DNA of 64,000 nt from an uncultured Pseudohongiella sp. (lineage in GTDB: Bacteria > Pseudomonadota > Gammaproteobacteria > Pseudomonadales > Pseudohongiellaceae). The notes beneath the pieces were generated by a model, which saw nothing but the letters and a program-made list of their open reading frames with translations, had not been told where the DNA came from and made no database searches. Every line of letters starts with the position of its first letter. The first letter of the stretch is position 1. Positions 1-64,000 of the stretch are shown here, one piece after another. A program made the position numbers and the translations under genes. Location of the stretch: NCBI GenBank assembly GCA_902597095.1, contig CACJWK010000010.1, positions 1 through 64,000 of the forward strand. The letters run 5' to 3'.

Positions 1-852
1 ATCTGACGCATATTCCAGCCTATTGATGTAGGCACCCAGCTTCGCGCGCTCAGCTGCAGCAGCGGTGACGGCTGTGTCTATCTGCTCGACAAGCACAGCA
101 GCGTTAGCAACTGTAGTAATATCGATAAACTTATCTAATGCACCTGTTCCAGTTGAGACTTGAATCCCGTCGTTGGTGTCATCGGTACCGCCGTTTCCAC
201 CACCGTTGGCAAAGTCGTAAGTAAGGTTTGCCGTTCCATACGCGGAGCCATCGTTCCCGTTGACTAGTGTTTTCGACGCTTCGTTGTCACCGCTTATTGC
301 GGCTACTGTATCGTTTGTACTGAAAGCTGACCTCGGATCCCAAGATTTCAAAGCAACAGTCATAGTTTGATTAGAACCCGCTCCAATTTGCAGCGTAATC
401 TCTGTAGCTGACACGGTTTCATCACCGGTATCGTCACCATTCAAGATGGTCATACCGTTCCACTCAGTGTTTACAGCTATTCTCTGCATCTCAAGAAAAA
501 GCTCTTGTAATTCGAGATTCAACGCAGCTCGATCTGTGATGCTGTATGTCCCCGACGCAGCCTGTATAGCCAGTTCTCTCATCCTCGAAAGCATGTTACT
601 GATCTCTACAACAGCACCCTCTGCTACCTGCAGCATTGAAATTCCATCATTTGCATTGCGAACGGCCTGCTCTAGTCCGTTGACCTGAGATTGCATTCTG
701 GCCGCAATAGCGAGCCCAGCGGCATCGTCAGATGCAGAATTAATTCTCATGCCTGTTGAGAGTCGCTCCATCGCTGTTGTCATCTGCCTATCGTTTCGTT
801 TAATAGCATTCGACGCCAAGGTCGCGCTAATATTCGTGTTTATAACCGTCAT
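1..852 (-). CDS. fliC: Flagellin (filament protein), 3' end cut by window edge
   Basis: This is the flagellar filament subunit, exported by the flagellar type III system and polymerised under the FliD cap. Translation from the ATG at 852 gives MTVINTNISATLASNAIKRN, followed by the conserved flagellin D0/D1 signatures TGMRINSASDDAAGLAIA and ANDGISMLQVAEGA. The central part is short and rich in Asn, Gly and Thr, and the C-terminal helix (AAAERAKLGAYINRLEYA) is under way when the window ends, so only a few tens of residues are missing. An AAGGAG ribosome site lies just upstream of the ATG. The adjacent fliS encodes its export chaperone. I saw no convincing promoter upstream. Confidence 0.96.
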   Translation of the reverse strand, partial: MTVINTNISATLASNAIKRNDRQMTTAMERLSTGMRINSASDDAAGLAIAARMQSQVNGLEQAVRNANDGISMLQVAEGAVVEISNMLSRMRELAIQAASGTYSITDRAALNLELQELFLEMQRIAVNTEWNGMTILNGDDTGDETVSATEITLQIGAGSNQTMTVALKSWDPRSAFSTNDTVAAISGDNEASKTLVNGNDGSAYGTANLTYDFANGGGNGGTDDTNDGIQVSTGTGALDKFIDITTVANAAVLVEQIDTAVTAAAAERAKLGAYINRLEYASD

Positions 853-1394
853 GGTAAGTCTCCTTCATTTAATAACCCAAAGAAGCTTTTGAAACCCGAC
901 TGGTGTTGGTAAGCGCCAGATGCTCGGACTACATACACTTCTTTTGCATTCATATTTCCCTGTCGCCTACCCCCATAGGCATATGACATTGAAATATTCT
1001 TATCCGCGTTTATTAACATCTGATTGATGTCATTCCCGCGGACAAGCTGATAGATCGACACAAGAATTTTGAACATTAAGAAATTATAAAAAAAATAAAG
1101 TGACCAGACTGAAGACGAAATAGTGGAAGCCTGGCGGAAAATTACGTGCGCTAATCTCACACACACTGAGTTGTGCATAGGAGAAAACGCACATATTCGG
1201 AAATGTACCTACCATCACTTTAGACAACATCGGTTGGTATTCCCAAATACATCAAGATTGGAAGGTTTTGTTTTTGTCCTCGAATTAAGAATGAACGAGC
1301 GAGATGTCGATATATGAAAGCAAGATGGCAATTAGTGCTTCGTTGCTAGCGTTAGTTACGAACACTTGATCTGACTACAGGAGGAAAACCAATC
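853..1394. other. Divergent intergenic region between fliC and fliS
   Basis: These 542 bases separate the divergent flagellin and fliS genes and should hold both promoters. The stretch is AT-rich. Two overlapping open frames inside it (849-1178 minus, 1123-1317 plus) have no recognisable domain. I could not find a sigma-28 or sigma-54 site here that matches its consensus well. Confidence 0.5.
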
Positions 1395-1796
1395 GTGAGT
1401 CCAGCAACTCTTGCAGCCGTTGATATGTATCAAGGCGTCGCCCAATCAAATGTCGCTTTCGTTGGCCAGAAGGACCATCACGAGATGGTAAGGCTACTAT
1501 TAGATGGTGGCATTAAGCGAGTCAGAGAGGCGAAAGCTGCCGTGACACTTCAAGACTTCAAGAAAAAAGCCGAACTTGTTACGAAATCGCAAAAAATAAT
1601 TTTTGGGCTGAGAACTACTCTAGATTTTGAAAAAGGTGGTGAAATAGCCATCAATTTGGACAAACTTTATGACTACTGCTTACGCACGCTCACGCATGCC
1701 CACACCAGGAATGATCTCGATAAGTTTTCGGAAGTGGAAGGGATACTCGAAGACCTACTAACGAGCTGGATCCAGATAAAGAAGCAAGTACGATAA
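1395..1796 (+). CDS. fliS: FliS, flagellin export chaperone
   Basis: FliS binds the disordered C-terminus of flagellin in the cytoplasm, stops early polymerisation and delivers it to the export gate. The 133-residue product matches the usual FliS length and is all-helical. Family-like features are the N-terminal AAVDMYQGVAQSN segment, the EMVRLLLDGGIKRVREAK helix and a C-terminal four-helix core ending in SWIQIKKQV. The start is GTG at 1395, chosen because a strong AGGAGG lies a few bases upstream. It sits divergent from flagellin and directly before a second FliS-like gene 20 bases downstream. Confidence 0.93.
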   Translation: MSPATLAAVDMYQGVAQSNVAFVGQKDHHEMVRLLLDGGIKRVREAKAAVTLQDFKKKAELVTKSQKIIFGLRTTLDFEKGGEIAINLDKLYDYCLRTLTHAHTRNDLDKFSEVEGILEDLLTSWIQIKKQVR

Positions 1797-1816
1797 ATAC
1801 CGGGGTATATTCGAAA

Positions 1817-2218
1817 ATGAGAGAAAGCCGTCAGAGTTTACAAGACCTAGAGTTCGAAACTTGGCGTGATGCCGGTTCGCCAGAAAAAAGTCAGAATGAA
1901 CTAATACAGCTTGTCTATACTGAAATTATCGACAATTTATCGCGCTTATCGAATTCTGCAGAGAACAGCGCAAGTTCAGAAACAGGGTTGAAAAGAATAC
2001 AGTCAATGCTCTTTTCTCTTTCTCAATCCAACTTCAAATTGAGCGATGAAAAAATCCAGCAAAAACTCGGTGTCTTTTACGCATACACCCAGCGGCAAAT
2101 ACAGGTGGCTATTGAGAGTCATGAGTTTAACCATCTTGAGGAATTTGGTTGTCACTTTGAGCAATTACTGGACACGATTGATCTATGTCCTATAGAGAGC
2201 CCTTTGCGCATCCACTAG
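1817..2218 (+). CDS. FliS-like second chaperone-type protein
   Basis: This 133-residue, all-helical protein follows fliS by 20 bases and has the same length. By eye it aligns along its whole length: ELIQLVYTEIIDNLSRL matches EMVRLLLDGGIKRVREA of FliS, and the C-terminal stretch KLGVFYAYTQRQIQVAI matches KLYDYCLRTLTHA. I infer a diverged FliS paralogue or a FliT-type chaperone, possibly for flagellin or a hook-associated protein. The position is where fliT often sits, but FliT proteins are usually shorter and I see no FliT-specific signature. There is no signal peptide or membrane segment. Confidence 0.6.
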   Translation: MRESRQSLQDLEFETWRDAGSPEKSQNELIQLVYTEIIDNLSRLSNSAENSASSETGLKRIQSMLFSLSQSNFKLSDEKIQQKLGVFYAYTQRQIQVAIESHEFNHLEEFGCHFEQLLDTIDLCPIESPLRIH

Positions 2219-2231
2219 CCCAGTATAAGAA

Positions 2232-3158
2232 TCAATTATTTTTCAACCGGTGTGATCGTCTCATACGCTCATAAGTGATAAGTGCTTCTACTTGCTCGTC
2301 GCTCATCTTGAGCTCTGCGGCCAAACCCTGGATCTTTATCAATTCTTCCGAAGAGATGATTCCGTCTTCCAAAGATTCCTCAATTTCTTTGTCCAGCATG
2401 GTTTTCTTCAACGCCATCCTATTTGCAAACGATGAGCTCACGATTCCAGTCATAAGCGCTACAGTGAGAACTCCAATTATTGCTGTGAATGATCCTATAA
2501 TTTTCCCTACAGGGGTTACGGGCGATACATCTCCATAACCCACGGTCGTCAAGGTAATTAGGGACCACCACATAGCATCTGGTATCGATGCAAAATCGTC
2601 TGGCTGAGCTCTGCCCTCAGCAAGATAAAGCGCGGCACTTGAAAAAAACATTGCAACGAACAACAGATATAACGTAGCGAGCAGTGAATTTCGTTCTTCT
2701 GAAATTACCGAATAAACATCAGAGAAAGCGCTCGAATAGTGGCTGATCTTCAGAAGCCGGAGAAGTCTCAATATTCGGACCCATCTAAGATCTAGCGAAA
2801 CACCAACGACTTGTAACAGGCCGGGCAAGATCGAAATAAGATCGACTGCGCCAGTAAAGCTGAAGATGTATCGGAGGCGACGAGAAATCGCATTACCAGC
2901 CACGTCGTATTTCGACGCAGCTGTCCAGACCCTGACCAAATATTCTATCGTAAAAAGAATCAGAGAAATAATTTCAACTGATTGAAAGAAGACGCTGTAT
3001 CTATTGCCTAGCGAGTCAACCGACTCAAGACTCACACAGATTAAGTTGAAAATAATGAGGAGTGAAAGAAACAGATCGCAGGTGCGACTGTATATGTCAC
3101 CTCGCGATCCCTTGTCCACGATTTCCAGTGCCCTATTTCTGACAGCGATATATGTCAT
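2232..3158 (-). CDS. Voltage-gated potassium channel subunit (Kv-type, six TM)
   Basis: This is a tetrameric inner-membrane K+ channel subunit of 308 residues. Transmembrane segments S1-S6 are visible. S4 carries regularly spaced arginines (R125, R128, R131, R134 in RWVRILRLLRLLKIS), and the pore loop has the selectivity filter TVGYGD at residues 205-210. A charged C-terminal tail of about 70 residues follows S6. No cyclic-nucleotide-binding domain is present. The gene overlaps the stop of the upstream sigma-54 activator by four bases, so the two are probably translationally coupled. A link to flagellar control is suggested only by this position. Confidence 0.93.
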   Translation of the reverse strand: MTYIAVRNRALEIVDKGSRGDIYSRTCDLFLSLLIIFNLICVSLESVDSLGNRYSVFFQSVEIISLILFTIEYLVRVWTAASKYDVAGNAISRRLRYIFSFTGAVDLISILPGLLQVVGVSLDLRWVRILRLLRLLKISHYSSAFSDVYSVISEERNSLLATLYLLFVAMFFSSAALYLAEGRAQPDDFASIPDAMWWSLITLTTVGYGDVSPVTPVGKIIGSFTAIIGVLTVALMTGIVSSSFANRMALKKTMLDKEIEESLEDGIISSEELIKIQGLAAELKMSDEQVEALITYERMRRSHRLKNN

Positions 3159-4255
3159 TCTTTTAACTTCTGATTCAAATTATACTTATTCATTTTCTGT
3201 ATCAGCGTTGTTCTGGGCATTCCAAGGATTTGCGCGGACTTAGAGACGTTCCAGCCACATCGATCCAGGGCGGCGATAACCAAGTTTCGCTCGATGTTAT
3301 TCAATACATTGGGGGCATCGATCCCCTCAGCCGGAATCAGAGGTCGAACCTCGGAGAGCTCTACTATTTGCTCATAATCAAAAATTTCGCCAACATCTTC
3401 TTCATCTTCTGGCCCAGTATCTCCGCCTGTAACATTATCACTCAGATCCTCTTCAATTCCGTTCTCCGCATACAGCTGGGCTATCGGGGGAGGTAGAAAC
3501 TGCTCCGGGATATCGCTGAATCGAATTACCGAACCTGAAGTTAAAACGGTTATTCGCTGCACAAAGTTAGAGAGCTCCCTGACATTCCCTGGCCAATCAT
3601 AGGCAAGCATCGCAGAGAGTGATTTTTTGGAGATAGAGAATGTCTTTGATTTAGATTTCGACTGTATAGATAGAAAGTGCAGGAGTAGCTTGTCAATGTC
3701 ATCGGCCCTCTCCCGAAGTGGCGGGACCCTCACCGGCAACACATTCAAGCGGTGGAAAAGGTCTTCTCGGAATCTTCCTTCACTGACCATACCTTCCAAG
3801 TTTTTGTTAGTCGCTGCAACCAATCGGACATCAGTTTCGAGTAGTTCATTACCTCCGACTGGCTGTACTTTTTGCTCCTCCATGACCCGCAGAAGCTTCA
3901 CCTGCAGATCAAGAGGCATATCTCCAATTTCGTCAAGCACCAGAGTGCCCCCGTCCGCTAATTGGAATTTTCCCTTCCTGTCACACGTCGCGCCAGTAAA
4001 GGCCCCCTTTACGTGCCCAAAGATTTCGCTCTCAAGAAGCTGGTCCGGGATCGCCCCACAGTTGATGAACACAAGCTGACCAGTCCGACCAGAGAGGCGG
4101 TGGACCTCCTTGCAAATTAGCTCCTTTCCTACCCCAGACTCTCCCAAGACTAAAATGGGAGCTTCGGCAACAGCGAATTTGCCGAGCAACGATTTTAATT
4201 CGACTGTAAGGGAACTAGCACCAACTATGGGATCGGCTTTTCGCTCTATACTCAT
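3155..4255 (-). CDS. Sigma-54-dependent activator, FleQ/FlrA-like, no sensory domain
   Basis: This is a bacterial enhancer-binding protein that uses ATP to remodel sigma-54 RNA polymerase. The 366 residues start almost directly in the AAA+ domain. Walker A GESGVGKE is at 38-45, the sigma-54 contact loop GAFTGA at 84-89 and Walker B LVLDE around 105-109. A Fis-type helix-turn-helix closes the protein (NVSKSAQILGMPRTTLIQKM). Between them lies an unusual acidic linker (EDEEDVGEIFDYEQIVELSE). The N-terminal FleQ or receiver domain is missing. With sigma-54 sites before flgB, flgA and flhA, it is a good candidate for the flagellar activator, but FleQ or FlrC may also exist elsewhere. Confidence 0.85.
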   Translation of the reverse strand: MSIERKADPIVGASSLTVELKSLLGKFAVAEAPILVLGESGVGKELICKEVHRLSGRTGQLVFINCGAIPDQLLESEIFGHVKGAFTGATCDRKGKFQLADGGTLVLDEIGDMPLDLQVKLLRVMEEQKVQPVGGNELLETDVRLVAATNKNLEGMVSEGRFREDLFHRLNVLPVRVPPLRERADDIDKLLLHFLSIQSKSKSKTFSISKKSLSAMLAYDWPGNVRELSNFVQRITVLTSGSVIRFSDIPEQFLPPPIAQLYAENGIEEDLSDNVTGGDTGPEDEEDVGEIFDYEQIVELSEVRPLIPAEGIDAPNVLNNIERNLVIAALDRCGWNVSKSAQILGMPRTTLIQKMNKYNLNQKLKE

Positions 4256-4463
4256 CAGAATTCTTTATAAGTCCACGTTATATTATCGGCCTAGGGCTTG
4301 ATTACTGGGGCAAAATTTGGACGGAATGTTGCTATTAGTGTATCAAAATTTGATCAATTAGATTTTGCAACGATATATAATACAACACGTCCAAGAAATG
4401 CGGATTGAGTACGGCACATAATCGGCCCTAGCCAGCCAGAATTGCTGATATCGAGACCATACC

Positions 4464-6155
4464 ATGAAACCTCAGATCTTGATTGAACTCGCCTTATTAT
4501 TAATCCTCGGAACAGTCATGGGTCTAGTCATGGCTGTCATGGCGAATGGCTTTGTGGAGGGCGTAAGCTCGGCTGCCAATTTCAGAGAATCGGCTGAGCT
4601 CTTACAATTTACGGTAGGTGGCAACGCTTATTCAGCCTCATCTCTTGTAATTCTCCTGTTGGCCGCAGCTGTCGTGATTGCACTGAGAAGGGCGCTCAAA
4701 CTCGACAGCTGGGCTGGGCCCGCTGACTCAATCTTAGCAGCACACACCGACTCCAGCGATGTCGACATTAAAAAGGGGTTAGCATCCACATTGGCAGCCT
4801 TCACTTCTGCCGCGGGTGGTGGTTCAGTTGGTCAGTATGGGCCGCTCGTGCACTTTGGCGCTACAGTCGGCAGTATCTTCAAAAAAATAGGCCTGAACAG
4901 GATATCTGGAGATGTATTCTTAGGGTGCGGTGTGGCAGCAGCCATTTCTGCAGGCTTCAACGCCCCGCTGGCTGGAGTAATCTTTGCTCACGAGGCCATC
5001 CTGAGACATTTTTCCTTGAGAGCCGTGGCGCCGATTTTTATTGCTTCTATAAGCGCCAGCTCTTTCGATCAGCAGCTCTTTCCTTCGAGTCAGTCGACAT
5101 TTCAAACCGTTGCTAATGCACCTCCATTATTACAAATCGTTCCTTATCTAATTGTCGCCGGGATTATTTTTGCAGGGCTAGCCCTGACCTTTATGTTAGC
5201 GCTCCGCTACGCGGCATCAGTCGGGAAAAGAATCCAATCGAAAAAGATAGAAGCGCCAATAGTCGCCGCGATCGTGTGCGGAGGGCTTGGTATTTTTGTT
5301 CCAGAAATTCTTGGAATCGGTGTGGGTGTTGTTAACGAATTATTCCAGGGTGCCTACGATATTCAGTACGTCGCGCTTATCCTTGTGCTGAAATTGATAA
5401 TGACTGCCCTGTGTATAGGCTTCGGTCTGTTTGGAGGAGTGTTCTCACCTGCACTCTTCATTGGTGTTTCAGCGGGAGCGCTGGTTAGCGCGATTCTCAA
5501 CTTGTCTGCTATGGCAAGCTTCAATCAAGTGATCATGATCGCCGGAATGGCTGCCGTGAGCTCCTCTGTCATTGGAGCACCGATATCAGTGATTCTGATA
5601 GTACTCGAGCTCACTGGCTCTTATGAGTATGCGGTCAGTGCGATGGTGGCTGTAATAGTTAGCAGCTTGATTACTCATCGTGTATTTGGCCTGTCGTATT
5701 TTGATCGTCAGCTAAAAGATAGAGGAGTAGATATGTCCCTGGGGCGTGAAGATATACAACTGAGTCGCACCCAGTTAAGCGGTTTTATATCGCAAGACTG
5801 CCTAATCGCCGATGCCTCTGACTCTGGTGATAATCTATCGCAGCGGATGTCAGAAATGCAGATGACGGAGGCCTATATCATTGGGCGCGACAAGGTGTTG
5901 ATAGGAAAGGTAGACATTTTCGGGGCTCAAAGAGCGGGCGGCGAACCCATCGCCACAGAATTAACTAAGGACCCACTAGTTTTTAAGGATACCGATTCGC
6001 TGAAGATCGCACTGAAGTCTATAGAAAACTTTGTTGGTGAAAGCGTGCCCATCGTGGCAGAGGATGGCTCATTCAGAGGCGTATTAACCGAAGGCATGCT
6101 GTTCTCGGCAGCATCTTCGGTAAAAACAGCCATAACCAAATTAGAGAAGGAGTAA
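4464..6155 (+). CDS. ClC-family chloride channel or transporter with C-terminal CBS-like region
   Basis: This 563-residue ClC protein has about ten to twelve membrane segments and a soluble C-terminal part (about residues 430-563) that resembles a CBS pair. The third ClC signature is clear (GGVFSPALFIG). The second signature reads GQYGP at residues 123-127 instead of the usual GREGP, so the gating glutamate is replaced by tyrosine. The first signature (GSGIP) is replaced by AGPADS near residue 85. Loss of the gating glutamate suggests channel-like or regulated Cl- flux rather than proton-coupled exchange; that is inference. It diverges from the sigma-54 activator and is followed four bases later by a Sel1 gene. 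Confidence 0.9.
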   Translation: MKPQILIELALLLILGTVMGLVMAVMANGFVEGVSSAANFRESAELLQFTVGGNAYSASSLVILLLAAAVVIALRRALKLDSWAGPADSILAAHTDSSDVDIKKGLASTLAAFTSAAGGGSVGQYGPLVHFGATVGSIFKKIGLNRISGDVFLGCGVAAAISAGFNAPLAGVIFAHEAILRHFSLRAVAPIFIASISASSFDQQLFPSSQSTFQTVANAPPLLQIVPYLIVAGIIFAGLALTFMLALRYAASVGKRIQSKKIEAPIVAAIVCGGLGIFVPEILGIGVGVVNELFQGAYDIQYVALILVLKLIMTALCIGFGLFGGVFSPALFIGVSAGALVSAILNLSAMASFNQVIMIAGMAAVSSSVIGAPISVILIVLELTGSYEYAVSAMVAVIVSSLITHRVFGLSYFDRQLKDRGVDMSLGREDIQLSRTQLSGFISQDCLIADASDSGDNLSQRMSEMQMTEAYIIGRDKVLIGKVDIFGAQRAGGEPIATELTKDPLVFKDTDSLKIALKSIENFVGESVPIVAEDGSFRGVLTEGMLFSAASSVKTAITKLEKE

Positions 6156-6159
6156 GCAG

Positions 6160-6879
6160 ATGAGAATATCAAAGGTGTGTCGTGCTCTGAGTCTAATACT
6201 TGTGATTGTTCTGCAGTATAAATTGGCCCTTGCTCAGGAAGATAGATTTGATGCCGGTGTGGCAGCCACCGAGAGGGGGCACTTCGCAACCGCTCTCAGA
6301 GCATGGCTACCCATGGCTGAAGAAGGGGTTGCCGAAGCACAGAACAATGTGGGCCACATGTATGAAAGGGGATTGGGCGTAGCACAAAACTATGCGCTGG
6401 CGATGCAATGGTACCGGCGCGCAGCGGATCAAGACCTCGCAGAAGCTCAATTAAATATCGGGCTCCTCTACTATTACGGGTATGGTGTAGCTACAAACCA
6501 TCGGGAGGCCGTAAGCTGGTTTAGAGCTGCTGCAGAGAGCGAGCTCCCGGAAGCGGAATACATGTTGGCGCTGGCTTATGAACAAGGCACGGGAATCGGA
6601 CTGGATTACAGAGAAGCAAGACGATTGTTCTTGAAGTCAGCTCGGGCAAACTACGCACCGGCTCAGATGATGTTCGCGTTCATGCTCCAGGCAGGCGAAG
6701 GGGTAGACTCAGATTCGTTCAGGGCCTATGTGTGGGGCAAAATCGCAGAGCTCAACGGCTCTGAAGAAGCGATCGATGTGACCAGCATCGCAACGGTTCT
6801 TCTTGAAGATGAAGAGGTACTCGAAGCAGACGCGATGGTGAGGCAATGCTTAGAACAGGGGTTAGATACCTGCCTCTAG
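6160..6879 (+). CDS. Secreted Sel1-repeat (TPR-like) protein
   Basis: This 239-residue protein has an N-terminal signal peptide ending near LALAQE. Four or five Sel1 repeats follow, of the form AQNNVGHMYERGLGVAQNY and AQLNIGLLYYYGYGVATNH. Sel1 repeats are helical scaffolds for protein-protein contacts; the partner is unknown. A GAAGGAG ribosome site precedes the ATG, and the gene starts four bases after the ClC stop, so the two are likely cotranscribed. Its stop overlaps the stop of the convergent pomB-like gene by four bases. Confidence 0.87.
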   Translation: MRISKVCRALSLILVIVLQYKLALAQEDRFDAGVAATERGHFATALRAWLPMAEEGVAEAQNNVGHMYERGLGVAQNYALAMQWYRRAADQDLAEAQLNIGLLYYYGYGVATNHREAVSWFRAAAESELPEAEYMLALAYEQGTGIGLDYREARRLFLKSARANYAPAQMMFAFMLQAGEGVDSDSFRAYVWGKIAELNGSEEAIDVTSIATVLLEDEEVLEADAMVRQCLEQGLDTCL

Positions 6880-8192
6880 GAGCCGCCTCTTACGATGACT
6901 TCAATTCTGCGGTTAAGCGCCCTCCCCTCCGCATTATCGTTGCTCGCCACTGGTTTTGTGTCTGCATGACCCTCTACTACAACGCTACCAGCCATCAGAT
7001 ACCCCTGCTGCATTAGGTAATCTGCGACCCTGGAAGACCTAGCTGAAGATAGGTCCCAGTTGTCTCGGTACCTACCTCCAAACGCTAACGGCACGTTGTC
7101 GGTATGCCCCTCGATCTCGACCAGGCCGCCTGCTCCGACGAGCGAAGCACCGACACGATTAAGTACATCAAAGAAATTTTGTTCTAATTCAGCGCTTCCA
7201 CTCTGGAAGCTACCCTGCTCGCTCAGGGTAATAATCACATCCTCACCATCTAATGATACTTGGGCAAGACCGTCTGCGATTTCTTCACGCAAATTAGAGC
7301 GGATTAGCTCATACCTGTCCGTTGCCAAGCTGTCCTCTCGATACTGCTCTGAGTTATACCAATTTGGAGAATTGCCACGTTGAAGGGCACCCCCGCTTAG
7401 GGTTATCAACTCAGTGGTATTAGCTTGGACCATAGCGATTCGGGCAAGTGCATCAATCATATCTCCTGTAATACGTTGACCACCTTCCGATGTGCCTTGC
7501 CTACTCGAGAAAGAGACGTCAATGCCAGATTCCGTTCTAGTTATATTAACCATACCTTGGGAAATTTCTTCACGCAGCTCTTGCGTTAGCAAATCTATCG
7601 CGTTGGTTTCAGCGGAGCCATCTCCAATATTGAAAGAGAGTTCATCTTCATTTGGGGGTTCGTCAGTCTTTTGTTCCTCAATACGATTCGAGGCGGTCGG
7701 ATCTGTTACAGTGCGCTCGTATTGCTTAAGGATAATACTCTCCGCCGTTGGTGGCTCAATTGAAGGTATCACTGTCTGCACGCCGAATGCACTCCTCATC
7801 GAACCCGCAACTTCCTTGTATTTAGGGACGTTAACCTGTGCGAATGACAGAATAAGCACAAAAAACGCCATCAGCAATGTCGCCATGTCAGCGAAGGTTG
7901 CCATCCAGGCGGGGGCGCCTTTATTGCAAGCAGGACAATCTTCAGCGTCTTCCTCGAGCTCTTCCTCATCCTCTTCTTCGACCTCTTCTTCGACCTCTCC
8001 TTGGGATTCTTTTTGGATATCTTTCTGATCATCAGCAGGCGGCGCCCCAGCATCAGAAGATTCTGTGCCACCTTCACTCGTGGGGTTCTCAGCAGAATCC
8101 TCAGGCAATTCATTTGCCTGCTCCAATGCTTCCGCATTTTCAGCCAAATCAGCCTCGGATTGATCCTTGTCTGTCTCTTCTGCGTTGCTCAT
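6876..8192 (-). CDS. PomB/MotB-like stator subunit, copy 1
   Basis: This is the B subunit of the flagellar stator, which couples ion flow to rotation and anchors to peptidoglycan. The 438 residues begin with a very acidic tail of about 85 residues. Then come CPACNKGAP (86-94) and one membrane helix carrying the ion-binding aspartate D102 in ATFADMATLLMAFFVLILSF. A plug/linker region follows, then an OmpA-like peptidoglycan domain with IEGHTDNVPLAF and NRRIEVIV. The helix resembles sodium-type PomB (TFADL) rather than proton-type MotB. It lies 14 bases after a second PomB-like gene in the same operon as pomA. Confidence 0.9.
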   Translation of the reverse strand: MSNAEETDKDQSEADLAENAEALEQANELPEDSAENPTSEGGTESSDAGAPPADDQKDIQKESQGEVEEEVEEEDEEELEEDAEDCPACNKGAPAWMATFADMATLLMAFFVLILSFAQVNVPKYKEVAGSMRSAFGVQTVIPSIEPPTAESIILKQYERTVTDPTASNRIEEQKTDEPPNEDELSFNIGDGSAETNAIDLLTQELREEISQGMVNITRTESGIDVSFSSRQGTSEGGQRITGDMIDALARIAMVQANTTELITLSGGALQRGNSPNWYNSEQYREDSLATDRYELIRSNLREEIADGLAQVSLDGEDVIITLSEQGSFQSGSAELEQNFFDVLNRVGASLVGAGGLVEIEGHTDNVPLAFGGRYRDNWDLSSARSSRVADYLMQQGYLMAGSVVVEGHADTKPVASNDNAEGRALNRRIEVIVRGGS

Positions 8193-8206
8193 AAGAGTTA
8201 GGTCAT

Positions 8207-9460
8207 TTAGTCTGGTATCTTTATTTCAATGCGACGATTGTTTGCTCTACCGGCTGCAGTCTCATTCGTATCCACAGGAACTGTCTCACCAAAGCCTGCG
8301 ACTTCAAGCCGCGAAGAGTCAATTTCAAGCGAGTTCTCAAAATATGCGGCAACTGAAGCGGCCCTTGCAGCAGATAGCTCCCAATTTGATTCAAATCTGT
8401 CACTGAACATGATTGGGATATTGTCAGTGTGGCCTTCGATCCGGATACCACCGGTGCCTGAGGACACCACGTCACCAATATCAGACAGTGTCGAAAAGAA
8501 TTGTCGCTCGAGCTCTGCGCTCCCAGATTCGAATGACCCCTGACTCGCTATGCTAAGAACAATCATATCGCCGACTTTCTCGACACTGAGCGATCCCGCT
8601 TCAATCTGTGAGGTCAATTGTGTGCGCACTTCCTCCAACCTCGACGGCCGCTCGGCATTGTTGTAAAACTCGCCAACACCAATGTTTGGGTCACTGTTTT
8701 CTGCTAACTCACTTGTAGTCTCTGAAATCGACATATAAATCTCAGAGGCAACAGAAGCCTGGGTTTCGGCCAGCACCGATGCGACTGCCAAGAGCGCCGC
8801 AGTTTGGTCGTTCGCAAATTGATCTTGCTGCTGCACGTTTTCTTGCACCATTGAAGCAACTTCAACAGAGATCTGATTATTGATTGCTTTTACTTGAACT
8901 AGGCCAGCTTCGATCTGATTTGACAACGCGCTGGAGACAACTTGAAGCTCTCTTTCAAATTTGTTTTCACTTTGTCCGGTACGACGGATTAGATATTCAG
9001 CGGTAGGGTCTATGGGAAGCTGGTTTGGATCATTTATTACAGTGCGCTCAGAGAGCGCGGGCGAATAGTCCTGAACAAGTAACGCCCTTCCACGCGGTAT
9101 TTGTATCGTTGGCCTAATCTTTTTAATACCAAACGCATTCTGTAAGGAGCCATTGATCTGCTCGAACTTGCGTATTTCTGTGTCAGAGAATGAAAGGATG
9201 AGCACAAAAAACGCCATGAGCAACGTAGCCATATCAGCAAACGTTGCCATCCAAGCCGGAGCACCTTTATTACAAGGTGGGCAATCTTCGCTAGGAGGTT
9301 CATCAGAAGACGCAGCTGATGAATCTTCAGGTGCCGACTCGTCGGTATCCGCTGAATCTTCAGCCTCCGATTCCTGTGCTCCCTGTTCAATATCGTCTGC
9401 AACGGGAGCGCCTTCTTCGACGTCCCCGTTCTCTTCGATATCACCGATTTCTTCAGACAT
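8207..9460 (-). CDS. PomB/MotB-like stator subunit, copy 2
   Basis: This second stator B subunit has 417 residues. It has an acidic N-terminal tail of about 58 residues, CPPCNKGAP at 60-68, and a helix almost identical to copy 1 with the ion-binding aspartate at D76. The C-terminal OmpA-like domain contains RIEGHTDNIPIMF and NNRRIEIKI. The periplasmic linker is unlike that of copy 1. It lies directly after pomA (15 bases), so it is probably the main partner, with copy 1 as an additional or alternative subunit. It could instead form mixed B dimers; sequence alone cannot tell. Confidence 0.9.
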   Translation of the reverse strand: MSEEIGDIEENGDVEEGAPVADDIEQGAQESEAEDSADTDESAPEDSSAASSDEPPSEDCPPCNKGAPAWMATFADMATLLMAFFVLILSFSDTEIRKFEQINGSLQNAFGIKKIRPTIQIPRGRALLVQDYSPALSERTVINDPNQLPIDPTAEYLIRRTGQSENKFERELQVVSSALSNQIEAGLVQVKAINNQISVEVASMVQENVQQQDQFANDQTAALLAVASVLAETQASVASEIYMSISETTSELAENSDPNIGVGEFYNNAERPSRLEEVRTQLTSQIEAGSLSVEKVGDMIVLSIASQGSFESGSAELERQFFSTLSDIGDVVSSGTGGIRIEGHTDNIPIMFSDRFESNWELSAARAASVAAYFENSLEIDSSRLEVAGFGETVPVDTNETAAGRANNRRIEIKIPD

Positions 9461-9475
9461 TTCCCTTCAACCCAG

Positions 9476-10240
9476 TTATTGGGCCTCCAGCAATTCTGCT
9501 CGAAACTTTGGAGGAACAAAGGAAGCCAAGTAGTCTGTCAACACTCTTGGGTTGCCGCCAGCTTGGATGAAGAGCGCACCCTCAATAATTAACTCAGCGT
9601 TCGCCGCTTCCAATTCCGACTGGTTCACTAGTTTCTGAGAAATTGGGATACAAATTACGTTAGCCAAAATCGCACCATAAAGCGTCGTGAGCAGTGCGAT
9701 AGACATGGACGGCCCGATAGACTTTGGGTCAGACATGTTGCCCAACATCGCAACAAGCCCAATTAGTGTTCCAATCATGCCCATAGCGGGCGCGATCTCT
9801 CCCCAGGCAGAAAATATTCCTGCGCCCTGCTTGTGCCGGAGTTTCATTAGTTCAATGTCTTTCTCTAGGGTCTTCTTGATCAGATCAGCCTCAGACCCAT
9901 CGACAAGCATACCTATAGCCTTAGATAAAAAAGGATTAGATATTTCTTGCCCCTCAAGCGCAATCATCCCGTCCTTTCGGGCAATAGTCGCGTATTCACC
10001 CAGCTGGGTAATAAGCTCCTGCGGTTTTTCAAGTGGGTTTTTAAACGCCTTTCCTGCGACCTTGATAGCATTGATAAACTCTTCCAAAGAGCATCTGAGC
10101 AAGACCACCATGATGGACCCGCCGAATACGATCAACACCGACCCAGTCTCGATATACCCTCCAAGCCCAGCACCCTGCTGAATCGCATATCCGATAAAGC
10201 CAAAAGCCCCCAGAAATCCGATAATAGTAGCTATATCCAT
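9476..10240 (-). CDS. pomA: PomA/MotA-like stator subunit
   Basis: This is the A subunit of the flagellar stator, a four-helix inner-membrane protein whose cytoplasmic loop contacts the rotor protein FliG. At 254 residues it has PomA length. The first helices (ATIIGFLGAFGFIGYAIQ, VLIVFGGSIMVVLL) and the conserved ISAWGEIAPAMGMIGTLIGLV-type region (here SAWGEIAPAMGMIGTLIGL) are present. It is the first gene of an operon with two PomB-like partners downstream. A weak sigma-28-like -10 element lies on the minus strand near 10402-10409. Confidence 0.94.
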   Translation of the reverse strand: MDIATIIGFLGAFGFIGYAIQQGAGLGGYIETGSVLIVFGGSIMVVLLRCSLEEFINAIKVAGKAFKNPLEKPQELITQLGEYATIARKDGMIALEGQEISNPFLSKAIGMLVDGSEADLIKKTLEKDIELMKLRHKQGAGIFSAWGEIAPAMGMIGTLIGLVAMLGNMSDPKSIGPSMSIALLTTLYGAILANVICIPISQKLVNQSELEAANAELIIEGALFIQAGGNPRVLTDYLASFVPPKFRAELLEAQ

Positions 10241-10401
10241 CGCTTACACCCTTCAATACTATAGTTTAAGAACGAAATTAGGCTAAAAAACCCAAAAAAT
10301 ATCCCTGCTATCCTGAGACATTCTCAGCGATTTGCTCAGTGATTACGCGCTTTTCACTTCAGAGCCCATCCACAGCCGTCTTACTGTTCAAAATATCTGT
10401 G

Positions 10402-10432
10402 ATATCGGCGCATTTTCAAGCAAAATATCAAT
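10402..10432 (-). promoter_or_regulatory. Possible sigma-28 promoter upstream of pomA (weak)
   Basis: On the minus strand the sequence GCCGATAT (10402-10409) differs from the flagellar sigma-28 -10 consensus GCCGATAA by one base. The -35 side (TGATATTT, 13 bases upstream) matches TAAAGTTT only partly. It lies about 160 bases before the pomA start. Motor genes are commonly FliA-dependent, which makes it plausible but not established. Confidence 0.25.
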
Positions 10433-10495
10433 TTTTCAACGTTCAACAAATTCTTTCGCTATTGCCCTATAAAATCGGCATTTGCTAACAAAATC

Positions 10496-11035
10496 ATGAG
10501 TATACACGCACCAATAGTTCCGGCCGTTCTGTTGCTCTCTACTCTTCTCAGCGGCTGCGATCGCGTGATGTACACCCCCTCATGCGCAGCCATTGGTACG
10601 CGAGACTATGGATCAAGATTTTCAACCTTAAGAAACGGCATAATCTCGGACTCTGTGACAGGCCTAAGCTGGTACCGATGCCCATTTGGCACATCCTACA
10701 ACGGGCTAAACGCCTGTCTTGGAGCACCTTCATTACTTAGAATTGCCGATGCCGAGCTCGCAGTAAAGGAGACTGCGGCCAAGTCCGGAGTCAGTTGGCG
10801 TCTCCCAACTATGAATGAATACAAGTCTATCCTCAGAGAAGATTGCGAGAACCCAGCCCTGGATCCTTCCCTGTTCCCCGGCGCCCTCGTCGAAAATCAC
10901 TGGGCATCTGATAATCTTGAAGAGGGTTCTGCCCTGGCGTGCGCTGTCTATACCTATCAAGGAGCGAGCTCTTGCAGACTAGACGGAGAAAATCTGTTCC
11001 CATTCCTTATCGTCACTGATCAGCAGCTAGACTGA
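10496..11035 (+). CDS. DUF1566 (Lcl C-terminal-like) lipoprotein
   Basis: This 179-residue exported lipoprotein has a signal peptide with a lipobox LLSGC and cysteine-rich mature sequence. Sequence typical of DUF1566 / Lcl C-terminal domains is present: DSVTGLSWYRCPFG and WRLPTMNEYKSIL, with HWASDN further on. Members are cell-surface proteins, some adhesive; its role here is unknown. It is on the plus strand between pomA and the end of the flg operon, so it is transcribed independently of both and convergent with the small genes at 11038-11440. Confidence 0.8.
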   Translation: MSIHAPIVPAVLLLSTLLSGCDRVMYTPSCAAIGTRDYGSRFSTLRNGIISDSVTGLSWYRCPFGTSYNGLNACLGAPSLLRIADAELAVKETAAKSGVSWRLPTMNEYKSILREDCENPALDPSLFPGALVENHWASDNLEEGSALACAVYTYQGASSCRLDGENLFPFLIVTDQQLD

Positions 11036-11037
11036 GC

Positions 11038-11253
11038 CTATCTGGAACTTCGCTCGAGGCGCGGTTTTACACTAAATTTCAGGCATCGGTCCTCGCTAAC
11101 ACTTGACACCACCTCGCTCGGTACCTGCGCTGATTTGAATCCAAAAGCCCTACAACCATGCGGATGTTTGTGAGCCCAGGTGACATAATATGATGCGCAG
11201 TTAATGCAAACCTGCGCACTCTCAGCTTCATCTCTTCTTTTTGTAGATTTCAT
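11038..11253 (-). CDS. Small cysteine/histidine protein of a flagellum-linked family
   Basis: This protein of about 71 residues contains CINCASYYVTWAHKHPHGC followed by RAFGFKSAQVPS and a final cysteine, which looks like a small zinc-binding module. I recall the same CxxC...HPxGCRAFGFKS pattern in a small protein encoded beside flagellar genes in pseudomonads; its function is unknown. The ATG at 11253 is preferred over one at 11271 because GGAAG lies upstream of it. It overlaps the end of the preceding small membrane gene by about 26 bases, so it probably closes the flg-fliD operon. Confidence 0.65.
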   Translation of the reverse strand: MKSTKRRDEAESAQVCINCASYYVTWAHKHPHGCRAFGFKSAQVPSEVVSSVSEDRCLKFSVKPRLERSSR

Positions 11254-11440
11254 GGTAGTACTTCCATGCAATCAAAGATGGCAATCCCACAGCTACAAAC
11301 CAGGGGGCAATTTTTACTAATGAATAGGCCCCAAATATCGGTTCAGACGGCTGTAGAAATAAGACTGCGAGAACCGGAACTGACAGGATCAAGTATGTAC
11401 GGATAATCTTACAAAGCGGACAATCTGCCGAGTTCGTCAC
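11228..11440 (-). CDS. Small two-helix membrane protein downstream of fliD
   Basis: The frame starting at GTG 11440 encodes about 70 residues: a short NSADCPLCKII motif with a CxxC pair, then two hydrophobic helices (YLILSVPVLAVLFL; WFVAVGLPSLIAW) and a basic tail HEIYKKKR. GTG is chosen because GGGAGG lies upstream and because earlier in-frame starts would lie inside fliD. It follows fliD by about 20 bases. I do not recognise the family. Confidence 0.55.
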   Translation of the reverse strand: MTNSADCPLCKIIRTYLILSVPVLAVLFLQPSEPIFGAYSLVKIAPWFVAVGLPSLIAWKYYHEIYKKKR

Positions 11441-11459
11441 GATAAACCCCCTCCCCTGG

Positions 11460-12878
11460 TTACTTGTACATATTAGACATAGATTCGAACTGACCTTCAA
11501 GGTAAGTCTGAGTATCTTTGCTTCTCTGAACAAGAGATTCCATCGCAGCGAATTGCGTGACGTATTTTTGTTGCAGATTTAAGAGCTTTTGCTCGAGTTC
11601 TAATAATTGCTCAGCATAATCATCGACTTTATCCTGAGCGGAATTAGATTGGCGTGTAATACTGCCTGTACTCCCAACCAAGTTATCCAATTCAATACTC
11701 GCATCCAGTGACAGCCCCTTGTTCGACGCGTCGTATTTTGATTGTGATTCTGTGTCTGCCGTTAACATCGTGACTGCAGATCTATAATTGGTAGAAATCA
11801 CTGAATTATAAATCTCATCATCGACGTACATTTCACCAGACAGGCTGAAAGACAATCCGAGATCTCTTAAGCTGCTCAGCCCACCTGATGGCGTAGAAGA
11901 CGTTTTATCGACGAGATTCTTAATTTGTCTGGAAACTAGATTAACGAATGATTTGTCTGAACTTAGCGAGCCGGAATACTCGTTTTCACCGCCTTCCCTT
12001 ATCAGGTCTTTAGCTATCGACGAAAAGCTGTTGACAGTGTCGACGAAAATATCGATCGTCCCGCGCAACGAACTCTTATCCTCACTGATGGATATAGAAG
12101 CATTCGTAGCGGTGGTGCTTTTCAAGTTTAAGGTAACACCTGTGATCACATCATCGATGCTATTCGAGGCGCGCTCTATGGTTAAACCATTGTAGACAAT
12201 CTCAGAATCCACAGCGGTTGTTCCGGTTGCGAATTGGAATGGATCCTCAGCAGCTGAAGTAGAGACAGAATAGCCGTTGCGCGACCCAAGGTCTCCGTCG
12301 AGCAAGATATACCATCCATCTTCAGCTGGCGAATCAGCAACGAGCGTCGCCTTAATGCCGCTAGTAGAGTCATTTATCGCGTCCACAACCCCAAGTGGCG
12401 TCGCGGTAGTAACTGGGATAACGGCGCTATCACCAGAGTTTTTTGTAATTGTTACGTTGAAAGAATTGCCGTCATTAAGTTGAGTGGTTTTGGATGCATA
12501 TTCAGCGCTTCTCATGGTAGTCGAAAGAGCCAATCTGGTAACTTGAATGTCGGCGTTACCAGTTTTAGCTAAGGATTGAGAATTAATAGTTGCATCAATA
12601 GCAGTTGAGCTATTGGTTAGAGACAGAGATCGGGAGTTGCTTGCCTTAGCCAAGAAGTCTAATACAACTTTGACTTCGTTCACGGCGCCAGAAAGCGCAG
12701 CGTAACCACTGATCGAGGCCTCTGATTTTTCCTTTCGGGCCGTGTATCGATCTATTTTCGGCTGCGTCTCTGCCGCAGCTAAGTCCTCGGCTAGCTTCTG
12801 TATGTCAATGCCAGAACCCATGTTTAGGCTTGTGACAATTGAGCTACCGGCTACCGCTGTATTATTAACCTCAGCCAT
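11460..12878 (-). CDS. fliD: FliD, filament cap (hook-associated protein 2)
   Basis: FliD forms the pentameric cap that folds flagellin subunits at the filament tip. The 472-residue product is a typical length. The N-terminal signature SLNMGSGIDIQKLAEDLAAA and the C-terminal coiled region (LLELEQKLLNLQQKYVTQFA, ending FESMSNMYK) are both diagnostic. It is encoded in the same direction and directly after flgL (10 bases), so it looks like part of the long flg operon rather than lying beside fliC-fliS. Confidence 0.95.
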   Translation of the reverse strand: MAEVNNTAVAGSSIVTSLNMGSGIDIQKLAEDLAAAETQPKIDRYTARKEKSEASISGYAALSGAVNEVKVVLDFLAKASNSRSLSLTNSSTAIDATINSQSLAKTGNADIQVTRLALSTTMRSAEYASKTTQLNDGNSFNVTITKNSGDSAVIPVTTATPLGVVDAINDSTSGIKATLVADSPAEDGWYILLDGDLGSRNGYSVSTSAAEDPFQFATGTTAVDSEIVYNGLTIERASNSIDDVITGVTLNLKSTTATNASISISEDKSSLRGTIDIFVDTVNSFSSIAKDLIREGGENEYSGSLSSDKSFVNLVSRQIKNLVDKTSSTPSGGLSSLRDLGLSFSLSGEMYVDDEIYNSVISTNYRSAVTMLTADTESQSKYDASNKGLSLDASIELDNLVGSTGSITRQSNSAQDKVDDYAEQLLELEQKLLNLQQKYVTQFAAMESLVQRSKDTQTYLEGQFESMSNMYK

Positions 12879-12888
12879 TCTCTTTTTT

Positions 12889-13812
12889 CTACCTTAGAAA
12901 GTTGAACAGCGACATTTGAGTCACCTTGGCGAATGTGTTTTGGGCAGCCTCAAGAGCCAGCATATCAGATGATAGACTGGTAATAGCTTCTGAATAATCT
13001 GTATCTTCAATATTTGATAGGAGCTGCTCATATACCATTTTTTTCTCTTCGACTATCTCTAGTCTCTCTTCGAGCAGATTTTGTCGAATCCCAAGGTTCG
13101 CTATTTGGCCGCCAACTTGAACCCCGAGCCCATCAAACTCATCTATCGATCTACTTATATCCGTTTTTGTATTCGAACCTAACGCAGCAATAAAGTCCCG
13201 AGTCACTTCAAAAATATTCTTGTTTTCAGCATTACCTGCCTGATCTACGCTCTCTATTTGACCAACTAGGTTTACTCCAGAACTATTAATTTTTACCTCA
13301 TACCCCGAATCAACCTGAATATTCAGCTCAGCTGTATTTCCCCTATAAGCTATGGAGCCGTCAGCTTGCTTTTGAAACGGCTGGATATTCGTAGAAGTCC
13401 CAGAGAAAAGATATGAATTCTGGGAGTCCCGCGAATTTGATAGAGAGATCAATTCCTCTAATACCCCTTCCGCCTCGGCCTTCATAAAACCAATGTCATC
13501 ATCGGAATAAGTACCTGAAGATGCAGTTATTGCAAGATCTTTTAGCCGATAAACATAATCTTGAAAACTGGTAACTACAGACTCTTCGATAGTTAATCTA
13601 TCTCGAACGTACGAAAGATTGGTTTCATACGCGGACTGGCGTTGAAGGACAGACTTAATACTCAAGCCTTCTAAAGAAGACTCAATGTCGCTACTCGGAA
13701 CTGCGGTCTTCTTGCCTGTAGCCAGCTGAGTTTGCAGCTCACCAATACTCTCTTGCTGTTTGGCAAGTTGCTTCGTAAGCACCTCGTAATATTGGTTCGA
13801 TGATATTTTCAT
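12889..13812 (-). CDS. flgL: FlgL, hook-filament junction protein 3
   Basis: FlgL joins the hook to the filament together with FlgK. The 307-residue protein starts MKISSNQYYEVLTKQLAKQQ and ends with a flagellin-like helix (ALEAAQNTFAKVTQMSLFNF), as in the family. It follows flgK by 14 bases and precedes fliD by 10. A VEEKKMVYEQLLSNIEDTDY segment near the C-terminus is the conserved FlgL region. Confidence 0.95.
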   Translation of the reverse strand: MKISSNQYYEVLTKQLAKQQESIGELQTQLATGKKTAVPSSDIESSLEGLSIKSVLQRQSAYETNLSYVRDRLTIEESVVTSFQDYVYRLKDLAITASSGTYSDDDIGFMKAEAEGVLEELISLSNSRDSQNSYLFSGTSTNIQPFQKQADGSIAYRGNTAELNIQVDSGYEVKINSSGVNLVGQIESVDQAGNAENKNIFEVTRDFIAALGSNTKTDISRSIDEFDGLGVQVGGQIANLGIRQNLLEERLEIVEEKKMVYEQLLSNIEDTDYSEAITSLSSDMLALEAAQNTFAKVTQMSLFNFLR

Positions 13813-13826
13813 TATCCTAGCTCAGC

Positions 13827-16763
13827 CTATCGAGAGGCAGACAGTATTGAATCGAAAATGGTCGAAGACACCTTGATCACTTGGGCTGCTGCCTGGAATG
13901 ATTGCTGAAACCGAATTAGATCCGCCGCCTCATCATCTAGACTGACACCAGATATGGATGACTCCAACGTGACAGCATCCTCATAAACTACTTCAAGTGC
14001 TTCTTCTGATATCTTTGCAAGACTGTTTACTGCTCCAACCTTTGATAGGGCTCTTTCATAGCCCTGTTGAAGGGTTGCCCCACTCAATTTCTGAGCGTCT
14101 TGTATATTCAATAGCCGCTGCAGGTTAGAGTTATCGCCAGCAGAATTCAGATTCGCTGTTATCGTGAAAGAATCTCCCTGAACAGGCATCTTATCAAGGG
14201 AGACCTTCAGGTCATTGAAGACGATTTGCGAATCAAAATCGTAATCCCTTTCAGAAATTACTGTATTTGTATTAGTGTCAATTATTTGGAAGCGCGTGTC
14301 AGTTATGAACTTTATTTCCAATGGATCCTCTATCGTGGGGATCCGATTCATCATTGACCCACTGACAGAGATCTTTCCATTCAATGAGAATCCGTCACTC
14401 CCAGAAATAGACACTGCTATATCTGAGAGAGCTGAAGCCGAACCACTCAATTTGGTAGTAAGACCTAGCTTCGCTAAATCCAAGGCCTTACCAGCCCCAG
14501 CCGCATAATCAACGAACGAGAAATCAATATTGGTGCCAGAGAATTGTAATTGGCCGGTATATGTTGAATTCGTTAATCCTAGAGCGTTTGTGGATTGACC
14601 TACGACATTCGTTCCTAGGCTGATATTCTCACCTTTAGCTGAGTCGCGATTGTACAGGGCTATACCACCCTCTCCACCCGCACGAGCAAGCACATTCGTT
14701 TGAGCCGCGAAACTATTTATCTTTGCCGCTAGATCGACAGTATCCGTGAGCGCACCAAGGCCAGTTATCTCTACATTATTGATCAACAGAGATTTTTCGA
14801 AGTCAATTTGACTCCCATCGACCTTGATTATATTTTCAGAGGTCGCTGTAACGTTCGTGTTAGCCGAATGTGTATTTATCCAAGAAGCAATGTCTTTTGC
14901 TGACAAGGTCTCGCCTGCCGCTAGGTCCAATTGCCCAAGAGAAACCCCGTTTAAGGCTAACTGATTTGCTGAGATTATCGTTGAACCATTACCAGCTGAG
15001 TCAGTCTGGAGCGGTATATTTGTAACCGACAATTCATTCGAATTGTAATTTCCGAGCTTGATCTCTTTATCAAGGAACGCATTTGCTCCTGTTTCATTTA
15101 GATAATCACTACCATATAGGCTAGCGCTGTTATAAAACTTATTATTGTTGACATAGGCTTTTTCCGCTGCTGTAAGCACCTTGCCAACTAAATGATTTTT
15201 TTCAGAAGTGATGACTTGAATAGCGAAATCATCGGATACCGAAGCGTCTAGCTCAATTTCGAAGTCATAGTCCCCTTGTGGAATTACTATCCCCGGAGCC
15301 ATTGAGCCGGCTTCCAAATTAACTTGCCCGAAGTCCCCTAGCGGCTTGGAAAGATCGATCGACTCTGAGGAAATCACAGGACTTGATCTATAACCGAAGT
15401 CTATCTTAGCCAATGCCCCCGATGTATTACCCGAGGACGCTTCAATTATCAACCGATCGGCAGAAGCAATCTGATCAATATTCTGCACAGAAACTTCTAC
15501 ACTGTCTGCAGGTCTGCTATTTGAAGAAATTAGGTAATCTCGCCCAGCTAATGGTGGCTCCTTAAATGTGACGCTGAGATCCTTATATTTAAAAGAATAC
15601 TGATCATTTAGGTTTGGAGTTAATTCTGTTAACTCACCAGCCTCCAAGATGTTCCACGCCCTTTTCCTCGCATCCCATGTAACATTTAATACCCGCGTAG
15701 ACTCTTGGTCTTCGTCAACACTTACCTGAACTCCGGAGTTAACCGAACCGTTAGGTTCCGTCATCGAATAATTGGGTGAGAGCGTGAATAATTTTTGATT
15801 GATTTGACTCTCTCGCGTCAACCCGCCTTGGTGAACTAAGTTAGCTTCGCTGACAAACGTTGAAACTATGATGTCCACGTCTGCCCTCAGAGGCTCAATG
15901 ATATTCGAACGCAGATTAATAAGACCGCCAATAGAACCACCCTGTACTGTTCCGACATTCAGAGCATCACCGAATGGATCGAATACGATCCCGGTTTGGC
16001 CGCTACTATCTTGCGCGTATTGAACGCCAACCGCAGTGGACCCCAATCGGTCAACGAATACTGTATTTTTACTGCTACCTTCAAATCCTGCCGTGACAAT
16101 ACCTGCGTCATCAATTACAAAATTAATCCTCGCAAGCTTAGACATTTCCAGCATGAGAAAGTCACGCTGATCCAGGAGCGCTGATGGTTGTTGGGATTCT
16201 TTCGAATGCTTCGCTAGACTCGCGTTGAGTGAACCGAGCTTTTCGGCGTATTCATTTAATTTATTAAGCTCTGACTCTAATTCATTTTTTACATCATTAT
16301 CGACTTGTTCCATTTCTGCGCTAGTGGCAGCAAATCTGGAGGCAACATATTCAGAGCTCGCCAAGAAATCCTGTTTAAGAGTTGCGTTTGAAGGCGCGGC
16401 ACTTAAGCGTGATAATGAAGAGAAGAACTTGTCGAAGGCTGAAGAAAGACTAGTATTATCAGATCCCAAATAGTTGAGTAACTTATTGGTGTGCTTAATG
16501 ATTGGTTCTTGACTGGCGAGATTGCTTTGCGCAGTCCGCAAATTTGCTTCGGCGAATTGATCGTACGCTCGACCAGTGCGATCCAACGTGGAACCGGTAC
16601 CGAGATAGTAGACACCCCTCTTGGAAGGAGTATTTTCAGACGACTCGATGGTCTGTTTAGAATAGCCTTCAGTATTAAGATTAGCTATGTTGTTACTTAC
16701 AGTCGCGAGCGCTTGCCTGTAGAGTTGTGCCGCGCTGGCACCAATACTCAGGATGTCTGTCAT
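13827..16763 (-). CDS. flgK: FlgK, hook-filament junction protein 1, unusually long
   Basis: FlgK is the first junction protein on top of the hook. The N-terminus has the rod/hook signature SNNIANLNTEGYSKQTIE and the C-terminus ends with ADLIRFQQSFQAAAQVIKVS, as expected. The protein is 978 residues, well above the roughly 450-680 common in the family, because of a long central region. That region contains repeated Ig-like or beta-rich segments and several NxSxxSxxT-type stretches. It follows the short flgJ by 18 bases. Confidence 0.94.
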   Translation of the reverse strand: MTDILSIGASAAQLYRQALATVSNNIANLNTEGYSKQTIESSENTPSKRGVYYLGTGSTLDRTGRAYDQFAEANLRTAQSNLASQEPIIKHTNKLLNYLGSDNTSLSSAFDKFFSSLSRLSAAPSNATLKQDFLASSEYVASRFAATSAEMEQVDNDVKNELESELNKLNEYAEKLGSLNASLAKHSKESQQPSALLDQRDFLMLEMSKLARINFVIDDAGIVTAGFEGSSKNTVFVDRLGSTAVGVQYAQDSSGQTGIVFDPFGDALNVGTVQGGSIGGLINLRSNIIEPLRADVDIIVSTFVSEANLVHQGGLTRESQINQKLFTLSPNYSMTEPNGSVNSGVQVSVDEDQESTRVLNVTWDARKRAWNILEAGELTELTPNLNDQYSFKYKDLSVTFKEPPLAGRDYLISSNSRPADSVEVSVQNIDQIASADRLIIEASSGNTSGALAKIDFGYRSSPVISSESIDLSKPLGDFGQVNLEAGSMAPGIVIPQGDYDFEIELDASVSDDFAIQVITSEKNHLVGKVLTAAEKAYVNNNKFYNSASLYGSDYLNETGANAFLDKEIKLGNYNSNELSVTNIPLQTDSAGNGSTIISANQLALNGVSLGQLDLAAGETLSAKDIASWINTHSANTNVTATSENIIKVDGSQIDFEKSLLINNVEITGLGALTDTVDLAAKINSFAAQTNVLARAGGEGGIALYNRDSAKGENISLGTNVVGQSTNALGLTNSTYTGQLQFSGTNIDFSFVDYAAGAGKALDLAKLGLTTKLSGSASALSDIAVSISGSDGFSLNGKISVSGSMMNRIPTIEDPLEIKFITDTRFQIIDTNTNTVISERDYDFDSQIVFNDLKVSLDKMPVQGDSFTITANLNSAGDNSNLQRLLNIQDAQKLSGATLQQGYERALSKVGAVNSLAKISEEALEVVYEDAVTLESSISGVSLDDEAADLIRFQQSFQAAAQVIKVSSTIFDSILSASR

Positions 16764-16781
16764 GACTCAACCCCACATCCC

Positions 16782-17126
16782 TTAGACTGAAGTGTCCAAA
16801 ATAGAAGCCTCATCAGAAAGCCCCTCAATTGATTTCAGCCACTCAGCAACCCCGAGCCCATTTCGAGAAGACATGTCTCGACTTATTTCCGTAAACAGCA
16901 TTTCCTGAAACAGTTCAATATTCCTGTTATCTAGCAGACCACTATTCATCGTCTTAGTTGCTTCATTCATAGACTTCGCTATCAGATTAAAGAAAAGCGA
17001 TTCAAATTCTTTCGCTATTGTCTCTATAGCCTCGTCTTTTTGATTCTTAGTGCCAGACGCAAGACCTCTCAGACTTGCAATGCTCTGAACGTCAAATCCA
17101 CTAGAAATATAGCCTTGATCAGCCAT
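16782..17126 (-). CDS. flgJ: FlgJ rod-capping domain without muramidase
   Basis: The 114 residues correspond to the N-terminal rod-scaffold part of FlgJ: EFESLFFNLIAKSMNEAT followed by NIELFQEMLFTEISRDMSSR. The C-terminal peptidoglycan hydrolase domain found in most gammaproteobacterial FlgJ is absent, and the stop is directly followed by flgK, so it is not merely split here. A separate enzyme must open the wall for the rod. The gene overlaps the flgI stop by one base. Confidence 0.9.
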   Translation of the reverse strand: MADQGYISSGFDVQSIASLRGLASGTKNQKDEAIETIAKEFESLFFNLIAKSMNEATKTMNSGLLDNRNIELFQEMLFTEISRDMSSRNGLGVAEWLKSIEGLSDEASILDTSV

Positions 17127-18274
17127 CAGATGATCACCAGTTCTGCATTAAGGCTTCCTGCCTTTTTTAGGGCATCGAGTATCGCAATTAAAGCAGAGGG
17201 CGAAGCGCCTACCTGATTCATCGCGTCTACAATGTCTTGTAGTTCTACTCCCGGCTCAAACACAAACATATTCGAGTCATCTTCTGACACTTGGATATCA
17301 GCGTTTGTTACCCCCACAGTTTGTCCTGCGCCGAATTGATTTGGCTGGGATACATCGTTTAAGGCAGTCACACGGACCATCAACGTCCCATGCGAAACTG
17401 CAGCAGGCCCAACTCTGACAGAACTGTTTATAACTGCTGTTCCGGTACGAGAATTAATCACGATTCGTGCAACAGGTGCACCAGGATCAACCTCTAACTT
17501 CTCAATCTCGCTGAGGAAGGAAACTTTTTGATTAGAATCTTCTGGGGCAATAACCGCAATTGACACGCCATCAACAGATCGAGCAGTTCCAGGACCAAAT
17601 GTTTCATTGATGATATTTGTTATCGCTGTCGCTGTACTGAAGTCCGAATTCCGAACGTTTAAAACGATTTGACTCGACTGTTGGAAGGATGATGGAATTA
17701 ATCTCTCTAAGATAGCACCATTAGGTATTCGGCCCGATGTGGGGACACCAATCTCCACGCTAGAACCAGCAGCATCGACGGAAACTCCCGTTACCGTGAG
17801 CGCACCTTGTGCAAGTGCATAAACCTCACCGTCAATGCCTCTCAACTCGGTAAGAACTAAATTTCCCCCTCGAAGACTCTCAGCGGTGCCTACAGTTGAC
17901 AAGTTAACATCAAGCTTTTGACCCGGCTTGGCGAATGGTGGCACTTCAGCGGTAACGAGAACAGCTGCTAGATTGTCTGTCTGTATGGGTTGTTGAACAT
18001 TCTGAGTCGCCAAACTCACAAGACTGTCTCCGAGATCGAATTCTGACACAGGACCATCAACACTTACTCCGAGGCCTGACAGAAGTGACTGTAAACTCTG
18101 ACCCGTAATTCTCAGGTCCTGACCATCCCCTGTCCCTTGCAAACCAGCCACTAACCCATAACCAATTAATTGGTTGCTTCGAACGCCGGCGACATCAACG
18201 AGGTCCTTTATACGTTCGGCAAAGGTACTCGGAGAGAAAATTATAAAAATAAAAATTATTAGACAACGTCTCAT
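17126..18274 (-). CDS. flgI: FlgI, flagellar P-ring protein
   Basis: FlgI forms the periplasmic P-ring around the rod. The start at 18274 gives a proper signal peptide (MRRCLIIFIFIIFSPSTFA) followed by the conserved RIKDLVDVAGVRSNQLIGYG and GLQGTGDGQD. A longer frame to 18355 would run into flgH and is rejected. The mature protein of about 360 residues is a normal length and ends with IAILDALKKAGSLNAELVII, typical of FlgI. It begins about 10 bases after flgH. Confidence 0.95.
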   Translation of the reverse strand: MRRCLIIFIFIIFSPSTFAERIKDLVDVAGVRSNQLIGYGLVAGLQGTGDGQDLRITGQSLQSLLSGLGVSVDGPVSEFDLGDSLVSLATQNVQQPIQTDNLAAVLVTAEVPPFAKPGQKLDVNLSTVGTAESLRGGNLVLTELRGIDGEVYALAQGALTVTGVSVDAAGSSVEIGVPTSGRIPNGAILERLIPSSFQQSSQIVLNVRNSDFSTATAITNIINETFGPGTARSVDGVSIAVIAPEDSNQKVSFLSEIEKLEVDPGAPVARIVINSRTGTAVINSSVRVGPAAVSHGTLMVRVTALNDVSQPNQFGAGQTVGVTNADIQVSEDDSNMFVFEPGVELQDIVDAMNQVGASPSALIAILDALKKAGSLNAELVII

Positions 18275-18284
18275 CAGGACCGCC

Positions 18285-18974
18285 TCAAAATGGCCAAATA
18301 TCGAATAGCAACTTTGAACCCCAGCTTGTTCGAGTTGCCCTACGAAGCTCGCCATTACCGCTATAAGAAAATTCGGCTGCTGCTAGTCTTCTTGATAAAA
18401 CTGTATTGTTCGGCTGGATATCATCAGGCCTTACTACGCCTCTGACGCTAATCACTTCAGAGCCCTCATTCAGAGCCAATCTTTTCTCGCCAAAAACAAT
18501 GAGATTACCGTTAGGCATGACCTCCGTAACGCTGGCGGAGATAAAACCATATAACGAAGCCGACTGGCCTGCGCTTCCTGTTCCATTGCTAGAGATAACA
18601 CCTCCATCAGTGTCTATCCCATTAAAGAACTGGCCGCCAGGAAATAACCCCGCAGCCTGATTTGCACCAATGAAACCGTTTTCGGTTTCTCTTTCAGTGC
18701 TAAGCGCTGAAGACCTCGAGGCCTGTGCAGTCTCTTGCAGTATGATCGTAACAATATCTCCAACTTGATGGTTACCGGTGGAATAAGATCGGCCCGCCGG
18801 ATACAACTTTGCGCCATTATCAAAAATTGAACCACTGATAACGTTCTGTTCTGGCGCTACAAGCGGATACGTGACGTCGAGACGTTCCTCAGTGAGAACT
18901 TCTTCAACAATTGTCGCCGCTCGACATCCGCCTAGTATGACAAGAAAAGCGCATAGTGTAATTTTATTACTCAT
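18285..18974 (-). CDS. flgH: FlgH, flagellar L-ring lipoprotein
   Basis: FlgH forms the outer-membrane L-ring. The 229-residue protein has a lipoprotein signal with lipobox LGGC, then GDIVTIILQETAQASRSS, which is the conserved FlgH motif. It ends with VSVRGVVRPDDIQPNNTV and a hydrophobic C-terminus. It follows flgG by nine bases. Confidence 0.95.
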   Translation of the reverse strand: MSNKITLCAFLVILGGCRAATIVEEVLTEERLDVTYPLVAPEQNVISGSIFDNGAKLYPAGRSYSTGNHQVGDIVTIILQETAQASRSSALSTERETENGFIGANQAAGLFPGGQFFNGIDTDGGVISSNGTGSAGQSASLYGFISASVTEVMPNGNLIVFGEKRLALNEGSEVISVRGVVRPDDIQPNNTVLSRRLAAAEFSYSGNGELRRATRTSWGSKLLFDIWPF

Positions 18975-18983
18975 CTAACGTTC

Positions 18984-19769
18984 CTAGAGATTATTATTCA
19001 GAAATCTCAGCATTCCGTCTGTAGCAGAAATCGCTTTGGAATTGATCTCATACGCCCGCTGCGTCTCGATCATATTCACCATCTCCTCAACTACATTGAC
19101 GTTGGAAGCCTCAAGAGCACCTTGAGTTATCATCCCTACGCCCTGCTGGCCGGGAACTCCAACAATCGGTTGCCCGCTAGCATTAGTTTGGATGAACAAG
19201 TTCCGTCCGTTTGGCATTAATCCAGAGTTATTTACAAATCTAGTCAACTGAATTTGGCCTATCTGAACAGCACCGCCACCACCAGCCAATTCAACAGAGA
19301 TCGTACCGTCACGGCCGACAGTAACGCTCGCCGCCTGCTGAGGTATATTTATTGCCGGAATCAGGGGCTCACCAGATGGTGTCACTAATTGGCCGGCATT
19401 TGAAAGCTTGAATGAGCCATCACGGGTGTAAGCTATTGTTCCATCTGCCTGCTGGACCTGAAAAAAGCCATCTCCGGCGATAGCAAGGTCTAAAGCATTT
19501 TCAGTGGAAATCATGTTCCCTTGACGATGTATCTTCTCTGTGGAAACCACACGAGTACCCGTACCAAGCATTAATCCTGTGGGCGTCTCGTTTTGCTGAT
19601 CAGCCTGCGATCCGGCCTGGACGATTCTCTGATAGAGCAAGTCTTCGAATTGTGCCCTATCTTTTTTGAAGCCGACTGTGTTTACGTTTGCCAGGTTGTT
19701 GGCAATAACCGTCATTCTAGTTGACTGCGCCGAAAGCCCAGTCTTAGCTACCCATAGGGCTGCGTCCAT
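18984..19769 (-). CDS. flgG: FlgG, distal rod protein
   Basis: FlgG is the distal rod subunit. The 261 residues are standard. It has the N-terminal NNLANVNTVGFKKDRAQFED motif and the C-terminal SNVNVVEEMVNMIETQRAYE motif shared by rod and hook proteins. A GGAGAAAG ribosome site precedes the ATG. It lies 10 bases after flgF. Confidence 0.96.
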   Translation of the reverse strand: MDAALWVAKTGLSAQSTRMTVIANNLANVNTVGFKKDRAQFEDLLYQRIVQAGSQADQQNETPTGLMLGTGTRVVSTEKIHRQGNMISTENALDLAIAGDGFFQVQQADGTIAYTRDGSFKLSNAGQLVTPSGEPLIPAINIPQQAASVTVGRDGTISVELAGGGGAVQIGQIQLTRFVNNSGLMPNGRNLFIQTNASGQPIVGVPGQQGVGMITQGALEASNVNVVEEMVNMIETQRAYEINSKAISATDGMLRFLNNNL

Positions 19770-19779
19770 CTTCTTTCTC

Positions 19780-20547
19780 CTAACTGACTTGCATCATTTG
19801 TGCGCCATTCTGGTCGAGCTCTTCAATACTTTTGATAACCTTCATTTGGGTCTCAAAAGAACGATAGAAGTCGAGCAGGTTGACCATAATATCTACAGCA
19901 TTAGCGTCGCTACCCTCTAATGTGCCTGACTGAACTGAAGTCGGATTGGGGCCTGTAGCAAAGTCACCACCCTGTCCATTTGAACCCTCTGCCTCATACA
20001 GTCCGTCTTGTCTTCGAACTAAATTGACCGCACTCGCATCGCGAAGCCCCAATTGGCCAATGGCAACTGGAGCAACATCTGGCGTCTGAATTGGAGAGCT
20101 AAAGACTTGCCCGTCGGACGCAATAGAAAGCAAAGAGTCGGCTGGTGCGGTTATCGGGGCCCCTCCTTCCCCGAGAACCAGCAAGCCATTTGAAAGCTCT
20201 AAGAAGCCATCTGGTGAGATCCGCATATCGCCTCTACGGGTAAAAGCCACATCGCCATTGGCCGCCTGCACACTCATAACCGTTTTATTGTTCATTGCAA
20301 CATGCAAACTTTCGCCAGTTTCTTGAAACGGCCCTGATAAAATTTCAACAAATTCAACTCCGCTTTGTACGACAGGTTGAAAACGTGAGGGAAAGCCTGG
20401 CCCATTCAAAAAAGCTGAAGATGGACGAGTCTGGCTCGCTCTCTTGTAGCCAACTGTGCTCAGATTAGCGAGGTCATTGGTCAACTGCACCCGCTGAAAG
20501 GTAGAGCTAGTCGCAGCTGCAAGCACCGTATAAATAGACCTATCCAT
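19780..20547 (-). CDS. flgF: FlgF, proximal rod protein
   Basis: FlgF is a proximal rod subunit of 255 residues. It starts MDRSIYTVLAAATSSTFQRV and contains the rod-family NDLANLSTVGYKR motif and a C-terminal SDANAVDIMVNLLDFYRSFE motif. It lies between flgE (17 bases) and flgG in the standard order. Confidence 0.95.
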   Translation of the reverse strand: MDRSIYTVLAAATSSTFQRVQLTNDLANLSTVGYKRASQTRPSSAFLNGPGFPSRFQPVVQSGVEFVEILSGPFQETGESLHVAMNNKTVMSVQAANGDVAFTRRGDMRISPDGFLELSNGLLVLGEGGAPITAPADSLLSIASDGQVFSSPIQTPDVAPVAIGQLGLRDASAVNLVRRQDGLYEAEGSNGQGGDFATGPNPTSVQSGTLEGSDANAVDIMVNLLDFYRSFETQMKVIKSIEELDQNGAQMMQVS

Positions 20548-20564
20548 TTTTTGTTACCATTCTC

Positions 20565-23492
20565 TTAAGCTCGAATATTTACGATGGCCTGTGTCATCGC
20601 ACTAGTCGTTTCAATTGCTTTGGCATTTGCCTGGAAATTTCTCTGCGCGGTAATCAAGTCGACTAGCTCCGCGGTCAAATCCACATTCGAACGTTCACGA
20701 GAACCCGCTCGAAGCGTACCAAATCCAGCAGAACCGGCCTCCCCGAAAGAAGCTTCACCAGAGTCTGAGGTCGCAAAGAAACTCGAATCACCAATTTGTC
20801 GCAAGCCTTGAGGGCTGCTGAAGTTAGCGATAATTATTTTGCCAAGAGATTTTTGGCTACCATTTGAATAACTCGCAACAACAAGACCATCATCACCGAT
20901 GTTAACGCCGATGAGATCCCCTTCCGGCGCACCATTCTGATTCTGATTCAGTACGGCAAACGGACTGTTGTATTGGGTACTTCCGTTATAATTGACGTTC
21001 ACTGTCGTCCCGGTGATCGCAGCGCTGTTCAGAGCGTACGCGGCAACTGGAGAGACCAGCGACCCACTCGTATCGAAAGTGAGCTCACCCTTATCTAGGA
21101 AGATCGGCGACCAGAAAGGAATGTCGTCCTCATTAAAATCACCCTTGTCCGTCGTTTCATCCCAGCTACCGTCTTGGTTCTGAACAACGTAAACATCACT
21201 TGCTCCATCAGTATCTGGATACAGACTCACATAGGTTGACGTGCTACCGAATGCAGCTGGAACATTTTCTAGACCCCAATCGGAGTGACCGTTAATTTGA
21301 ATGAAAGATTCTGTTCCGGTTGTAGAGCCAGTAATTGTGATCGCACTCTTTGACTCATCAAATCCAACTACTACACCATTTACAGTCCGACCAAGGGCAT
21401 CGGCCATAAGGTTAATTCTTGTCTGGAGCGCCTTGGTAAATGTACCGATTGAATAGTTACCCTCATCGATATTTATCTGAGAAGATATCCCATCAATGAT
21501 AACAGTTAGGTTTTTATTCGCTGCGGTCACAGCAAAGTTCGTGCTCGGGTCGACGCCCATTTGATTGCCCACAACCTGAGCAGGTTCAGATCCCTGTCCT
21601 CTCAAGGTTGGAAGATTATTCACCGCCGAAGTCTGCGCAGCCACCTGTCCGACGATCGGAGTTTCAGCGGTACCTGCCATGCCGAAAAGTTCCTTTGCCA
21701 AAGTTGATGACGCGGTCAGTGTTGTAACATTATTGGCCGTTGCTGTGTTCAGCGATATTTCGATACTGGAAGCATCTCCTGTCGTGCCACTGCTGAAGAG
21801 GAACGAACCATCCTGATATTCAACCTTTAATCCATACCTTTGATTTTTAGCACCCAATGTTGAGCCATTTGGCTCGACGTCTCTGAGTAAAAGTGACTCG
21901 AGGTCTTGGTCAGCCGGTGCCACATTGGTTCCGTACTCTGTGTTTGCAGCATCAAAAGTGCTGATATTGAAGATAGACTGAGCATCAGCGTCAGCGCTTC
22001 CAACGTAAAGATTGTACTGCTTGGCAGGATCAGTTTGCTCAAATCTGAACCCCCTCCTTACCGCGTCATATTCTACGGTAATGTCGTTCCAGCCAACGCC
22101 TGCATTAGCAAGTGCCTTGTTGATCGTATAAGCCACAGCTTCTGGTGTAGCTTCATTATTGGCATCAATCAGAGTAACACCGTCTGTAGTCCCTTGCGTG
22201 GCAAGCAAAGCTGCTACATCCAATGTCAGCGTAGCAATTCCATTGACAATAGTCCCGGTATCATCTGTACGAGTAAGATTAATCTGACCAGGACTACCGG
22301 CGCCCGCAAAGTTGAATTTCGCGTTATCTCCAAAGCGCGCGTTGATCTGGTTTTGTAATTCAAAAGCTATTTGCGTCCCGGATAATCTAACGTCCTTTCC
22401 GGCTAGGTGCTCAAGGCCAATGCTAACAGCATCTGATCCATCAACCTTGACCGAAAACATATCGGTCAGGTCTGCTCTTGAAAAGATAAGGGCCCCATTC
22501 GCGTCAACCGAGCTGAAATCCACACCATCTTGATTGTTGGTAAGGTTCAAGTTGTCGATATAGGTTGAGTCAGCCGCGATTTCAGTTCCAACCGTAGCGC
22601 GCTTAGACGCCGAAGGTGAGGTGAGTTGGTCGTATGAGTACTTCTTGTAAATCGTTCCCGTTGTGATCAAGTACTGGGCGCTATTCTCACTCGTTCGCTG
22701 AAGCTCCCGTAATTCACTGGCTGTCTTGATCTCACCATATTTGTTCACGAAGAATTCGTCTCCACCAGTGTCAGATGCCTGTACCAATGCAGGAGCGACA
22801 GGCTGATCATCAATATAGACATAGGTCTGCCACTTGTTGGTTGGCTTATCAGCAGTGGCTGACGCGGTCTTAACGTAATAGATGGTAGTGAGGTGAGACG
22901 ACCCTGAAGCACCATACACTGTGAATGAAGTCGTCTTGTGATAGGTTTCAGGCTTATTCGGATTAAACGCTGCGGTTATAGGCTCGGCGGTCGAAGGAAG
23001 ATTTAGTCCCAGCTCGACCTCAGATGTTGGAGAAAACTCTGCCACTGTTGTGCGAGGAATAGCCATTGCCCTAAGCGGCTCACTAAAATCAGCCTTGTTG
23101 GTCGAGTCGACTGGCAGCGCCATGAGTGCTTGTCCTGCCGCATTCACCATCTGATTCTGCTCATTGAGCATAAATCCACCGTTACGCGTGTAAACATTCG
23201 CACCATCGGTAGTTTTTAGTGCGAAGAATCCGTCTCCTGTGATCGCAAGATCCAGAGAGTTAGCAGAGAATTCGATATTGCCCTGACTAAATTCCTGAAC
23301 TACCTCTTTCAATGCGACACCGGCTCCCACAACACTCGATGCCTTCTGCAATGGCGATGTCGCAAAAATGTCACCAAAGTCAGCGTTCGAGCGTTTAAAT
23401 CCGGATGTTCCAGCGTTCGCAATATTGTTAGAAGTTACAGCGAGCTCAGTTGTCGCTGCATTCAATCCAGTTAGTGAGGTATAGAAAGACAT
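20565..23492 (-). CDS. flgE: FlgE, hook protein, unusually long
   Basis: FlgE builds the flexible hook. Both ends are diagnostic: MSFYTSLTGLNAATTELAVT with NNIANAGTSGFKRSNADF, and the C-terminal NVDLTAELVDLITAQRNFQA. The protein is 975 residues, about twice the usual 400-450, because of large insertions in the exposed D1/D2 region. A CGGAGAA ribosome site lies upstream. Comparable giant hook proteins are known in some lineages, so length alone is not a sign of fusion. Confidence 0.95.
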   Translation of the reverse strand: MSFYTSLTGLNAATTELAVTSNNIANAGTSGFKRSNADFGDIFATSPLQKASSVVGAGVALKEVVQEFSQGNIEFSANSLDLAITGDGFFALKTTDGANVYTRNGGFMLNEQNQMVNAAGQALMALPVDSTNKADFSEPLRAMAIPRTTVAEFSPTSEVELGLNLPSTAEPITAAFNPNKPETYHKTTSFTVYGASGSSHLTTIYYVKTASATADKPTNKWQTYVYIDDQPVAPALVQASDTGGDEFFVNKYGEIKTASELRELQRTSENSAQYLITTGTIYKKYSYDQLTSPSASKRATVGTEIAADSTYIDNLNLTNNQDGVDFSSVDANGALIFSRADLTDMFSVKVDGSDAVSIGLEHLAGKDVRLSGTQIAFELQNQINARFGDNAKFNFAGAGSPGQINLTRTDDTGTIVNGIATLTLDVAALLATQGTTDGVTLIDANNEATPEAVAYTINKALANAGVGWNDITVEYDAVRRGFRFEQTDPAKQYNLYVGSADADAQSIFNISTFDAANTEYGTNVAPADQDLESLLLRDVEPNGSTLGAKNQRYGLKVEYQDGSFLFSSGTTGDASSIEISLNTATANNVTTLTASSTLAKELFGMAGTAETPIVGQVAAQTSAVNNLPTLRGQGSEPAQVVGNQMGVDPSTNFAVTAANKNLTVIIDGISSQINIDEGNYSIGTFTKALQTRINLMADALGRTVNGVVVGFDESKSAITITGSTTGTESFIQINGHSDWGLENVPAAFGSTSTYVSLYPDTDGASDVYVVQNQDGSWDETTDKGDFNEDDIPFWSPIFLDKGELTFDTSGSLVSPVAAYALNSAAITGTTVNVNYNGSTQYNSPFAVLNQNQNGAPEGDLIGVNIGDDGLVVASYSNGSQKSLGKIIIANFSSPQGLRQIGDSSFFATSDSGEASFGEAGSAGFGTLRAGSRERSNVDLTAELVDLITAQRNFQANAKAIETTSAMTQAIVNIRA

Positions 23493-23507
23493 GTATTTTC
23501 TCCGAAC

Positions 23508-24203
23508 TTATATTTCAATAGTGCTGAGCTGATCGAGTGGCATTTCATCCCCTCCATCTAGCCTAATTTTTAATTTTTTAGTGTCAGCGTCCCAATTTAC
23601 CGAGCTGATCACCTGCTGAGAAACCAACGGGACAACGACTTTTTCATCCCCCCTACTCCCAATAAGTGAGAACTGATAAGTTGCCTCAGGGAGTGATCGG
23701 CCATCACCGCTACTACCATCCCAATCTAGCTTGACTTCACCGGCATTAAGCTTAGGGAATTCATTTTGGTAGACCAGACCACCAGTCTCCGCATCATAGA
23801 CTCGAAAGACTGCATCGTTTATTTGCGCCTCAATGATCCCATTCAGGGTTACCGAGTCAGCACCGCCCGCCAAGACTTTCCCGCCCTCGATGCTTACGGT
23901 CTTTCCGAGAAGGTTAGCTCCTAATAGGAATTTCTCGGTTCTAGATTCATTTGCCATATCTTCCATTGTCTGCTGCATACCCTTCATAGACTCTAGACTC
24001 GAAAATTGTGCCAGTTGCGCGACGAAAGCCTCGTTTTCCAAGGGGTCAAGTGGGTTCTGATTCTTGAGTTGAGTCGTGAATAAGATGAGAAAATCATCCC
24101 GATCGAGATTTTCTTGCTTTTCAAAAATAGCTTTTGCCTGCTGATCTTCGTACTGCGCAGTCGTAAGCAAATTGGACGGAAGTGATAAATCTTGTATTGA
24201 CAT
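23508..24203 (-). CDS. flgD: FlgD, hook-capping scaffold
   Basis: FlgD caps the growing hook and is later discarded. The 231-residue product has the conserved DDFLILFTTQLKNQNPLDPL and NEAFVAQLAQFSSLESMKGM blocks, then the beta-rich FlgD Ig/Tudor region containing RSLPEATYQFSL. It ends four bases upstream of flgE-side spacing and starts four bases after flgC. Confidence 0.95.
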   Translation of the reverse strand: MSIQDLSLPSNLLTTAQYEDQQAKAIFEKQENLDRDDFLILFTTQLKNQNPLDPLENEAFVAQLAQFSSLESMKGMQQTMEDMANESRTEKFLLGANLLGKTVSIEGGKVLAGGADSVTLNGIIEAQINDAVFRVYDAETGGLVYQNEFPKLNAGEVKLDWDGSSGDGRSLPEATYQFSLIGSRGDEKVVVPLVSQQVISSVNWDADTKKLKIRLDGGDEMPLDQLSTIEI

Positions 24204-24206
24204 TAT

Positions 24207-24626
24207 TTACCTCGTCTTTAAGACTTCGAGCGTGCTGCTAAGCAAGTTGCGGGTTGCAGTAACTACTTCAACGTTGTTTTGATAAGCGCGGCTCGCGTCC
24301 AACATCTCAATTAATTCGGCAACCTCATTGACATTAGAAGCGTATACATAGCCCTCCTCATCTGAGGCCGGATTATTCGGTTCAAAGACCCTTTTCGGCG
24401 ATGAGCCATCGGTTACAATCTCGGTGACACGCACTCCACCCTGTGCAGCGTCATCGGAGATCGACGAAAAGATTGCTTCAAAGACAGGCCGACGAGCCCG
24501 GAAAGCGCCATCCTCATTAGTTGAAACAACTCCAGCATTGGCCAGATTTGAGGCAGTGGTGTTCATGCGCACAACCTGGGCATTCATTCCCGAGCCAGCT
24601 ATATTTAAGATGTCAGATAAGGCCAT
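24207..24626 (-). CDS. flgC: FlgC, proximal rod protein
   Basis: This is a proximal rod subunit of 139 residues with the motifs NTTASNLANAGVVSTNEDGA and YVYASNVNEVAELIEMLDAS, ending with a RAYQNNVEVVTATRNLLSST-type helix. It is separated from flgB by three bases. Confidence 0.95.
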   Translation of the reverse strand: MALSDILNIAGSGMNAQVVRMNTTASNLANAGVVSTNEDGAFRARRPVFEAIFSSISDDAAQGGVRVTEIVTDGSSPKRVFEPNNPASDEEGYVYASNVNEVAELIEMLDASRAYQNNVEVVTATRNLLSSTLEVLKTR

Positions 24627-24629
24627 TTG

Positions 24630-25025
24630 TTATTCCCCACGTATCGCCTTAAAAAGAGATGAAATCTTACCCTCAAAAAATTGTAGGGAAGCCTGATAAT
24701 CGCTGGTTGCTTGCCCGAACTTGGCCTGCTCCACTCCGATCTCTACCGTATTGTTGTCAACACTCGGACTTAAAGGAACGCGATAAAACGTCGAGGCTTG
24801 TATTTCTCTGGAAGAAATCTTGGTATTAACAGAAGCATGGTCGTTTAGTTCAGCCTGCTTCATTCTGTCTCCGAGAATCTTTTCAAAATTGATATCTTTC
24901 GCTCGATAGTTTGGAGTGGAGGCATTAACGATGTTTTCTGATATCACTTGCACCCTGCGCGCCTTGATATCCAATGCTGCCTGACTAAACCCCAAATACG
25001 ACTCATATTTACCTAGTATGCTCAT
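24630..25025 (-). CDS. flgB: FlgB, proximal rod protein, first gene of flg operon
   Basis: FlgB is the innermost rod subunit. The 131 residues contain the FlgB signature VISENIVNASTPNYRAKDIN. It heads the minus-strand run flgBCDEFGHIJKL-fliD, about 14 kb with gaps of only a few bases. A strong sigma-54 promoter lies about 80 bases upstream. Confidence 0.95.
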   Translation of the reverse strand: MSILGKYESYLGFSQAALDIKARRVQVISENIVNASTPNYRAKDINFEKILGDRMKQAELNDHASVNTKISSREIQASTFYRVPLSPSVDNNTVEIGVEQAKFGQATSDYQASLQFFEGKISSLFKAIRGE

Positions 25026-25101
25026 TGATCTGCTGCTTGTATGAAAATTGCATTTAGTCTAACGACCCACTAATGCCTGCGATGTTTTGTGTCGATTACG
25101 T

Positions 25102-25117
25102 TGCACGTGGCGTGCCA
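25102..25117 (-). promoter_or_regulatory. Sigma-54 promoter of the flgB operon
   Basis: On the minus strand the sequence reads TGGCACGCCACGTGCA, with the invariant GG and GC separated by 10 bases as sigma-54 requires. The -24 element TGGCACG is a perfect match to consensus and the -12 element GTGCA is close to TTGCA. It would start transcription about 65 bases before the flgB ATG, and fits control by a FleQ-type activator. Confidence 0.8.
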
Positions 25118-25244
25118 ATATTTGAAAAAAGACAAAAATTACTAAAAACCCTCGATCATTACGCGGAATCCCGGGCTCGACTCTTAAAATACGGCCTTCC
25201 ATAATTTGAGCGCCAATTCAAATCCTGAAAATTTTTCCATGATG

Positions 25245-25260
25245 TGGCAGCAAAGCGGCA
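25245..25260 (+). promoter_or_regulatory. Probable sigma-54 promoter of flgA
   Basis: The plus-strand sequence TGGCAGCAAAGCGGCA has GG and GC 10 bases apart. The -24 element is close to TGGCAC and the -12 element (CGGCA) is weaker than TTGCA. It lies about 57 bases before the flgA start and divergent from the flgB promoter, so a single upstream activator site between them could serve both. Confidence 0.6.
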
Positions 25261-25316
25261 ACGATTAACCGCTTATTTTTCTTTGCGACGTGCTGTCCTT
25301 ACTTTATCCTCTGCAC

Positions 25317-26414
25317 ATGGATAAACTAATACGCCACACATTAGTGCTTCTCACAGTGAATCTATCTGTGACACATGCTGAGACTATCGAAACGAGCCTA
25401 GATCATCAGGCTTATTTAGAACGTTCCGCGATCCAATTTCTTGCAGCGGAGATCGGCGAATCAGCAAGTGGAATTACAATTAAAATGAGTGATTCGAGGC
25501 TCAGGATTCCCGCCTGCCCCAGCGAATGGTTATTTGAGAAAGACAAACCTTCTCAAAATCTACTTACTGTCGAGTGTCTAGAATCAAACTGGAAACTAGC
25601 CTTTAGATACGAGATTGATGGATTTGCTGCTGGTCAAAGTGACTTAAGTGAACTGAGTCTAGGTAAAGCTCACGCCTTATTGTCTGATGACTTGGATGCT
25701 GGGCATGAGTTACAGATCGAAGACTTTGCATTAGACGTAAGCAGCATTTTGCCGGAAGCATTAAGAACATTAATAGAGACAGGCGTTTTTATGAAGGTTC
25801 CAGCAGCTGCCGGAGCAGTAGTCACCGCATCAATGCTGGAGCGTGGCCAGCATGTTTTGATAGCGCGCGAATATATTCCAATTGGACAGTTGGTTTCAGA
25901 GGCTGATTTTGAACGATCTACAGCAGCTTCCGTTGAGTCGGCGAATGCATTGCCGACAGACTATACCTTCGGAGAAAATACAAAAGCTTTTGCAAATATC
26001 GCAAAAGGGGCGATAGTCAGCAAAAAAGCCATTGGACGGCCCATTCGAGTTCTTGTTGCGGAAACGCTCATCAGACCGGGCGAAACCTTCAGTGACCTAA
26101 ACACAGAACACCAGGAAGTTTTGACCGGCGCTCCGGATGGCGCCGTGTCTGACCTCAGCGCATTGGGGAGAAGTGTGGCAACTTCTCAAATACAACCCGG
26201 TAGCATCTTAAGATATATAGACGCAAGGCGTGAAGAAGACGTAAAGAAAGGTGAGGAAATTAGATTAACTGTAGCGAGAGAGTCGTTTCAGTTGGAAATG
26301 GACGTTATTGCCCTCGAATCTGCTTTTATCGGGGATACGATAAAATTAACTAACCCTGAATCCGGAGCGACTATCACAGCAACTGTTTCAGGCAAAAATC
26401 GCGCAATAAAGTAA
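25317..26414 (+). CDS. flgA: FlgA, P-ring assembly chaperone with tripled SAF-like unit
   Basis: FlgA is a periplasmic chaperone for P-ring (FlgI) assembly. Starting at the ATG at 25317 it has 365 residues with signal peptide MDKLIRHTLVLLTVNLSVTH; the GTG at 25290 has no ribosome site. The usual FlgA length is about 220-240 residues. The excess is explained by three tandem SAF/beta-clip-like units of about 64 residues (about 118-178, 179-242, 243-305). Each has a hydrophobic strand, an xPGx-type turn and an IxxGxVVxxxxL-type end. The normal C-terminal strand region follows (KKGEEIRLTV). It diverges from flgB and is followed by flgM and flgN. Confidence 0.88.
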   Translation: MDKLIRHTLVLLTVNLSVTHAETIETSLDHQAYLERSAIQFLAAEIGESASGITIKMSDSRLRIPACPSEWLFEKDKPSQNLLTVECLESNWKLAFRYEIDGFAAGQSDLSELSLGKAHALLSDDLDAGHELQIEDFALDVSSILPEALRTLIETGVFMKVPAAAGAVVTASMLERGQHVLIAREYIPIGQLVSEADFERSTAASVESANALPTDYTFGENTKAFANIAKGAIVSKKAIGRPIRVLVAETLIRPGETFSDLNTEHQEVLTGAPDGAVSDLSALGRSVATSQIQPGSILRYIDARREEDVKKGEEIRLTVARESFQLEMDVIALESAFIGDTIKLTNPESGATITATVSGKNRAIK

Positions 26415-26501
26415 ATTTTATTAATATTGAACACTGATGTGTCGATTATCACAAATGAAGGAGACTGAAGCAGCCTACAATTGGTTGCATTGAGAATCAT
26501 T

Positions 26502-26813
26502 ATGGCAGACCCAATTTCAGGTAATTTTGATAAAAATCAACTACCTAAGTACAGCAAGACAGTTAGCTCCGCGGAGAATTTATCTGAAGCTCCAATAGCG
26601 GGTCAGTCCGACCTCGATCGTACTGAAAAAAAACCTGGCCCTCAGTCGACCGTTAGTATTTCTGCTGAAGCGAGAAAAAACGCGGAAGAAGCGGTTTTTA
26701 ACCGAGAAAAAGTTGAACAAATTAAGGAAGCAATCCGCAATAACTCGTATCCATTGGATAATAAGAAGATGGCTGAGAGCTTTGTGCCTCTTGAGAAGCT
26801 TATTAATAATTAA
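26502..26813 (+). CDS. flgM: FlgM, anti-sigma-28 factor
   Basis: FlgM binds FliA (sigma-28) and is exported after hook completion, which releases late flagellar gene expression. The ATG at 26502 gives 103 residues, a normal FlgM length. The C-terminal binding region is recognisable: VSISAEARKNAEEAVFNREK, then VEQIKEAIRNNSYPLDNKKM. A longer frame from a TTG at 26481 is less likely. It is followed 14 bases later by flgN. Confidence 0.9.
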   Translation: MADPISGNFDKNQLPKYSKTVSSAENLSEAPIAGQSDLDRTEKKPGPQSTVSISAEARKNAEEAVFNREKVEQIKEAIRNNSYPLDNKKMAESFVPLEKLINN

Positions 26814-26827
26814 CTTGAAAGTTAACG

Positions 26828-27181
26828 GTGCAAGAAGTGGTTATCCAAAGTCCGAACAGCTATCTTGAGCGACTTCAGCTACTCGAAAGTTTACTAGAGC
26901 AGGAGTTTTCGATGTTGTCAGCGAGATCATTCGAGCAGCTACCTGAAATTCAAAAGAACAAGACAGAATTACTACTCTTACTTCAAAAAGCTAGCGAAAC
27001 CGACGAATCATGCTCGAAAGAACTTTCAGAGCACAAAGAACTTGTCGAAAAATGTCGCTCTTTGCAATTGAAGAACCAGATATTAGTCGACAAGCAGCTG
27101 CAAGCTGTTCAAGGTGTATTGGACCACCTGATTCATCACGGCCGTCAAGCTACTACGCATACATACGAGAACTTACGATAG
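26828..27181 (+). CDS. flgN: FlgN, chaperone for FlgK and FlgL
   Basis: FlgN is a cytoplasmic export chaperone for the hook-filament junction proteins. The 117-residue, all-helical product starts at GTG 26828. It has the FlgN-like pattern YLERLQLLESLLEQEFSML and LPEIQKNKTELLLLLQKA, followed by CRSLQLKNQILVDKQLQAVQ. It completes the flgA-flgM-flgN set in the usual order. Confidence 0.88.
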   Translation: MQEVVIQSPNSYLERLQLLESLLEQEFSMLSARSFEQLPEIQKNKTELLLLLQKASETDESCSKELSEHKELVEKCRSLQLKNQILVDKQLQAVQGVLDHLIHHGRQATTHTYENLR

Positions 27182-27213
27182 TTAGTGGCTCGCGAACAAT
27201 TTCAATCGTAAGT

Positions 27214-27489
27214 CTAACCCTCTGGAGTTTTGGATTTAATCCAATAAGCCCAGCTCAATACAACAGCAACCATCTCGAACAATGCTTCTGGCACTTCAGT
27301 GTCCTCAGGCAAAACGCTCAGCGCTTCGGTCAAGCCCGGGCTCCGAACGACGGGAATTCCTATTTCCTTAGCGCTTTCGACCATGATCTCGGCATATTCA
27401 CCAGAAACAGACTTAATCAGCTTTGGTGAATCCGGGCTATCATATTTAATGCTCGCAGCTTTATTAAGCTTAATTTCAATATCGTACAC
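27214..27489 (-). CDS. FlhB C-terminal-domain homologue (FhlB/EscU-like)
   Basis: This 91-residue protein matches only the cytoplasmic C-terminal domain of the export switch FlhB: AASIKYDSPDSPKLIKSVSG, then AKEIGIPVVRSPGLTEALSV and an ending PEALFEMVAVVLSWAYWIK. It has no membrane helices and lacks the NPTH autocleavage motif of full-length FlhB. Short homologues of this kind are known next to fliK in pseudomonads and may modulate substrate switching. It follows fliK by seven bases. Confidence 0.88.
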   Translation of the reverse strand: MYDIEIKLNKAASIKYDSPDSPKLIKSVSGEYAEIMVESAKEIGIPVVRSPGLTEALSVLPEDTEVPEALFEMVAVVLSWAYWIKSKTPEG

Positions 27490-27496
27490 GCTATAC

Positions 27497-28762
27497 CTAC
27501 GCTTCTAGATTTATATTGCCGGACCTGTTTAGGCCAGATTGTTGTGCATAAACAGGCGGCTCTTTGTTGTAGATGTTATAACCAAACAAACTAAGTTCCT
27601 GGGATTTAAACCTTGAGGCGAGAGACTCGACGTTATTTGCAACAAGTTGAAAGAAATCGGGGTTTCCAGTTACCCAAACATTGGCAAATATCAACTTCGA
27701 ATTAGTGTTGACAGCACAATCGACCAGCAAGCTTTTCTCATGGCCAACACTCACCTGAACTTTAAAGTTATCCACAGAGCCAGCAAGGAAATCTTCAATA
27801 TTTCGGCTGCTCCTCCACCGCTTGGTTTGCTCATCGTTTCCATCAGCATTATCTCGGCCAGACTCGGTTTCCGAATCACCACCGCTTGAATCATCAAAAT
27901 CAGACGCGTCATTGCTAAATGAATTTGAAGAGTCGACGTAATCTGGGCCCGTTTTGAGAGACTGACTATAGCTTTGCAAGTTCATAAATTGCGATAAATC
28001 AAACCCATCACCTGAATCTATTGAGACAGTAGCAGGTGCTCCATCTAGCAAGAACACGGGAAAATTAATTTGATTCAACCCCCCCTCAAAACTTTGTGAC
28101 AGGACGTTTAAGCCTGTTGATATAAAGTTCTTTACTAGCCCCGCTACATTATTTTCGGCGTTTTTCCCATTCCTGCTTAATGAAGCTAGCGAGTCATGGA
28201 ACGCATTTAATCCACTGCTATTTGATCTTTTCCCCATGTTTGCAAAGCTCTTAAACTGGTTCACGACCCGCTCCCCAGTAATCGATTGGGCATCCAGACC
28301 ATTAGCGGACAAAAAGCTTGCTAGACTTTTCCCTTCAGCATGAGAATACCCAGTAGTCGGATCCAAGTATGCTGACAGCTTAGCTGAAAGATTCGCCCAC
28401 AGAAATTTACTGCTTGCGAGCTTCGAAGCCTGTTTTGAGTCTAATTTTGAGGCGATTTGCGTAGAGGTTTTTGAGGCTCTATCCACACGATTTAGTTGGA
28501 AACCCCCAGGCCTCTTAACAGCGGTATAATCTACAAAAGGCAAATTGGCCGAAAGCTGAGCAAATTGTTGCTGGGTAAATGCACCATTTGCCTTAAGCAA
28601 TATCTCGCCGTCTTTCAGAAAGCCGCGTATTACCTGACCATTCTGTAAGTTAAGGTCATTCGCTTCCGTAAGGTTAAGGGAAATAGATTGAGTAATAGGT
28701 GAATCTGCGATAGACAATCGAATCGCAGACGTATTCAAAGAATTTTCAACGCCGACCAGCAT
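27497..28762 (-). CDS. fliK: FliK-like hook-length control protein
   Basis: FliK measures hook length and triggers the export switch at FlhB. The 421-residue product is low in complexity and rich in Ser, Asn and Lys in the middle. A more conserved C-terminal part follows (VQVSVGHEKSLLVDCAVNTN, FFQLVANNVESLASRFKSQE). The assignment rests on this architecture and on the FlhB-domain gene that follows; FliK proteins diverge strongly. A second classical fliK may exist outside the window. Confidence 0.65.
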   Translation of the reverse strand: MLVGVENSLNTSAIRLSIADSPITQSISLNLTEANDLNLQNGQVIRGFLKDGEILLKANGAFTQQQFAQLSANLPFVDYTAVKRPGGFQLNRVDRASKTSTQIASKLDSKQASKLASSKFLWANLSAKLSAYLDPTTGYSHAEGKSLASFLSANGLDAQSITGERVVNQFKSFANMGKRSNSSGLNAFHDSLASLSRNGKNAENNVAGLVKNFISTGLNVLSQSFEGGLNQINFPVFLLDGAPATVSIDSGDGFDLSQFMNLQSYSQSLKTGPDYVDSSNSFSNDASDFDDSSGGDSETESGRDNADGNDEQTKRWRSSRNIEDFLAGSVDNFKVQVSVGHEKSLLVDCAVNTNSKLIFANVWVTGNPDFFQLVANNVESLASRFKSQELSLFGYNIYNKEPPVYAQQSGLNRSGNINLEA

Positions 28763-28794
28763 TAGTGCGACAGCCTATCACGTTGCCCGATGAT

Positions 28795-29238
28795 TCAACG
28801 AGAGTATCTGACCCATCCGGCTGTGGCAGTGTCAAAATTGCTGACATCTCTTCCGTAGTTGTTAAAGATCAGATTGAGGAGATCGTCAGGTTCTAAACTT
28901 TCTATCGTAGAACCTGCCAGTAAGCGATTGGGGTTTCCCCGTACAAAAGCTCGAGGATTTTTATTCACCAAGGCTTGGATTATTGCGTCTCTGTTGAGTA
29001 TAGAAGAATCCCCGTAAAGCATATTTACGATCCCACCAAGCGTATCGCCCGCCTGCACTATATAGGTATCGCCTTCGATAGAATCAGATGCCCTATCTGT
29101 GATTACGGAGATCCTTTCTTCAAAATTTGTGTCCTCAAATAGTAATTGCAGCGCTTCCTCAATCGGGAGACTTTGTGCAAACACTTTAGACGCTGTGCAG
29201 GATATTAAAATCACACACCCGACTATTAATCTCTTCAT
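28795..29238 (-). CDS. Secreted LysM-domain protein (FimV-like N-domain)
   Basis: This 147-residue exported protein has a signal peptide ending near KVFAQS. It then has a LysM-type region YIVQAGDTLGGIVNMLYGDS followed by IIQALVNKNPRAFVRGNPNR, which resembles the peptidoglycan-binding N-domain of FimV. Its position beside FlgT- and FlgP-like genes suggests a role in the periplasmic collar around the flagellar base, or wall anchoring; this is inference. Its ATG overlaps the stop of the flgT-like gene by four bases. Confidence 0.75.
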   Translation of the reverse strand: MKRLIVGCVILISCTASKVFAQSLPIEEALQLLFEDTNFEERISVITDRASDSIEGDTYIVQAGDTLGGIVNMLYGDSSILNRDAIIQALVNKNPRAFVRGNPNRLLAGSTIESLEPDDLLNLIFNNYGRDVSNFDTATAGWVRYSR

Positions 29239-30377
29239 AATGGTATCACCGAAAATCCCGTTAAATTAATGTTCTCTTCATCAATCACTCTGATTACTGT
29301 CTCATGCGCCTTCAGACTCAAAACCGACGCAACTTTTATATTGTCTAAAGTGTCAGAATTTAGTGCATTAGCCTCACTGGGTAGTCCTGGGAGAAGTAAA
29401 AACTGGGTTTCTTGCGTCACGCCCGCGTTGAGGCCGGATGGGACAATCAGCTGATCTGTCGTCACCAGTTTCGGCTTGTAGTATTCCAATGCACATTTAT
29501 CGAGTTCAGCATAATCAAGGAATTTTCCACTTATCATAGCACCCAAAAATTCTGCAAGTTCGAGGGCATTTCCGGAAAAACGCCGTGACTCTCGCGATTC
29601 TAAAGTTGAATCAAAATCCGGCATAAATGTGACTGTGATATCTACGGACAGCCTGCCACTATCCCGTAGCCCTGATACTCTATCCGATAAACTTTCAAAA
29701 ACACTAAATGAAACATCATATCCTACATATCTAGCAATAGAATTTACAGAATTCTCTACATAATTGATTAGTAGATTTCCGTCATCAGAAATACGCGGAG
29801 TTGCTGTAATATGTACAGCAGGTCCCGACCAAGTGTCTGCAAATGCTGCCGTACTAGCTGACCGAGTATACAAGTCAGACAGCGGGATTAATCCACTGCC
29901 AAAATCAGTAAAAGTGTAGAGGCCTGATTCATTTTGCGTCTCATTGGCACGTTCTTCCAACGCAGAGAGGAAACTTTCCGTATTAATCACGCCATATTGC
30001 TGCGCATCATTGCTACTGAGCCCATTAAGATTTAAGTCTACAGACGTTTTGAAGCTCCTAGGCAGTCTTCTAAAATAATTGGTTAAGCGACATGATTCGC
30101 TAGGAGCCGCAGCGTCGGGTTCTTCTCCATCAATAAGTGCGGCTGTATACCTATTAGGATAAAATTGACGTGTCGAATAGAACCTCGAATATTGTTTCAA
30201 CTCACCGCTTCTTTCGATCACAGAAACCGTTGATACTCGAGTTTCAGAATCAAGCGATTCAGTAATTAACCGCTTCTTAATCTCTTCAAGATCAACAAGC
30301 TCGGCTGCGTGCACTAATGAGACACTCCCCCCCAAAATCACGCATGAAACTAAAAATTTTCTAATTAATTGACACAT
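29235..30377 (-). CDS. FlgT-like H-ring / disk assembly protein
   Basis: In Vibrio, FlgT forms the H-ring around the L and P rings and is needed for stator retention. This product of about 380 residues has a signal peptide when started at 30377 (MCQLIRKFLVSCVILGGSVS). An upstream ATG at 30422 would overlap flgP and is less likely. The C-terminal segment VTTDQLIVPSGLNAGVTQET followed by SVLSLKAHETVIRVI resembles the FlgT C-domain. The assignment depends heavily on the neighbouring flgP; overall similarity to Vibrio FlgT is not obvious by eye. Confidence 0.6.
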   Translation of the reverse strand: MCQLIRKFLVSCVILGGSVSLVHAAELVDLEEIKKRLITESLDSETRVSTVSVIERSGELKQYSRFYSTRQFYPNRYTAALIDGEEPDAAAPSESCRLTNYFRRLPRSFKTSVDLNLNGLSSNDAQQYGVINTESFLSALEERANETQNESGLYTFTDFGSGLIPLSDLYTRSASTAAFADTWSGPAVHITATPRISDDGNLLINYVENSVNSIARYVGYDVSFSVFESLSDRVSGLRDSGRLSVDITVTFMPDFDSTLESRESRRFSGNALELAEFLGAMISGKFLDYAELDKCALEYYKPKLVTTDQLIVPSGLNAGVTQETQFLLLPGLPSEANALNSDTLDNIKVASVLSLKAHETVIRVIDEENINLTGFSVIPL

Positions 30378-30384
30378 AGCGAAA

Positions 30385-30834
30385 TTAAAAACTTCTAATG
30401 TATTCTCTGCGGATATTTTCAATTTGCTCGCGTGACAAAGCCACGGTTGTTGCGTATGTATCCTCGGAGACTGGCTCCACCCTGACTAACTCAGCACCCA
30501 TGATAACGCCCTCCACTCGAGAGCTAAACTCATCTTCACTGACAATAAGACTCCCAACCGTAGTGTTCGAGTCGAGATAAATCCCATAGACATATTCCGC
30601 GGCCAACCTATAAGCATCCAGCTTTGAAGCACGCACAGCCATGAGCCTTTTGAGCGCAGCGTCGCCTGTTTGGGCTGCGATCGTGGCATAACCAGTGAAC
30701 TCCAGTTCGTCAACCATTTCATCAACAGCATATGCGCCGGCACCCAAAGGGAGATCTATTTCGACCGCACAAGACGCAAGAGTCAGAGTAAGACAGACCA
30801 GTATGATCAACCAAGCATTAGTATTATTTCGCAT
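30385..30834 (-). CDS. flgP: FlgP-like lipoprotein (LPP20 family)
   Basis: FlgP is an outer-membrane lipoprotein forming a basal disk under the flagellum in Vibrio and Campylobacter. The 149 residues have lipobox LASC and the LPP20/FlgP signature GDAALKRLMAVRASKLDAYR followed by LAAEYVYGIYLDSNTTVGSL. The C-terminal VEGVIMGAELVRVEPV stretch is also typical. It heads the minus-strand group flgP, flgT-like, LysM, fliK and the FlhB homologue, with very short gaps. Confidence 0.88.
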   Translation of the reverse strand: MRNNTNAWLIILVCLTLTLASCAVEIDLPLGAGAYAVDEMVDELEFTGYATIAAQTGDAALKRLMAVRASKLDAYRLAAEYVYGIYLDSNTTVGSLIVSEDEFSSRVEGVIMGAELVRVEPVSEDTYATTVALSREQIENIRREYIRSF

Positions 30835-30935
30835 TTTCGTCTCTGAATAATCGTATTGGATATCAAATGAGCGGTGGCTCTTAGGAAGTAAATCGACAGG
30901 TCCATTAATAAATATTAATTAATTCACCTGCGCGA

Positions 30936-30951
30936 TGGCATGATCTTTGCT
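30936..30951 (+). promoter_or_regulatory. Sigma-54 promoter of flhA
   Basis: The sequence TGGCATGATCTTTGCT has the -24 GG and -12 GC spaced by 10 bases. The -12 half (TTTGCT) fits the consensus, and the -24 half TGGCATG differs at one position. It lies about 68 bases before the flhA ATG and should drive flhA and the genes downstream. Confidence 0.75.
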
Positions 30952-31018
30952 GCTATTGAATAATTCGTGTGCGAGCACTCTGAATTATCTATAACTTAAT
31001 GTATTTGTTGTACTTTTT

Positions 31019-33133
31019 ATGACTGCACTAGTGTCACAATTACGTCAGTTTCCAGTAAAAGCAGCCTTGAGCAATGCAGGCTTACCCATAGCTCTGGTCG
31101 CTATCTTGGCTATGCTGGTTGTACCACTTCCTTCATTCGCTTTGGACATCCTATTTACCTTTAACATTATGGCAGGACTGATTGTGGTGATGATTTGCAT
31201 AAATATCACCCGACCGCTCGATTTCTCAGCATTCCCGATAGTGCTGCTACTCACTACAATGCTGCGACTCAGCCTTAATGTTGCGTCCACCAGAGTCGTT
31301 TTGGTAAGAGGCCATGAAGGTCCTGACGCAGCAGGTGCGGTGATTGAGGCATTCGGAGAGTTCGTTATAGGCGGAAATTATGTCGTGGGATTTATCATTT
31401 TTATAATCCTTATGATCATAAATTTTGTCGTCGTAACCAAAGGCGCAGGCAGGACTTCAGAGGTAATCGCACGATTCACCTTAGACGCGTTACCCGGAAA
31501 GCAAATGGCCATTGATGCAGACTTAAATGCTGGGGTTATTGACCAAGAAACTGCAATGAATCGACGGGCAGAAGTGGCGCAAGAGTCCGACTTTTTTGGA
31601 TCCATGGATGGGGCATCTAAATTCGTTCGCGGTGATGCTATTGCCGGTATTCTTATCTTGTTTATAAATATTTTCGGAGGCTTAGTTGTTGGAACAGCTC
31701 AGAATGGATTGAGCCTAGAGGCAGCCACAGAGATTTATGTCCTCCTCACCATAGGAGACGGTCTTGTCGCCCAAATCCCTGCACTTTTGCTTTCGTTATC
31801 TACTGCAATTGTAGTTACGAGGGTTACAACGGCAGAGTCAGTCGGCGAACAGGCAAAGTCGCAGCTTTCGCAGAAGATTCCATTGTTGGTGTCTGGATCA
31901 ATCCTTACCGGTTTAGGATTAATCCCAGGTATGCCTCATATAGTCTTTCTTACGGCAGGCTTAGCCCTCCTACTGATTGGTTATTTTCAGAAACCTAGCC
32001 AGCACGGCACTTCTAAACAAAACATCCAGCACCTAGATGAGAATACCGAGGTGGAGGATGCGGAAGAAGTACAATGGTCTGATATTGAGCCAATAGACCC
32101 AATCGGCTTGGAGTTAGGATACGGACTTATTCCGCTCGTCGATGGAGAAGACGGAGGCACCTTACTGACAAGAATAAAGGGGATCCGAAAGAAAATTTCT
32201 ACAGAGCTTGGTTTTCTTGTTCAGCCGATTAGGATCAGAGATAACTTGGAGTTGGATCCATTCTCTTATCAAATAACAGTCAAGGGCTCCGTAAGGGGTG
32301 CGGGTCTTGTTAAGATCGGGAAAGATCTGGCAATAAACTCAGGGGAAGCCTCTCTTGACTTGGGTGAACCATCCGTTAAGGAACCCGCATTTGGTTTAGA
32401 GGCTTATTGGATCGAGCCATCGATGGCAGATATGGCTCGTACAGCCGGGTATACGGTAGTTGACACCTCCACTGTAATTGCAACTCATGTCAACTCTATT
32501 CTCAAATCTAATGCCAATGAACTGCTGGGGCACGATGAAGTCCAAGAAATTATTGACCGGGTAGCAGAGAAATCGCCAAAACTTATAGAGGAGTTAGTGC
32601 CCAACAAATTGAGTGCAACTGCAATAATGCAAGTTCTGAAGAATCTACTTACAGAAACTATCCCAATCAGAGACCTGGGAACCATTTTCGATGCGCTGCT
32701 AACTGAAAGCGCTAGAACTCAATCTGCGGACGATCTGACTGAAGCTATAAGACCAAGAATTTCAAGACAAATTCTTCAAAGCCTCGTCAATCACTCTGAA
32801 AGACTAGACGTACTAACATTAGATCCATCGTTGGAACAAATGATTGGTTCTGCCCTAGCAAAGGCCTCGGAGCCAGGTCAGATAATGCTCGATCCTGCTG
32901 TCTTGGAAAACATGCTCAGCTCGATATCCTCAGCAAAGGAAGAAATAGAAAACCAAGGAAAGCCTGCCATACTGATTACTGCGCCCAAGATTCGACCGTG
33001 GCTCTCCCGAGTAGTAAACATGAGGATGCAAAACTTTACCGTACTTTCCTATACAGAAATACCTGAAGATCAAGATATCGCAGTAGTTTCAAAGATTTCA
33101 ACTACGCCGAACGATACAGGGGTTGAAACATAA
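31019..33133 (+). CDS. flhA: FlhA, flagellar export gate
   Basis: FlhA is the export-gate protein that couples ion flow to secretion. The 704-residue product has eight N-terminal membrane helices and a large cytoplasmic domain. The conserved FHIPEP region is present as RFTLDALPGKQMAIDADLNA, and the region after GDAIAGILILFINIFGGLVV is also highly conserved. The C-terminal ring domain follows. A good sigma-54 promoter precedes it. Its stop overlaps the next start by one base. Confidence 0.96.
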   Translation: MTALVSQLRQFPVKAALSNAGLPIALVAILAMLVVPLPSFALDILFTFNIMAGLIVVMICINITRPLDFSAFPIVLLLTTMLRLSLNVASTRVVLVRGHEGPDAAGAVIEAFGEFVIGGNYVVGFIIFIILMIINFVVVTKGAGRTSEVIARFTLDALPGKQMAIDADLNAGVIDQETAMNRRAEVAQESDFFGSMDGASKFVRGDAIAGILILFINIFGGLVVGTAQNGLSLEAATEIYVLLTIGDGLVAQIPALLLSLSTAIVVTRVTTAESVGEQAKSQLSQKIPLLVSGSILTGLGLIPGMPHIVFLTAGLALLLIGYFQKPSQHGTSKQNIQHLDENTEVEDAEEVQWSDIEPIDPIGLELGYGLIPLVDGEDGGTLLTRIKGIRKKISTELGFLVQPIRIRDNLELDPFSYQITVKGSVRGAGLVKIGKDLAINSGEASLDLGEPSVKEPAFGLEAYWIEPSMADMARTAGYTVVDTSTVIATHVNSILKSNANELLGHDEVQEIIDRVAEKSPKLIEELVPNKLSATAIMQVLKNLLTETIPIRDLGTIFDALLTESARTQSADDLTEAIRPRISRQILQSLVNHSERLDVLTLDPSLEQMIGSALAKASEPGQIMLDPAVLENMLSSISSAKEEIENQGKPAILITAPKIRPWLSRVVNMRMQNFTVLSYTEIPEDQDIAVVSKISTTPNDTGVET

Positions 33134-34074
33134 TGTTTATTGAGATTTTTGAGTCAAATTCATTGAGCGCAGTCCATAAGTTGGCAAGAGATCAGTATGG
33201 GGAAGATATTTTTGTCCTTAAATGCATTCAAGAAAAAGGAAGGTTTAAAATATTAGTGGCTTGCGATGAACAAGCGGATACTGCAGGTTGTCCTCGTGCT
33301 AAGAATTCAATGGAGAGCAAAAACTCCCTGTCACTTATTCCAAGCCAAGAAGACTTTGTCCAATCCTCAGAGCGACACACCGCCCAACATCAAATACCGA
33401 ACAAGTTGGATCTACTAGAAAGCGTACCTGCAGAGAAAAACATAGACCTTCGAGAGAGCCGTATTATTTTCTTTGAAAATGAAAGACAGCGATTTGAGTT
33501 CAGTAGAGCCCTCCATCAAAGCGCCTCAGGATTTGACTTTGTCCACCTACTAGGCAAGAAAAGCGCGGAAACTATTAAACTTAGCGCAGCAAACGCCAAA
33601 GATTATTCTATCGACTCACTGAAGGGATTAATCAAACACGTCACCAGGCAGACGCGAGATTCGGTCGTCATTGGAACAGCATTAGTCGATCAGCTATGTG
33701 TAGCGTTAGACGAGTTCGAGTCAAATATTTTTAAGGTCGCGATTGCTATTTCAGAACCTTCCATAAATGATATTTCTTTAAATAAAGAGTATAAAGGCAT
33801 AGATGAAATCTTCATTACTGACATCAATGAAGATGCCAACTACTCCAACATTGGCGCCTTATTCTCCAAATCAAATATTTCACCTTCTTTAGGTTTAATG
33901 GATGATCCACGCGGTCGATTTGTAACTTTGAACAGAGACGTTATTGTCTCAAAGGCAAAGAAAACAAGTAATGTGAAAGCTGCAGATCCAGCCAGTGAAT
34001 TAAAAATGGCATTAAGTAGACTTTCGAGAAGTATGGAGGCTCCGAATGAGAGCTATTACTACAGCCGTCGCTAG
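33133..34074 (+). CDS. Degenerate FlhF-like protein lacking the GTPase P-loop
   Basis: This 313-residue gene sits exactly where flhF normally lies, between flhA and flhG. The N-terminus (FIEIFESNSLSAVHKLARDQ, then YGEDIFVLKC) resembles the FlhF N-domain. The second half aligns loosely with the FlhF SRP-type GTPase fold. GIDEIFITDINEDANYSNIG occupies the place of the TKLDEAASLG G4 region, and GLMDDPRGRFVTLNRDVIV that of the final GQRVPEDL segment. No GxxxxGKT P-loop, DTAGR or other nucleotide motif is present. I infer a non-GTPase FlhF relative, still likely to act in polar placement. The stop overlaps flhG by 29 bases. Confidence 0.6.
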   Translation: MFIEIFESNSLSAVHKLARDQYGEDIFVLKCIQEKGRFKILVACDEQADTAGCPRAKNSMESKNSLSLIPSQEDFVQSSERHTAQHQIPNKLDLLESVPAEKNIDLRESRIIFFENERQRFEFSRALHQSASGFDFVHLLGKKSAETIKLSAANAKDYSIDSLKGLIKHVTRQTRDSVVIGTALVDQLCVALDEFESNIFKVAIAISEPSINDISLNKEYKGIDEIFITDINEDANYSNIGALFSKSNISPSLGLMDDPRGRFVTLNRDVIVSKAKKTSNVKAADPASELKMALSRLSRSMEAPNESYYYSRR

Positions 34075-34822
34075 CGGCAAGGGAGGGAGTGGGAAGACTA
34101 CATTCTCCATTAATTTAGCTTGCTCTCTCGCAAAAATCGGTAAGAAAGTTTTAATTTTTGACGCTGATGTTGGCACTGCCAATGTCCATATTGCATTCAG
34201 AAAAAAAATCACTAAAACACTAATCGATGTCATCGAGGGCACAACGGAGATTGAGGAAACAGTTCAGGAGCTAGCACCTAACATTGATTTAATTAGCGGA
34301 GGGTCTGGATACACTGACTTCATCGATTTAGGTATTGATAAGATACATCTGACAATTAGGGCGTTCGCAGCACTTGAGGGGATCTACGACCATTTGATAA
34401 TTGATTTACCAGCAGGGATTTCTGAATTAGTGGTGGAAATTATGAAAGCAAGTGATAACAATTTTATAATTGGTAATAATGACCCGTCCTCCGTAGCGGA
34501 TGCCTTCGCCCTTTTGAAGGTGCTGAGGTCGCACCAGGAAAAGATGAATATTATCTTCACTCCAAACAAAGTTGAGACTCTTGCGGAAGCCAAAACTCTT
34601 TATCAGAAAATTAATTCACTCTCGGAGAAGTACATTAACTTATCTTTGAGATTCTTGGGCGGTATAACAGCAACTAAAGACTATGATCATAGTTGGGCAA
34701 CTGGGATACCTTGCAGTTGGGAAGAGACAACATCAAAGGCTAGTGCTGAATTTCGGTCAATAGCTAAAGGTCTTGAACAGCCGGCCGACAGCCTGATAAG
34801 CGGCGTTAGGTTTGTACTATAG
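34046..34822 (+). CDS. flhG: FlhG/FleN, MinD-like ATPase limiting flagellar number
   Basis: FlhG restricts the number of flagella and antagonises the FleQ-type activator. The 258 residues have the deviant Walker A ASGKGGSGKTTFSINLACSL, a DADVGTANVHI switch, and LIIDLPAGISELVVEI. A GGAGG ribosome site lies six bases before the ATG, inside the end of the FlhF-like gene, which supports this start and coupled translation. Confidence 0.93.
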   Translation: MRAITTAVASGKGGSGKTTFSINLACSLAKIGKKVLIFDADVGTANVHIAFRKKITKTLIDVIEGTTEIEETVQELAPNIDLISGGSGYTDFIDLGIDKIHLTIRAFAALEGIYDHLIIDLPAGISELVVEIMKASDNNFIIGNNDPSSVADAFALLKVLRSHQEKMNIIFTPNKVETLAEAKTLYQKINSLSEKYINLSLRFLGGITATKDYDHSWATGIPCSWEETTSKASAEFRSIAKGLEQPADSLISGVRFVL

Positions 34823-34840
34823 GACGGTCAAACTAATAAG

Positions 34841-35542
34841 ATGAATCTCTATAGCGACCACCAGAGCTTGAATAAATCAGAGCTTCTAGAGCTTGGTTTT
34901 CCTATTGTTACCCGTATAGCGCACTATCTTCGCGGCAGGGTCCCTGATCACGTTAGTCTCGAGGACATGATACAAATCGGAACGATCGGCCTCATGGAGG
35001 CGGAGAGCGCTTTTGACCAGGATGCGGGGGTTAAGTTTGCCGATTTTGCAAAGCAGAGGATTCGAGGCGCGATACTGGATGAGGTTAGAAGGCAAAGCAG
35101 CATCAGTCGACTCGCCATAAAGAACAAACAGGCGCACTCAGTCGCTGAGAATAATTTGCAGCAATCTTTAGGGCGAGAGCCTAGAAACTCTGAGATTGCA
35201 GAAGCGCTAGGCATTAGCCTTGCAGAATACGAAAAACAACGCATTCACGCAGAAAGATTTCAGATAGACAATTATTTCCAAGGGTCCGACGAGCTAGACG
35301 AGCTAGTTTCAGAACGATCAGAAAATCCATTCGATCATATGGATGACGAGGATTCTATATGTCGTGTCAGGAATGCAATCGCTAAGCTCCCCGAACGGCA
35401 GAGACTAATAGTTAATTTATACTACGTCGAAGAAATGAACATGCGGGAAATCTCAGAGGTTATTGGGGTTAATGAGTCTCGAATTAGTCAACTGCTTAAA
35501 GAAATAGTGCAAAGCCTGAGGAGCAACCTGCTCACTGATTAA
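34841..35542 (+). CDS. fliA: FliA, flagellar sigma-28 factor
   Basis: FliA directs RNA polymerase to late flagellar promoters. The 233 residues are the standard length. Region 2 is seen in VSLEDMIQIGTIGLMEAESA and DFAKQRIRGAILDEVRRQSS, and region 4 in LPERQRLIVNLYYVEEMNMR with SRISQLLKEIVQSL. The partner FlgM is encoded at 26502-26813. It is the fourth gene of the flhA operon and is followed after two bases by an unknown gene. Confidence 0.95.
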   Translation: MNLYSDHQSLNKSELLELGFPIVTRIAHYLRGRVPDHVSLEDMIQIGTIGLMEAESAFDQDAGVKFADFAKQRIRGAILDEVRRQSSISRLAIKNKQAHSVAENNLQQSLGREPRNSEIAEALGISLAEYEKQRIHAERFQIDNYFQGSDELDELVSERSENPFDHMDDEDSICRVRNAIAKLPERQRLIVNLYYVEEMNMREISEVIGVNESRISQLLKEIVQSLRSNLLTD

Positions 35543-35544
35543 AT

Positions 35545-36021
35545 ATGTTTGAATTTTTAAACAAGAAAGAATCTAAGGCTCAAGCCAAAGCTGAGATGTT
35601 TTTCGAGAAATATACTCAAAAACACAATCACTCGTTTACCAATAAGTCGACAAGGCTTGTAATTGCCCATGCATTGCGGAAACATATTGAACAAGTGCTA
35701 TTTGATGGAGTGGAGGCAGGTCAAGAATTCAAGGAAAAGAAACTCCTCGCAGTATTGCACTCCAATGTTGATGAGCCGGAGAAGCCGTCTTCAGATAAGC
35801 CCTACCAGCTTATAGTGACAAAAGCAGGCCCAATGACGTCCTTTTTACCCCCTGAGATATCATCTGAAGTGTTCGACTATGGCGTATCCCTTTCAAATTC
35901 TGGCGCAGATGGAAATTATGTAAAAGAACAACTTCAGATAATCATGGACGACTTAGCGGAGCGCCTAGGTATTTCAGTTGAGATGGAGGTGTTAGCTGAT
36001 ATTAATCTAGAAAACGTCTAA
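35545..36021 (+). CDS. Unknown cytoplasmic protein following fliA
   Basis: This 158-residue protein has no signal peptide or membrane segment. It starts with a basic stretch (MFEFLNKKESKAQAKAEMFF) and is mostly helical with a Pro-rich bend SFLPPEISSEVFDYG. I do not recognise a family. It starts two bases after the fliA stop, so it is almost surely cotranscribed with flhA-flhG-fliA. The locus is where cheY or flagellar regulators often lie, but it has no receiver-domain signature. Confidence 0.7.
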   Translation: MFEFLNKKESKAQAKAEMFFEKYTQKHNHSFTNKSTRLVIAHALRKHIEQVLFDGVEAGQEFKEKKLLAVLHSNVDEPEKPSSDKPYQLIVTKAGPMTSFLPPEISSEVFDYGVSLSNSGADGNYVKEQLQIIMDDLAERLGISVEMEVLADINLENV

Positions 36022-36077
36022 AAGTTGGAGTAGTCTAACTTAAGGTTCTGTCACCTAGAACAGGCTTGCTAAAACAA

Positions 36078-36674
36078 ATGAACACCTCAGTATTCCTCCT
36101 AATTGTACTACTTTCCGTCATGATGGTGGTCCTCATTGCACTGACCGTTTACTTGCTCGATAGGCTCAGAGTGCTGGAGAACTCTTTAAAAGCCTTAAGC
36201 AGCTTAGATTTTCGATCGAGTGGTGAAAATCAATCAAGCCGACACAGCGCTGTTCAAGATCCTTACTTCTACGGACTAACCGGCCAGAGGTTATGGCGAG
36301 TTCTTGAATCAAACTCTGATCCAGATTACAACCAGGTGGAAATCGAAGAGGTCAGGAGTCGTTTTATCGCAGTACTGTCCAGAGCCCTAAGCATAATCAA
36401 GGATACCCATCCAGACCAAGTCCCGAATACAATAACAGAAGACAGCGACGGATGGGGCGTTTATCTCCGAACACTTCGGGGATCCATCACTGTTTGGCTA
36501 CCGATAGAATTAGTATCTCAAATTAGGAATTTAACTAACTTAGCGATGTCGTCAAACGAGCGAGAACTATTAACAGAGTCAGAAAGAGTTGTGGAGGCTA
36601 TTTTCCAGCGCATAAACGCATCGACGGCACCTCAAGGCACCAGAACCACCATCTCCCAGTCTTTAACCATCTAG
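36078..36674 (+). CDS. Unknown membrane-anchored protein, last gene of fliA cluster
   Basis: One N-terminal hydrophobic helix (SVFLLIVLLSVMMVVLIALT) is followed by a soluble domain of about 165 residues without a recognised fold. The ATG at 36078 is preferred to a TTG at 36066, which lacks a properly spaced ribosome site. It follows the previous gene by 56 bases in the same direction. A GVYLRTLRGSITVWLPIELV segment looks beta-rich. It may be a flagellar or polar accessory protein, judged only by position. Confidence 0.6.
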   Translation: MNTSVFLLIVLLSVMMVVLIALTVYLLDRLRVLENSLKALSSLDFRSSGENQSSRHSAVQDPYFYGLTGQRLWRVLESNSDPDYNQVEIEEVRSRFIAVLSRALSIIKDTHPDQVPNTITEDSDGWGVYLRTLRGSITVWLPIELVSQIRNLTNLAMSSNERELLTESERVVEAIFQRINASTAPQGTRTTISQSLTI

Positions 36675-36682
36675 GCAGACCA

Positions 36683-37597
36683 CTATAGGTCAGCTTCTGA
36701 ACGAAAAAATCGGACACCCTCGAAATTATTTGACGAATCGTCATTTGGAGCAAGACTCTCCAACACTTCGAGATATTTCTCTTGTTCTAAAACTAGAAGC
36801 GCCTGAACTACACTATTAAGCTCCTCAATTGACTGTGATGCGGTTGTAAGCTGTTGAACTTGCCTATCATTAGCAACCATCTGATTCTCAAGATCGCTTA
36901 AACGCCCAACAATAGCCTGTATCGAATCAGAAAGGCCAACTAGCGACTGATAATCGTACTGATTAGCTTCATTTATGGTATTCGCCAGTTGTGTTGAAGA
37001 TTCAGACTGCATACTCGCGCTATCCTGAAAAGCCTGATTCAGTGTTTCAAGTCCTATCCTACTCTCAACTACCAATTCAGATACATTATTCTGGAGAGAA
37101 GCAATACTATCTTGCGTCAATTCTAGATACTCAACACCGGTATTCAAATCCGTTATCTGCACCATCATGGCCTCACTTAAAGACATGAACTGCCGGTTAA
37201 ATCCTCCAATTGTTGTTGCAGCTATCACCACGATTATCGCTGAGATAATCAATCCCCCAACGGTTATGGCTGCACTTCCGAAGGTATAAAGCTTTTGCTT
37301 TTCGACAGTTCTGCTTGCCGCTCCAATAAGCAGCTCGATATTCGTATGATGCTCATCAAGCAGCGCAATGCGCTCATCTAGTTTTCTTAAAGAAGAAGTA
37401 ATGGCGGCGGCGAACGATATGAATTCGGTCGAATAGTCAGAATCATCGGATTTGTGCTCGTCGGCCGAGCGCAAGGCCTCATCAAGTATTACGCTTTCAG
37501 AAGGCGACTCCAACAACGTTTCAGAATCTGTCTCACCGATAACTGGTTCCTTCCGAGGCTCTTCACTCTTTTTCTGACTCGCTTTTTTCCTTGCCAT
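36683..37597 (-). CDS. Single-pass membrane protein with long coiled coil, unknown
   Basis: The 304-residue protein has a charged, basic then acidic N-terminus (MARKKASQKKSEEPRKEP) and a first helical part. One membrane helix follows (VGGLIISAIIVVIAATTIGG near 117-136), then a long coiled-coil stretch with repeated heptads (IQAIVGRLSDLENQMVANDR). It lacks the MCP signalling tip, so it is not a complete chemoreceptor. It is convergent with the fliA cluster, with only nine bases between the stops. Function unknown; it could be a polar scaffold or a chemotaxis-related protein. Confidence 0.6.
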   Translation of the reverse strand: MARKKASQKKSEEPRKEPVIGETDSETLLESPSESVILDEALRSADEHKSDDSDYSTEFISFAAAITSSLRKLDERIALLDEHHTNIELLIGAASRTVEKQKLYTFGSAAITVGGLIISAIIVVIAATTIGGFNRQFMSLSEAMMVQITDLNTGVEYLELTQDSIASLQNNVSELVVESRIGLETLNQAFQDSASMQSESSTQLANTINEANQYDYQSLVGLSDSIQAIVGRLSDLENQMVANDRQVQQLTTASQSIEELNSVVQALLVLEQEKYLEVLESLAPNDDSSNNFEGVRFFRSEADL

Positions 37598-38024
37598 ATT
37601 TCATCACCCTTAGCTCTAATCTAGGCGAAGATTAATGCTATACAAAATCACCATCTCGATACGATAGTCGACACGAGTGTTAAAAATAATTAATTTTCGG
37701 TATCACGAAAAACCATTATGAATTTATTATTTTGACCTGGTAGTGGCGACTCAAAATAGACCTCGTCATAACTTATTTAAGTGCCATATAAACAGTTTTT
37801 TAGCTTATCTGGAACCACTATTATTTATGAAGCAGTCTTTTATTCCCCGGTGCATCGATGTTGATTGTGTCCACAGACCAGTTCGAGGCAGGAATTTAAC
37901 ACTGACGCCACAACAGTGTTCACTATTTCTGTAAGTCTCGCTCCATCCAACACGATGTTTTCCAGCATTTCTAAATCCATGAGATATAAGGTTAGAGACT
38001 TTTTAATTTTAACTTAGCTATCAT
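37598..38024. other. Intergenic boundary between flagellar region and accessory DNA
   Basis: These 427 bases are AT-rich and hold no supported gene. A short open frame (37743-37934) has no recognisable product. The sequence around 37840-37865 has a TTATTCCCC start that vaguely resembles the guaA-type att core but is not a match. No RNA gene or clear terminator was recognised. Confidence 0.4.
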
Positions 38025-38774
38025 CTAAACAATTTCCATAATAATTAACAAACTACTTGTCGCGGTAAGGACCCAAAGCAACGTGCCGTGGAGAACTACC
38101 GAACCTCGAAAGTTGAGAACATTGGTTCGAGTGATCTCCGAACCAATTGAGTATAGTGCTATTACTAACAAAGTTTGACTTAACCAACTGGACGAAGATA
38201 TCAGAAAATTCGGAATACTCACCTCCGTTCCAAGAGTTGCGGCAAATAAAAACAGAACGACAAACCATGGCACACCAGGCCGAGAATGCTGCCGGCTCTC
38301 AACCAAACCAGCAAGAATCAGCAAGGGGAATAGCCACAGAGTTCGAAACAACTTCAGTATGGTAGCGATCTGTGCGGAGTCGTCACCGAAGCGTGCTGCA
38401 GTCGCAATCACCGAAGAGGTGTCATGAATGACTACCGCGCACCAAACCCCAAACTGCTCCTGCGACATTTCCAACCACCCACCGATCAACGGAAAGATGA
38501 TCAACGCAATCGCGTTCAGGCAAAACACAAGAGTCAATACGACACCGGTTTGCTCCGGTCGAGCTCCAATCGTAGGCGACAGGCTGGCGACCGCAGTTCC
38601 ACCACAAATCGCCGTCCCTGAACTCACTAAGAGATTGATTTTGCGATCATCGTGAATCAGACCTCCTGATACGAAGCCAATTACGAGCGTCATAATCACG
38701 CAGGCCGAGACCAGAGCACTGTGCGCAATACTCGTTTCAATCAGCTGCCTGGCATCCAGAGTAAGCCCTATCAA
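38025..38774 (-). CDS. YeiH-family transporter (putative sulfate exporter), 5' end unclear
   Basis: YeiH/UPF0324 proteins are inner-membrane transporters of about 330-350 residues. The product from TTG 38774 is 249 residues. It carries typical segments such as GTAICGGTAVASLSPTIGAR and WCAVVIHDTSSVIATAARFG. The same frame stays open upstream to 38984 without an ATG or GTG and encodes plausible YeiH N-terminal sequence (LLIYLGNPAVSLLVGATISF). So the real N-terminus has lost, or never had, a normal start. It may be a decayed gene or use a rare start. It lies beyond the distal att copy. Confidence 0.7.
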   Translation of the reverse strand: MIGLTLDARQLIETSIAHSALVSACVIMTLVIGFVSGGLIHDDRKINLLVSSGTAICGGTAVASLSPTIGARPEQTGVVLTLVFCLNAIALIIFPLIGGWLEMSQEQFGVWCAVVIHDTSSVIATAARFGDDSAQIATILKLFRTLWLFPLLILAGLVESRQHSRPGVPWFVVLFLFAATLGTEVSIPNFLISSSSWLSQTLLVIALYSIGSEITRTNVLNFRGSVVLHGTLLWVLTATSSLLIIMEIV

Positions 38775-39075
38775 GACAACAGCTATTTGCAGCGCGCGCT
38801 GACCGAACAGATGCGCCGCAGGTGACCCTTGGCGATTAAGAAGAAAAGAAATCGTTGCACCAACCAGCAGCGAAACGGCGGGGTTACCCAGATAAATCAG
38901 AAGTGGGACCGGGACGGCCAGAAACCAAAAACCCGAAGGGACAGGAGAGCCTACCTTCCTCTTAAATAAGTTAAAAATACCGCACTACCTTCATTCAGCT
39001 ATGGATACCCCTCTTAATCCCGGACATAGTGATTTGATTGCATTTTATTCATGTCGCGCATTGCCTCAGAATCAC

Positions 39076-39543
39076 TTACTTGATTTTTAATTTCATTTCA
39101 AAAGGGTAGTCAGCAGAAGCTTCATGCTCCTTTTTCATTCTTATCATATTCTCAAAGATTTCTTCTAATATCTCTGCGGATTTTCTGATATTCAAATCGA
39201 CGTGTATTTCAACGGTTTCAATCAGAGCAGCCACTTCATCTGATTCTTTACAAATTGCACAGACAGAGTGATAGAGCTTTTTATTCACATTAAGCATTCT
39301 GAATCTTGGCATCAGTTTTTCACCTTCCAAACATTCCTTCAGATATCGGATGTTCTGTTCGGCCGTAAATGAAGAAAAACCCCTAGCAATGTAATCCTCC
39401 CCAAAACCAAGACTGTGATAGAAATTATTATCATGGTCCATGGGAATGGTTTGATAGTGTCTGACATTCATATGGCCATTCATATCGCACATGTCGTGAG
39501 ACACAATCACAGGGGCACCTTCGATTGGAAATATTTTTTTCAT
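39076..39543 (-). CDS. Hotdog-fold thioesterase
   Basis: The start at 39543 (MKKIFPIEGAPVIVSH) gives about 155 residues. The acyl-CoA thioesterase signature DMCDMNGHMNVRHYQTIPMD is clear, with NIRYLKECLEGEKLMPRFRM following. In the family, an aspartate near the N-terminus and the hotdog helix form the active site. An upstream ATG at 39591 is possible but adds an unconserved segment. The neighbours are a YeiH transporter and a methyltransferase; the substrate is unknown. Confidence 0.75.
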   Translation of the reverse strand: MKKIFPIEGAPVIVSHDMCDMNGHMNVRHYQTIPMDHDNNFYHSLGFGEDYIARGFSSFTAEQNIRYLKECLEGEKLMPRFRMLNVNKKLYHSVCAICKESDEVAALIETVEIHVDLNIRKSAEILEEIFENMIRMKKEHEASADYPFEMKLKIK

Positions 39544-39744
39544 AGTCTTATTCTTTTGGTCGCCAGGATTATTTACAACCCCCGCGAGCAATGTTTAGTG
39601 AAGCTCTTTCGCTACTGTGTTTTAACGGAGGCAATCAAAGTGAATTTTTACCGCACTGCGCACAAATTACTCTTGATTCGCCGGTTTTCTTCAATATCAA
39701 TCACATTGCGCATCCACCCGCATATTGTCTGACGAAAAGCTAAA

Positions 39745-40659
39745 TCATTTCTGGGATTTCGCGATCACGAAGTGCTCGAGTTGTAATAATTGATTTTCAG
39801 CGAGAGCTCTTCCAACAGGAGCAAAGTACCGAGAGTTGAGATCTTTCAAAGTTACGTTTTCGTCTATTGTATAACCGTTCTGCGACAGAGCACTTTCAAA
39901 TTCATAAGCACTGTAGAATGATACCCAAGGCTCACCTGCTTTCTCTGACCCATATGTTATTAACTTGGCTCTTTTTTCAGCGTTTGGATACCCTCTCCCA
40001 AAGCAAGCTACCGGATTTTTTTTGAAAAGCTCACTGACATAAGACACAAATAAGATGGCATTGGCGTTTTGAGAAAGCGTGGCCACTTCTTTGATCGTTG
40101 AATTTAAAGCCTCTTTAGTAATGTACTGCGAGACGCCCTCAAGGGTAAAGACGGTTGATCTGCTTTTATCAAAACCCGCATCCAGAAGTCGTTGAGAGAG
40201 CGACTGATCAGTGAAGTCAACCGGAACATAAGTGATATTTTCTGAGTTAGAGGCTTCTGCGGGAAGTTTTGACCGCTTTCTGGCCTGAACTTCAGATTGG
40301 TCCACTTCAAAAATTCTTAGCCAAGATGGAAGTTCTAGCCGATGAGCCCGGCAGTCATATCCCGCTCCCAGAATGACATATTGCCCATACTCACTCGCCG
40401 TACTTTCTTGAACCAGATCATCAAGGTAGCGCGTGCGCGAGATCAGATGTTCATGAAAGCCGGGCACAAGCTTTTGACCCAACCAGACATTAAATTTATG
40501 TCCCATAAATTGAATGAAGCTTGCACCTAATACGAACCTTTGTGCATAAGGGTCGTTTATGATGCGTTCCTCTGGGGTGGCTAACGTTTCAATCAAACGT
40601 TGCTTGGCTACTCCCTGGGCTGTACCGTCTTTTCTAAAGATTGACTCACTGACCGCCAC
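39745..40659 (-). CDS. S-adenosylmethionine methyltransferase (LCM/TIGR00027-like)
   Basis: This is a class I methyltransferase of the leucine-carboxyl-methyltransferase-like family, about 304 residues. It has DPYAQRFVLGA near the N-terminus, the SAM-binding segment YVILGAGYDCRAHRL, and VDFTDQSLSQRLLDAG followed by TVFTLEGVSQYITKEAL. The GTG at 40659 is preferred because GGGAA lies a few bases upstream; another GTG at 40671 falls inside the guaA-type att copy. The substrate cannot be told from the sequence. Confidence 0.75.
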   Translation of the reverse strand: MAVSESIFRKDGTAQGVAKQRLIETLATPEERIINDPYAQRFVLGASFIQFMGHKFNVWLGQKLVPGFHEHLISRTRYLDDLVQESTASEYGQYVILGAGYDCRAHRLELPSWLRIFEVDQSEVQARKRSKLPAEASNSENITYVPVDFTDQSLSQRLLDAGFDKSRSTVFTLEGVSQYITKEALNSTIKEVATLSQNANAILFVSYVSELFKKNPVACFGRGYPNAEKRAKLITYGSEKAGEPWVSFYSAYEFESALSQNGYTIDENVTLKDLNSRYFAPVGRALAENQLLQLEHFVIAKSQK

Positions 40660-40661
40660 TT

Positions 40662-40683
40662 TTATTCCCACTCGATAATGACG
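40662..40683. repeat. Distal guaA 3'-end copy (att-type site)
   Basis: Plus-strand TTATTCCCACTCGATAATG, read on the minus strand, encodes the guaA C-terminus (Ile-Glu-Trp-Glu-stop). It matches the real guaA end at 51592 in most positions. Such short copies of a gene's 3' end are left by integration of islands at that gene. This is the outer end of the accessory block. Confidence 0.75.
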
Positions 40684-40877
40684 TGGATTTAATTCTGTTT
40701 AGTATCAATGTCTTAAATGACATCAATAGTGCTTGTGCAACTAATGTGTAAAACGCCCCTGTATTGCACGCTTTTATTACGTTTATATTCATATTGTATT
40801 TCAATAGCTTATACAACCGTTGGCTGCACACTGTGCATTGCTAACCTTGCTTAATCGTCTCCTAAGTAAACCCCATT

Positions 40878-42746
40878 TCAAAACTCTAATATGTATAAAC
40901 CACCACTGATGTATTGATTTTTATCTTTACGGAGAGCTTGGGTTTCAAAATGGCGTAATTCGAAGCCAAATTTTTTACATAAACCTTCGATGTACTTTTT
41001 TGAATGCGAATACCGCCCCGATTGTTCAAGAAAAAAACCGTCGCCGTCATAATCTTCTGTCGAAAAAACTAACTTTCCGCCTGTTTTGTTGCGGGACTTT
41101 ATTAATTTAAAAATATCAGCTAAATCTCCGATATAAATGAAGACGTCAGTTGAAACAAAGTAATCAAAATTCAAACTTGCATTTGATAGATAGGCAAGAA
41201 TATCTTCTTTGATTAATTTATTGTAGATGCCTTTTTTTATTGCTTCGTCGAGCATTTTTTCTGATAAATCGATACCCTCAAGATGCTTACAAAATTGTTT
41301 AATTTCCGCCCCAAACAAACCAGTGCCACATCCTAAATCCATTATTGAGCCCAATAAATCGAGTTTACTATCTTTTAGAATTATTTCTGCGATGACTCTT
41401 GGAATTTTATATTCAAGGTTATCAACCAGAGAACTTTCAAACTTAGCAGCATAGTTATCAAAAAGATTCTCAACATAATCTCGAGGTGCAGTTTCAGTTG
41501 TTTCTCCAGTTAAGGCCGCAAGCATATGTTTAGCCGACGAATATTCAGGCTTCAACGCTATCGCTTGTGTATAGCTATCTTCAGCGTCATCAAATCTGCC
41601 CAAGTCTTTGAGCGTGTTACCCAAGTTGTAGTGGGCTTCAGGATAGTCAGGCTTCGATGCTATAGATTGGTTGAAGCTTGCTAGAGCCTCATCCAGTCTT
41701 CCTAGTTCTTTGAGCACATTACCCAAGTTGTAATAAGCCTCGGCTAAGTTAGGCTTTAACGCTATCGCTTGGTTAAAGCTTGTTAGAGCCTCATCCAATC
41801 TTCCTAGTTCTTTGAGCACGTTACCCAAGTTGTAATAAGCTTCGGCTAAGTTAGGCTTTAACGCTATCGCTTGTGTATAGCTTGCTTCAGCCTCATCTAA
41901 TCTGTCTAATTTTTTTAACGTGTTACCTAAGTTGCTGTGGGCTTGGGCATAGTCAGGTTTCAACGCTATCGCTCGGTTAAAGCTTGCCAGAGCTTCTTCT
42001 AATCTGCCTAGTTCGTAGAGCGTGATGCCCAGATTGCTGTGGGCTTGGGCGTAGTCTGGCTTCAACGCTATCGCTTGCGTGTAGCTAGCTAGAGCCTCGT
42101 CTAATCTGCCCAAGCCTTTGAGTGTGTTACCCAAGTTGCTGCGGGCAGCAGCGTCTTTAGGAGATAATGCAACTGCTGTTTGATTAGCATCTACGGCTTC
42201 AGACCTTCTCCCTGTTTGCCCTAATACTGCGCCTAAAATTTTCCAGGCAAATTGATGCCTAGGAAACTCCTGAGTGATGTGCACAGCGAGCTTTTCTGCA
42301 TCATTAAGTCGCCCGTTCTGATAGTGCTCTAAAAGGCTACTGAGTTGTTCTTTAGATGGGTTTGCACTATTGACATTTTCGGTTTGAATTTTCGGAGCTA
42401 GTTGTGCCTCGAAATTACTTAATTTTTCTCCATCCAATCCCTGATTCTTTGCCTGCTCATAGACTTGCTTGGCATTTTCAAACTGTTGTTCCCTTATGAG
42501 GGCATCAATGTAGCTTAGCCAAAACTGTTCTATCTCTGGGTTGGCTTCAAGAGCAGTTTTAAATAAAGGCAATGCCGCGTCAGCTTTATTAACGGAGACT
42601 GCTAATACGCCCAAGTTATGGTTAGCGTCTGGATGCAAAGGCTGGGACCGCAAGATTGCCCGATATAAACGCTCGGCATCTTGAAGCTTACCTTCTTTGT
42701 GTGCAGCAACACCCTGCTGCAGTGCTTGTTCAATCGTTAGTTCCAT
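40878..42746 (-). CDS. TPR-repeat protein fused to a SAM methyltransferase
   Basis: Residues 1 to about 410 are tetratricopeptide repeats of 34 residues, several nearly identical at DNA level (for example YYNLGNVLKELGRLDEAL, twice). From about residue 430 a class I methyltransferase follows, with SAM motif IMDLGCGTGLFGAEIK and VSTDVFIYIGDL. TPR-methyltransferases of this type are common near surface-polysaccharide and flagellin-glycosylation loci; here the target is unknown. The gene lies alone in the first island, about 200 bases from the distal att. The near-identical repeats point to recent internal duplication. Confidence 0.85.
   Translation of the reverse strand: MELTIEQALQQGVAAHKEGKLQDAERLYRAILRSQPLHPDANHNLGVLAVSVNKADAALPLFKTALEANPEIEQFWLSYIDALIREQQFENAKQVYEQAKNQGLDGEKLSNFEAQLAPKIQTENVNSANPSKEQLSSLLEHYQNGRLNDAEKLAVHITQEFPRHQFAWKILGAVLGQTGRRSEAVDANQTAVALSPKDAAARSNLGNTLKGLGRLDEALASYTQAIALKPDYAQAHSNLGITLYELGRLEEALASFNRAIALKPDYAQAHSNLGNTLKKLDRLDEAEASYTQAIALKPNLAEAYYNLGNVLKELGRLDEALTSFNQAIALKPNLAEAYYNLGNVLKELGRLDEALASFNQSIASKPDYPEAHYNLGNTLKDLGRFDDAEDSYTQAIALKPEYSSAKHMLAALTGETTETAPRDYVENLFDNYAAKFESSLVDNLEYKIPRVIAEIILKDSKLDLLGSIMDLGCGTGLFGAEIKQFCKHLEGIDLSEKMLDEAIKKGIYNKLIKEDILAYLSNASLNFDYFVSTDVFIYIGDLADIFKLIKSRNKTGGKLVFSTEDYDGDGFFLEQSGRYSHSKKYIEGLCKKFGFELRHFETQALRKDKNQYISGGLYILEF
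41560..42130 (-). repeat. Near-identical 102-base repeats inside the TPR region
   Basis: The TPR-coding part contains units of about 102 bases (34 codons) that differ at only a few positions. The clearest adjacent pair lies around 41690-41895. They share the segments for LGRLDEALTSFNQAIALKP and AEAYYNLGNVLKE. The number of repeats may vary between strains. Confidence 0.7.
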
Positions 42747-43315
42747 TAACTACTCTTAATCTCTGCCTCTAATCATGCACGAAACACGTGTTTTAACTCA
42801 TTATTGCGTGCTCATAGCATCTGTTATTTTCTTATAAGCATAGTATTAATTTTTGTGGGATTCGAACAGCACGGTTTTTTCGACGTCTTAAAATAAATAC
42901 GCTCTTTCAGCATGAGCCCACCAAAGAGCATCTATTCCCGGGCTCACTATACCAGTCACCGATAACGTTAAACAGAATTATGGACAGCTGAAAACCGTGC
43001 ATTAATCATTAATTCTTAAACGCTTGTTAGCTTATTTGTTGATTGGGTAACGGCTTTTGAGCCATGGTGGGTTTGATAGCAGCTCGAGCTGCGTCGTTCG
43101 CAGCGGGTTTACAAGCTTGCTGAACAGTTTTTTTGATGACTTTGCTTTTGGGTATTGAAATTGTACGAGTGACTTTTTTGTGCCTGGTTTTGCCATCTTC
43201 TTTGCTAATGCTACAACGCTGGCACTTGACGCAAGCATCAACTAAAGTGCTGCCCATTTTGTGTCAGCATCCATAGCATCAATTTGATTGCGAATGATGT
43301 TGAGAGTTTTTTGAG
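42747..43315. other. Non-coding or decayed stretch of the first island
   Basis: These 569 bases are AT-rich and hold no solid gene. Two overlapping minus-strand frames (43027-43257 and 43032-43241) compete, which argues against both. The longer one encodes a basic, cysteine-containing peptide (ACVKCQRCSISKEDGKTRHK) of unknown nature. Material near 43260-43315 probably continues the decayed integrase. Confidence 0.4.
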
Positions 43316-43643
43316 TGCGTGGCAATTGTTGCCAAACATCCACTTACAATATGCCCTAGTTCTACATCACGTTTGCGAAAGTCTAAGTATTGTTGCCGCC
43401 CTCTTTTGTTGTACTTGAAAAGTAGGTTTTACCTTGCTGGAGATTTGCGTAAATTTCTAAGTAAATAGCTTTTCCACGTTCGACTGCTGTTATTTCACTG
43501 CGAGTACGTGGGCTTTTGCGTGCGTATTTGTTTTCTTTGGCAAGCCACATACGAAACTGCCAATACCCTCCCCGCCCGTATGCACAAGCTTCATCAAAGA
43601 TTGGAATTTCGTCGTCTTTGAATTCTTGCTTTTTGAGTACCAA
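43316..43643 (-). pseudogene. Decayed integrase, first island (N-terminal part only)
   Basis: The frame 43383-43643 encodes the DNA-binding arm of a tyrosine integrase: YWQFRMWLAKENKYARKSPR, then AVERGKAIYLEIYANLQQGK. After a stop, a shifted frame continues into the core-binding domain (DVELGHIVSGCLATIATH). This corresponds to the same region of the second, larger integrase pseudogene (GTIAKGRLTTITTHIK). The catalytic domain is gone. It starts about 160 bases from the internal att copy, as the other integrase does relative to guaA. Confidence 0.7.
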
Positions 43644-43982
43644 ATTCTGCCTACGAGTTACTATTATTGTCAGTAGTCACACGCTTGTGAGGCATTCTGA
43701 GTGACTGTAAGAGAGAATTTCAGTTAAATCAAACGATTAAATTTTATGTGAAAGTTTCGTGTAACCAACTATTGTAATAAAATCAATAACTTAGTTATTA
43801 TCGTCTATTCCCAATCGATAATGGTACGTCTGTAAATTATTGTTTTTACTGACATTTTAAACCTGTTCACAGTTAGTTTGAAGTTGCGTAAGCGCCTGAA
43901 TTTGCTAACTTTTTCGCTAATCACAGGAGATCAATTACCTAGGTTTCATGTTACTACGAAGTTTGTAGAGCTTCCCTCTCAT
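43644..43982. other. Junction region between the two islands
   Basis: These 339 bases are AT-rich and hold no gene. They contain the internal att-type copy at 43805-43824. Integrase sequences lie on both sides: the decayed one at 43643 and the compact recombinase at 43983. Confidence 0.5.
43805..43824. repeat. Internal guaA 3'-end copy (att-type site)
   Basis: Plus-strand CTATTCCCAATCGATAATGG, read on the minus strand, encodes Thr-Ile-Ile-Asp-Trp-Glu-stop, a variant of the guaA C-terminus. It separates the two tandem islands. Compared with the distal copy it differs at two of the first 19 bases (CTA for TTA, AAT for ACT). Confidence 0.7.
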
Positions 43983-44597
43983 TCACACAGAAACCAGATT
44001 CACAGCATTTCGTAACTTGTCGACGCTGACATCGCCGTATTGCTGCGTGACTGCTAATGACGAGTGTCGTGCCAGTTCCTGACTGACTCTCGTGCTGACT
44101 CCTTTTTCCGAAAGATTCGTGATGAAAGCGCGTCTTCCTGAGTGAGACGAACAAGTGTCTAATCCGATCTTCTTGTACAAACCCTTCAAAACCATTTGTA
44201 CTGTGTGATTTACCATTTTTCCACCCTTCTGAGATCTCAGCAGCGTCGATTTCCGAGACAGTAAGAGTTCCCTATGTGCAGCTTTTATGTACTTAGCAAT
44301 TTCTTTTCGTACAGAGTCGCTGAGATAGAGAGAATGCGATTTCGAACCCTTTGTCTGATGGGCTGCAAAAATTACTGTCTCTCTGACGTTATTTTCACTG
44401 TGTAAAACATCTCCTACAGTGATTGCTGCAATTTCACACGCTCGCAAACCCACTCTATACGACAAAACCACCATCATTCTGTTTCTGTCAGCGTCTCGTG
44501 TCATCTTTGTTGCGTTTAAGAGACTCTTGTACTGTGACACTTTCAAAACTGGTGCTTTCTTCACCTTGATGCTCTTGATGTTCGACTCTGATTCCAA
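43983..44597 (-). CDS. Compact tyrosine recombinase (catalytic domain only)
   Basis: This 204-residue recombinase consists of the catalytic domain alone, like FimB/FimE-type invertases. All catalytic residues are present: R52 (SYRVGLRACEI), K83, H152 and R155 (SSHSGRRAF), H178 (ELARHSSLA) and nucleophile Y187 (VTQQYGDV). The start is TTG at 44597, with an in-frame stop just two codons upstream. No core-binding domain precedes it. It could act on guaA-type att sites, on a local invertible element, or serve as the mobility gene of the second island. Repeated ATTCCT motifs lie upstream. Confidence 0.85.
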   Translation of the reverse strand: MESESNIKSIKVKKAPVLKVSQYKSLLNATKMTRDADRNRMMVVLSYRVGLRACEIAAITVGDVLHSENNVRETVIFAAHQTKGSKSHSLYLSDSVRKEIAKYIKAAHRELLLSRKSTLLRSQKGGKMVNHTVQMVLKGLYKKIGLDTCSSHSGRRAFITNLSEKGVSTRVSQELARHSSLAVTQQYGDVSVDKLRNAVNLVSV

Positions 44598-44960
44598 TCG
44601 CTACCCGTGAAACCAGTAATAGTTCCTTGAGCTGCGATTCCGTAAGCAGGTATTTGTCGTTTTTCACTAAAAAATCCAATGTTCCTATAGTGATTATAAA
44701 GCATCCTTCCATTTAAAATTCCCTGCATTTTCAATAAAATCAGCACCTTATATAAGTCTCCGTTTTCCTTGAGAATTCCTTGTCAAGTGCTAGGAATGTA
44801 ATAAATTCCTAGAAAGGTGACATTTGTGATGATGAGTAAAAACTAGATTTGCTGATTTTACTCAATTCCTGAGAGAACCTGTGAAAGATCGTTGAAGAGA
44901 TTGATGTTTGGGTAAGTCTGAGCCCTTGAAATACGTCAAACTGTCGGAGAAGCTCTCTAA
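44598..44960. promoter_or_regulatory. Divergent control region with palindrome and ATTCCT repeats
   Basis: This 363-base stretch lies between the recombinase and a divergent secreted-protein gene. It holds a perfect 8-base inverted repeat CTAGGAAT with a 7-base spacer and ATTCCTAG (44790-44812). Further ATTCCT copies lie nearby (around 44775 and 44866). These could be a repressor operator or a recombinase core site. Two minus-strand frames here have no recognised domain. Confidence 0.4.
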
Positions 44961-45383
44961 TTGACATTTTTGAAGAGATTCACAATTATTGCAGTGATCC
45001 TTATTGCCCCCACCTGTTTTGGACAGGTCGGTGGTAGGAGAATTTTCTGTTCGAATCCTGATCGCACCTATGCAAACGGATGGTTCTTTTTGCCGGGAGA
45101 AGTGATCGGTTTCGGCGTTGTTAGGGACAATGATGAGTTCGTAATCTTTGAGGATGATGGCGTTGCATATTGGACTGACTCAGCCACAGTAAAGTGGACT
45201 GACAAGATTTCAAAGTGGTCGCTAAACAGAAGAACTCTCCTCCTCTCGCACTTCATTAATTGGGGGTCAGTGAACTACCAGCAACAATGCGAACTTTATC
45301 CCGACCAATCAACTCTAGAGATTAGAGTTGGAAAATATCAGAAAGCGCTTCAGGCGGAATATGATAAAAACAGAGAAAGGTAA
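44961..45383 (+). CDS. Small secreted protein, unknown
   Basis: This 140-residue protein has a signal peptide (MTFLKRFTIIAVILIAPTCF, cleavage after FGQ). Its mature part is rich in Trp, Tyr and charged residues (WFFLPGEVIGFGVVRDNDEF, NRRTLLLSHFINWG). The start is TTG with GGAGAAG upstream. I do not recognise it. It is followed by another secreted protein after six bases, so the two form a small operon. Confidence 0.65.
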   Translation: MTFLKRFTIIAVILIAPTCFGQVGGRRIFCSNPDRTYANGWFFLPGEVIGFGVVRDNDEFVIFEDDGVAYWTDSATVKWTDKISKWSLNRRTLLLSHFINWGSVNYQQQCELYPDQSTLEIRVGKYQKALQAEYDKNRER

Positions 45384-45389
45384 TTTACT

Positions 45390-45782
45390 TTGAAAAAACT
45401 CCTAACACTGTCTCTGCTGCTATCGACGACAACGTTCTCGTCACTGTCTTTTGGAGAGTGGGTTAAATCTGCAGAATCTGAAGATGGATCGTTTTACATC
45501 AATCTTAGTGATATTAGGGAAGTCGACGGGTATGTTTATTGGTGGCAGCTGAATGACTTAATAGAACCAAATAAGGGAATTCTTTCCGCTACCACATACC
45601 ACCAAACTGACTGCTTGTGGTTTCGAACCAAATATTTACGTGGAAAGTCGTATAAAGCCAAAATGGCAGAGGGAACTGCAGAACGTAAGTATGATTACGA
45701 TGATCCAAAGTGGATTTATCCAGCAGGACATTTACAGGGGCAGATCATGCAAGATGTTTGCGATTATGTTATGAGCAAGTAA
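45390..45782 (+). CDS. Secreted surface-adhesin E-like protein
   Basis: This 130-residue exported protein (signal peptide MKKLLTLSLLLSTTTFSSLS) has a mature part with the pattern of the surface-adhesin E-like family: WVKSAESEDGSFYINLSDIR, then a YVYWWQLND stretch, a cysteine in QTDCLWFRTKYLRGKSYKAK and a C-terminal cysteine (MQDVCDYVMSK). The start is TTG with AAAGG nine bases upstream. Members are small periplasmic or surface proteins of unclear role. Confidence 0.7.
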   Translation: MKKLLTLSLLLSTTTFSSLSFGEWVKSAESEDGSFYINLSDIREVDGYVYWWQLNDLIEPNKGILSATTYHQTDCLWFRTKYLRGKSYKAKMAEGTAERKYDYDDPKWIYPAGHLQGQIMQDVCDYVMSK

Positions 45783-46263
45783 CCCAGGCATTGTCTTAGT
45801 CTTCGCAATCCTGACGTTATGAACAAGAAACTCCAGATATGATCTCTGCAGCTATCCACGACAACGTTTTCATCTCTAGCCTTTTGCTCACGAACCCTGC
45901 CATTGATCGTGTCAAATCTAATCCATAGGCTTTCGGTTTGGATAAATTGAGAAGTCGCCACCTGACAGCACTACCTTCGCTAACCACCAAATAAACGAAA
46001 AAAAATCAAACTGAAATAACATCTCTACAATCTCGAAAGTAGAACCTTCATCAATAAGTGATAGCAGCCAAAAAATCGGAGCTTAATAGACGCAAAGGAC
46101 AGCCATCCAGTGCGCCTTATTTGCCATTCGTTGAATAAATTCACTCATAGTTTTTCGAGATTAATAAATATCAGACAGGTGCTGATTAAGTATTGAACAG
46201 TGCTAGTGAAAAAGCTTCTTCACCGTGACTAGCTATGCATACTGAGGTTAGTCACAAAATATT
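45783..46263. other. Stretch downstream of the adhesin-like gene
   Basis: The 481 bases hold no intact gene. At 45819-45888 there is a broken second copy of the beginning of the adhesin E-like gene (listed separately). The rest is AT-rich with no RNA gene or clear terminator seen. Confidence 0.4.
45819..45888 (+). pseudogene. Fragment of a second adhesin E-like gene (signal peptide only)
   Basis: About 70 bases match the start of the preceding gene by eye: ATGAACAAGAAACTCC, then a stop codon, then codons for SLQLSTTTFSSLAF, compared with SLLLSTTTFSSLSF in the intact gene. The similarity stops after the signal peptide. It looks like the remnant of a tandem paralogue. Confidence 0.55.
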
Positions 46264-46779
46264 TTAGGATTTTACCCAAAAAGCGTGCTTTTTCTCGAAA
46301 TCCGATGAACTCGTCAAATTACCATCCAACTTTTCCGTCATCTGCTTAACAAAATCTCGACCAAGAAGTAAGGTATTGTGTTCATCCCACCATTTCCGCC
46401 GACCTTGGGTCTGATATAACTCAAGGTAATAGTTCTCTTTTGTACTGTATATCTCTTCGCTTATAGCTTCTTGTCGATGCAACCGATAAAGAAGTTCCCA
46501 ATAACCAGATTCTTTGATGCACCATACTGCATACAATGACTGATCCTCTTCGTTTAATGAATCCCAGTCGCCGTTTCCACGCTTTATGACATCCCATAAA
46601 TTTTCATTTGCAAATATGTCCTCGAGCATTGACCTCTCGTACTCAGCAATAGCAACCAGAGCGCTTCCCTCTAGCTGCTTACTGTTATTTTCTATCTGCC
46701 TAGATAGATATAAGAGAGTCAAGATAACTCCAAGAGCTCCTAATAATTCCGCTATCGCACCAACTGCATCCCAAGTCAT
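46264..46779 (-). CDS. Small membrane-anchored protein, family member 1
   Basis: This 171-residue protein begins with one hydrophobic segment (AVGAIAELLGALGVILTLLY) followed by LSRQIENNSKQLEG. The rest is a helical, soluble domain (WCIKESGYWELLYRLHRQEA). The layout of a single N-terminal helix, a short QI/QM-x-x-N motif and a helical domain is shared with three more genes in this island. An AGGAGG ribosome site precedes the ATG. The family is known to me only as hypothetical proteins in marine gammaproteobacteria. Confidence 0.7.
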   Translation of the reverse strand: MTWDAVGAIAELLGALGVILTLLYLSRQIENNSKQLEGSALVAIAEYERSMLEDIFANENLWDVIKRGNGDWDSLNEEDQSLYAVWCIKESGYWELLYRLHRQEAISEEIYSTKENYYLELYQTQGRRKWWDEHNTLLLGRDFVKQMTEKLDGNLTSSSDFEKKHAFWVKS

Positions 46780-47118
46780 TTTTACCTCCTAGTTTCGGTA
46801 TTTACTTACTCAGTTCAAATTTTTGATTGGCAGAAGACGGTTGTGTCCCCTTAAAATACCCGACTAGCGAACTCATTTTTTTGAAGACAGTTACCTACTA
46901 CCCATCTTTCCCGTTCTTTCCATCGCTTGATCTGCGGCTATAGTTCTAACTTCTTACTCTCATATCGATCTCTATAATGCAGTAATTTAGATCTCCTTCT
47001 AAATTGCACGCTAACTGCGAATAACTCTCATTTGTCTTTTGATCAATTAACGACAAGAAGTTGGCAGAACTCTGAGTTCACTGTAGAACCACATCAGTGT
47101 TGAATATCGTTATGACTC
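46780..47118. other. Intergenic stretch in second island
   Basis: These 339 AT-rich bases lie between the first DUF-type gene and a small plus-strand frame. I see no gene, RNA or clear repeat in them. Confidence 0.4.
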
Positions 47119-47304
47119 GTGTACTCAACTTTTAATTGGTTTTTGATGATGGAAAATTTCTTCGATAATTTAGTACTAGTAGTAAGTCTAAGCGCAACTG
47201 TGACATCTCTTGTTATCTACCTCTCGTGGATTTCTGGTGTCACGGAAGGCATTAAAGTGTCGGAAAACTCGGACCCTAATGAAGGTATAGACGATACTTT
47301 ATAA
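47119..47304 (+). CDS. Possible small membrane peptide
   Basis: The frame encodes about 60 residues with one hydrophobic helix (LVLVVSLSATVTSLVIYLSW) and an acidic tail. The start may be GTG 47119 or ATG 47146/47149; none has a good ribosome site. A minus-strand frame (47217-47555, 112 residues, basic then acidic) overlaps it, and only one of the two can be real. Confidence 0.25.
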   Translation: MYSTFNWFLMMENFFDNLVLVVSLSATVTSLVIYLSWISGVTEGIKVSENSDPNEGIDDTL

Positions 47305-47609
47305 ACTCGGGTGTCAGTTATGGGTAAAGATCGGGAAGCGTTTGCTGGAGTTTCGTCTCCCTGATCTTGCCCATTGTCTTCTGAATCAGCAGTTTCTATC
47401 TCAAGGGTTGGTTTTGTCTCCGCAAGTCCTATATGTCCTAAAGAAGCTCTCCTTCTCGCCGTCGATCTTCTGCTACAAACTCTTTGAACCCTAGCATGTC
47501 TTATTTTCCTTCCGAAAAAGTTTTTAATATTTAGTTTTTTATCATTTATAAGCATAGTTACTACCTATGCCTAGATATACCCTTCATTATTCCAATTAAA
47601 CTCTATGGT

Positions 47610-48110
47610 TCAATTGTCAGCATTCTGCGGAGTAATGATTCCTTCAACAAAGTCAACAAAGTCATTCTCAAGTGCAGGCTTAGCGAATGGACTGTTGTTC
47701 CACACGAGTTTAACGCCAGGATTGTTGTAGAATAGTTGCACAACGCCCTTCAGCTCTTCGATGTCCTTTTTAGTCACCGTAGATGCATGCTGCCCCCAAT
47801 GTAACCAAAACCATGCAAGCATGGTCCAGTGCATGATGAAAGCTTCATCTTTAGAAATACCAAGCTCTTGAGAAAACATGTCATGTAAATGACTTGTTCC
47901 AAGACCTTTTTCCAATGCTTGCCTAATTTCGGTGTTTGCAATGCTTGCAAGCATTATTTCCCTTACGCCGTTGGAGCGATGGAGCCGATTGGTGTCAGCT
48001 GCTGCCTCTCTAGCCGCTCGAACCTGTATTCCAAAATATCCGAGAGTAAGTACAACTGCTAATGCACCAGTTATCTCTCCAACCGCACTAATCGCCTCCC
48101 AGTTCATCAT
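47610..48110 (-). CDS. Small membrane-anchored protein, family member 2
   Basis: This 166-residue protein has the same plan as the gene at 46264: an N-terminal hydrophobic segment (ISAVGEITGALAVVLTLGYF), GIQVRAAREAA, then a helical domain with MLAWFWLHWGQHAST. A GGGAGA ribosome site lies upstream of the ATG at 48110. Function unknown. Confidence 0.7.
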   Translation of the reverse strand: MMNWEAISAVGEITGALAVVLTLGYFGIQVRAAREAAADTNRLHRSNGVREIMLASIANTEIRQALEKGLGTSHLHDMFSQELGISKDEAFIMHWTMLAWFWLHWGQHASTVTKKDIEELKGVVQLFYNNPGVKLVWNNSPFAKPALENDFVDFVEGIITPQNADN

Positions 48111-48205
48111 TCATCTCCCAAAAAGTAATTAATTACTTGTCGTATCGGCTCAGCTAGAAAATATTAAAAGTGTGCAATGCAGGTGGAACTCGCACATTTT
48201 CTCGA

Positions 48206-48478
48206 CTAATTTGTCCCCACGACTACAACTGTGATTTCTTCTCCAAGCGGGATTTTTGACTCAACCATTCTTTGTAAACTCCTCAGCTCCTGTCGTTTAT
48301 TTTGATGAGTATCATTCTTCTGTAGCATGACAGCAGTAACCTTATTTTGCTGTACAGGTTTCAATATCCGTTCAGTTTCTTGCTTGTTGATAGTTATTTT
48401 CTGATGCAGCTTAAATCTTGTTTTTATCCATCGTTGGTTCGTGTTGTTCACTTCGTGAACCGCGTTGCTTCGCACCAT
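48206..48478 (-). CDS. Small basic protein, unknown
   Basis: This 90-residue, highly charged frame (FKLHQKITINKQETERILKP) ends with EEITVVVVGTN. No ribosome site of note and no recognised domain; it is included as a possible gene because the frame is open and sits in a same-strand series. Confidence 0.35.
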   Translation of the reverse strand: MVRSNAVHEVNNTNQRWIKTRFKLHQKITINKQETERILKPVQQNKVTAVMLQKNDTHQNKRQELRSLQRMVESKIPLGEEITVVVVGTN

Positions 48479-48794
48479 TATTACTATTTATTAACTCCTG
48501 CATGGAATTAGCATCAATCCTAGAATCTCCTTTATGCAGATTCTGTCGAGGCAACTCACCTGTAAAGATGAGTCACAACATCCTCATCTTTATGCGAGCT
48601 CCATTGATGCTGAATCAGGAGACTAATAAAAATATTAGTAAGTAGTTAGCGTTCTCTTTTATCTCCTCTCATGTGGTCTTTTAATCCCACCCAACGGACA
48701 ACTTGTTCCCCGACTCAATTTGTATAGGTTCGTTGACGGTTGCGAGTTCTACCATTGCGAGTATTGTCTTCTTAACTTAATCACCCCACAAAAT
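48479..48794. other. Intergenic stretch with a perfect hairpin
   Basis: These 316 bases hold a perfect 10-base inverted repeat (TAAAGATGAG / CTCATCTTTA, 48563-48592, 10-base loop). There is no long T-tract, so it may be a weak terminator or a protein-binding site. No gene is supported. Confidence 0.4.
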
Positions 48795-48983
48795 CTAATC
48801 GGGCTCATCTGAGTCTAGTTGCATATATTCTTCCGCAGTTGTGAACTTCAAATCCTTATCGGTAGACTCTTCATCTCTTTTCTTACAGGCTTCTCTTTCC
48901 TGTTGTTCCCGTGCTTTCTTCAAATGTGGTGGCAGCTCTCTATTCGCGCACCCAGTTTTGTGCATTTCCTTTTCTTTGCTCAT
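48795..48983 (-). CDS. Small charged protein, unknown
   Basis: About 62 residues, very rich in charged residues (REQQEREACKKRDEESTDKD) and without a recognised fold. The ATG at 48983 follows a GTG and a purine-rich stretch. It lies downstream of, and in the same direction as, the third membrane-anchored protein gene. Confidence 0.4.
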   Translation of the reverse strand: MSKEKEMHKTGCANRELPPHLKKAREQQEREACKKRDEESTDKDLKFTTAEEYMQLDSDEPD

Positions 48984-48998
48984 CACCCTTACTATCCT

Positions 48999-49469
48999 CT
49001 AAGAAATCTCGTCAATTATTTCATTCAAATAAATTTGAAAGTCTGGAGCGAACGAATCTTGAACGCGTGTCCAGATTCCATTTACGTTTGCATAACTGAT
49101 CTGCCGTTTCCATGTGTTTGTTCTTGCTTCAAATTCATCCGAATCAAAAAGCCCTATTTGATACTGATAAAATTCGTTCTCCCACATCCGAAGTTGCGAA
49201 AGTGAGTATAGTGAATACTGATAATCTTCTGCTGTACCTGCTTCATATGCATCGCCATTTGCTCTAAATGCGGTTGCAACTCGAGCAAAATCTATACTGT
49301 CTATCACTCTTTCATAATATGACAATTGATTTTCCACAATCGAGTTCCTTGTTTGTGATTGCATCATAGCTGTGTTTTGCTGCATCTCTAAACCCAGAAA
49401 TACGATTGAACCAATCACACCGATATTTGCTATGAGTGAAACAACTTCATTAATTGCTGACATCTTCAT
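48999..49469 (-). CDS. Small membrane-anchored protein, family member 3
   Basis: The 156 residues begin with MKMSAINEVVSLIANIGVIG, a hydrophobic helix, and a FLGLEMQQNTAMMQSQTRNS segment, followed by a helical domain (WENEFYQYQIGLFDSDEFEA). It is a close paralogue of the gene at 49571. An AAGGAGG ribosome site precedes it. Upstream bases (about 49471-49540) resemble the end of the integrase pseudogene, as at 50050-50110. Confidence 0.75.
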   Translation of the reverse strand: MKMSAINEVVSLIANIGVIGSIVFLGLEMQQNTAMMQSQTRNSIVENQLSYYERVIDSIDFARVATAFRANGDAYEAGTAEDYQYSLYSLSQLRMWENEFYQYQIGLFDSDEFEARTNTWKRQISYANVNGIWTRVQDSFAPDFQIYLNEIIDEIS

Positions 49470-50110
49470 AAATCCTCCTTTGATTTCTGTGTTTCTATCT
49501 TATTGAAGTGCTGCCGTACCTTTTTTTCTTACTTCTATCTCCAAAATTGAGCGCAATATAAATTTTGAACTTAAATCTCGATTTCCTCTGCATATAAGCG
49601 GTCAATATAATCTACAAAGTCTTTCGCAAACTGATCCCTACGAGTTGCCCAGACTTTGTATATCGAACCAATTATAATGTTCGCTCTCCAAGTTTTTTCC
49701 CTTGCTTCAAACTCACTAGCCTCAAACAGACCTGTCTGATACTGATAAAATTCATTCTCCCAAATCCGTAATTGTGAAATTGCAAAAAGGCGGAACTGAA
49801 AAAACTCTACCGTATTTTCTGGATATGCATCTGCATTCTCTCTTAATTCGAATGCAATCTTTGCGAAATCGTTGTTGTCAATCGCCCTCTCAAGCAGCGA
49901 GAGTTGATTTTCAACGATAGAATTCCGAGTCTGCGATTGCATCATCTCAGTGTTTTGTTGCATTTCTAAACCCAAAAATACGATTGAACCAATCACACCG
50001 ATATTTGCAATAATTGAAATCGTTTCATTGATCTCAGAAATCTTCATGAGCCCTCCTTTGATTTCTGCATTTCTATCTCATTGAAGTGCTGCTGTAGTCT
50101 TTTGCTTACC
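49470..50110 (-). repeat. Tandem duplication: family gene plus integrase tail
   Basis: Bases just upstream of member 3 (about 49471-49540) and of member 4 (about 50048-50110) are similar: both contain CCTCCTTTGATTTCTG and a following ATTGAAGTGCTGC. In the second place this is the 3' end of the integrase frame. So the duplicated unit carried the integrase tail with the gene; the copied unit spans roughly the two genes and these leaders. Confidence 0.65.
49571..50047 (-). CDS. Small membrane-anchored protein, family member 4
   Basis: The 158 residues are a close paralogue of the gene at 48999, with near-identical starts (IANIGVIGSIVFLGLEMQQN) and a shared SQTRNSIVENQLS and WENEFYQYQ. A strong GGAGGG ribosome site precedes it. 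It lies directly downstream of the decayed integrase. The pair came from tandem duplication of gene plus upstream DNA. Confidence 0.75.
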   Translation of the reverse strand: MKISEINETISIIANIGVIGSIVFLGLEMQQNTEMMQSQTRNSIVENQLSLLERAIDNNDFAKIAFELRENADAYPENTVEFFQFRLFAISQLRIWENEFYQYQTGLFEASEFEAREKTWRANIIIGSIYKVWATRRDQFAKDFVDYIDRLYAEEIEI

Positions 50111-51337
50111 TCTTCTATTGTCTTTTAATGCTGTTTCTATCAGCGTCTCTTCATCTAAGTGATAGTGAGTCTTTTTTAATTGTTGAATTGATGTGCCACA
50201 TGGATTTGCGATGTCTCTTAACTTCACACCCCCTTTCCATCGCTGCGTGACGTAGAAGTGTCTGAGACTGTAATACGTGATGTTTCTGTTGGAAGTATCT
50301 ATGTGACAAAATTTAAGAATATCCTCCCAAAATGCTTTCTTCTTCCTTCCTGGCAATCGCGTACCGTGGTAGTCAGCAAATACCAAGTCCTCAAGATCAC
50401 GATAAAGACTGATCTCTTCTGTTCGTCTGAAGCAATTAGAGTCTCGACAGAATTATCTTCTGTCTTTTCTCACCTTTAATGTTTCTGCTCTCACTTGTAA
50501 ATAGACAATCTCTCTCGTTTTTACGTAATCGTCTGTTTTCCTGTAGTCGATAATATCTCGCCACTGAAGTTGCTCAAGTTCCCCTTTTCTCATTCCCGTA
50601 TTAGCGAGTGCAAGTCTGTAATTTCTTAATATTTGTTTCTCGTAATACTCTTTCTCGCTTACTCAGTTCTTCTTTGCACAAAACGATCTCGTTCCCTTGT
50701 AGAGTCTCTCTCACTCTTCTTCGGTGAAAGTGTCTATTCTGACATTTGTCTGAAGTTTTACCCTGTCAAACTTACTGATCTCAATCCTGTCTGCTGAAAC
50801 GTCAGTAAATCCTTCTCGATGACAATATTTGATGAACACTCATATCGTTGAATATTCTTGTCTAATCGTGTCTTCGTTGACTGTTGAGTTCCCTTCTCTT
50901 CTCCAGTTGTAGTAACCGAGAAAGGTTCTTTTGTGAATATCAGACACTTTCATGTCACCATGTAAAAAAGACAGCATATGCTTAATGTGAGTCGTGATCG
51001 TAGTTAGTCTTCCCTTGGCGATTGTGCCTGACTTCACATCAGCGTTTTTCTAGTCAAGAAATCTCTTAGCAACCGTCCTTACATCATCTGAGAATATCTA
51101 TTCACCCTGATTCACTCGTGCAGTGGTGCTTATGTACTCTTCTTTTCCCTTCTCAGGAGCAGTTTCAAGATGGTTAGTTCGTAGACTTTTCCTGAACATC
51201 ATTCCTTCATCTTTAACCCAAACATGTAACTGATAAACCCCGCCACTTTTATTTGAAGTGAAAATTTTACAATCACCACCAAAAAGTTCATGCACATTTG
51301 CCATCCAGTTGTTCGGTTTTTCTGTCATATCACTCAC
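50078..51337 (-). pseudogene. Tyrosine integrase with six in-frame stops and no frameshift
   Basis: The 420-codon frame, read from 51337 to 50078, encodes a site-specific integrase: arm (FRKSLRTNHLETAPEKGKEE), core-binding (IAKGRLTTITTHIKHMLSFL), Arg-I box TGMRKGEL, and C-terminal HxxR-type region YYSLRHFYVTQRWKGG with a late KTHYHL tyrosine. It has internal stops at 51098 (TAG), 51050 (TAG), 50840, 50711, 50663 (TGA) and 50453 (TAA), all in the same frame. No frameshift is needed to reach the end. The protein sequence is otherwise well kept. It lies about 255 bases from the guaA 3' end, as expected for the integrase of a guaA-targeted island. Confidence 0.85.
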
Positions 51338-51439
51338 TCGTAAAATCTTATTAGATCAATCTTGAGATCCAACAGTAGTCACACATGCCGAGTTCGCATA
51401 TGTGTTTGCTCTGAGTTTTCTTAAATTCCATCCAAAAAA

Positions 51440-51467
51440 AACACCGATGTCGCGAAACATCAGTGTT
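51440..51467. terminator. Bidirectional terminator next to guaA
   Basis: An imperfect 11-base stem (AACACCGATGT / ACATCAGTGTT, one mismatch) with a CGCGAA loop is preceded by a run of A and followed by a run of T. It therefore looks like a terminator on both strands, ending guaA transcription and shielding the island. Confidence 0.7.
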
Positions 51468-51591
51468 TTCCGATTCAACTACAAACCGATGCTGTTTTTA
51501 TGATTTTCAGTAAATACAAAACCTTTATAGTGAGTTTGTAGTAAATTTATAGAAAAATAATAAATTAAATCAACAATTTAAAATAGTATGC

Positions 51592-51615
51592 TTACTCCCA
51601 CTCAATAGTGGCAGG
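51592..51615. repeat. guaA 3'-end att copy (island right end)
   Basis: Plus-strand TTACTCCCACTCAATAGTGG is the end of guaA itself (minus strand: Ile-Glu-Trp-Glu-stop). Together with the copies at 40662 and 43805 it defines the island boundaries. Confidence 0.75.
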
Positions 51616-53172
51616 TGGCTTGCTGGAGATATCATAGGCAACGCGCGATACCTCGGGAATTTCATTCATGATCCGGTTCGAAACGTGTTCCAACAGTTCC
51701 GGGTCGAGCCGGGCCCAGCGGGCCGTCATGAAGTCGATGGTTTCTACTGCTCGCAGGCTGACCAAATAGGCATAGCGACGGGCATCGCCAACCACCCCGA
51801 CCGATTTCACCGGAAGAAATACCGCGAAGGCCTGACTTACCTCGTGATATTTCCCGGCGCGATGCAGCTCCTCAATGAAAATCGCATCCGTCCGTCGCAG
51901 AATATCGCAGTACTCCTTGCGTACTTCACCCAGCACTCTAACGCCGAGACCGGGCCCCGGAAACGGGTGTCGATAAACTATATCGTAAGGCAGACCCAGT
52001 TCCAGACCGATTTGTCGGACCTCGTCTTTGAAAAGCTCGCGAAGTGGCTCTACCAGATCCATGGCCATGTCTTCCGGCAAACCACCAACGTTGTGGTGAG
52101 ATTTGATGACATGAGCCTTACCGGTCTTTGAACCGGCGGACTCAATCACGTCAGGATAAATCGTTCCCTGCGCCAGCCATTTCACTTCCCCCAGTTTCGT
52201 AGCCTCTTCATCAAACACCTCGATGAAGGTATTTCCGATAATCTTGCGCTTGGTTTCAGGATCCTCGACACCGACAAGCTTGCCAAGGAACATCTCCTCA
52301 GCATCTGCGCGGATCACCCGGATGCCCATATTCTCGGCAAAGGTCGCCATCACCTGATCGCCTTCATTGAGGCGCAGCAGGCCGTTATCGACAAACACAC
52401 AGGTCAACTGATCGCCAATAGCCCGTTGCAGCAACGCGGCCACCACTGAAGAATCCACTCCCCCGGACAGCCCCAAGAGCACCTGGTCCTTGCCGACTCT
52501 CTCCTGCACCGTCGCAATGGCATCCTCAATGATGCTAGCAGCGGTCCACACTTTCTCGCAGCCGCAAATGTCGAGGGCAAACCTCTCAATGATGCGCATC
52601 CCCTGCAGCGTATGCGTGACTTCCGGATGAAACTGGAGTCCGAAAAACGGCTTCTCGCGATGGCGCATGGCAGCAATGGGCGCGCTGTCGGTTGCCGCTA
52701 CAATCTCAAAATCAAGAGGCACCGCGGTTACTTTATCTCCATGGCTCATCCAGACATCCAACTGAGAGACTCCATTGTCCAGGCGACGATCTTCAATATC
52801 GTCCAGCAGAGCACTGCTAGAGACGATATTAACCTGCGCAAAGCCAAATTCGGATTTATCGGAGGCCTCAACCCTGCCGCCAAATTCCTCGGCCATGGTC
52901 TGCATGCCGTAACAGATGCCAAGTATCGGCAAGCCGGCCTCATAGAGAAACGCTGGCGGCCTCGGAGACACTTCGGTATTCGCAGATTCAGGACCGCCGG
53001 AAAAAACAATCCCCTGAGGCGCGAAGGCGGCGAAGTCGTCCACTGAGACATCGTAGTCCCAGATTTCACAGTACACACCTGCTTCACGAATTCTGCGGGC
53101 GATAAGCTGCGTATATTGCGACCCGAAGTCGAGAATCAGAATCTTTTGGCTGTGAATGTTGGTGCTAGCCAT
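51592..53172 (-). CDS. guaA: GuaA, GMP synthase (glutamine-hydrolysing)
   Basis: GuaA converts XMP to GMP with ATP and glutamine in de novo purine synthesis. Starting at ATG 53172 the protein has 526 residues, matching the usual 525. The N-terminal glutamine amidotransferase has the nucleophile motif [10 protein letters not shown] and the [10 protein letters not shown] histidine. The ATP-pyrophosphatase domain has the P-loop [17 protein letters not shown], and the C-terminal dimerisation domain ends with TIEWE. A longer frame to 53235 is rejected. Many genomic islands use this 3' end as integration site. Confidence 0.97.
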
Positions 53173-53298
53173 CAGTAAGAGAGAGCCCCCGGCGTGAATT
53201 GGAAAATTTGGTGTGTTGTCTCCGGCTGACCGCATTCCCCCGTCGGTACGGGCCTGACTGTTACGCCATCACTGGCTGAAAGCTTCGGACCCTGAAGT

Positions 53299-54768
53299 TT
53301 AGGATACCCGGTAGTTCGGCGCTTCTTTGGTAATAGACACATCGTGCACGTGGGACTCTGACATGCCGGCACCGGTGATCTTTACAAACTGAGTCTTCGT
53401 TCGCATTTGCTCGATGTCCGCACAACCGGTGTAGCCCATGCTCGACCGAAGCCCTCCCATCAACTGATGCACAATGGCTGCCATCGGGCCTTTGTAGGGA
53501 ACCCTTCCCTCAATCCCTTCCGGCACCAGTTTTTCGAGGCCGGCCTTGCCATCCTGGAAGTAGCGATCGCTTGACCCTTGAGAGTGTGACATGGCGCCAA
53601 GACTTCCCATTCCGCGATAGGACTTGTAGCTGCGCCCCTGATAAAGCTCCACCTCGCCGGGAGCCTCCTCGGAACCGGCCAGCAGGCTGCCTACCATCAC
53701 GACATTGGCGCCGGCAGCAATCACTTTGGCGATATCGCCTGAGTAACGAATACCACCGTCTGAAATCACACAGACATCGGTGTCCTTAAGGGCATCCACC
53801 ACATTGGCCACAGCGGAAATCTGCGGAACACCAACGCCGGTGACAATACGAGTCGTGCAGATCGAACCGGGTCCGATGCCGACCTTGACCGCATCGGCTC
53901 CCGCCGCAGCCAGGTCCCGGGCAGCCTGCGCGGTTCCGATATTGCCACCGACTACTGATACCTCACCATAGCGCTTCTTGATACTCGCCACCTTGTCAAT
54001 CACACCCTGATGGTGGCCATGGGCCGTATCCACGATAATCACATCGACGCCCGCCTTAACCAGCGCCGCCACTCTGTCATCAGTGTCCGCAGAGGTGCCG
54101 ACAGCTGCGGCCGATCTCAGCCGGCCCTGTTCATCTTTGCAGGCATTGGGAAAGTCTTCTGATTTGAGGATGTCTTTTAGGGTAATGAGTCCCTTGAGCT
54201 CAAAGGCATCATTCACCACGAGGATTTTTTCGATCCGGTGTCGGTGGAGCAGCGCTTTCACCTCAGCAAGGTAAAAGTCTTCCTTTACGGTAACCAGACG
54301 GTCTTTCGGCGTCATGATCGTGTCTATTGCCGCATCCAGATTCGACTCGAAGCGCACGTCTCGACTGGTGACGATCCCCGCCAGCCCTGAACCATTCATG
54401 ACTGGCATGCCGGAGATGTTGTTTTCCTTCATCACCGCCACCAGATCTCGCACGCTCGCCTGCGCGGAAATCGTGATCGGGTCCTTTACAACCCCGCTTT
54501 CATATTTCTTCACCGCACGCACTTCACGCGCCTGCTGCTCGATGGTCATGCTCTTATGAATAACGCCCAGACCGCCTTCCTGCGCCATGGCAATAGCCAG
54601 ACGCGCTTCCGTTACCGTATCCATAGCTGCGGAAATCAGCGGGATATTCAGCGAGATTGCTTCAGTGATTCGGGACTGCAGATTGACGGTGCGAGGAAGC
54701 ACGGTGGAGTGCGCGGGCAGGAGCAGGACATCATCGAATGTTAAAGCTTCTTCAGCAACCTGTAACAT
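53299..54768 (-). CDS. guaB: GuaB, IMP dehydrogenase
   Basis: GuaB oxidises IMP to XMP with NAD+, the first committed step to guanine nucleotides. The 489 residues are the usual length. A CBS pair lies around residues 90-200 ([20 protein letters not shown]). The catalytic loop is [20 protein letters not shown] with the active-site cysteine, and the flap contains [12 protein letters not shown]. It is followed by guaA, 127 bases downstream when the guaA start at 53172 is used, in the usual guaB-guaA order. Confidence 0.97.
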
Positions 54769-54856
54769 AGGATTTCACCCATCCGCAAATGAGAGACTAT
54801 ACAGATGAGAGGGCCTGTTGTACAGATTGACCAGCTTGAGGATGGCTCTGGCCGGC

Positions 54857-55641
54857 CTAGTGACCGCTGTTTTCGAGGCTGGCCGGTGACCCGGCAAACC
54901 GCGATCTTCGATGGAGAGACTTGCCCACAGGGATGGTCACGAATAGACTGAGGTACAGATAACCGGCACCAGCAACAACCACTTCGTCGGACACGAGTGC
55001 CACCACCCGCGACAGCATGGCAGTGGCAATCAGCAGGCTCCAGGCCAGCGTGGTTTTGTGGCGGTAGTCACGCTCATACGCCGTGATGTGCAGCTCCTTC
55101 CGATAACGGAGGCGCTCTGATAAAAGGCGATAATAATCGCGCCCAGAGAAATAGGCCCGACAGCGACATAGACAAACAGGCCCGCCACCGTACCATCTGG
55201 CCAGCCGATATCGTCAAATTGCCCGTTATCAAACATCTGGATACCATACTTAAGCGAAATAAAGAGCACAGTAGCCTGCATGATCAGCTTGATGGGATAG
55301 ACAAACACCAGCATCAAAATCACCAGCGCCAGACTCAGATACACGGTGATCGAATCCTGCAATCCGAAAGTGCGGCTCCATTTGGCATGTGCCAGCCAAA
55401 CAGCACCGATGTTCAGCGCGCTGAAGACAAACGCAGGAATGTCTCTGGAGAGCTCAAACAGTTCTGGAGAACTTTTCGGAATCTCGTCTATGCTGATTAC
55501 CAACATGGTAAAAGCAAACGCAAAGGCCGCGTCGACGAAGGTTTCGATGCAGGTCATGTTGTCCCCGCGAATAAGCCGGTATTCCTCGCGACGACAGCCG
55601 TCAATATATTCTCGACTAAGTGGATCCATGACTGGCCGCAT
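54857..55641 (-). pseudogene. TMEM175/DUF1211-like potassium channel gene with frameshift
   Basis: The frame from ATG 55641 encodes a TMEM175-type protein. The family motif RGDNMTCIETFVDAAFAFAF is clear, followed by several helices (VYLSLALVILMLVFVYPIKL). After the codons for AIIIAFYQ (about 55120) the frame turns into meaningless sequence. The minus-strand frame one base shifted continues sensibly: LSERLRYRKELHITAYERDY, then a helix TTLAWSLLIATAMLSRVVAL and VVVAGAGYLYLSLFVTIPVG, ending at 54857. The break is at a run of four T, so it is either a real loss of one T or a sequence error. Bacterial TMEM175 proteins conduct K+. Confidence 0.7.
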
Positions 55642-55774
55642 CCCACTCCCGGTTATAGAATATTAACGGTGGTACCACGGGCAGACTCTACTGGGTTAAC
55701 ACTGGCGGGACACCCTTGAACCTCAGAGTGTGCCGGCGACCACACAGAACAAGAAGCCTGAAGGACAGTAACCG

Positions 55775-56605
55775 ATGAGCGAAGACGCACGATCCGACAC
55801 CATCAGATGGCTTATGCGAGAGCCGCTGGCGCATTTTTTCCTGATGGCCCTGATCATTTTTGCCGTCTATGGGCTAAACAACCGAACCCAGACCGCGCTG
55901 CTGGAACTGGACCAGGCCGACATAGATGGACGTCTGTTCATGCAGGAGATGGCGACCGGTCAGGCCCTCAGCGAGGAGCAGCGGGAATACTTCACCGCCG
56001 CTTTTGTCGAGGAGCAGATTCTGGTTCAGGAAGCGCTGAAAATGGGCCTGGATGATGATGCTCGGATTCACGACATCCTTGCCCAGAAAATGCGCCATGT
56101 GCTGAGCGGCGACATCATTCAGCCCAGTGACGCAGAGCTGGAGGCTTTTTATCAGGACAATCTTGAACGCTATCGGACTCTGCCGACGCTGAACACTGAC
56201 GAAATCGTATTCAACAGCCGTGAGACGTTGCCCGCAGAATTGCTGGCACAACTCGCCGCGGGCGCGGAGGCGGAATCCCTGCTGTCCCGGTCACCCGGAA
56301 ACCACGACCCTCTCCCGAATGTCAACCGGCTTGATCTGTCCAACATCTTTGATGAGGCTTTCGCCGCGCAGGTCTTCAGCGCCGACATTGGTCCATGGCA
56401 GGGCCCGTTCCTCAGTAATCGCGGTCAGCACTGGCTTCAGGTCAAATCCAGAACTGAGTCGGTGCTGCCATCACTGGCCGAGATTCGCGACCGCGTCAGG
56501 CTGGAGTGGATTGCCATGGAAGAAGATCAGCGTCTGCAAGCAGAAATAGAGAGACTCTGGGAGCAATACACCGTCCGCATACTCAACGGCGATTCAGCCC
56601 ACTAG
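55775..56605 (+). CDS. Membrane-anchored PpiC-type peptidyl-prolyl isomerase
   Basis: This 276-residue protein has one N-terminal membrane helix (PLAHFFLMALIIFAVYGL) and a periplasmic part with the parvulin/SurA layout: an N-terminal helical domain (EQILVQEALKMGLDDDARIH) followed by a diverged PPIase domain (FSADIGPWQGPFLSNRGQHW). It could help fold exported proteins. Similar genes often precede HupE/UreJ-type genes, as here (about 35 bases to the next). Confidence 0.75.
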   Translation: MSEDARSDTIRWLMREPLAHFFLMALIIFAVYGLNNRTQTALLELDQADIDGRLFMQEMATGQALSEEQREYFTAAFVEEQILVQEALKMGLDDDARIHDILAQKMRHVLSGDIIQPSDAELEAFYQDNLERYRTLPTLNTDEIVFNSRETLPAELLAQLAAGAEAESLLSRSPGNHDPLPNVNRLDLSNIFDEAFAAQVFSADIGPWQGPFLSNRGQHWLQVKSRTESVLPSLAEIRDRVRLEWIAMEEDQRLQAEIERLWEQYTVRILNGDSAH

Positions 56606-56639
56606 CCGGACCTGCGACCTGCCAGAAGTCTCCGTCGCC

Positions 56640-57626
56640 ATGAAATTACTCCACCGCCTCATGCTCTGCTACCTGCTCATCCCGGCCTCCGCGCATGGGC
56701 ACGACGTCGATGTCACCGGTGTCGCAAGGATCTTTCTCGATGAACAGAGCCCGGGCAACTACAGCCTGTCTGTGGTCGATCAGCAGGTTCCTCCTCTGTT
56801 CAATATCGATCGGATTCTCCCCGAACGCTGCGAGGGTCTGGCGCCCGGTAATTTTGCCTACCGGTTTCAGTGCAGCCCCGCGCTGAACATTGCCGACAGC
56901 CTGAATTTTCCGTGGTCGCTTCAGGGCGTCGTCGCTATCGCACACTGGTCTGACGGAGAAAATGTTTCCGGTTATTTTCCGGGGGCTGGCGCCACCATTA
57001 CGGTCCCGATGAGCGATCTTAAAGCCGGCGCAGGGTCGCTAGGAAATCTCGCCTACCGCTATCTGTTACTGGGGGCCGATCACATCCTGTTTGGCATTGA
57101 TCACCTGCTGTTCGTCCTCGGACTGCTCTTGCTCTTGAGCGGATTCTGGAAGCTGCTGAAGACCATCACGGCGTTTACTGTTGCCCACAGCATCACGCTG
57201 GCTTGTGCGGTGCTCGGCATTTTCCCGGTACCCGGACCGCCGATCGAAGCGCTGATCGCGCTGTCGATCCTCATGCTGGCGCGGGAAGTCGTGATGAGCC
57301 AGCGCGGCCAGATGACTCTGGTGCACCGAAAGCCGTGGATTGTCGCGTTTGTGTTCGGCCTGTTTCACGGATTTGGATTTGCCGGAGCGCTCGGCACGCT
57401 GGGATTGAGCGATTCCGACATCCCGCTCGCCCTGCTGTTCTTCAACCTCGGCGTTGAAGGGGGTCAGGTTATTTTTATTTGCACCATGATTCTGGTGAAC
57501 TGGGTCTTCAGAAATATCTCATCAGAAAGTCTGGGCAGCATCCATCGAGGTCTGGCCTATGGACTTGGCGGCATCGCGTGCTTTTGGTTTTTGGAGCGGC
57601 TGCCTGCGCTCTTTGTGGCGGCTTAG
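56640..57626 (+). CDS. HupE/UreJ-family membrane protein
   Basis: The 328 residues have a signal peptide (MKLLHRLMLCYLLIPASAHG) and a periplasmic N-domain, then about six membrane helices. The family motifs are GADHILFGIDHLLFVLGLLL and AFTVAHSITLACAVLGIF, plus GLFHGFGFAGALGTLGL with the conserved histidines. HupE and UreJ proteins are associated with nickel uptake; the N-domain-containing type here is widespread and its substrate is unproven. Confidence 0.85.
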   Translation: MKLLHRLMLCYLLIPASAHGHDVDVTGVARIFLDEQSPGNYSLSVVDQQVPPLFNIDRILPERCEGLAPGNFAYRFQCSPALNIADSLNFPWSLQGVVAIAHWSDGENVSGYFPGAGATITVPMSDLKAGAGSLGNLAYRYLLLGADHILFGIDHLLFVLGLLLLLSGFWKLLKTITAFTVAHSITLACAVLGIFPVPGPPIEALIALSILMLAREVVMSQRGQMTLVHRKPWIVAFVFGLFHGFGFAGALGTLGLSDSDIPLALLFFNLGVEGGQVIFICTMILVNWVFRNISSESLGSIHRGLAYGLGGIACFWFLERLPALFVAA

Positions 57627-57718
57627 AGTGGCGACTCAGACTGGCGGCGCAGATTGGCAACATAGAGTGTCAGCAAACAATGGCGATTTGGATTGGCAGC
57701 TGAGTACCGAACGTCTTG

Positions 57719-58138
57719 TTATTTCTGATAGGCCTGATGACAGCTCTCACAGGGCGGGTACAGCGCATCATTGCCCACCTGTGACAGCGCATCTTCATCG
57801 CGCTTATCCACCGCCACCCGTACTTGTCGGGCCGCAGCCAGCAGCTTCTGATTAAAGCGCTGCCATTCAGCCTCGCCGGCGATCTCTGCCTCACCCTCGC
57901 CCGTTCCACCCAACATCAGCAGATTGGCTGCGCCGATCAACGCCGTCGCCGCATGGCCCACTTCCTGCCACTGCGATTCGGTTTCCAACTGGTAAGCTCC
58001 CCAGATAGTGTTGGTTGCCGGCGTCACGATGCTGTTCATAACCTCCTTGACGGACAGCTCTGGCGACAGATCATCCGCCAATCCCGCGGAAACCGACATT
58101 AAGATGGCGAATGAACCTGCAAAGCGACAAGCTGTCAT
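57719..58138 (-). CDS. Cytochrome c'-like secreted haem protein
   Basis: This 139-residue exported protein has one covalent haem site CESCH near its C-terminus. The preceding helical bundle (ESQWQEVGHAATALIGAANL, FNQKLLAAARQVRVAVDKRD) fits cytochrome c'-type four-helix proteins. A haem c in the periplasm is expected. It is close to the secreted unknown upstream (58174), suggesting cotranscription. Confidence 0.8.
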   Translation of the reverse strand: MTACRFAGSFAILMSVSAGLADDLSPELSVKEVMNSIVTPATNTIWGAYQLETESQWQEVGHAATALIGAANLLMLGGTGEGEAEIAGEAEWQRFNQKLLAAARQVRVAVDKRDEDALSQVGNDALYPPCESCHQAYQK

Positions 58139-58173
58139 GACACGGTCCTTTGCTTATTGGCGATTACTGACAA

Positions 58174-59178
58174 TTATTGGCCCACCGGCCCGAGTTCTGC
58201 CTGCAGCTCCTGCCGCCTTGCCCCGGCCAGGATACCGGGAAGCGCATAGTTTCCCTCATGGCAGGCGTACTCGTAAATCTGATCTTCAACGGCAATCATC
58301 GGCAGTTCACCGCTCCAGGGTCGGGAATAGACCGCAGGATCATCGACCGTGAATCGATAGAGCAGGGTATTTTCATCAAGGCGGGAAAATCTTTCAGTAA
58401 TTCTGGCATCCGCAGACAAATAGAAAAAATGACGAAGGGCGCCGCGGAAACCCTCCTGTGCGTGGAAGTTGGTCGTTTCGACAACCAGACTATCACCATC
58501 GTAGTATCCGATAGAGTCCCCCAGCCATTTATGTATTTCGCTATGCTGGCTGTCTTTCAGGCGGATAATGCGCGCATCATGGTTCATCTCAGCAAGAATC
58601 ATTAGGTAGTCATCAGTTTGAACAATCTGGCTGTGATTGTTATAAAGAACCGGCAGCATCGGTGGCCCACCGGATGATCCGAAACCGACCAGACAGCGCT
58701 CACCCATCGGCCGCACTTCCGGGCCATCGAAGGCGCCCTGAGCGCGCATACTGCCAAAAATACGCCGCTGAGCCCCTTCGGCCCACGGCAGGCGTCCGTC
58801 CTCCGGCTCAACGATGATCGAGGTTCGGATGCCGCCGTCAATCACGGCCATTCTCTCACCCGGATCCATCCAGAACGTGTTGTAGCCTCCGACCTGAGCC
58901 TCGGCCCCGCCCACATTGCTGACAAGATCATCAAGATAGCTGGCTCCGGTTTCACCGACGGCAGCCGCCTGTTCGGCGCTGATCACCAGTTCACCGCCGA
59001 ACTGCTCACCCCGTTCCAGCATAGTCACCGTGGCAATACTGTACACGCCCTGTAAGTCAGGTATCTCACCTGAACCACGGCTCTCGCCTTCCTGAGAATA
59101 AGCGATGCCAGAGGCAAGGCTAAGGCTGACCAACAGGCACCTACTCGCTGCTTTTGCTCTCCTCAAGGCTGACATCAC
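58174..59178 (-). CDS. Secreted protein of unknown function (334 aa)
   Basis: A signal peptide (CLLVSLSLASGIAYSQE) is followed by a largely beta-rich protein with a conserved-looking core IHKWLGDSIGYYDGDSLVVE and TTNFHAQEGF, and a C-terminal YEYACHEGNYALPGILAGAR. I recognise the WxGDSIGxxxGDxLVVETTNF pattern from a family of hypothetical secreted proteins common in environmental bacteria; no activity is known to me. It lies before the cytochrome c'-like gene. Confidence 0.7.
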   Translation of the reverse strand: MMSALRRAKAASRCLLVSLSLASGIAYSQEGESRGSGEIPDLQGVYSIATVTMLERGEQFGGELVISAEQAAAVGETGASYLDDLVSNVGGAEAQVGGYNTFWMDPGERMAVIDGGIRTSIIVEPEDGRLPWAEGAQRRIFGSMRAQGAFDGPEVRPMGERCLVGFGSSGGPPMLPVLYNNHSQIVQTDDYLMILAEMNHDARIIRLKDSQHSEIHKWLGDSIGYYDGDSLVVETTNFHAQEGFRGALRHFFYLSADARITERFSRLDENTLLYRFTVDDPAVYSRPWSGELPMIAVEDQIYEYACHEGNYALPGILAGARRQELQAELGPVGQ

Positions 59179-59380
59179 TTTCTCCCGTATTTTCTGCTAG
59201 AAAAGATAGGACCATATTCTAGCACGACACAGCGGCCAGCAACTAAACTCGGGGGTTATCCCGGATTCCACTCAAACTGCCGCCGGATTCTGCGAGCCGT
59301 CACATCCGCCTGGATCAGGGATCAACATTTGAGGCGAAATTTGCTTTAATCGCGCACTCGCAAGACAGCATGGTAATTGT

Positions 59381-60115
59381 ATGCCTCAAGCCCTACCCTC
59401 TCTGGCCCTGCTCTTCGTCAGCGCCCAGCTCTTTGCCGCTGAAGCAGCCGGCACGCGCTCCCTGATTGAAAGCGCGCTCCAGGGCAGCATCAGAGAGCCA
59501 TCAGAGATTACCAGAGATAGCAATCGTAAGCCTGCGCAGGCGCTGAGGTTTTTTGGCCTCGACAGCGGCATGAAAGTGCTGGAGCTTTCCCCTGCAAGCG
59601 GGTACTGGTCGAAGATCCTCGGCCCGGTTCTGTGCAGTGGAGACGGACAACTGGTGTTCGCCATCGGTCTCAGTGAAACCTTCAAAAGTGAGGTCATGAC
59701 ACTGCCGGGGCTGGAATGCACTGCAACCATCAACGAAGAACTCACCCTGCTGAATGTGCCTGAATTCAGCTTTGCTGAAGCAGACTTCGATCTGATCCTG
59801 ACATTCTGGAATTTACACAATCTCAATGAAGAGCGGCGGCTTCACCTGAACCGGGCTGTTTTTGAGGCGCTGAAATCCGGTGGAGTCTATGGGATTGTTG
59901 ATCACACCCGTCGTCATATGCAGCCGGATAATCGCGCCCTAGGGCGCCGCCTCGATCCGGTGCTTGTCATTAGGGATCTGACCGGGCTCGGCTTTAAATT
60001 CGAAGATTACAGCCCGCTCCATTACCATCCTGAAGACGATCTCGCGCAGGAGGTTGGCACTCCCGGCATCCGGGGCAACACCGACCGATTCACCCTGAAA
60101 TTTAGAAAACCCTAG
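59381..60115 (+). CDS. Exported methyltransferase-like protein
   Basis: The 244-residue protein starts with a signal peptide (PSLALLFVSAQLFAAEAAGT). Its remainder is a class I SAM-methyltransferase-like fold with motif I MKVLELSPASGYWSKIL and FDLILTFWNLHNLNEERRLH. The expected GxGxG is replaced by SPASGYW, so SAM binding is uncertain. Exported methyltransferase-like proteins of this type are found in marine bacteria. Confidence 0.75.
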   Translation: MPQALPSLALLFVSAQLFAAEAAGTRSLIESALQGSIREPSEITRDSNRKPAQALRFFGLDSGMKVLELSPASGYWSKILGPVLCSGDGQLVFAIGLSETFKSEVMTLPGLECTATINEELTLLNVPEFSFAEADFDLILTFWNLHNLNEERRLHLNRAVFEALKSGGVYGIVDHTRRHMQPDNRALGRRLDPVLVIRDLTGLGFKFEDYSPLHYHPEDDLAQEVGTPGIRGNTDRFTLKFRKP

Positions 60116-60172
60116 GCAGCGGCTCTGCAGAGAAAGGGCTGCCCAATTCTGATACAGGCCTAAGAAACCCCC

Positions 60173-60535
60173 ATGCATCCCTACGTGAAGAAACTGCAGA
60201 GAGCCAACGAATACTACTTCAAAGAAGGTTGTTACATCATCGAAGTGTCAAATACGGATCAGGACAGTGCGGTCTCAATCGCCCATGCCAGGGTGCTGGA
60301 AGGTCAGCAGACTGCATGGCACTGGCTGACCGACACCTATGAACGCTACGTCATTCTCAGCGGCCAGGGGCTTGTCGAGGTTGGCGATGCCGCTGCCGCT
60401 GCAGTGAACGCAGGGGACGTCGTACTAATCCCGCCCGGCACCAGACAGCGTATTACCAATACCGGCGAGAGTGATCTGGAACTGATGGCCATCTGCAGCC
60501 CCCGGTTCAGTCTCGAGAATTACCACAGCGGCTGA
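60173..60535 (+). CDS. Cupin-domain protein
   Basis: This 120-residue single-domain protein has a cupin beta-barrel pattern: AWHWLTDTYERYVILSGQGL and GDVVLIPPGTRQRITNTGES. The first metal motif is incomplete (only H in WHW), so metal binding is uncertain. Neighbours are a methyltransferase-like gene and, four bases downstream, a YtkA-like gene. Confidence 0.8.
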   Translation: MHPYVKKLQRANEYYFKEGCYIIEVSNTDQDSAVSIAHARVLEGQQTAWHWLTDTYERYVILSGQGLVEVGDAAAAAVNAGDVVLIPPGTRQRITNTGESDLELMAICSPRFSLENYHSG

Positions 60536-60538
60536 TCA

Positions 60539-60958
60539 GTGAGACATATGACGCCACCGACCCTCAGAATCTTTCTTCTCACCGGACTGCTTCTGTGGCT
60601 GCCAGCCGCGAACGGCTGGAGCCAGTCGGCCAATTTTTCCGTGACAACTAGTCAGGGGTCAACGCTTGAGATCTTCAGCCAACTCGATCCGCTGGCAATC
60701 AATAGCATTCACAGTTGGGAACTCGTGCTTTACTCCGCCGATGGCGCCCCTTTGAATGGGGCGCGGATGTCAGTCGTTGGCGGCATGCCTGATCATGATC
60801 ACGGTTTGCCGACCTCGCCTGTCGTCACCGGCGAGATCGCCCCCGGCCGCTACCTCTTGGAGGGCGTAAGGTTTCACATGCCGGGTCGCTGGCTGCTGAG
60901 ATTCGACGTCACCAGCGCTCATGGCAGAGAATCAGCAACTCTGGAATTCCAGCTATGA
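60539..60958 (+). CDS. Secreted YtkA/FixH-like protein
   Basis: This protein of about 139 residues (GTG start 60539; ATG at 60548 possible) has a signal peptide (RIFLLTGLLLWLPAANGWSQ) and a beta-sandwich with GMPDHDHGLPTSPVVTGEI and LEGVRFHMPGRWLLRFDV. The DHDHGLP histidines fit the metal-site pattern seen in YtkA-like domains. Its stop overlaps the start of the di-haem peroxidase, so the two are cotranscribed. Confidence 0.8.
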   Translation: MRHMTPPTLRIFLLTGLLLWLPAANGWSQSANFSVTTSQGSTLEIFSQLDPLAINSIHSWELVLYSADGAPLNGARMSVVGGMPDHDHGLPTSPVVTGEIAPGRYLLEGVRFHMPGRWLLRFDVTSAHGRESATLEFQL

Positions 60959-62223
60959 CAAGAATCCTGATCACGGGATGTACTCTGACAGCGGTGGTAG
61001 GAATGTTGACCTGTAGACTGTTACCTGATCCCCTGCCCGCTGAATGGACGCCGGCGCAGCGCGCACTCATCCAGTCTCTGTCTCTTTCCCGGCTACCGGC
61101 AACTCCGGCTGATCCGAGTAATGCGGTGGCAGAGAGCGAGCTTGCCGCCCAGCTCGGCCACCGGCTGTATTTCGACCAGCGCCTCAGCGGCAATGGTGAA
61201 GTCGCCTGCGCGAAGTGCCATCAGCCACAAAGCTACTTCACCGATGACCGGACTCTCGCAGTGGGCACCCAAACGGGCTTCAGACATACGCCTTCCCTCG
61301 TCGGGCTTGCCTACAGCCCCTGGTTTTACTGGGACGGACGGAAAGATTCACAGTGGGCCCAGGCCCTCGCCCCGATCGAAGCCGGTCATGAACACAATCT
61401 GGATCGACTGCAGGTAGTACGCCTGATCGCCGAGGACCCGCTTTACAAATCGCAATACGAAGCACTTTTTCAGCCACTGCCCGCATTGCCGGCCGCGCCC
61501 CGCGCGGCCTCGCCGATTGGCGACGAACTGCTCCGACGGAACTGGGAATCTCTCGGGACAGATCTGCAGCTGGACATCAACGGGGTTTTTGCCAACATCG
61601 GAAAGACACTCGCGGCTTACCAGCGCAAGATCAAACCAGGGCGCAGTCGTTTTGACGACTATGCCGACAGCTTGACTGAAAGCTCTGCTGTAATACCGGG
61701 GAGCCTGCTCAGTAAAGACGAGCTGGCAGGCCTTGCGCTGTTCATTGACCAGGCCCAATGCACCAGCTGTCACAACGGCCCGCTGCTGACCAATTTCGAA
61801 TTTCACAATACCGGCGTGCTTGCCATTGCGGGACAGCTGCCCCCTATGGGAAGGTATGATGGCATCAGACTTGCGCGTCAGGATGAGTTCAATTGTCTGG
61901 GGCAATACAGCGATGCTGAGCCGGGTCAGTGCACGGAGCTTAGGTTTGCCAAAGATGACAATGAATTGGTCGGCGCGCACAAGACACCAACACTGAGGAA
62001 CATCACCGAAACGGCACCCTACATGCACGGCGGTCAGATCGCCGATCTGCAAGCGGTCATGAAGCATTACAACGAGGCTCCCACTTCCATGCTCAGCCAC
62101 AATGAGGCGAAACCTCTGGCCTTGCGGCCAGTGCAGCTCAAACAGCTGGAAGCCTTTTTGACAACCCTGACTGCGCCTTTGCAGACCGAGCAAAAATGGC
62201 TTATTAAGCCGCCGGACGGATAG
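60955..62223 (+). CDS. MauG-type di-haem cytochrome c peroxidase
   Basis: This 422-residue periplasmic protein has two covalent haem motifs, CAKCH (85-89) and CTSCH (269-273). Conserved surrounding sequence includes LYFDQRLSGNGEVACAKCHQ and FRHTPSLVGLAYSPWFYWDG. Such proteins act as peroxidases or, like MauG, as protein-modifying oxidants. Translationally coupled to the YtkA-like gene (ATGA overlap). Confidence 0.88.
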   Translation: MTRILITGCTLTAVVGMLTCRLLPDPLPAEWTPAQRALIQSLSLSRLPATPADPSNAVAESELAAQLGHRLYFDQRLSGNGEVACAKCHQPQSYFTDDRTLAVGTQTGFRHTPSLVGLAYSPWFYWDGRKDSQWAQALAPIEAGHEHNLDRLQVVRLIAEDPLYKSQYEALFQPLPALPAAPRAASPIGDELLRRNWESLGTDLQLDINGVFANIGKTLAAYQRKIKPGRSRFDDYADSLTESSAVIPGSLLSKDELAGLALFIDQAQCTSCHNGPLLTNFEFHNTGVLAIAGQLPPMGRYDGIRLARQDEFNCLGQYSDAEPGQCTELRFAKDDNELVGAHKTPTLRNITETAPYMHGGQIADLQAVMKHYNEAPTSMLSHNEAKPLALRPVQLKQLEAFLTTLTAPLQTEQKWLIKPPDG

Positions 62224-62225
62224 AG

Positions 62226-62783
62226 TCAGCCAAGGTACCCATGCTGGGCCAGCTGCACCAGAATGCCGTCTGGGTCATTGAAATACAGTTGATCCCCGCC
62301 ACTGGTCCGATTGGCCGGATCCCTGTTGATATTGGCCTGGACGCCGTGATCCGACAGCCTTTCAGCCAGTAGATCCGGATTGTAATTGTCCACGCCGACA
62401 CAAAGATGATGCATACGCCCAGGATTCCCGAGCTCATACAGGCCAAGAAAACTTTCCGGCCCCAGCCCCATATTCAAGCCCCCGTTGGCTGGCCGGCTGA
62501 TGATTTCCAGGCCCAGAACCCGGCTGTAGAAATCCGCGGAGCGCTGCACATCACTGACCGACAGAGAAACATGGTTCATTGAACGCCCCACCGCAGCGGG
62601 CGCTTGCGCCTGAGCTGGAGTGATCGAAACGCCGACTGCGGAAGCTACCAGTGCGCCCAGCAATTGGCGTCTGGACAGTTGCTTGCTTTCATATTGTTCA
62701 AGCAAGGCATCGAAATGCTCAAACGGGCATCCGGCTTCTGTCTTTGGCTGATTCTGGTCATGCGGGATCTTTAGTTTATTCAT
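62226..62783 (-). CDS. Tat-exported VOC/glyoxalase-fold protein
   Basis: The ATG at 62783 gives 185 residues with AGGTG upstream. A twin-arginine-type signal is seen (SRRQLLGALVASAVGVSITP), then a VOC domain: MNHVSLSVSDVQRSADFYSR, LYELGNPGRMHHLCVGVDNY and FNDPDGILVQLAQ. Metal ligands H and E positions look plausible. VOC enzymes include glyoxalases and dioxygenases; the substrate is unknown. Convergent with the peroxidase gene, two bases between stops. Confidence 0.8.
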   Translation of the reverse strand: MNKLKIPHDQNQPKTEAGCPFEHFDALLEQYESKQLSRRQLLGALVASAVGVSITPAQAQAPAAVGRSMNHVSLSVSDVQRSADFYSRVLGLEIISRPANGGLNMGLGPESFLGLYELGNPGRMHHLCVGVDNYNPDLLAERLSDHGVQANINRDPANRTSGGDQLYFNDPDGILVQLAQHGYLG

Positions 62784-62998
62784 CACTGCACCTGATAAAA
62801 ATCTTGAGTAGAATGACCCTAGCAAATCTGATCAGGCGTCTCAATTCCCGGCGCGGGCTCGCCCTTCATGTCAAGCAACGCAGCATTCTGAATTGGACTC
62901 TGAGTCTGTAATTTCGAAGGGACTGCCGGAAGAGGAAAAACTCCGGCAACAATCGCTCTGACAGGACCCGCTGCCTCAGCAGACTGACAGGAAACAGT

Positions 62999-64000
62999 AT
63001 GAACCTATCCTACAAAATCCTTATCGGCCTGTTTGCCGGTTGCCTGTTCGGGCTGTTCATCGCCCAGAACGATTCGCAGTGGCTAAACGGGCTGCCAGTG
63101 ATGATTGCTCCGTTTGGCAGCCTTTGGGTCAATGCCATTCGTATGACCATTGTTCCCCTGCTGATGTCCTTAGTCATTGTTGCCATCGGCGGCACTGAAC
63201 AGAGCCATCGGGTTCTGGCAATCGGCGGGCGTTCATTCTGTCTGTTTGCAGGACTGATCCTGCTGTCCAGTTCGTTTTCAGTGCTGTTCGCCGCACCGCT
63301 GATCTCAGGTCTGACCCTCAGTAGCGAGTCGGCTGAACTGATGCGCAGCTTTGTTCAACAAGCAGAGGGTCGCGGCGCTCTCCCCCCCTTCAGCAACTGG
63401 CTAATAAATCTGGTGCCAGCCAACCCGTTCTCGGCCGCTGCGAACGGTGAGATTCTGCCGCTGATGGTGTTCACCGGCATATTCGCGCTGGCTCTGTTGA
63501 AAATCGATCCGCAGAGCCAAAAGCAACTTGTCGAGTTTTTCGCCGCCGTAAAAGAGGCGCTGTTTGTGGTGATCGCCTGGGTGATGGCGCTGTCGCCCTA
63601 CGGAATCTTCGCGCTGGTACTGCCCGTTGCCGCCAATCTCGGCACAGAATCGGTTTTGCTGCTGGGCAGTTTTATCTTCCTGACCTGCAGCCTGATTGTA
63701 CTGCTGGCAAGCACGCTGTACCTGATTCTCGGGCTATTAGGCTATGACGTCTGGCGGTTTGCCAGAACTATGGCGCCGGTGCAGGTGATCGGGCTCGGGA
63801 CCCGGTCCTCCCTGGCGGCGCTGCCGGCAACTCTGGCTGCGAGCCGGGATCTGGCGATCGACCAGAACACGGCAGGCCTGGTGCTGCCGACCGCGGTCGC
63901 TCTGTTCAAATTTGCTTCTCCGCTGGCCCGCACCTGTGGCGCCTATTTCATTGCGGCACTGTACGGCATCGAGCTTGCGCTGCCAGAAACGATTGCTATC
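62999..64000 (+). CDS. Dicarboxylate/amino-acid:cation symporter, 3' end cut
   Basis: This is a DAACS (SDF) family secondary transporter. The 334 residues present start MNLSYKILIGLFAGCLFGLF and include WVNAIRMTIVPLLMSLVIVA, the NPFSAAANGEILPLMVFTGI helix and SSLAALPATLAA, which is the diverged TSSSA-type substrate loop. The protein continues beyond the window; full members are about 400-450 residues. Transport of dicarboxylates or acidic amino acids is typical. Confidence 0.88.
   Translation, partial: MNLSYKILIGLFAGCLFGLFIAQNDSQWLNGLPVMIAPFGSLWVNAIRMTIVPLLMSLVIVAIGGTEQSHRVLAIGGRSFCLFAGLILLSSSFSVLFAAPLISGLTLSSESAELMRSFVQQAEGRGALPPFSNWLINLVPANPFSAAANGEILPLMVFTGIFALALLKIDPQSQKQLVEFFAAVKEALFVVIAWVMALSPYGIFALVLPVAANLGTESVLLLGSFIFLTCSLIVLLASTLYLILGLLGYDVWRFARTMAPVQVIGLGTRSSLAALPATLAASRDLAIDQNTAGLVLPTAVALFKFASPLARTCGAYFIAALYGIELALPETIAI

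Follow-up and report, generated by a model that had tools for sequence, protein, structure and literature searches.

The guaA 3′ end as a probable attachment core behind which elements stack in uncultured Pseudohongiella

Introduction

Why should the last codons of an essential housekeeping gene recur twice downstream of that gene? The question is raised by a 64,000-nucleotide stretch (the window; positions 1 to 64,000 of contig CACJWK010000010.1, assembly GCA_902597095.1) of an uncultured Pseudohongiella sp. A preliminary description of this DNA, made from its letters alone, had attributed three copies of the guaA 3′ end to site-specific integration of two tandem elements.

Insertion at guaA has been described in another context. 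According to the available part of PMC9376610, the integrase of the island GIsul2, which is reported on plasmids, recombines in experiments at att sites with a common GAGTGGGA in guaA; the island has three such sites, and its integrase can move a unit flanked by two of them (PMC9376610). Repeated insertion is known from additive islands, such as the tRNA-Lys island of Methylopumilus, which are preceded by repeats of the tRNA end, and the same source, as far as its available part goes, names the tycheposons, which are tRNA-bordered elements of 4 to 200 kb (PMC10872708). Our search of the literature, which covered few subscription journals, listed no work that deals with cassettes at guaA in this clade.

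Results

The target gene guaA is an intact ORF of 547 aa (51592..53235, minus strand) matching Pfam GATase, GMP_synt_C and other families. Its last codons constitute the core sequence ATTGAGTGGGARTRR, and this living 3′ end, the putative proximal attachment site, is core copy 1 (51592..51611, minus strand). Copies 2 (43805..43824) and 3 (40662..40681) follow on the same strand; the core GAGTGGGA found at the guaA end is repeated at the far end, and the copy at 43805 reads GATTGGGA, one base off. The three copies, which carry 1, 2 and 3 mismatches in comparison to a 20-mer, are real: none of 100 shuffled sequences contained guaA-end copies, and the core pattern found just these three in the assembled window genome (2.4 Mb, 75 contigs, 77% complete; control, 0), a wider pattern adding none. 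The earlier reading of each as Ile-(Glu/Asp)-Trp-Glu-stop is likewise correct at all three. A profile built from relatives only (45 of 52 sites, 5 doubtful sites and the 2 window sites being omitted) recovered 40662 (E 1.2e-5), 51592 (E 1.7e-4) and, weakly, 43805 (E 0.37), the next match being at E 20, and revealed no decayed extra core in the window. The copies are best read as attachment sites, with 51592 as the living end and 43805 and 40662 as displaced copies.

The cores bound two segments, element A (43805..51591; 7.8 kb; G+C, 0.398) and element B (40662..43804; 3.1 kb; G+C, 0.406), flanked by DNA with a G+C content of 0.561 on the guaA side and 0.457 on the flagellar side. Copy 2 would be both the end of element A and the start of element B, and copy 3 the far end of element B. 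In the direction of guaA, core 51592 is followed by a broken integrase gene (integrase 1), cargo, a second recombinase gene (recombinase 2), core 43805, an integrase 1-type fragment, a TPR-methyltransferase gene, core 40662, an LCM methyltransferase gene, a thioesterase-like gene, a Cons_hypoth698 gene and the region named flagellar in the preliminary description. By eye, the start of element A behind the guaA stop (51516..51591, minus strand) displays the motif AAATTGTTGATTT and repeated ACTACAAA/ACTATAAA, and the stops at 51592 and 43805 are followed by the alike sequences AAATTGTTGATTTAATT and TAAGTTATTGATTTTATTA. The same inspection located the motif at a similar place behind guaA in three relatives (G047, G022 and G038) and, less exactly, in a fourth (G008). 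Core 40662 has no such motif at that place, a gene beginning immediately behind it. Thus, 51592 and 43805 look like element starts, and 43805 and 40662 like element ends. The 203 bp leading up to core 43805 are also 89% identical to a stretch of another genome (G002) that ends at a core of its own.

The cargo of element A consists of small ORFs without a Pfam match (46264..50047, minus strand), one of which (46264-46779) matches, at 98% identity, an ORF that lies downstream of guaA in G047, and, on the plus strand (44961..45782), of one ORF without a match and one Adhesin_E family protein. Element B carries the TPR-methyltransferase (622 aa; 40878..42746, minus strand), a homologue of which is found directly behind guaA in G044 and in the G071-type locus L071 (G041). 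The Pfam matches of 20 scanned window ORFs included no relaxase or conjugation gene indicative of an ICE or IME, no tRNA gene was found in the window, Rfam gave no match over 37000-54000, and PADLOC, applied to 9 proteins, reported nothing beyond weak or generic TPR and methyltransferase matches.

Integrase 1 (50081..51355, minus strand) is interrupted by six in-frame stops, no frameshift being seen, and its pieces share 84 to 96% identity with a homologue that follows guaA in G022. A second member of the family is an N-terminal fragment (43386..43676, minus strand), which shares 19 of 48 residues (40%; E 7e-10) with the 51355-51101 portion of integrase 1, in the same orientation, and 55% identity over 82 residues with the integrase behind guaA in the relative L095. 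Both window pieces match N-terminal parts of the integrases of relatives. The earlier observation of same-family integrase remnants beside two of the copies, at similar distance and orientation, is therefore confirmed: the family stands behind both proximal cores in the guaA direction, but broken. Open homologues are present behind guaA in G038 (425 aa), G042 (443 aa) and L095 (435 aa).

Recombinase 2 (43983..44597, minus strand; PF00589, E 4.9e-24), an intact ORF for a tyrosine recombinase of ~200 aa, had gone unmentioned. It is of a different, shorter type than integrase 1 (about 192 to 204 aa in the family alignment) and keeps the arginine, histidine-arginine, histidine and tyrosine positions that we take to be catalytic. 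We considered it as the second remnant of the preliminary description and rejected this on account of its type, the true remnant being 43676-43386. Recombinase 2 ends 158 bp before the core in the window (core 43805), 163 bp before it in G002 and 195 bp in G102; as a fixed marker of element ends it does not hold in general, since it is located elsewhere in L095 and G042. A recombinase 2 homologue was closer to XerC-like and XerA entries than to IntI4.

Searched by tblastn against 72,556 plasmid records, the integrase 1 of G042 had no match at E 1e-5. Viral contigs contained no relatives of integrase 1, 12 distant relatives of recombinase 2 (25 to 38% identity) and the exact core in 26 stretches, 7 with a guaA match and 2 with cassette-end-like upstream sequence. 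In a PF00589 search of 20 genomes, none of the matches listed lay on the contigs that carry core arrays in G015, G046, G092 and G098, so that for these an enzyme acting in trans is inferred rather than found.

Comparison of the window with its close relative G099 supports integration at the guaA 3′ end and the division into two tandem elements. The two sequences are 94% identical as far as position +14 of the guaA core; similarity restarts at 78%, 34 bp beyond core 40662, and the flagellar-side neighbours are the same. Between the guaA core and this common far flank lie 10.9 kb in the window versus 1.3 kb in G099, the insert of the latter including a 1.04-kb segment that is flanked by cores and carries a single FMN_bind_2 gene. 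Two other pairs, G038/G098 (97% identity) and G015/G046 (95%), likewise part at core +14 or +15, with different DNA beyond. The preliminary description had named shared flanks without direct repeats as a counter-case; this was not observed, G099 having a core copy as well. We saw neither an empty version of the window's own site nor an excised circle. In many relatives guaA is followed downstream by tadA, mltF and purL (e.g., L056-L058, L061, L062, L067, L068, L070 and L073). The window genome has tadA and purL on a different contig, which indicates that the far flank was rearranged in the lineage of the window and G099.

The preliminary description had treated the DNA left of 40662 as plain chromosome, and this needs revising. 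The LCM methyltransferase gene (39745..40671, minus strand) starts inside core copy 3. Its homologue in G027 also starts at a core, with 82% identity over 952 bp from core position -1 in both, and an apparent decayed core precedes the homologue in G099. Since the G027 homologue begins at a core, the LCM gene is probably a third, older single-gene cassette. The adjacent thioesterase-like gene (4HBT_2; 39076..39591, minus strand), which has no recognisable core here, stands behind a core in G092, G015 and G027. For neither gene did the relatives-only profile recognise a far core in the window. Because both genes are found behind cores in relatives, 40662 is not the edge of untouched chromosome.

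In the genus, 61 of 84 genomes, mostly incomplete metagenome-assembled genomes (MAGs), matched the core pattern, the reversed control pattern giving 1 match overall. OM182 bacterium MED-G28 belongs to this genus. The table of matches, read by eye, gives at least two guaA-end copies in 16 of the 84 genomes, at least three in 5 and eight in G092; a second match does not always denote an array, both copies being on different contigs in a few genomes. The examined loci contain 91 sites with at most one mismatch. The reading frame identifies 34 of these as guaA ends; of the other 57, 52 are distinct and have 60 nt of upstream sequence. In an order-wide sample of 390 genomes, also read by eye, 15 had at least three core matches (maximum, five). 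Ten loci from other genera again showed tandem cores, some with longer guaA ends, and in G371, from another genus, the start of a G042-type integrase was recognised by eye behind guaA.

Neighbouring cores enclose 31 non-redundant segments of 345 to 3143 bp. After removal of segments outside 300 to 3500 bp and of near-duplicates, and with 1 of the 31 lacking an ORF of 60 aa, the longest ORF (at least 60 aa) had the same orientation as guaA in 27 of 30 (p 8e-6). This ORF covers at least 60% of the segment in 17 of the 31 and opens within the core in 9; where the core ends in TGA, an ATG overlaps the stop. The cassette products comprise GNAT, amine oxidase, RidA, alpha/beta hydrolases, methyltransferases, a PF00144-family protein, FMN_bind_2, DsbA and an HTH protein, and 3 of 14 scanned cassette ORFs had no Pfam match. 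Inverted repeats upstream of the core fold better than shuffles (z below -1) at 21 of 52 sites, versus 19 of 145 control stretches; an attC-like hairpin is thus a feature of a subset and was rejected as a general one.

Single segments can be traced from genome to genome. A 1406-bp segment is 100% identical in G027 and G100 over 1430 bp, from core position -6 to +18 of the next core, whereas guaB and part of guaA of the same two genomes are 82% identical over 5350 bp. The segment is located directly behind guaA in G100 and at a different array position in G027. A second core-to-core segment is 93% identical over 1417 bp between G045 and G098. Among 20 array loci, similarity blocks have 54 ends, of which 13 coincide with a core in each of the two loci compared and 21 in one locus or both. 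In 5000 random placements, 1.4 were expected (maximum, 7) when the query side was scored by itself and 2.9 (maximum, 13) when a core on either side sufficed. These counts cover blocks of at least 80% identity and at least 150 bp that do not run through guaA, in loci with two or more cores; without these restrictions, 35 of 97 ends lie at cores, many of them simply at the guaA end. For the other 41 of the 54 ends, at least one of the two loci has no core at that place, which counts against core-directed movement, and the blocks are not independent, some loci being near-identical. Decay and other types of recombination thus act too.

Discussion

Taken with the segment that is identical in two species, the copies, the arrays, the block ends and the partings of close relatives at the core make it very probable that the guaA 3′ end serves as the attachment core of tyrosine recombinases and that elements stack behind it, two in the window together with the probable LCM cassette. 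Elements of this kind would integrate at the last codons of guaA (ATTGAGTGGGARTRR), and insertion would restore the end of the gene, with a displaced copy left at the distal border of the inserted DNA. Since the core would be regenerated by every insert, further inserts could stack behind guaA. In the window, the integrase 1 gene has decayed in each of the two elements, which would be 51592-43805 and 43805-40662. Across the genus, the site would gather integrase-bearing elements and small segments without an integrase, on which the recombinases described here would act in trans. The integration reading of the preliminary description is thus supported but was too narrow in extent: the site is a hotspot throughout the genus, where small segments form arrays, and the LCM gene is probably a cassette too.

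Orientation and start position of the cassette genes suggest that they are read from the guaA transcript. A wider proposal, for which we see an even chance, is that this marine genus has an integron-like platform with guaA as its fixed head, in which integrase-less, mostly single-gene cassettes would be inserted behind guaA by guaA-specific tyrosine recombinases acting in trans and be expressed by read-through from guaBA, some by ATGA restarts, the start codon overlapping the guaA-type stop of the core. A competing account, which we regard as unlikely although it retains some weight, is the ordinary accretion of tandem islands at a known hotspot, the small segments of relatives being deletion remnants that do not move by themselves. 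Accretion would be in keeping with the decayed integrase 1 genes of both window elements, with the mere fragments of larger genes held by one window segment and several in relatives, and with the larger inserts between cores in other families of the order. It does not readily explain why identical or near-identical segments, each extending from one core to the next, recur in other genomes and at other array positions (G027/G100 and G045/G098), and segments filled to at least 60% by one ORF, or with an ORF opening in the core, should be rare under random deletion.

Spread of the segments by homologous recombination between guaA-end repeats and their flanks, with no site-specific recombinase, is improbable. 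Longer repeats do exist, namely, 78 bp of guaA upstream of the core in a second copy of G100 and extended guaA ends at the second cores of G389, G424 and G259; however, 57 of the 91 sites are not preceded by guaA coding sequence, and each proximal core is followed by a piece of an integrase 1-type gene. The shared core of ~15 bp is short for homologous recombination. Misjoining of metagenome contigs at a short repeat is very improbable: arrays are mostly from MAGs and several contigs end close to a core, but a 15-bp repeat is below the usual assembly word length, single contigs of 83 kb (G092:C10, running from a guaA broken into several ORFs through the array to tadA and purL), 122 kb (G015:C2) and 64.8 kb (the window array) carry such loci, and G099 independently has the same far flank.

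In an integron, genes of one orientation, each bounded by recombination sites, follow one another behind a fixed head. The guaA arrays have this outline, with guaA as the head. They differ in that no integron integrase or attI was identified here, by searches other than a dedicated integron search, and in that recombinase 2 ranks IntI4 below XerC-like and XerA entries. As far as tested, the platform resembles an integron and is not one.

Among site-specific islands, the GIsul2/CR2-sul2 unit, as presented in the available part of its description, is similar in its core GAGTGGGA at the guaA 3′ end, in the three att sites of one island and in the CR2-sul2 unit, which lies between att copies without an integrase of its own and is moved by that of the island. 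The present elements may differ from it in their integrase, the G042 integrase 1 having no plasmid match at E 1e-5 although GIsul2 is reported on plasmids. The relatives studied here have arrays with as many as eight cores and numerous small segments, and nothing of the kind is described for GIsul2 in that part of the source (PMC9376610). Additive islands, within the same limits of the source, are similar in that insertion recurs at one target, whose end is present as direct repeats, and in that size and content vary; unlike in the Methylopumilus island, the target is the protein-coding guaA, the repeat encodes its last residues and stop, and single segments are traceable core to core between species. 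Tycheposons, on the partial account available, are also marine and combine a tyrosine recombinase at one target site with cargo genes, but they are bordered by the tRNA genes that the window lacks. As far as these sources extend, the present case joins guaA-targeted islands of the GIsul2 kind and additive islands in a new setting.

For these uncultured ocean bacteria, the finding amounts to a cassette-like system with a housekeeping gene at its head. Ends of the form Ile-Glu-Trp-Glu-stop that recur behind guaA provide a short signature for spotting recent gene gains, and the identical segment in two species makes gene exchange at the guaA site directly testable. Since resistance islands elsewhere use the same docking site, according to the available part of the GIsul2 work, rules learned here would carry over to them.

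Integrase decay and a candidate trans-acting recombinase

Integrase 1, the broken tyrosine recombinase gene of element A (50081 to 51355, minus strand), contains six in-frame stop codons (two TAG, three TGA, and one TAA), no frameshift was seen in it, and its pieces are still 84 to 96% identical to the homologue of one relative, indicating that the gene probably decayed through substitution only. A PF00589 recombinase of 400 to 416 residues adjoins a 715- to 759-residue ORF, which we take to encode a processing protease, in all six genomes fetched (L237 to L242, from G015, G046, G000 [the window genome], G100, G099, and G098). This protein appears to be a fixed chromosomal recombinase and is a putative trans-acting enzyme for the cassettes, the small segments located between neighboring guaA-end copies (cores).

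Cargo and guaA-adjacent genes

In the cargo region of element A from 46264 to 50047 (minus strand), several small ORFs have a hydrophobic start and match no Pfam family. Comparison with PADLOC returned one weak match only (E = 0.007), and ORFs 49571 to 50047 and 48999 to 49469 resemble each other by eye. In L192 and L195, two loci from other genera, a gene that is presumably sul2 occupies the interval from the guaA core to the following core, the arrangement expected of the published CR2-sul2 unit. In a relative (L095, 11745 to 20997), guaA is followed by three tyrosine recombinase genes inside 4.3 kb and, beyond them, by what we assume to be type I restriction genes.

Viral contigs and genome rearrangement

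A guaA-type core is present in L217 and L222, viral collection contigs of 108 and 203 kb. The ~60 nucleotides upstream of the core are common to both, scoring as a cassette end (E = 4e-8), and the sequences diverge shortly downstream of it. Phages may carry a guaA-type site.

In many relatives, tadA and purL are the downstream neighbors of guaA. Since both are located on a separate contig in the window genome (L236, G000:C6, 1 to 8000), this genome appears to have undergone a rearrangement whose breakpoint lies at the array of cores stacked behind guaA or close to it.
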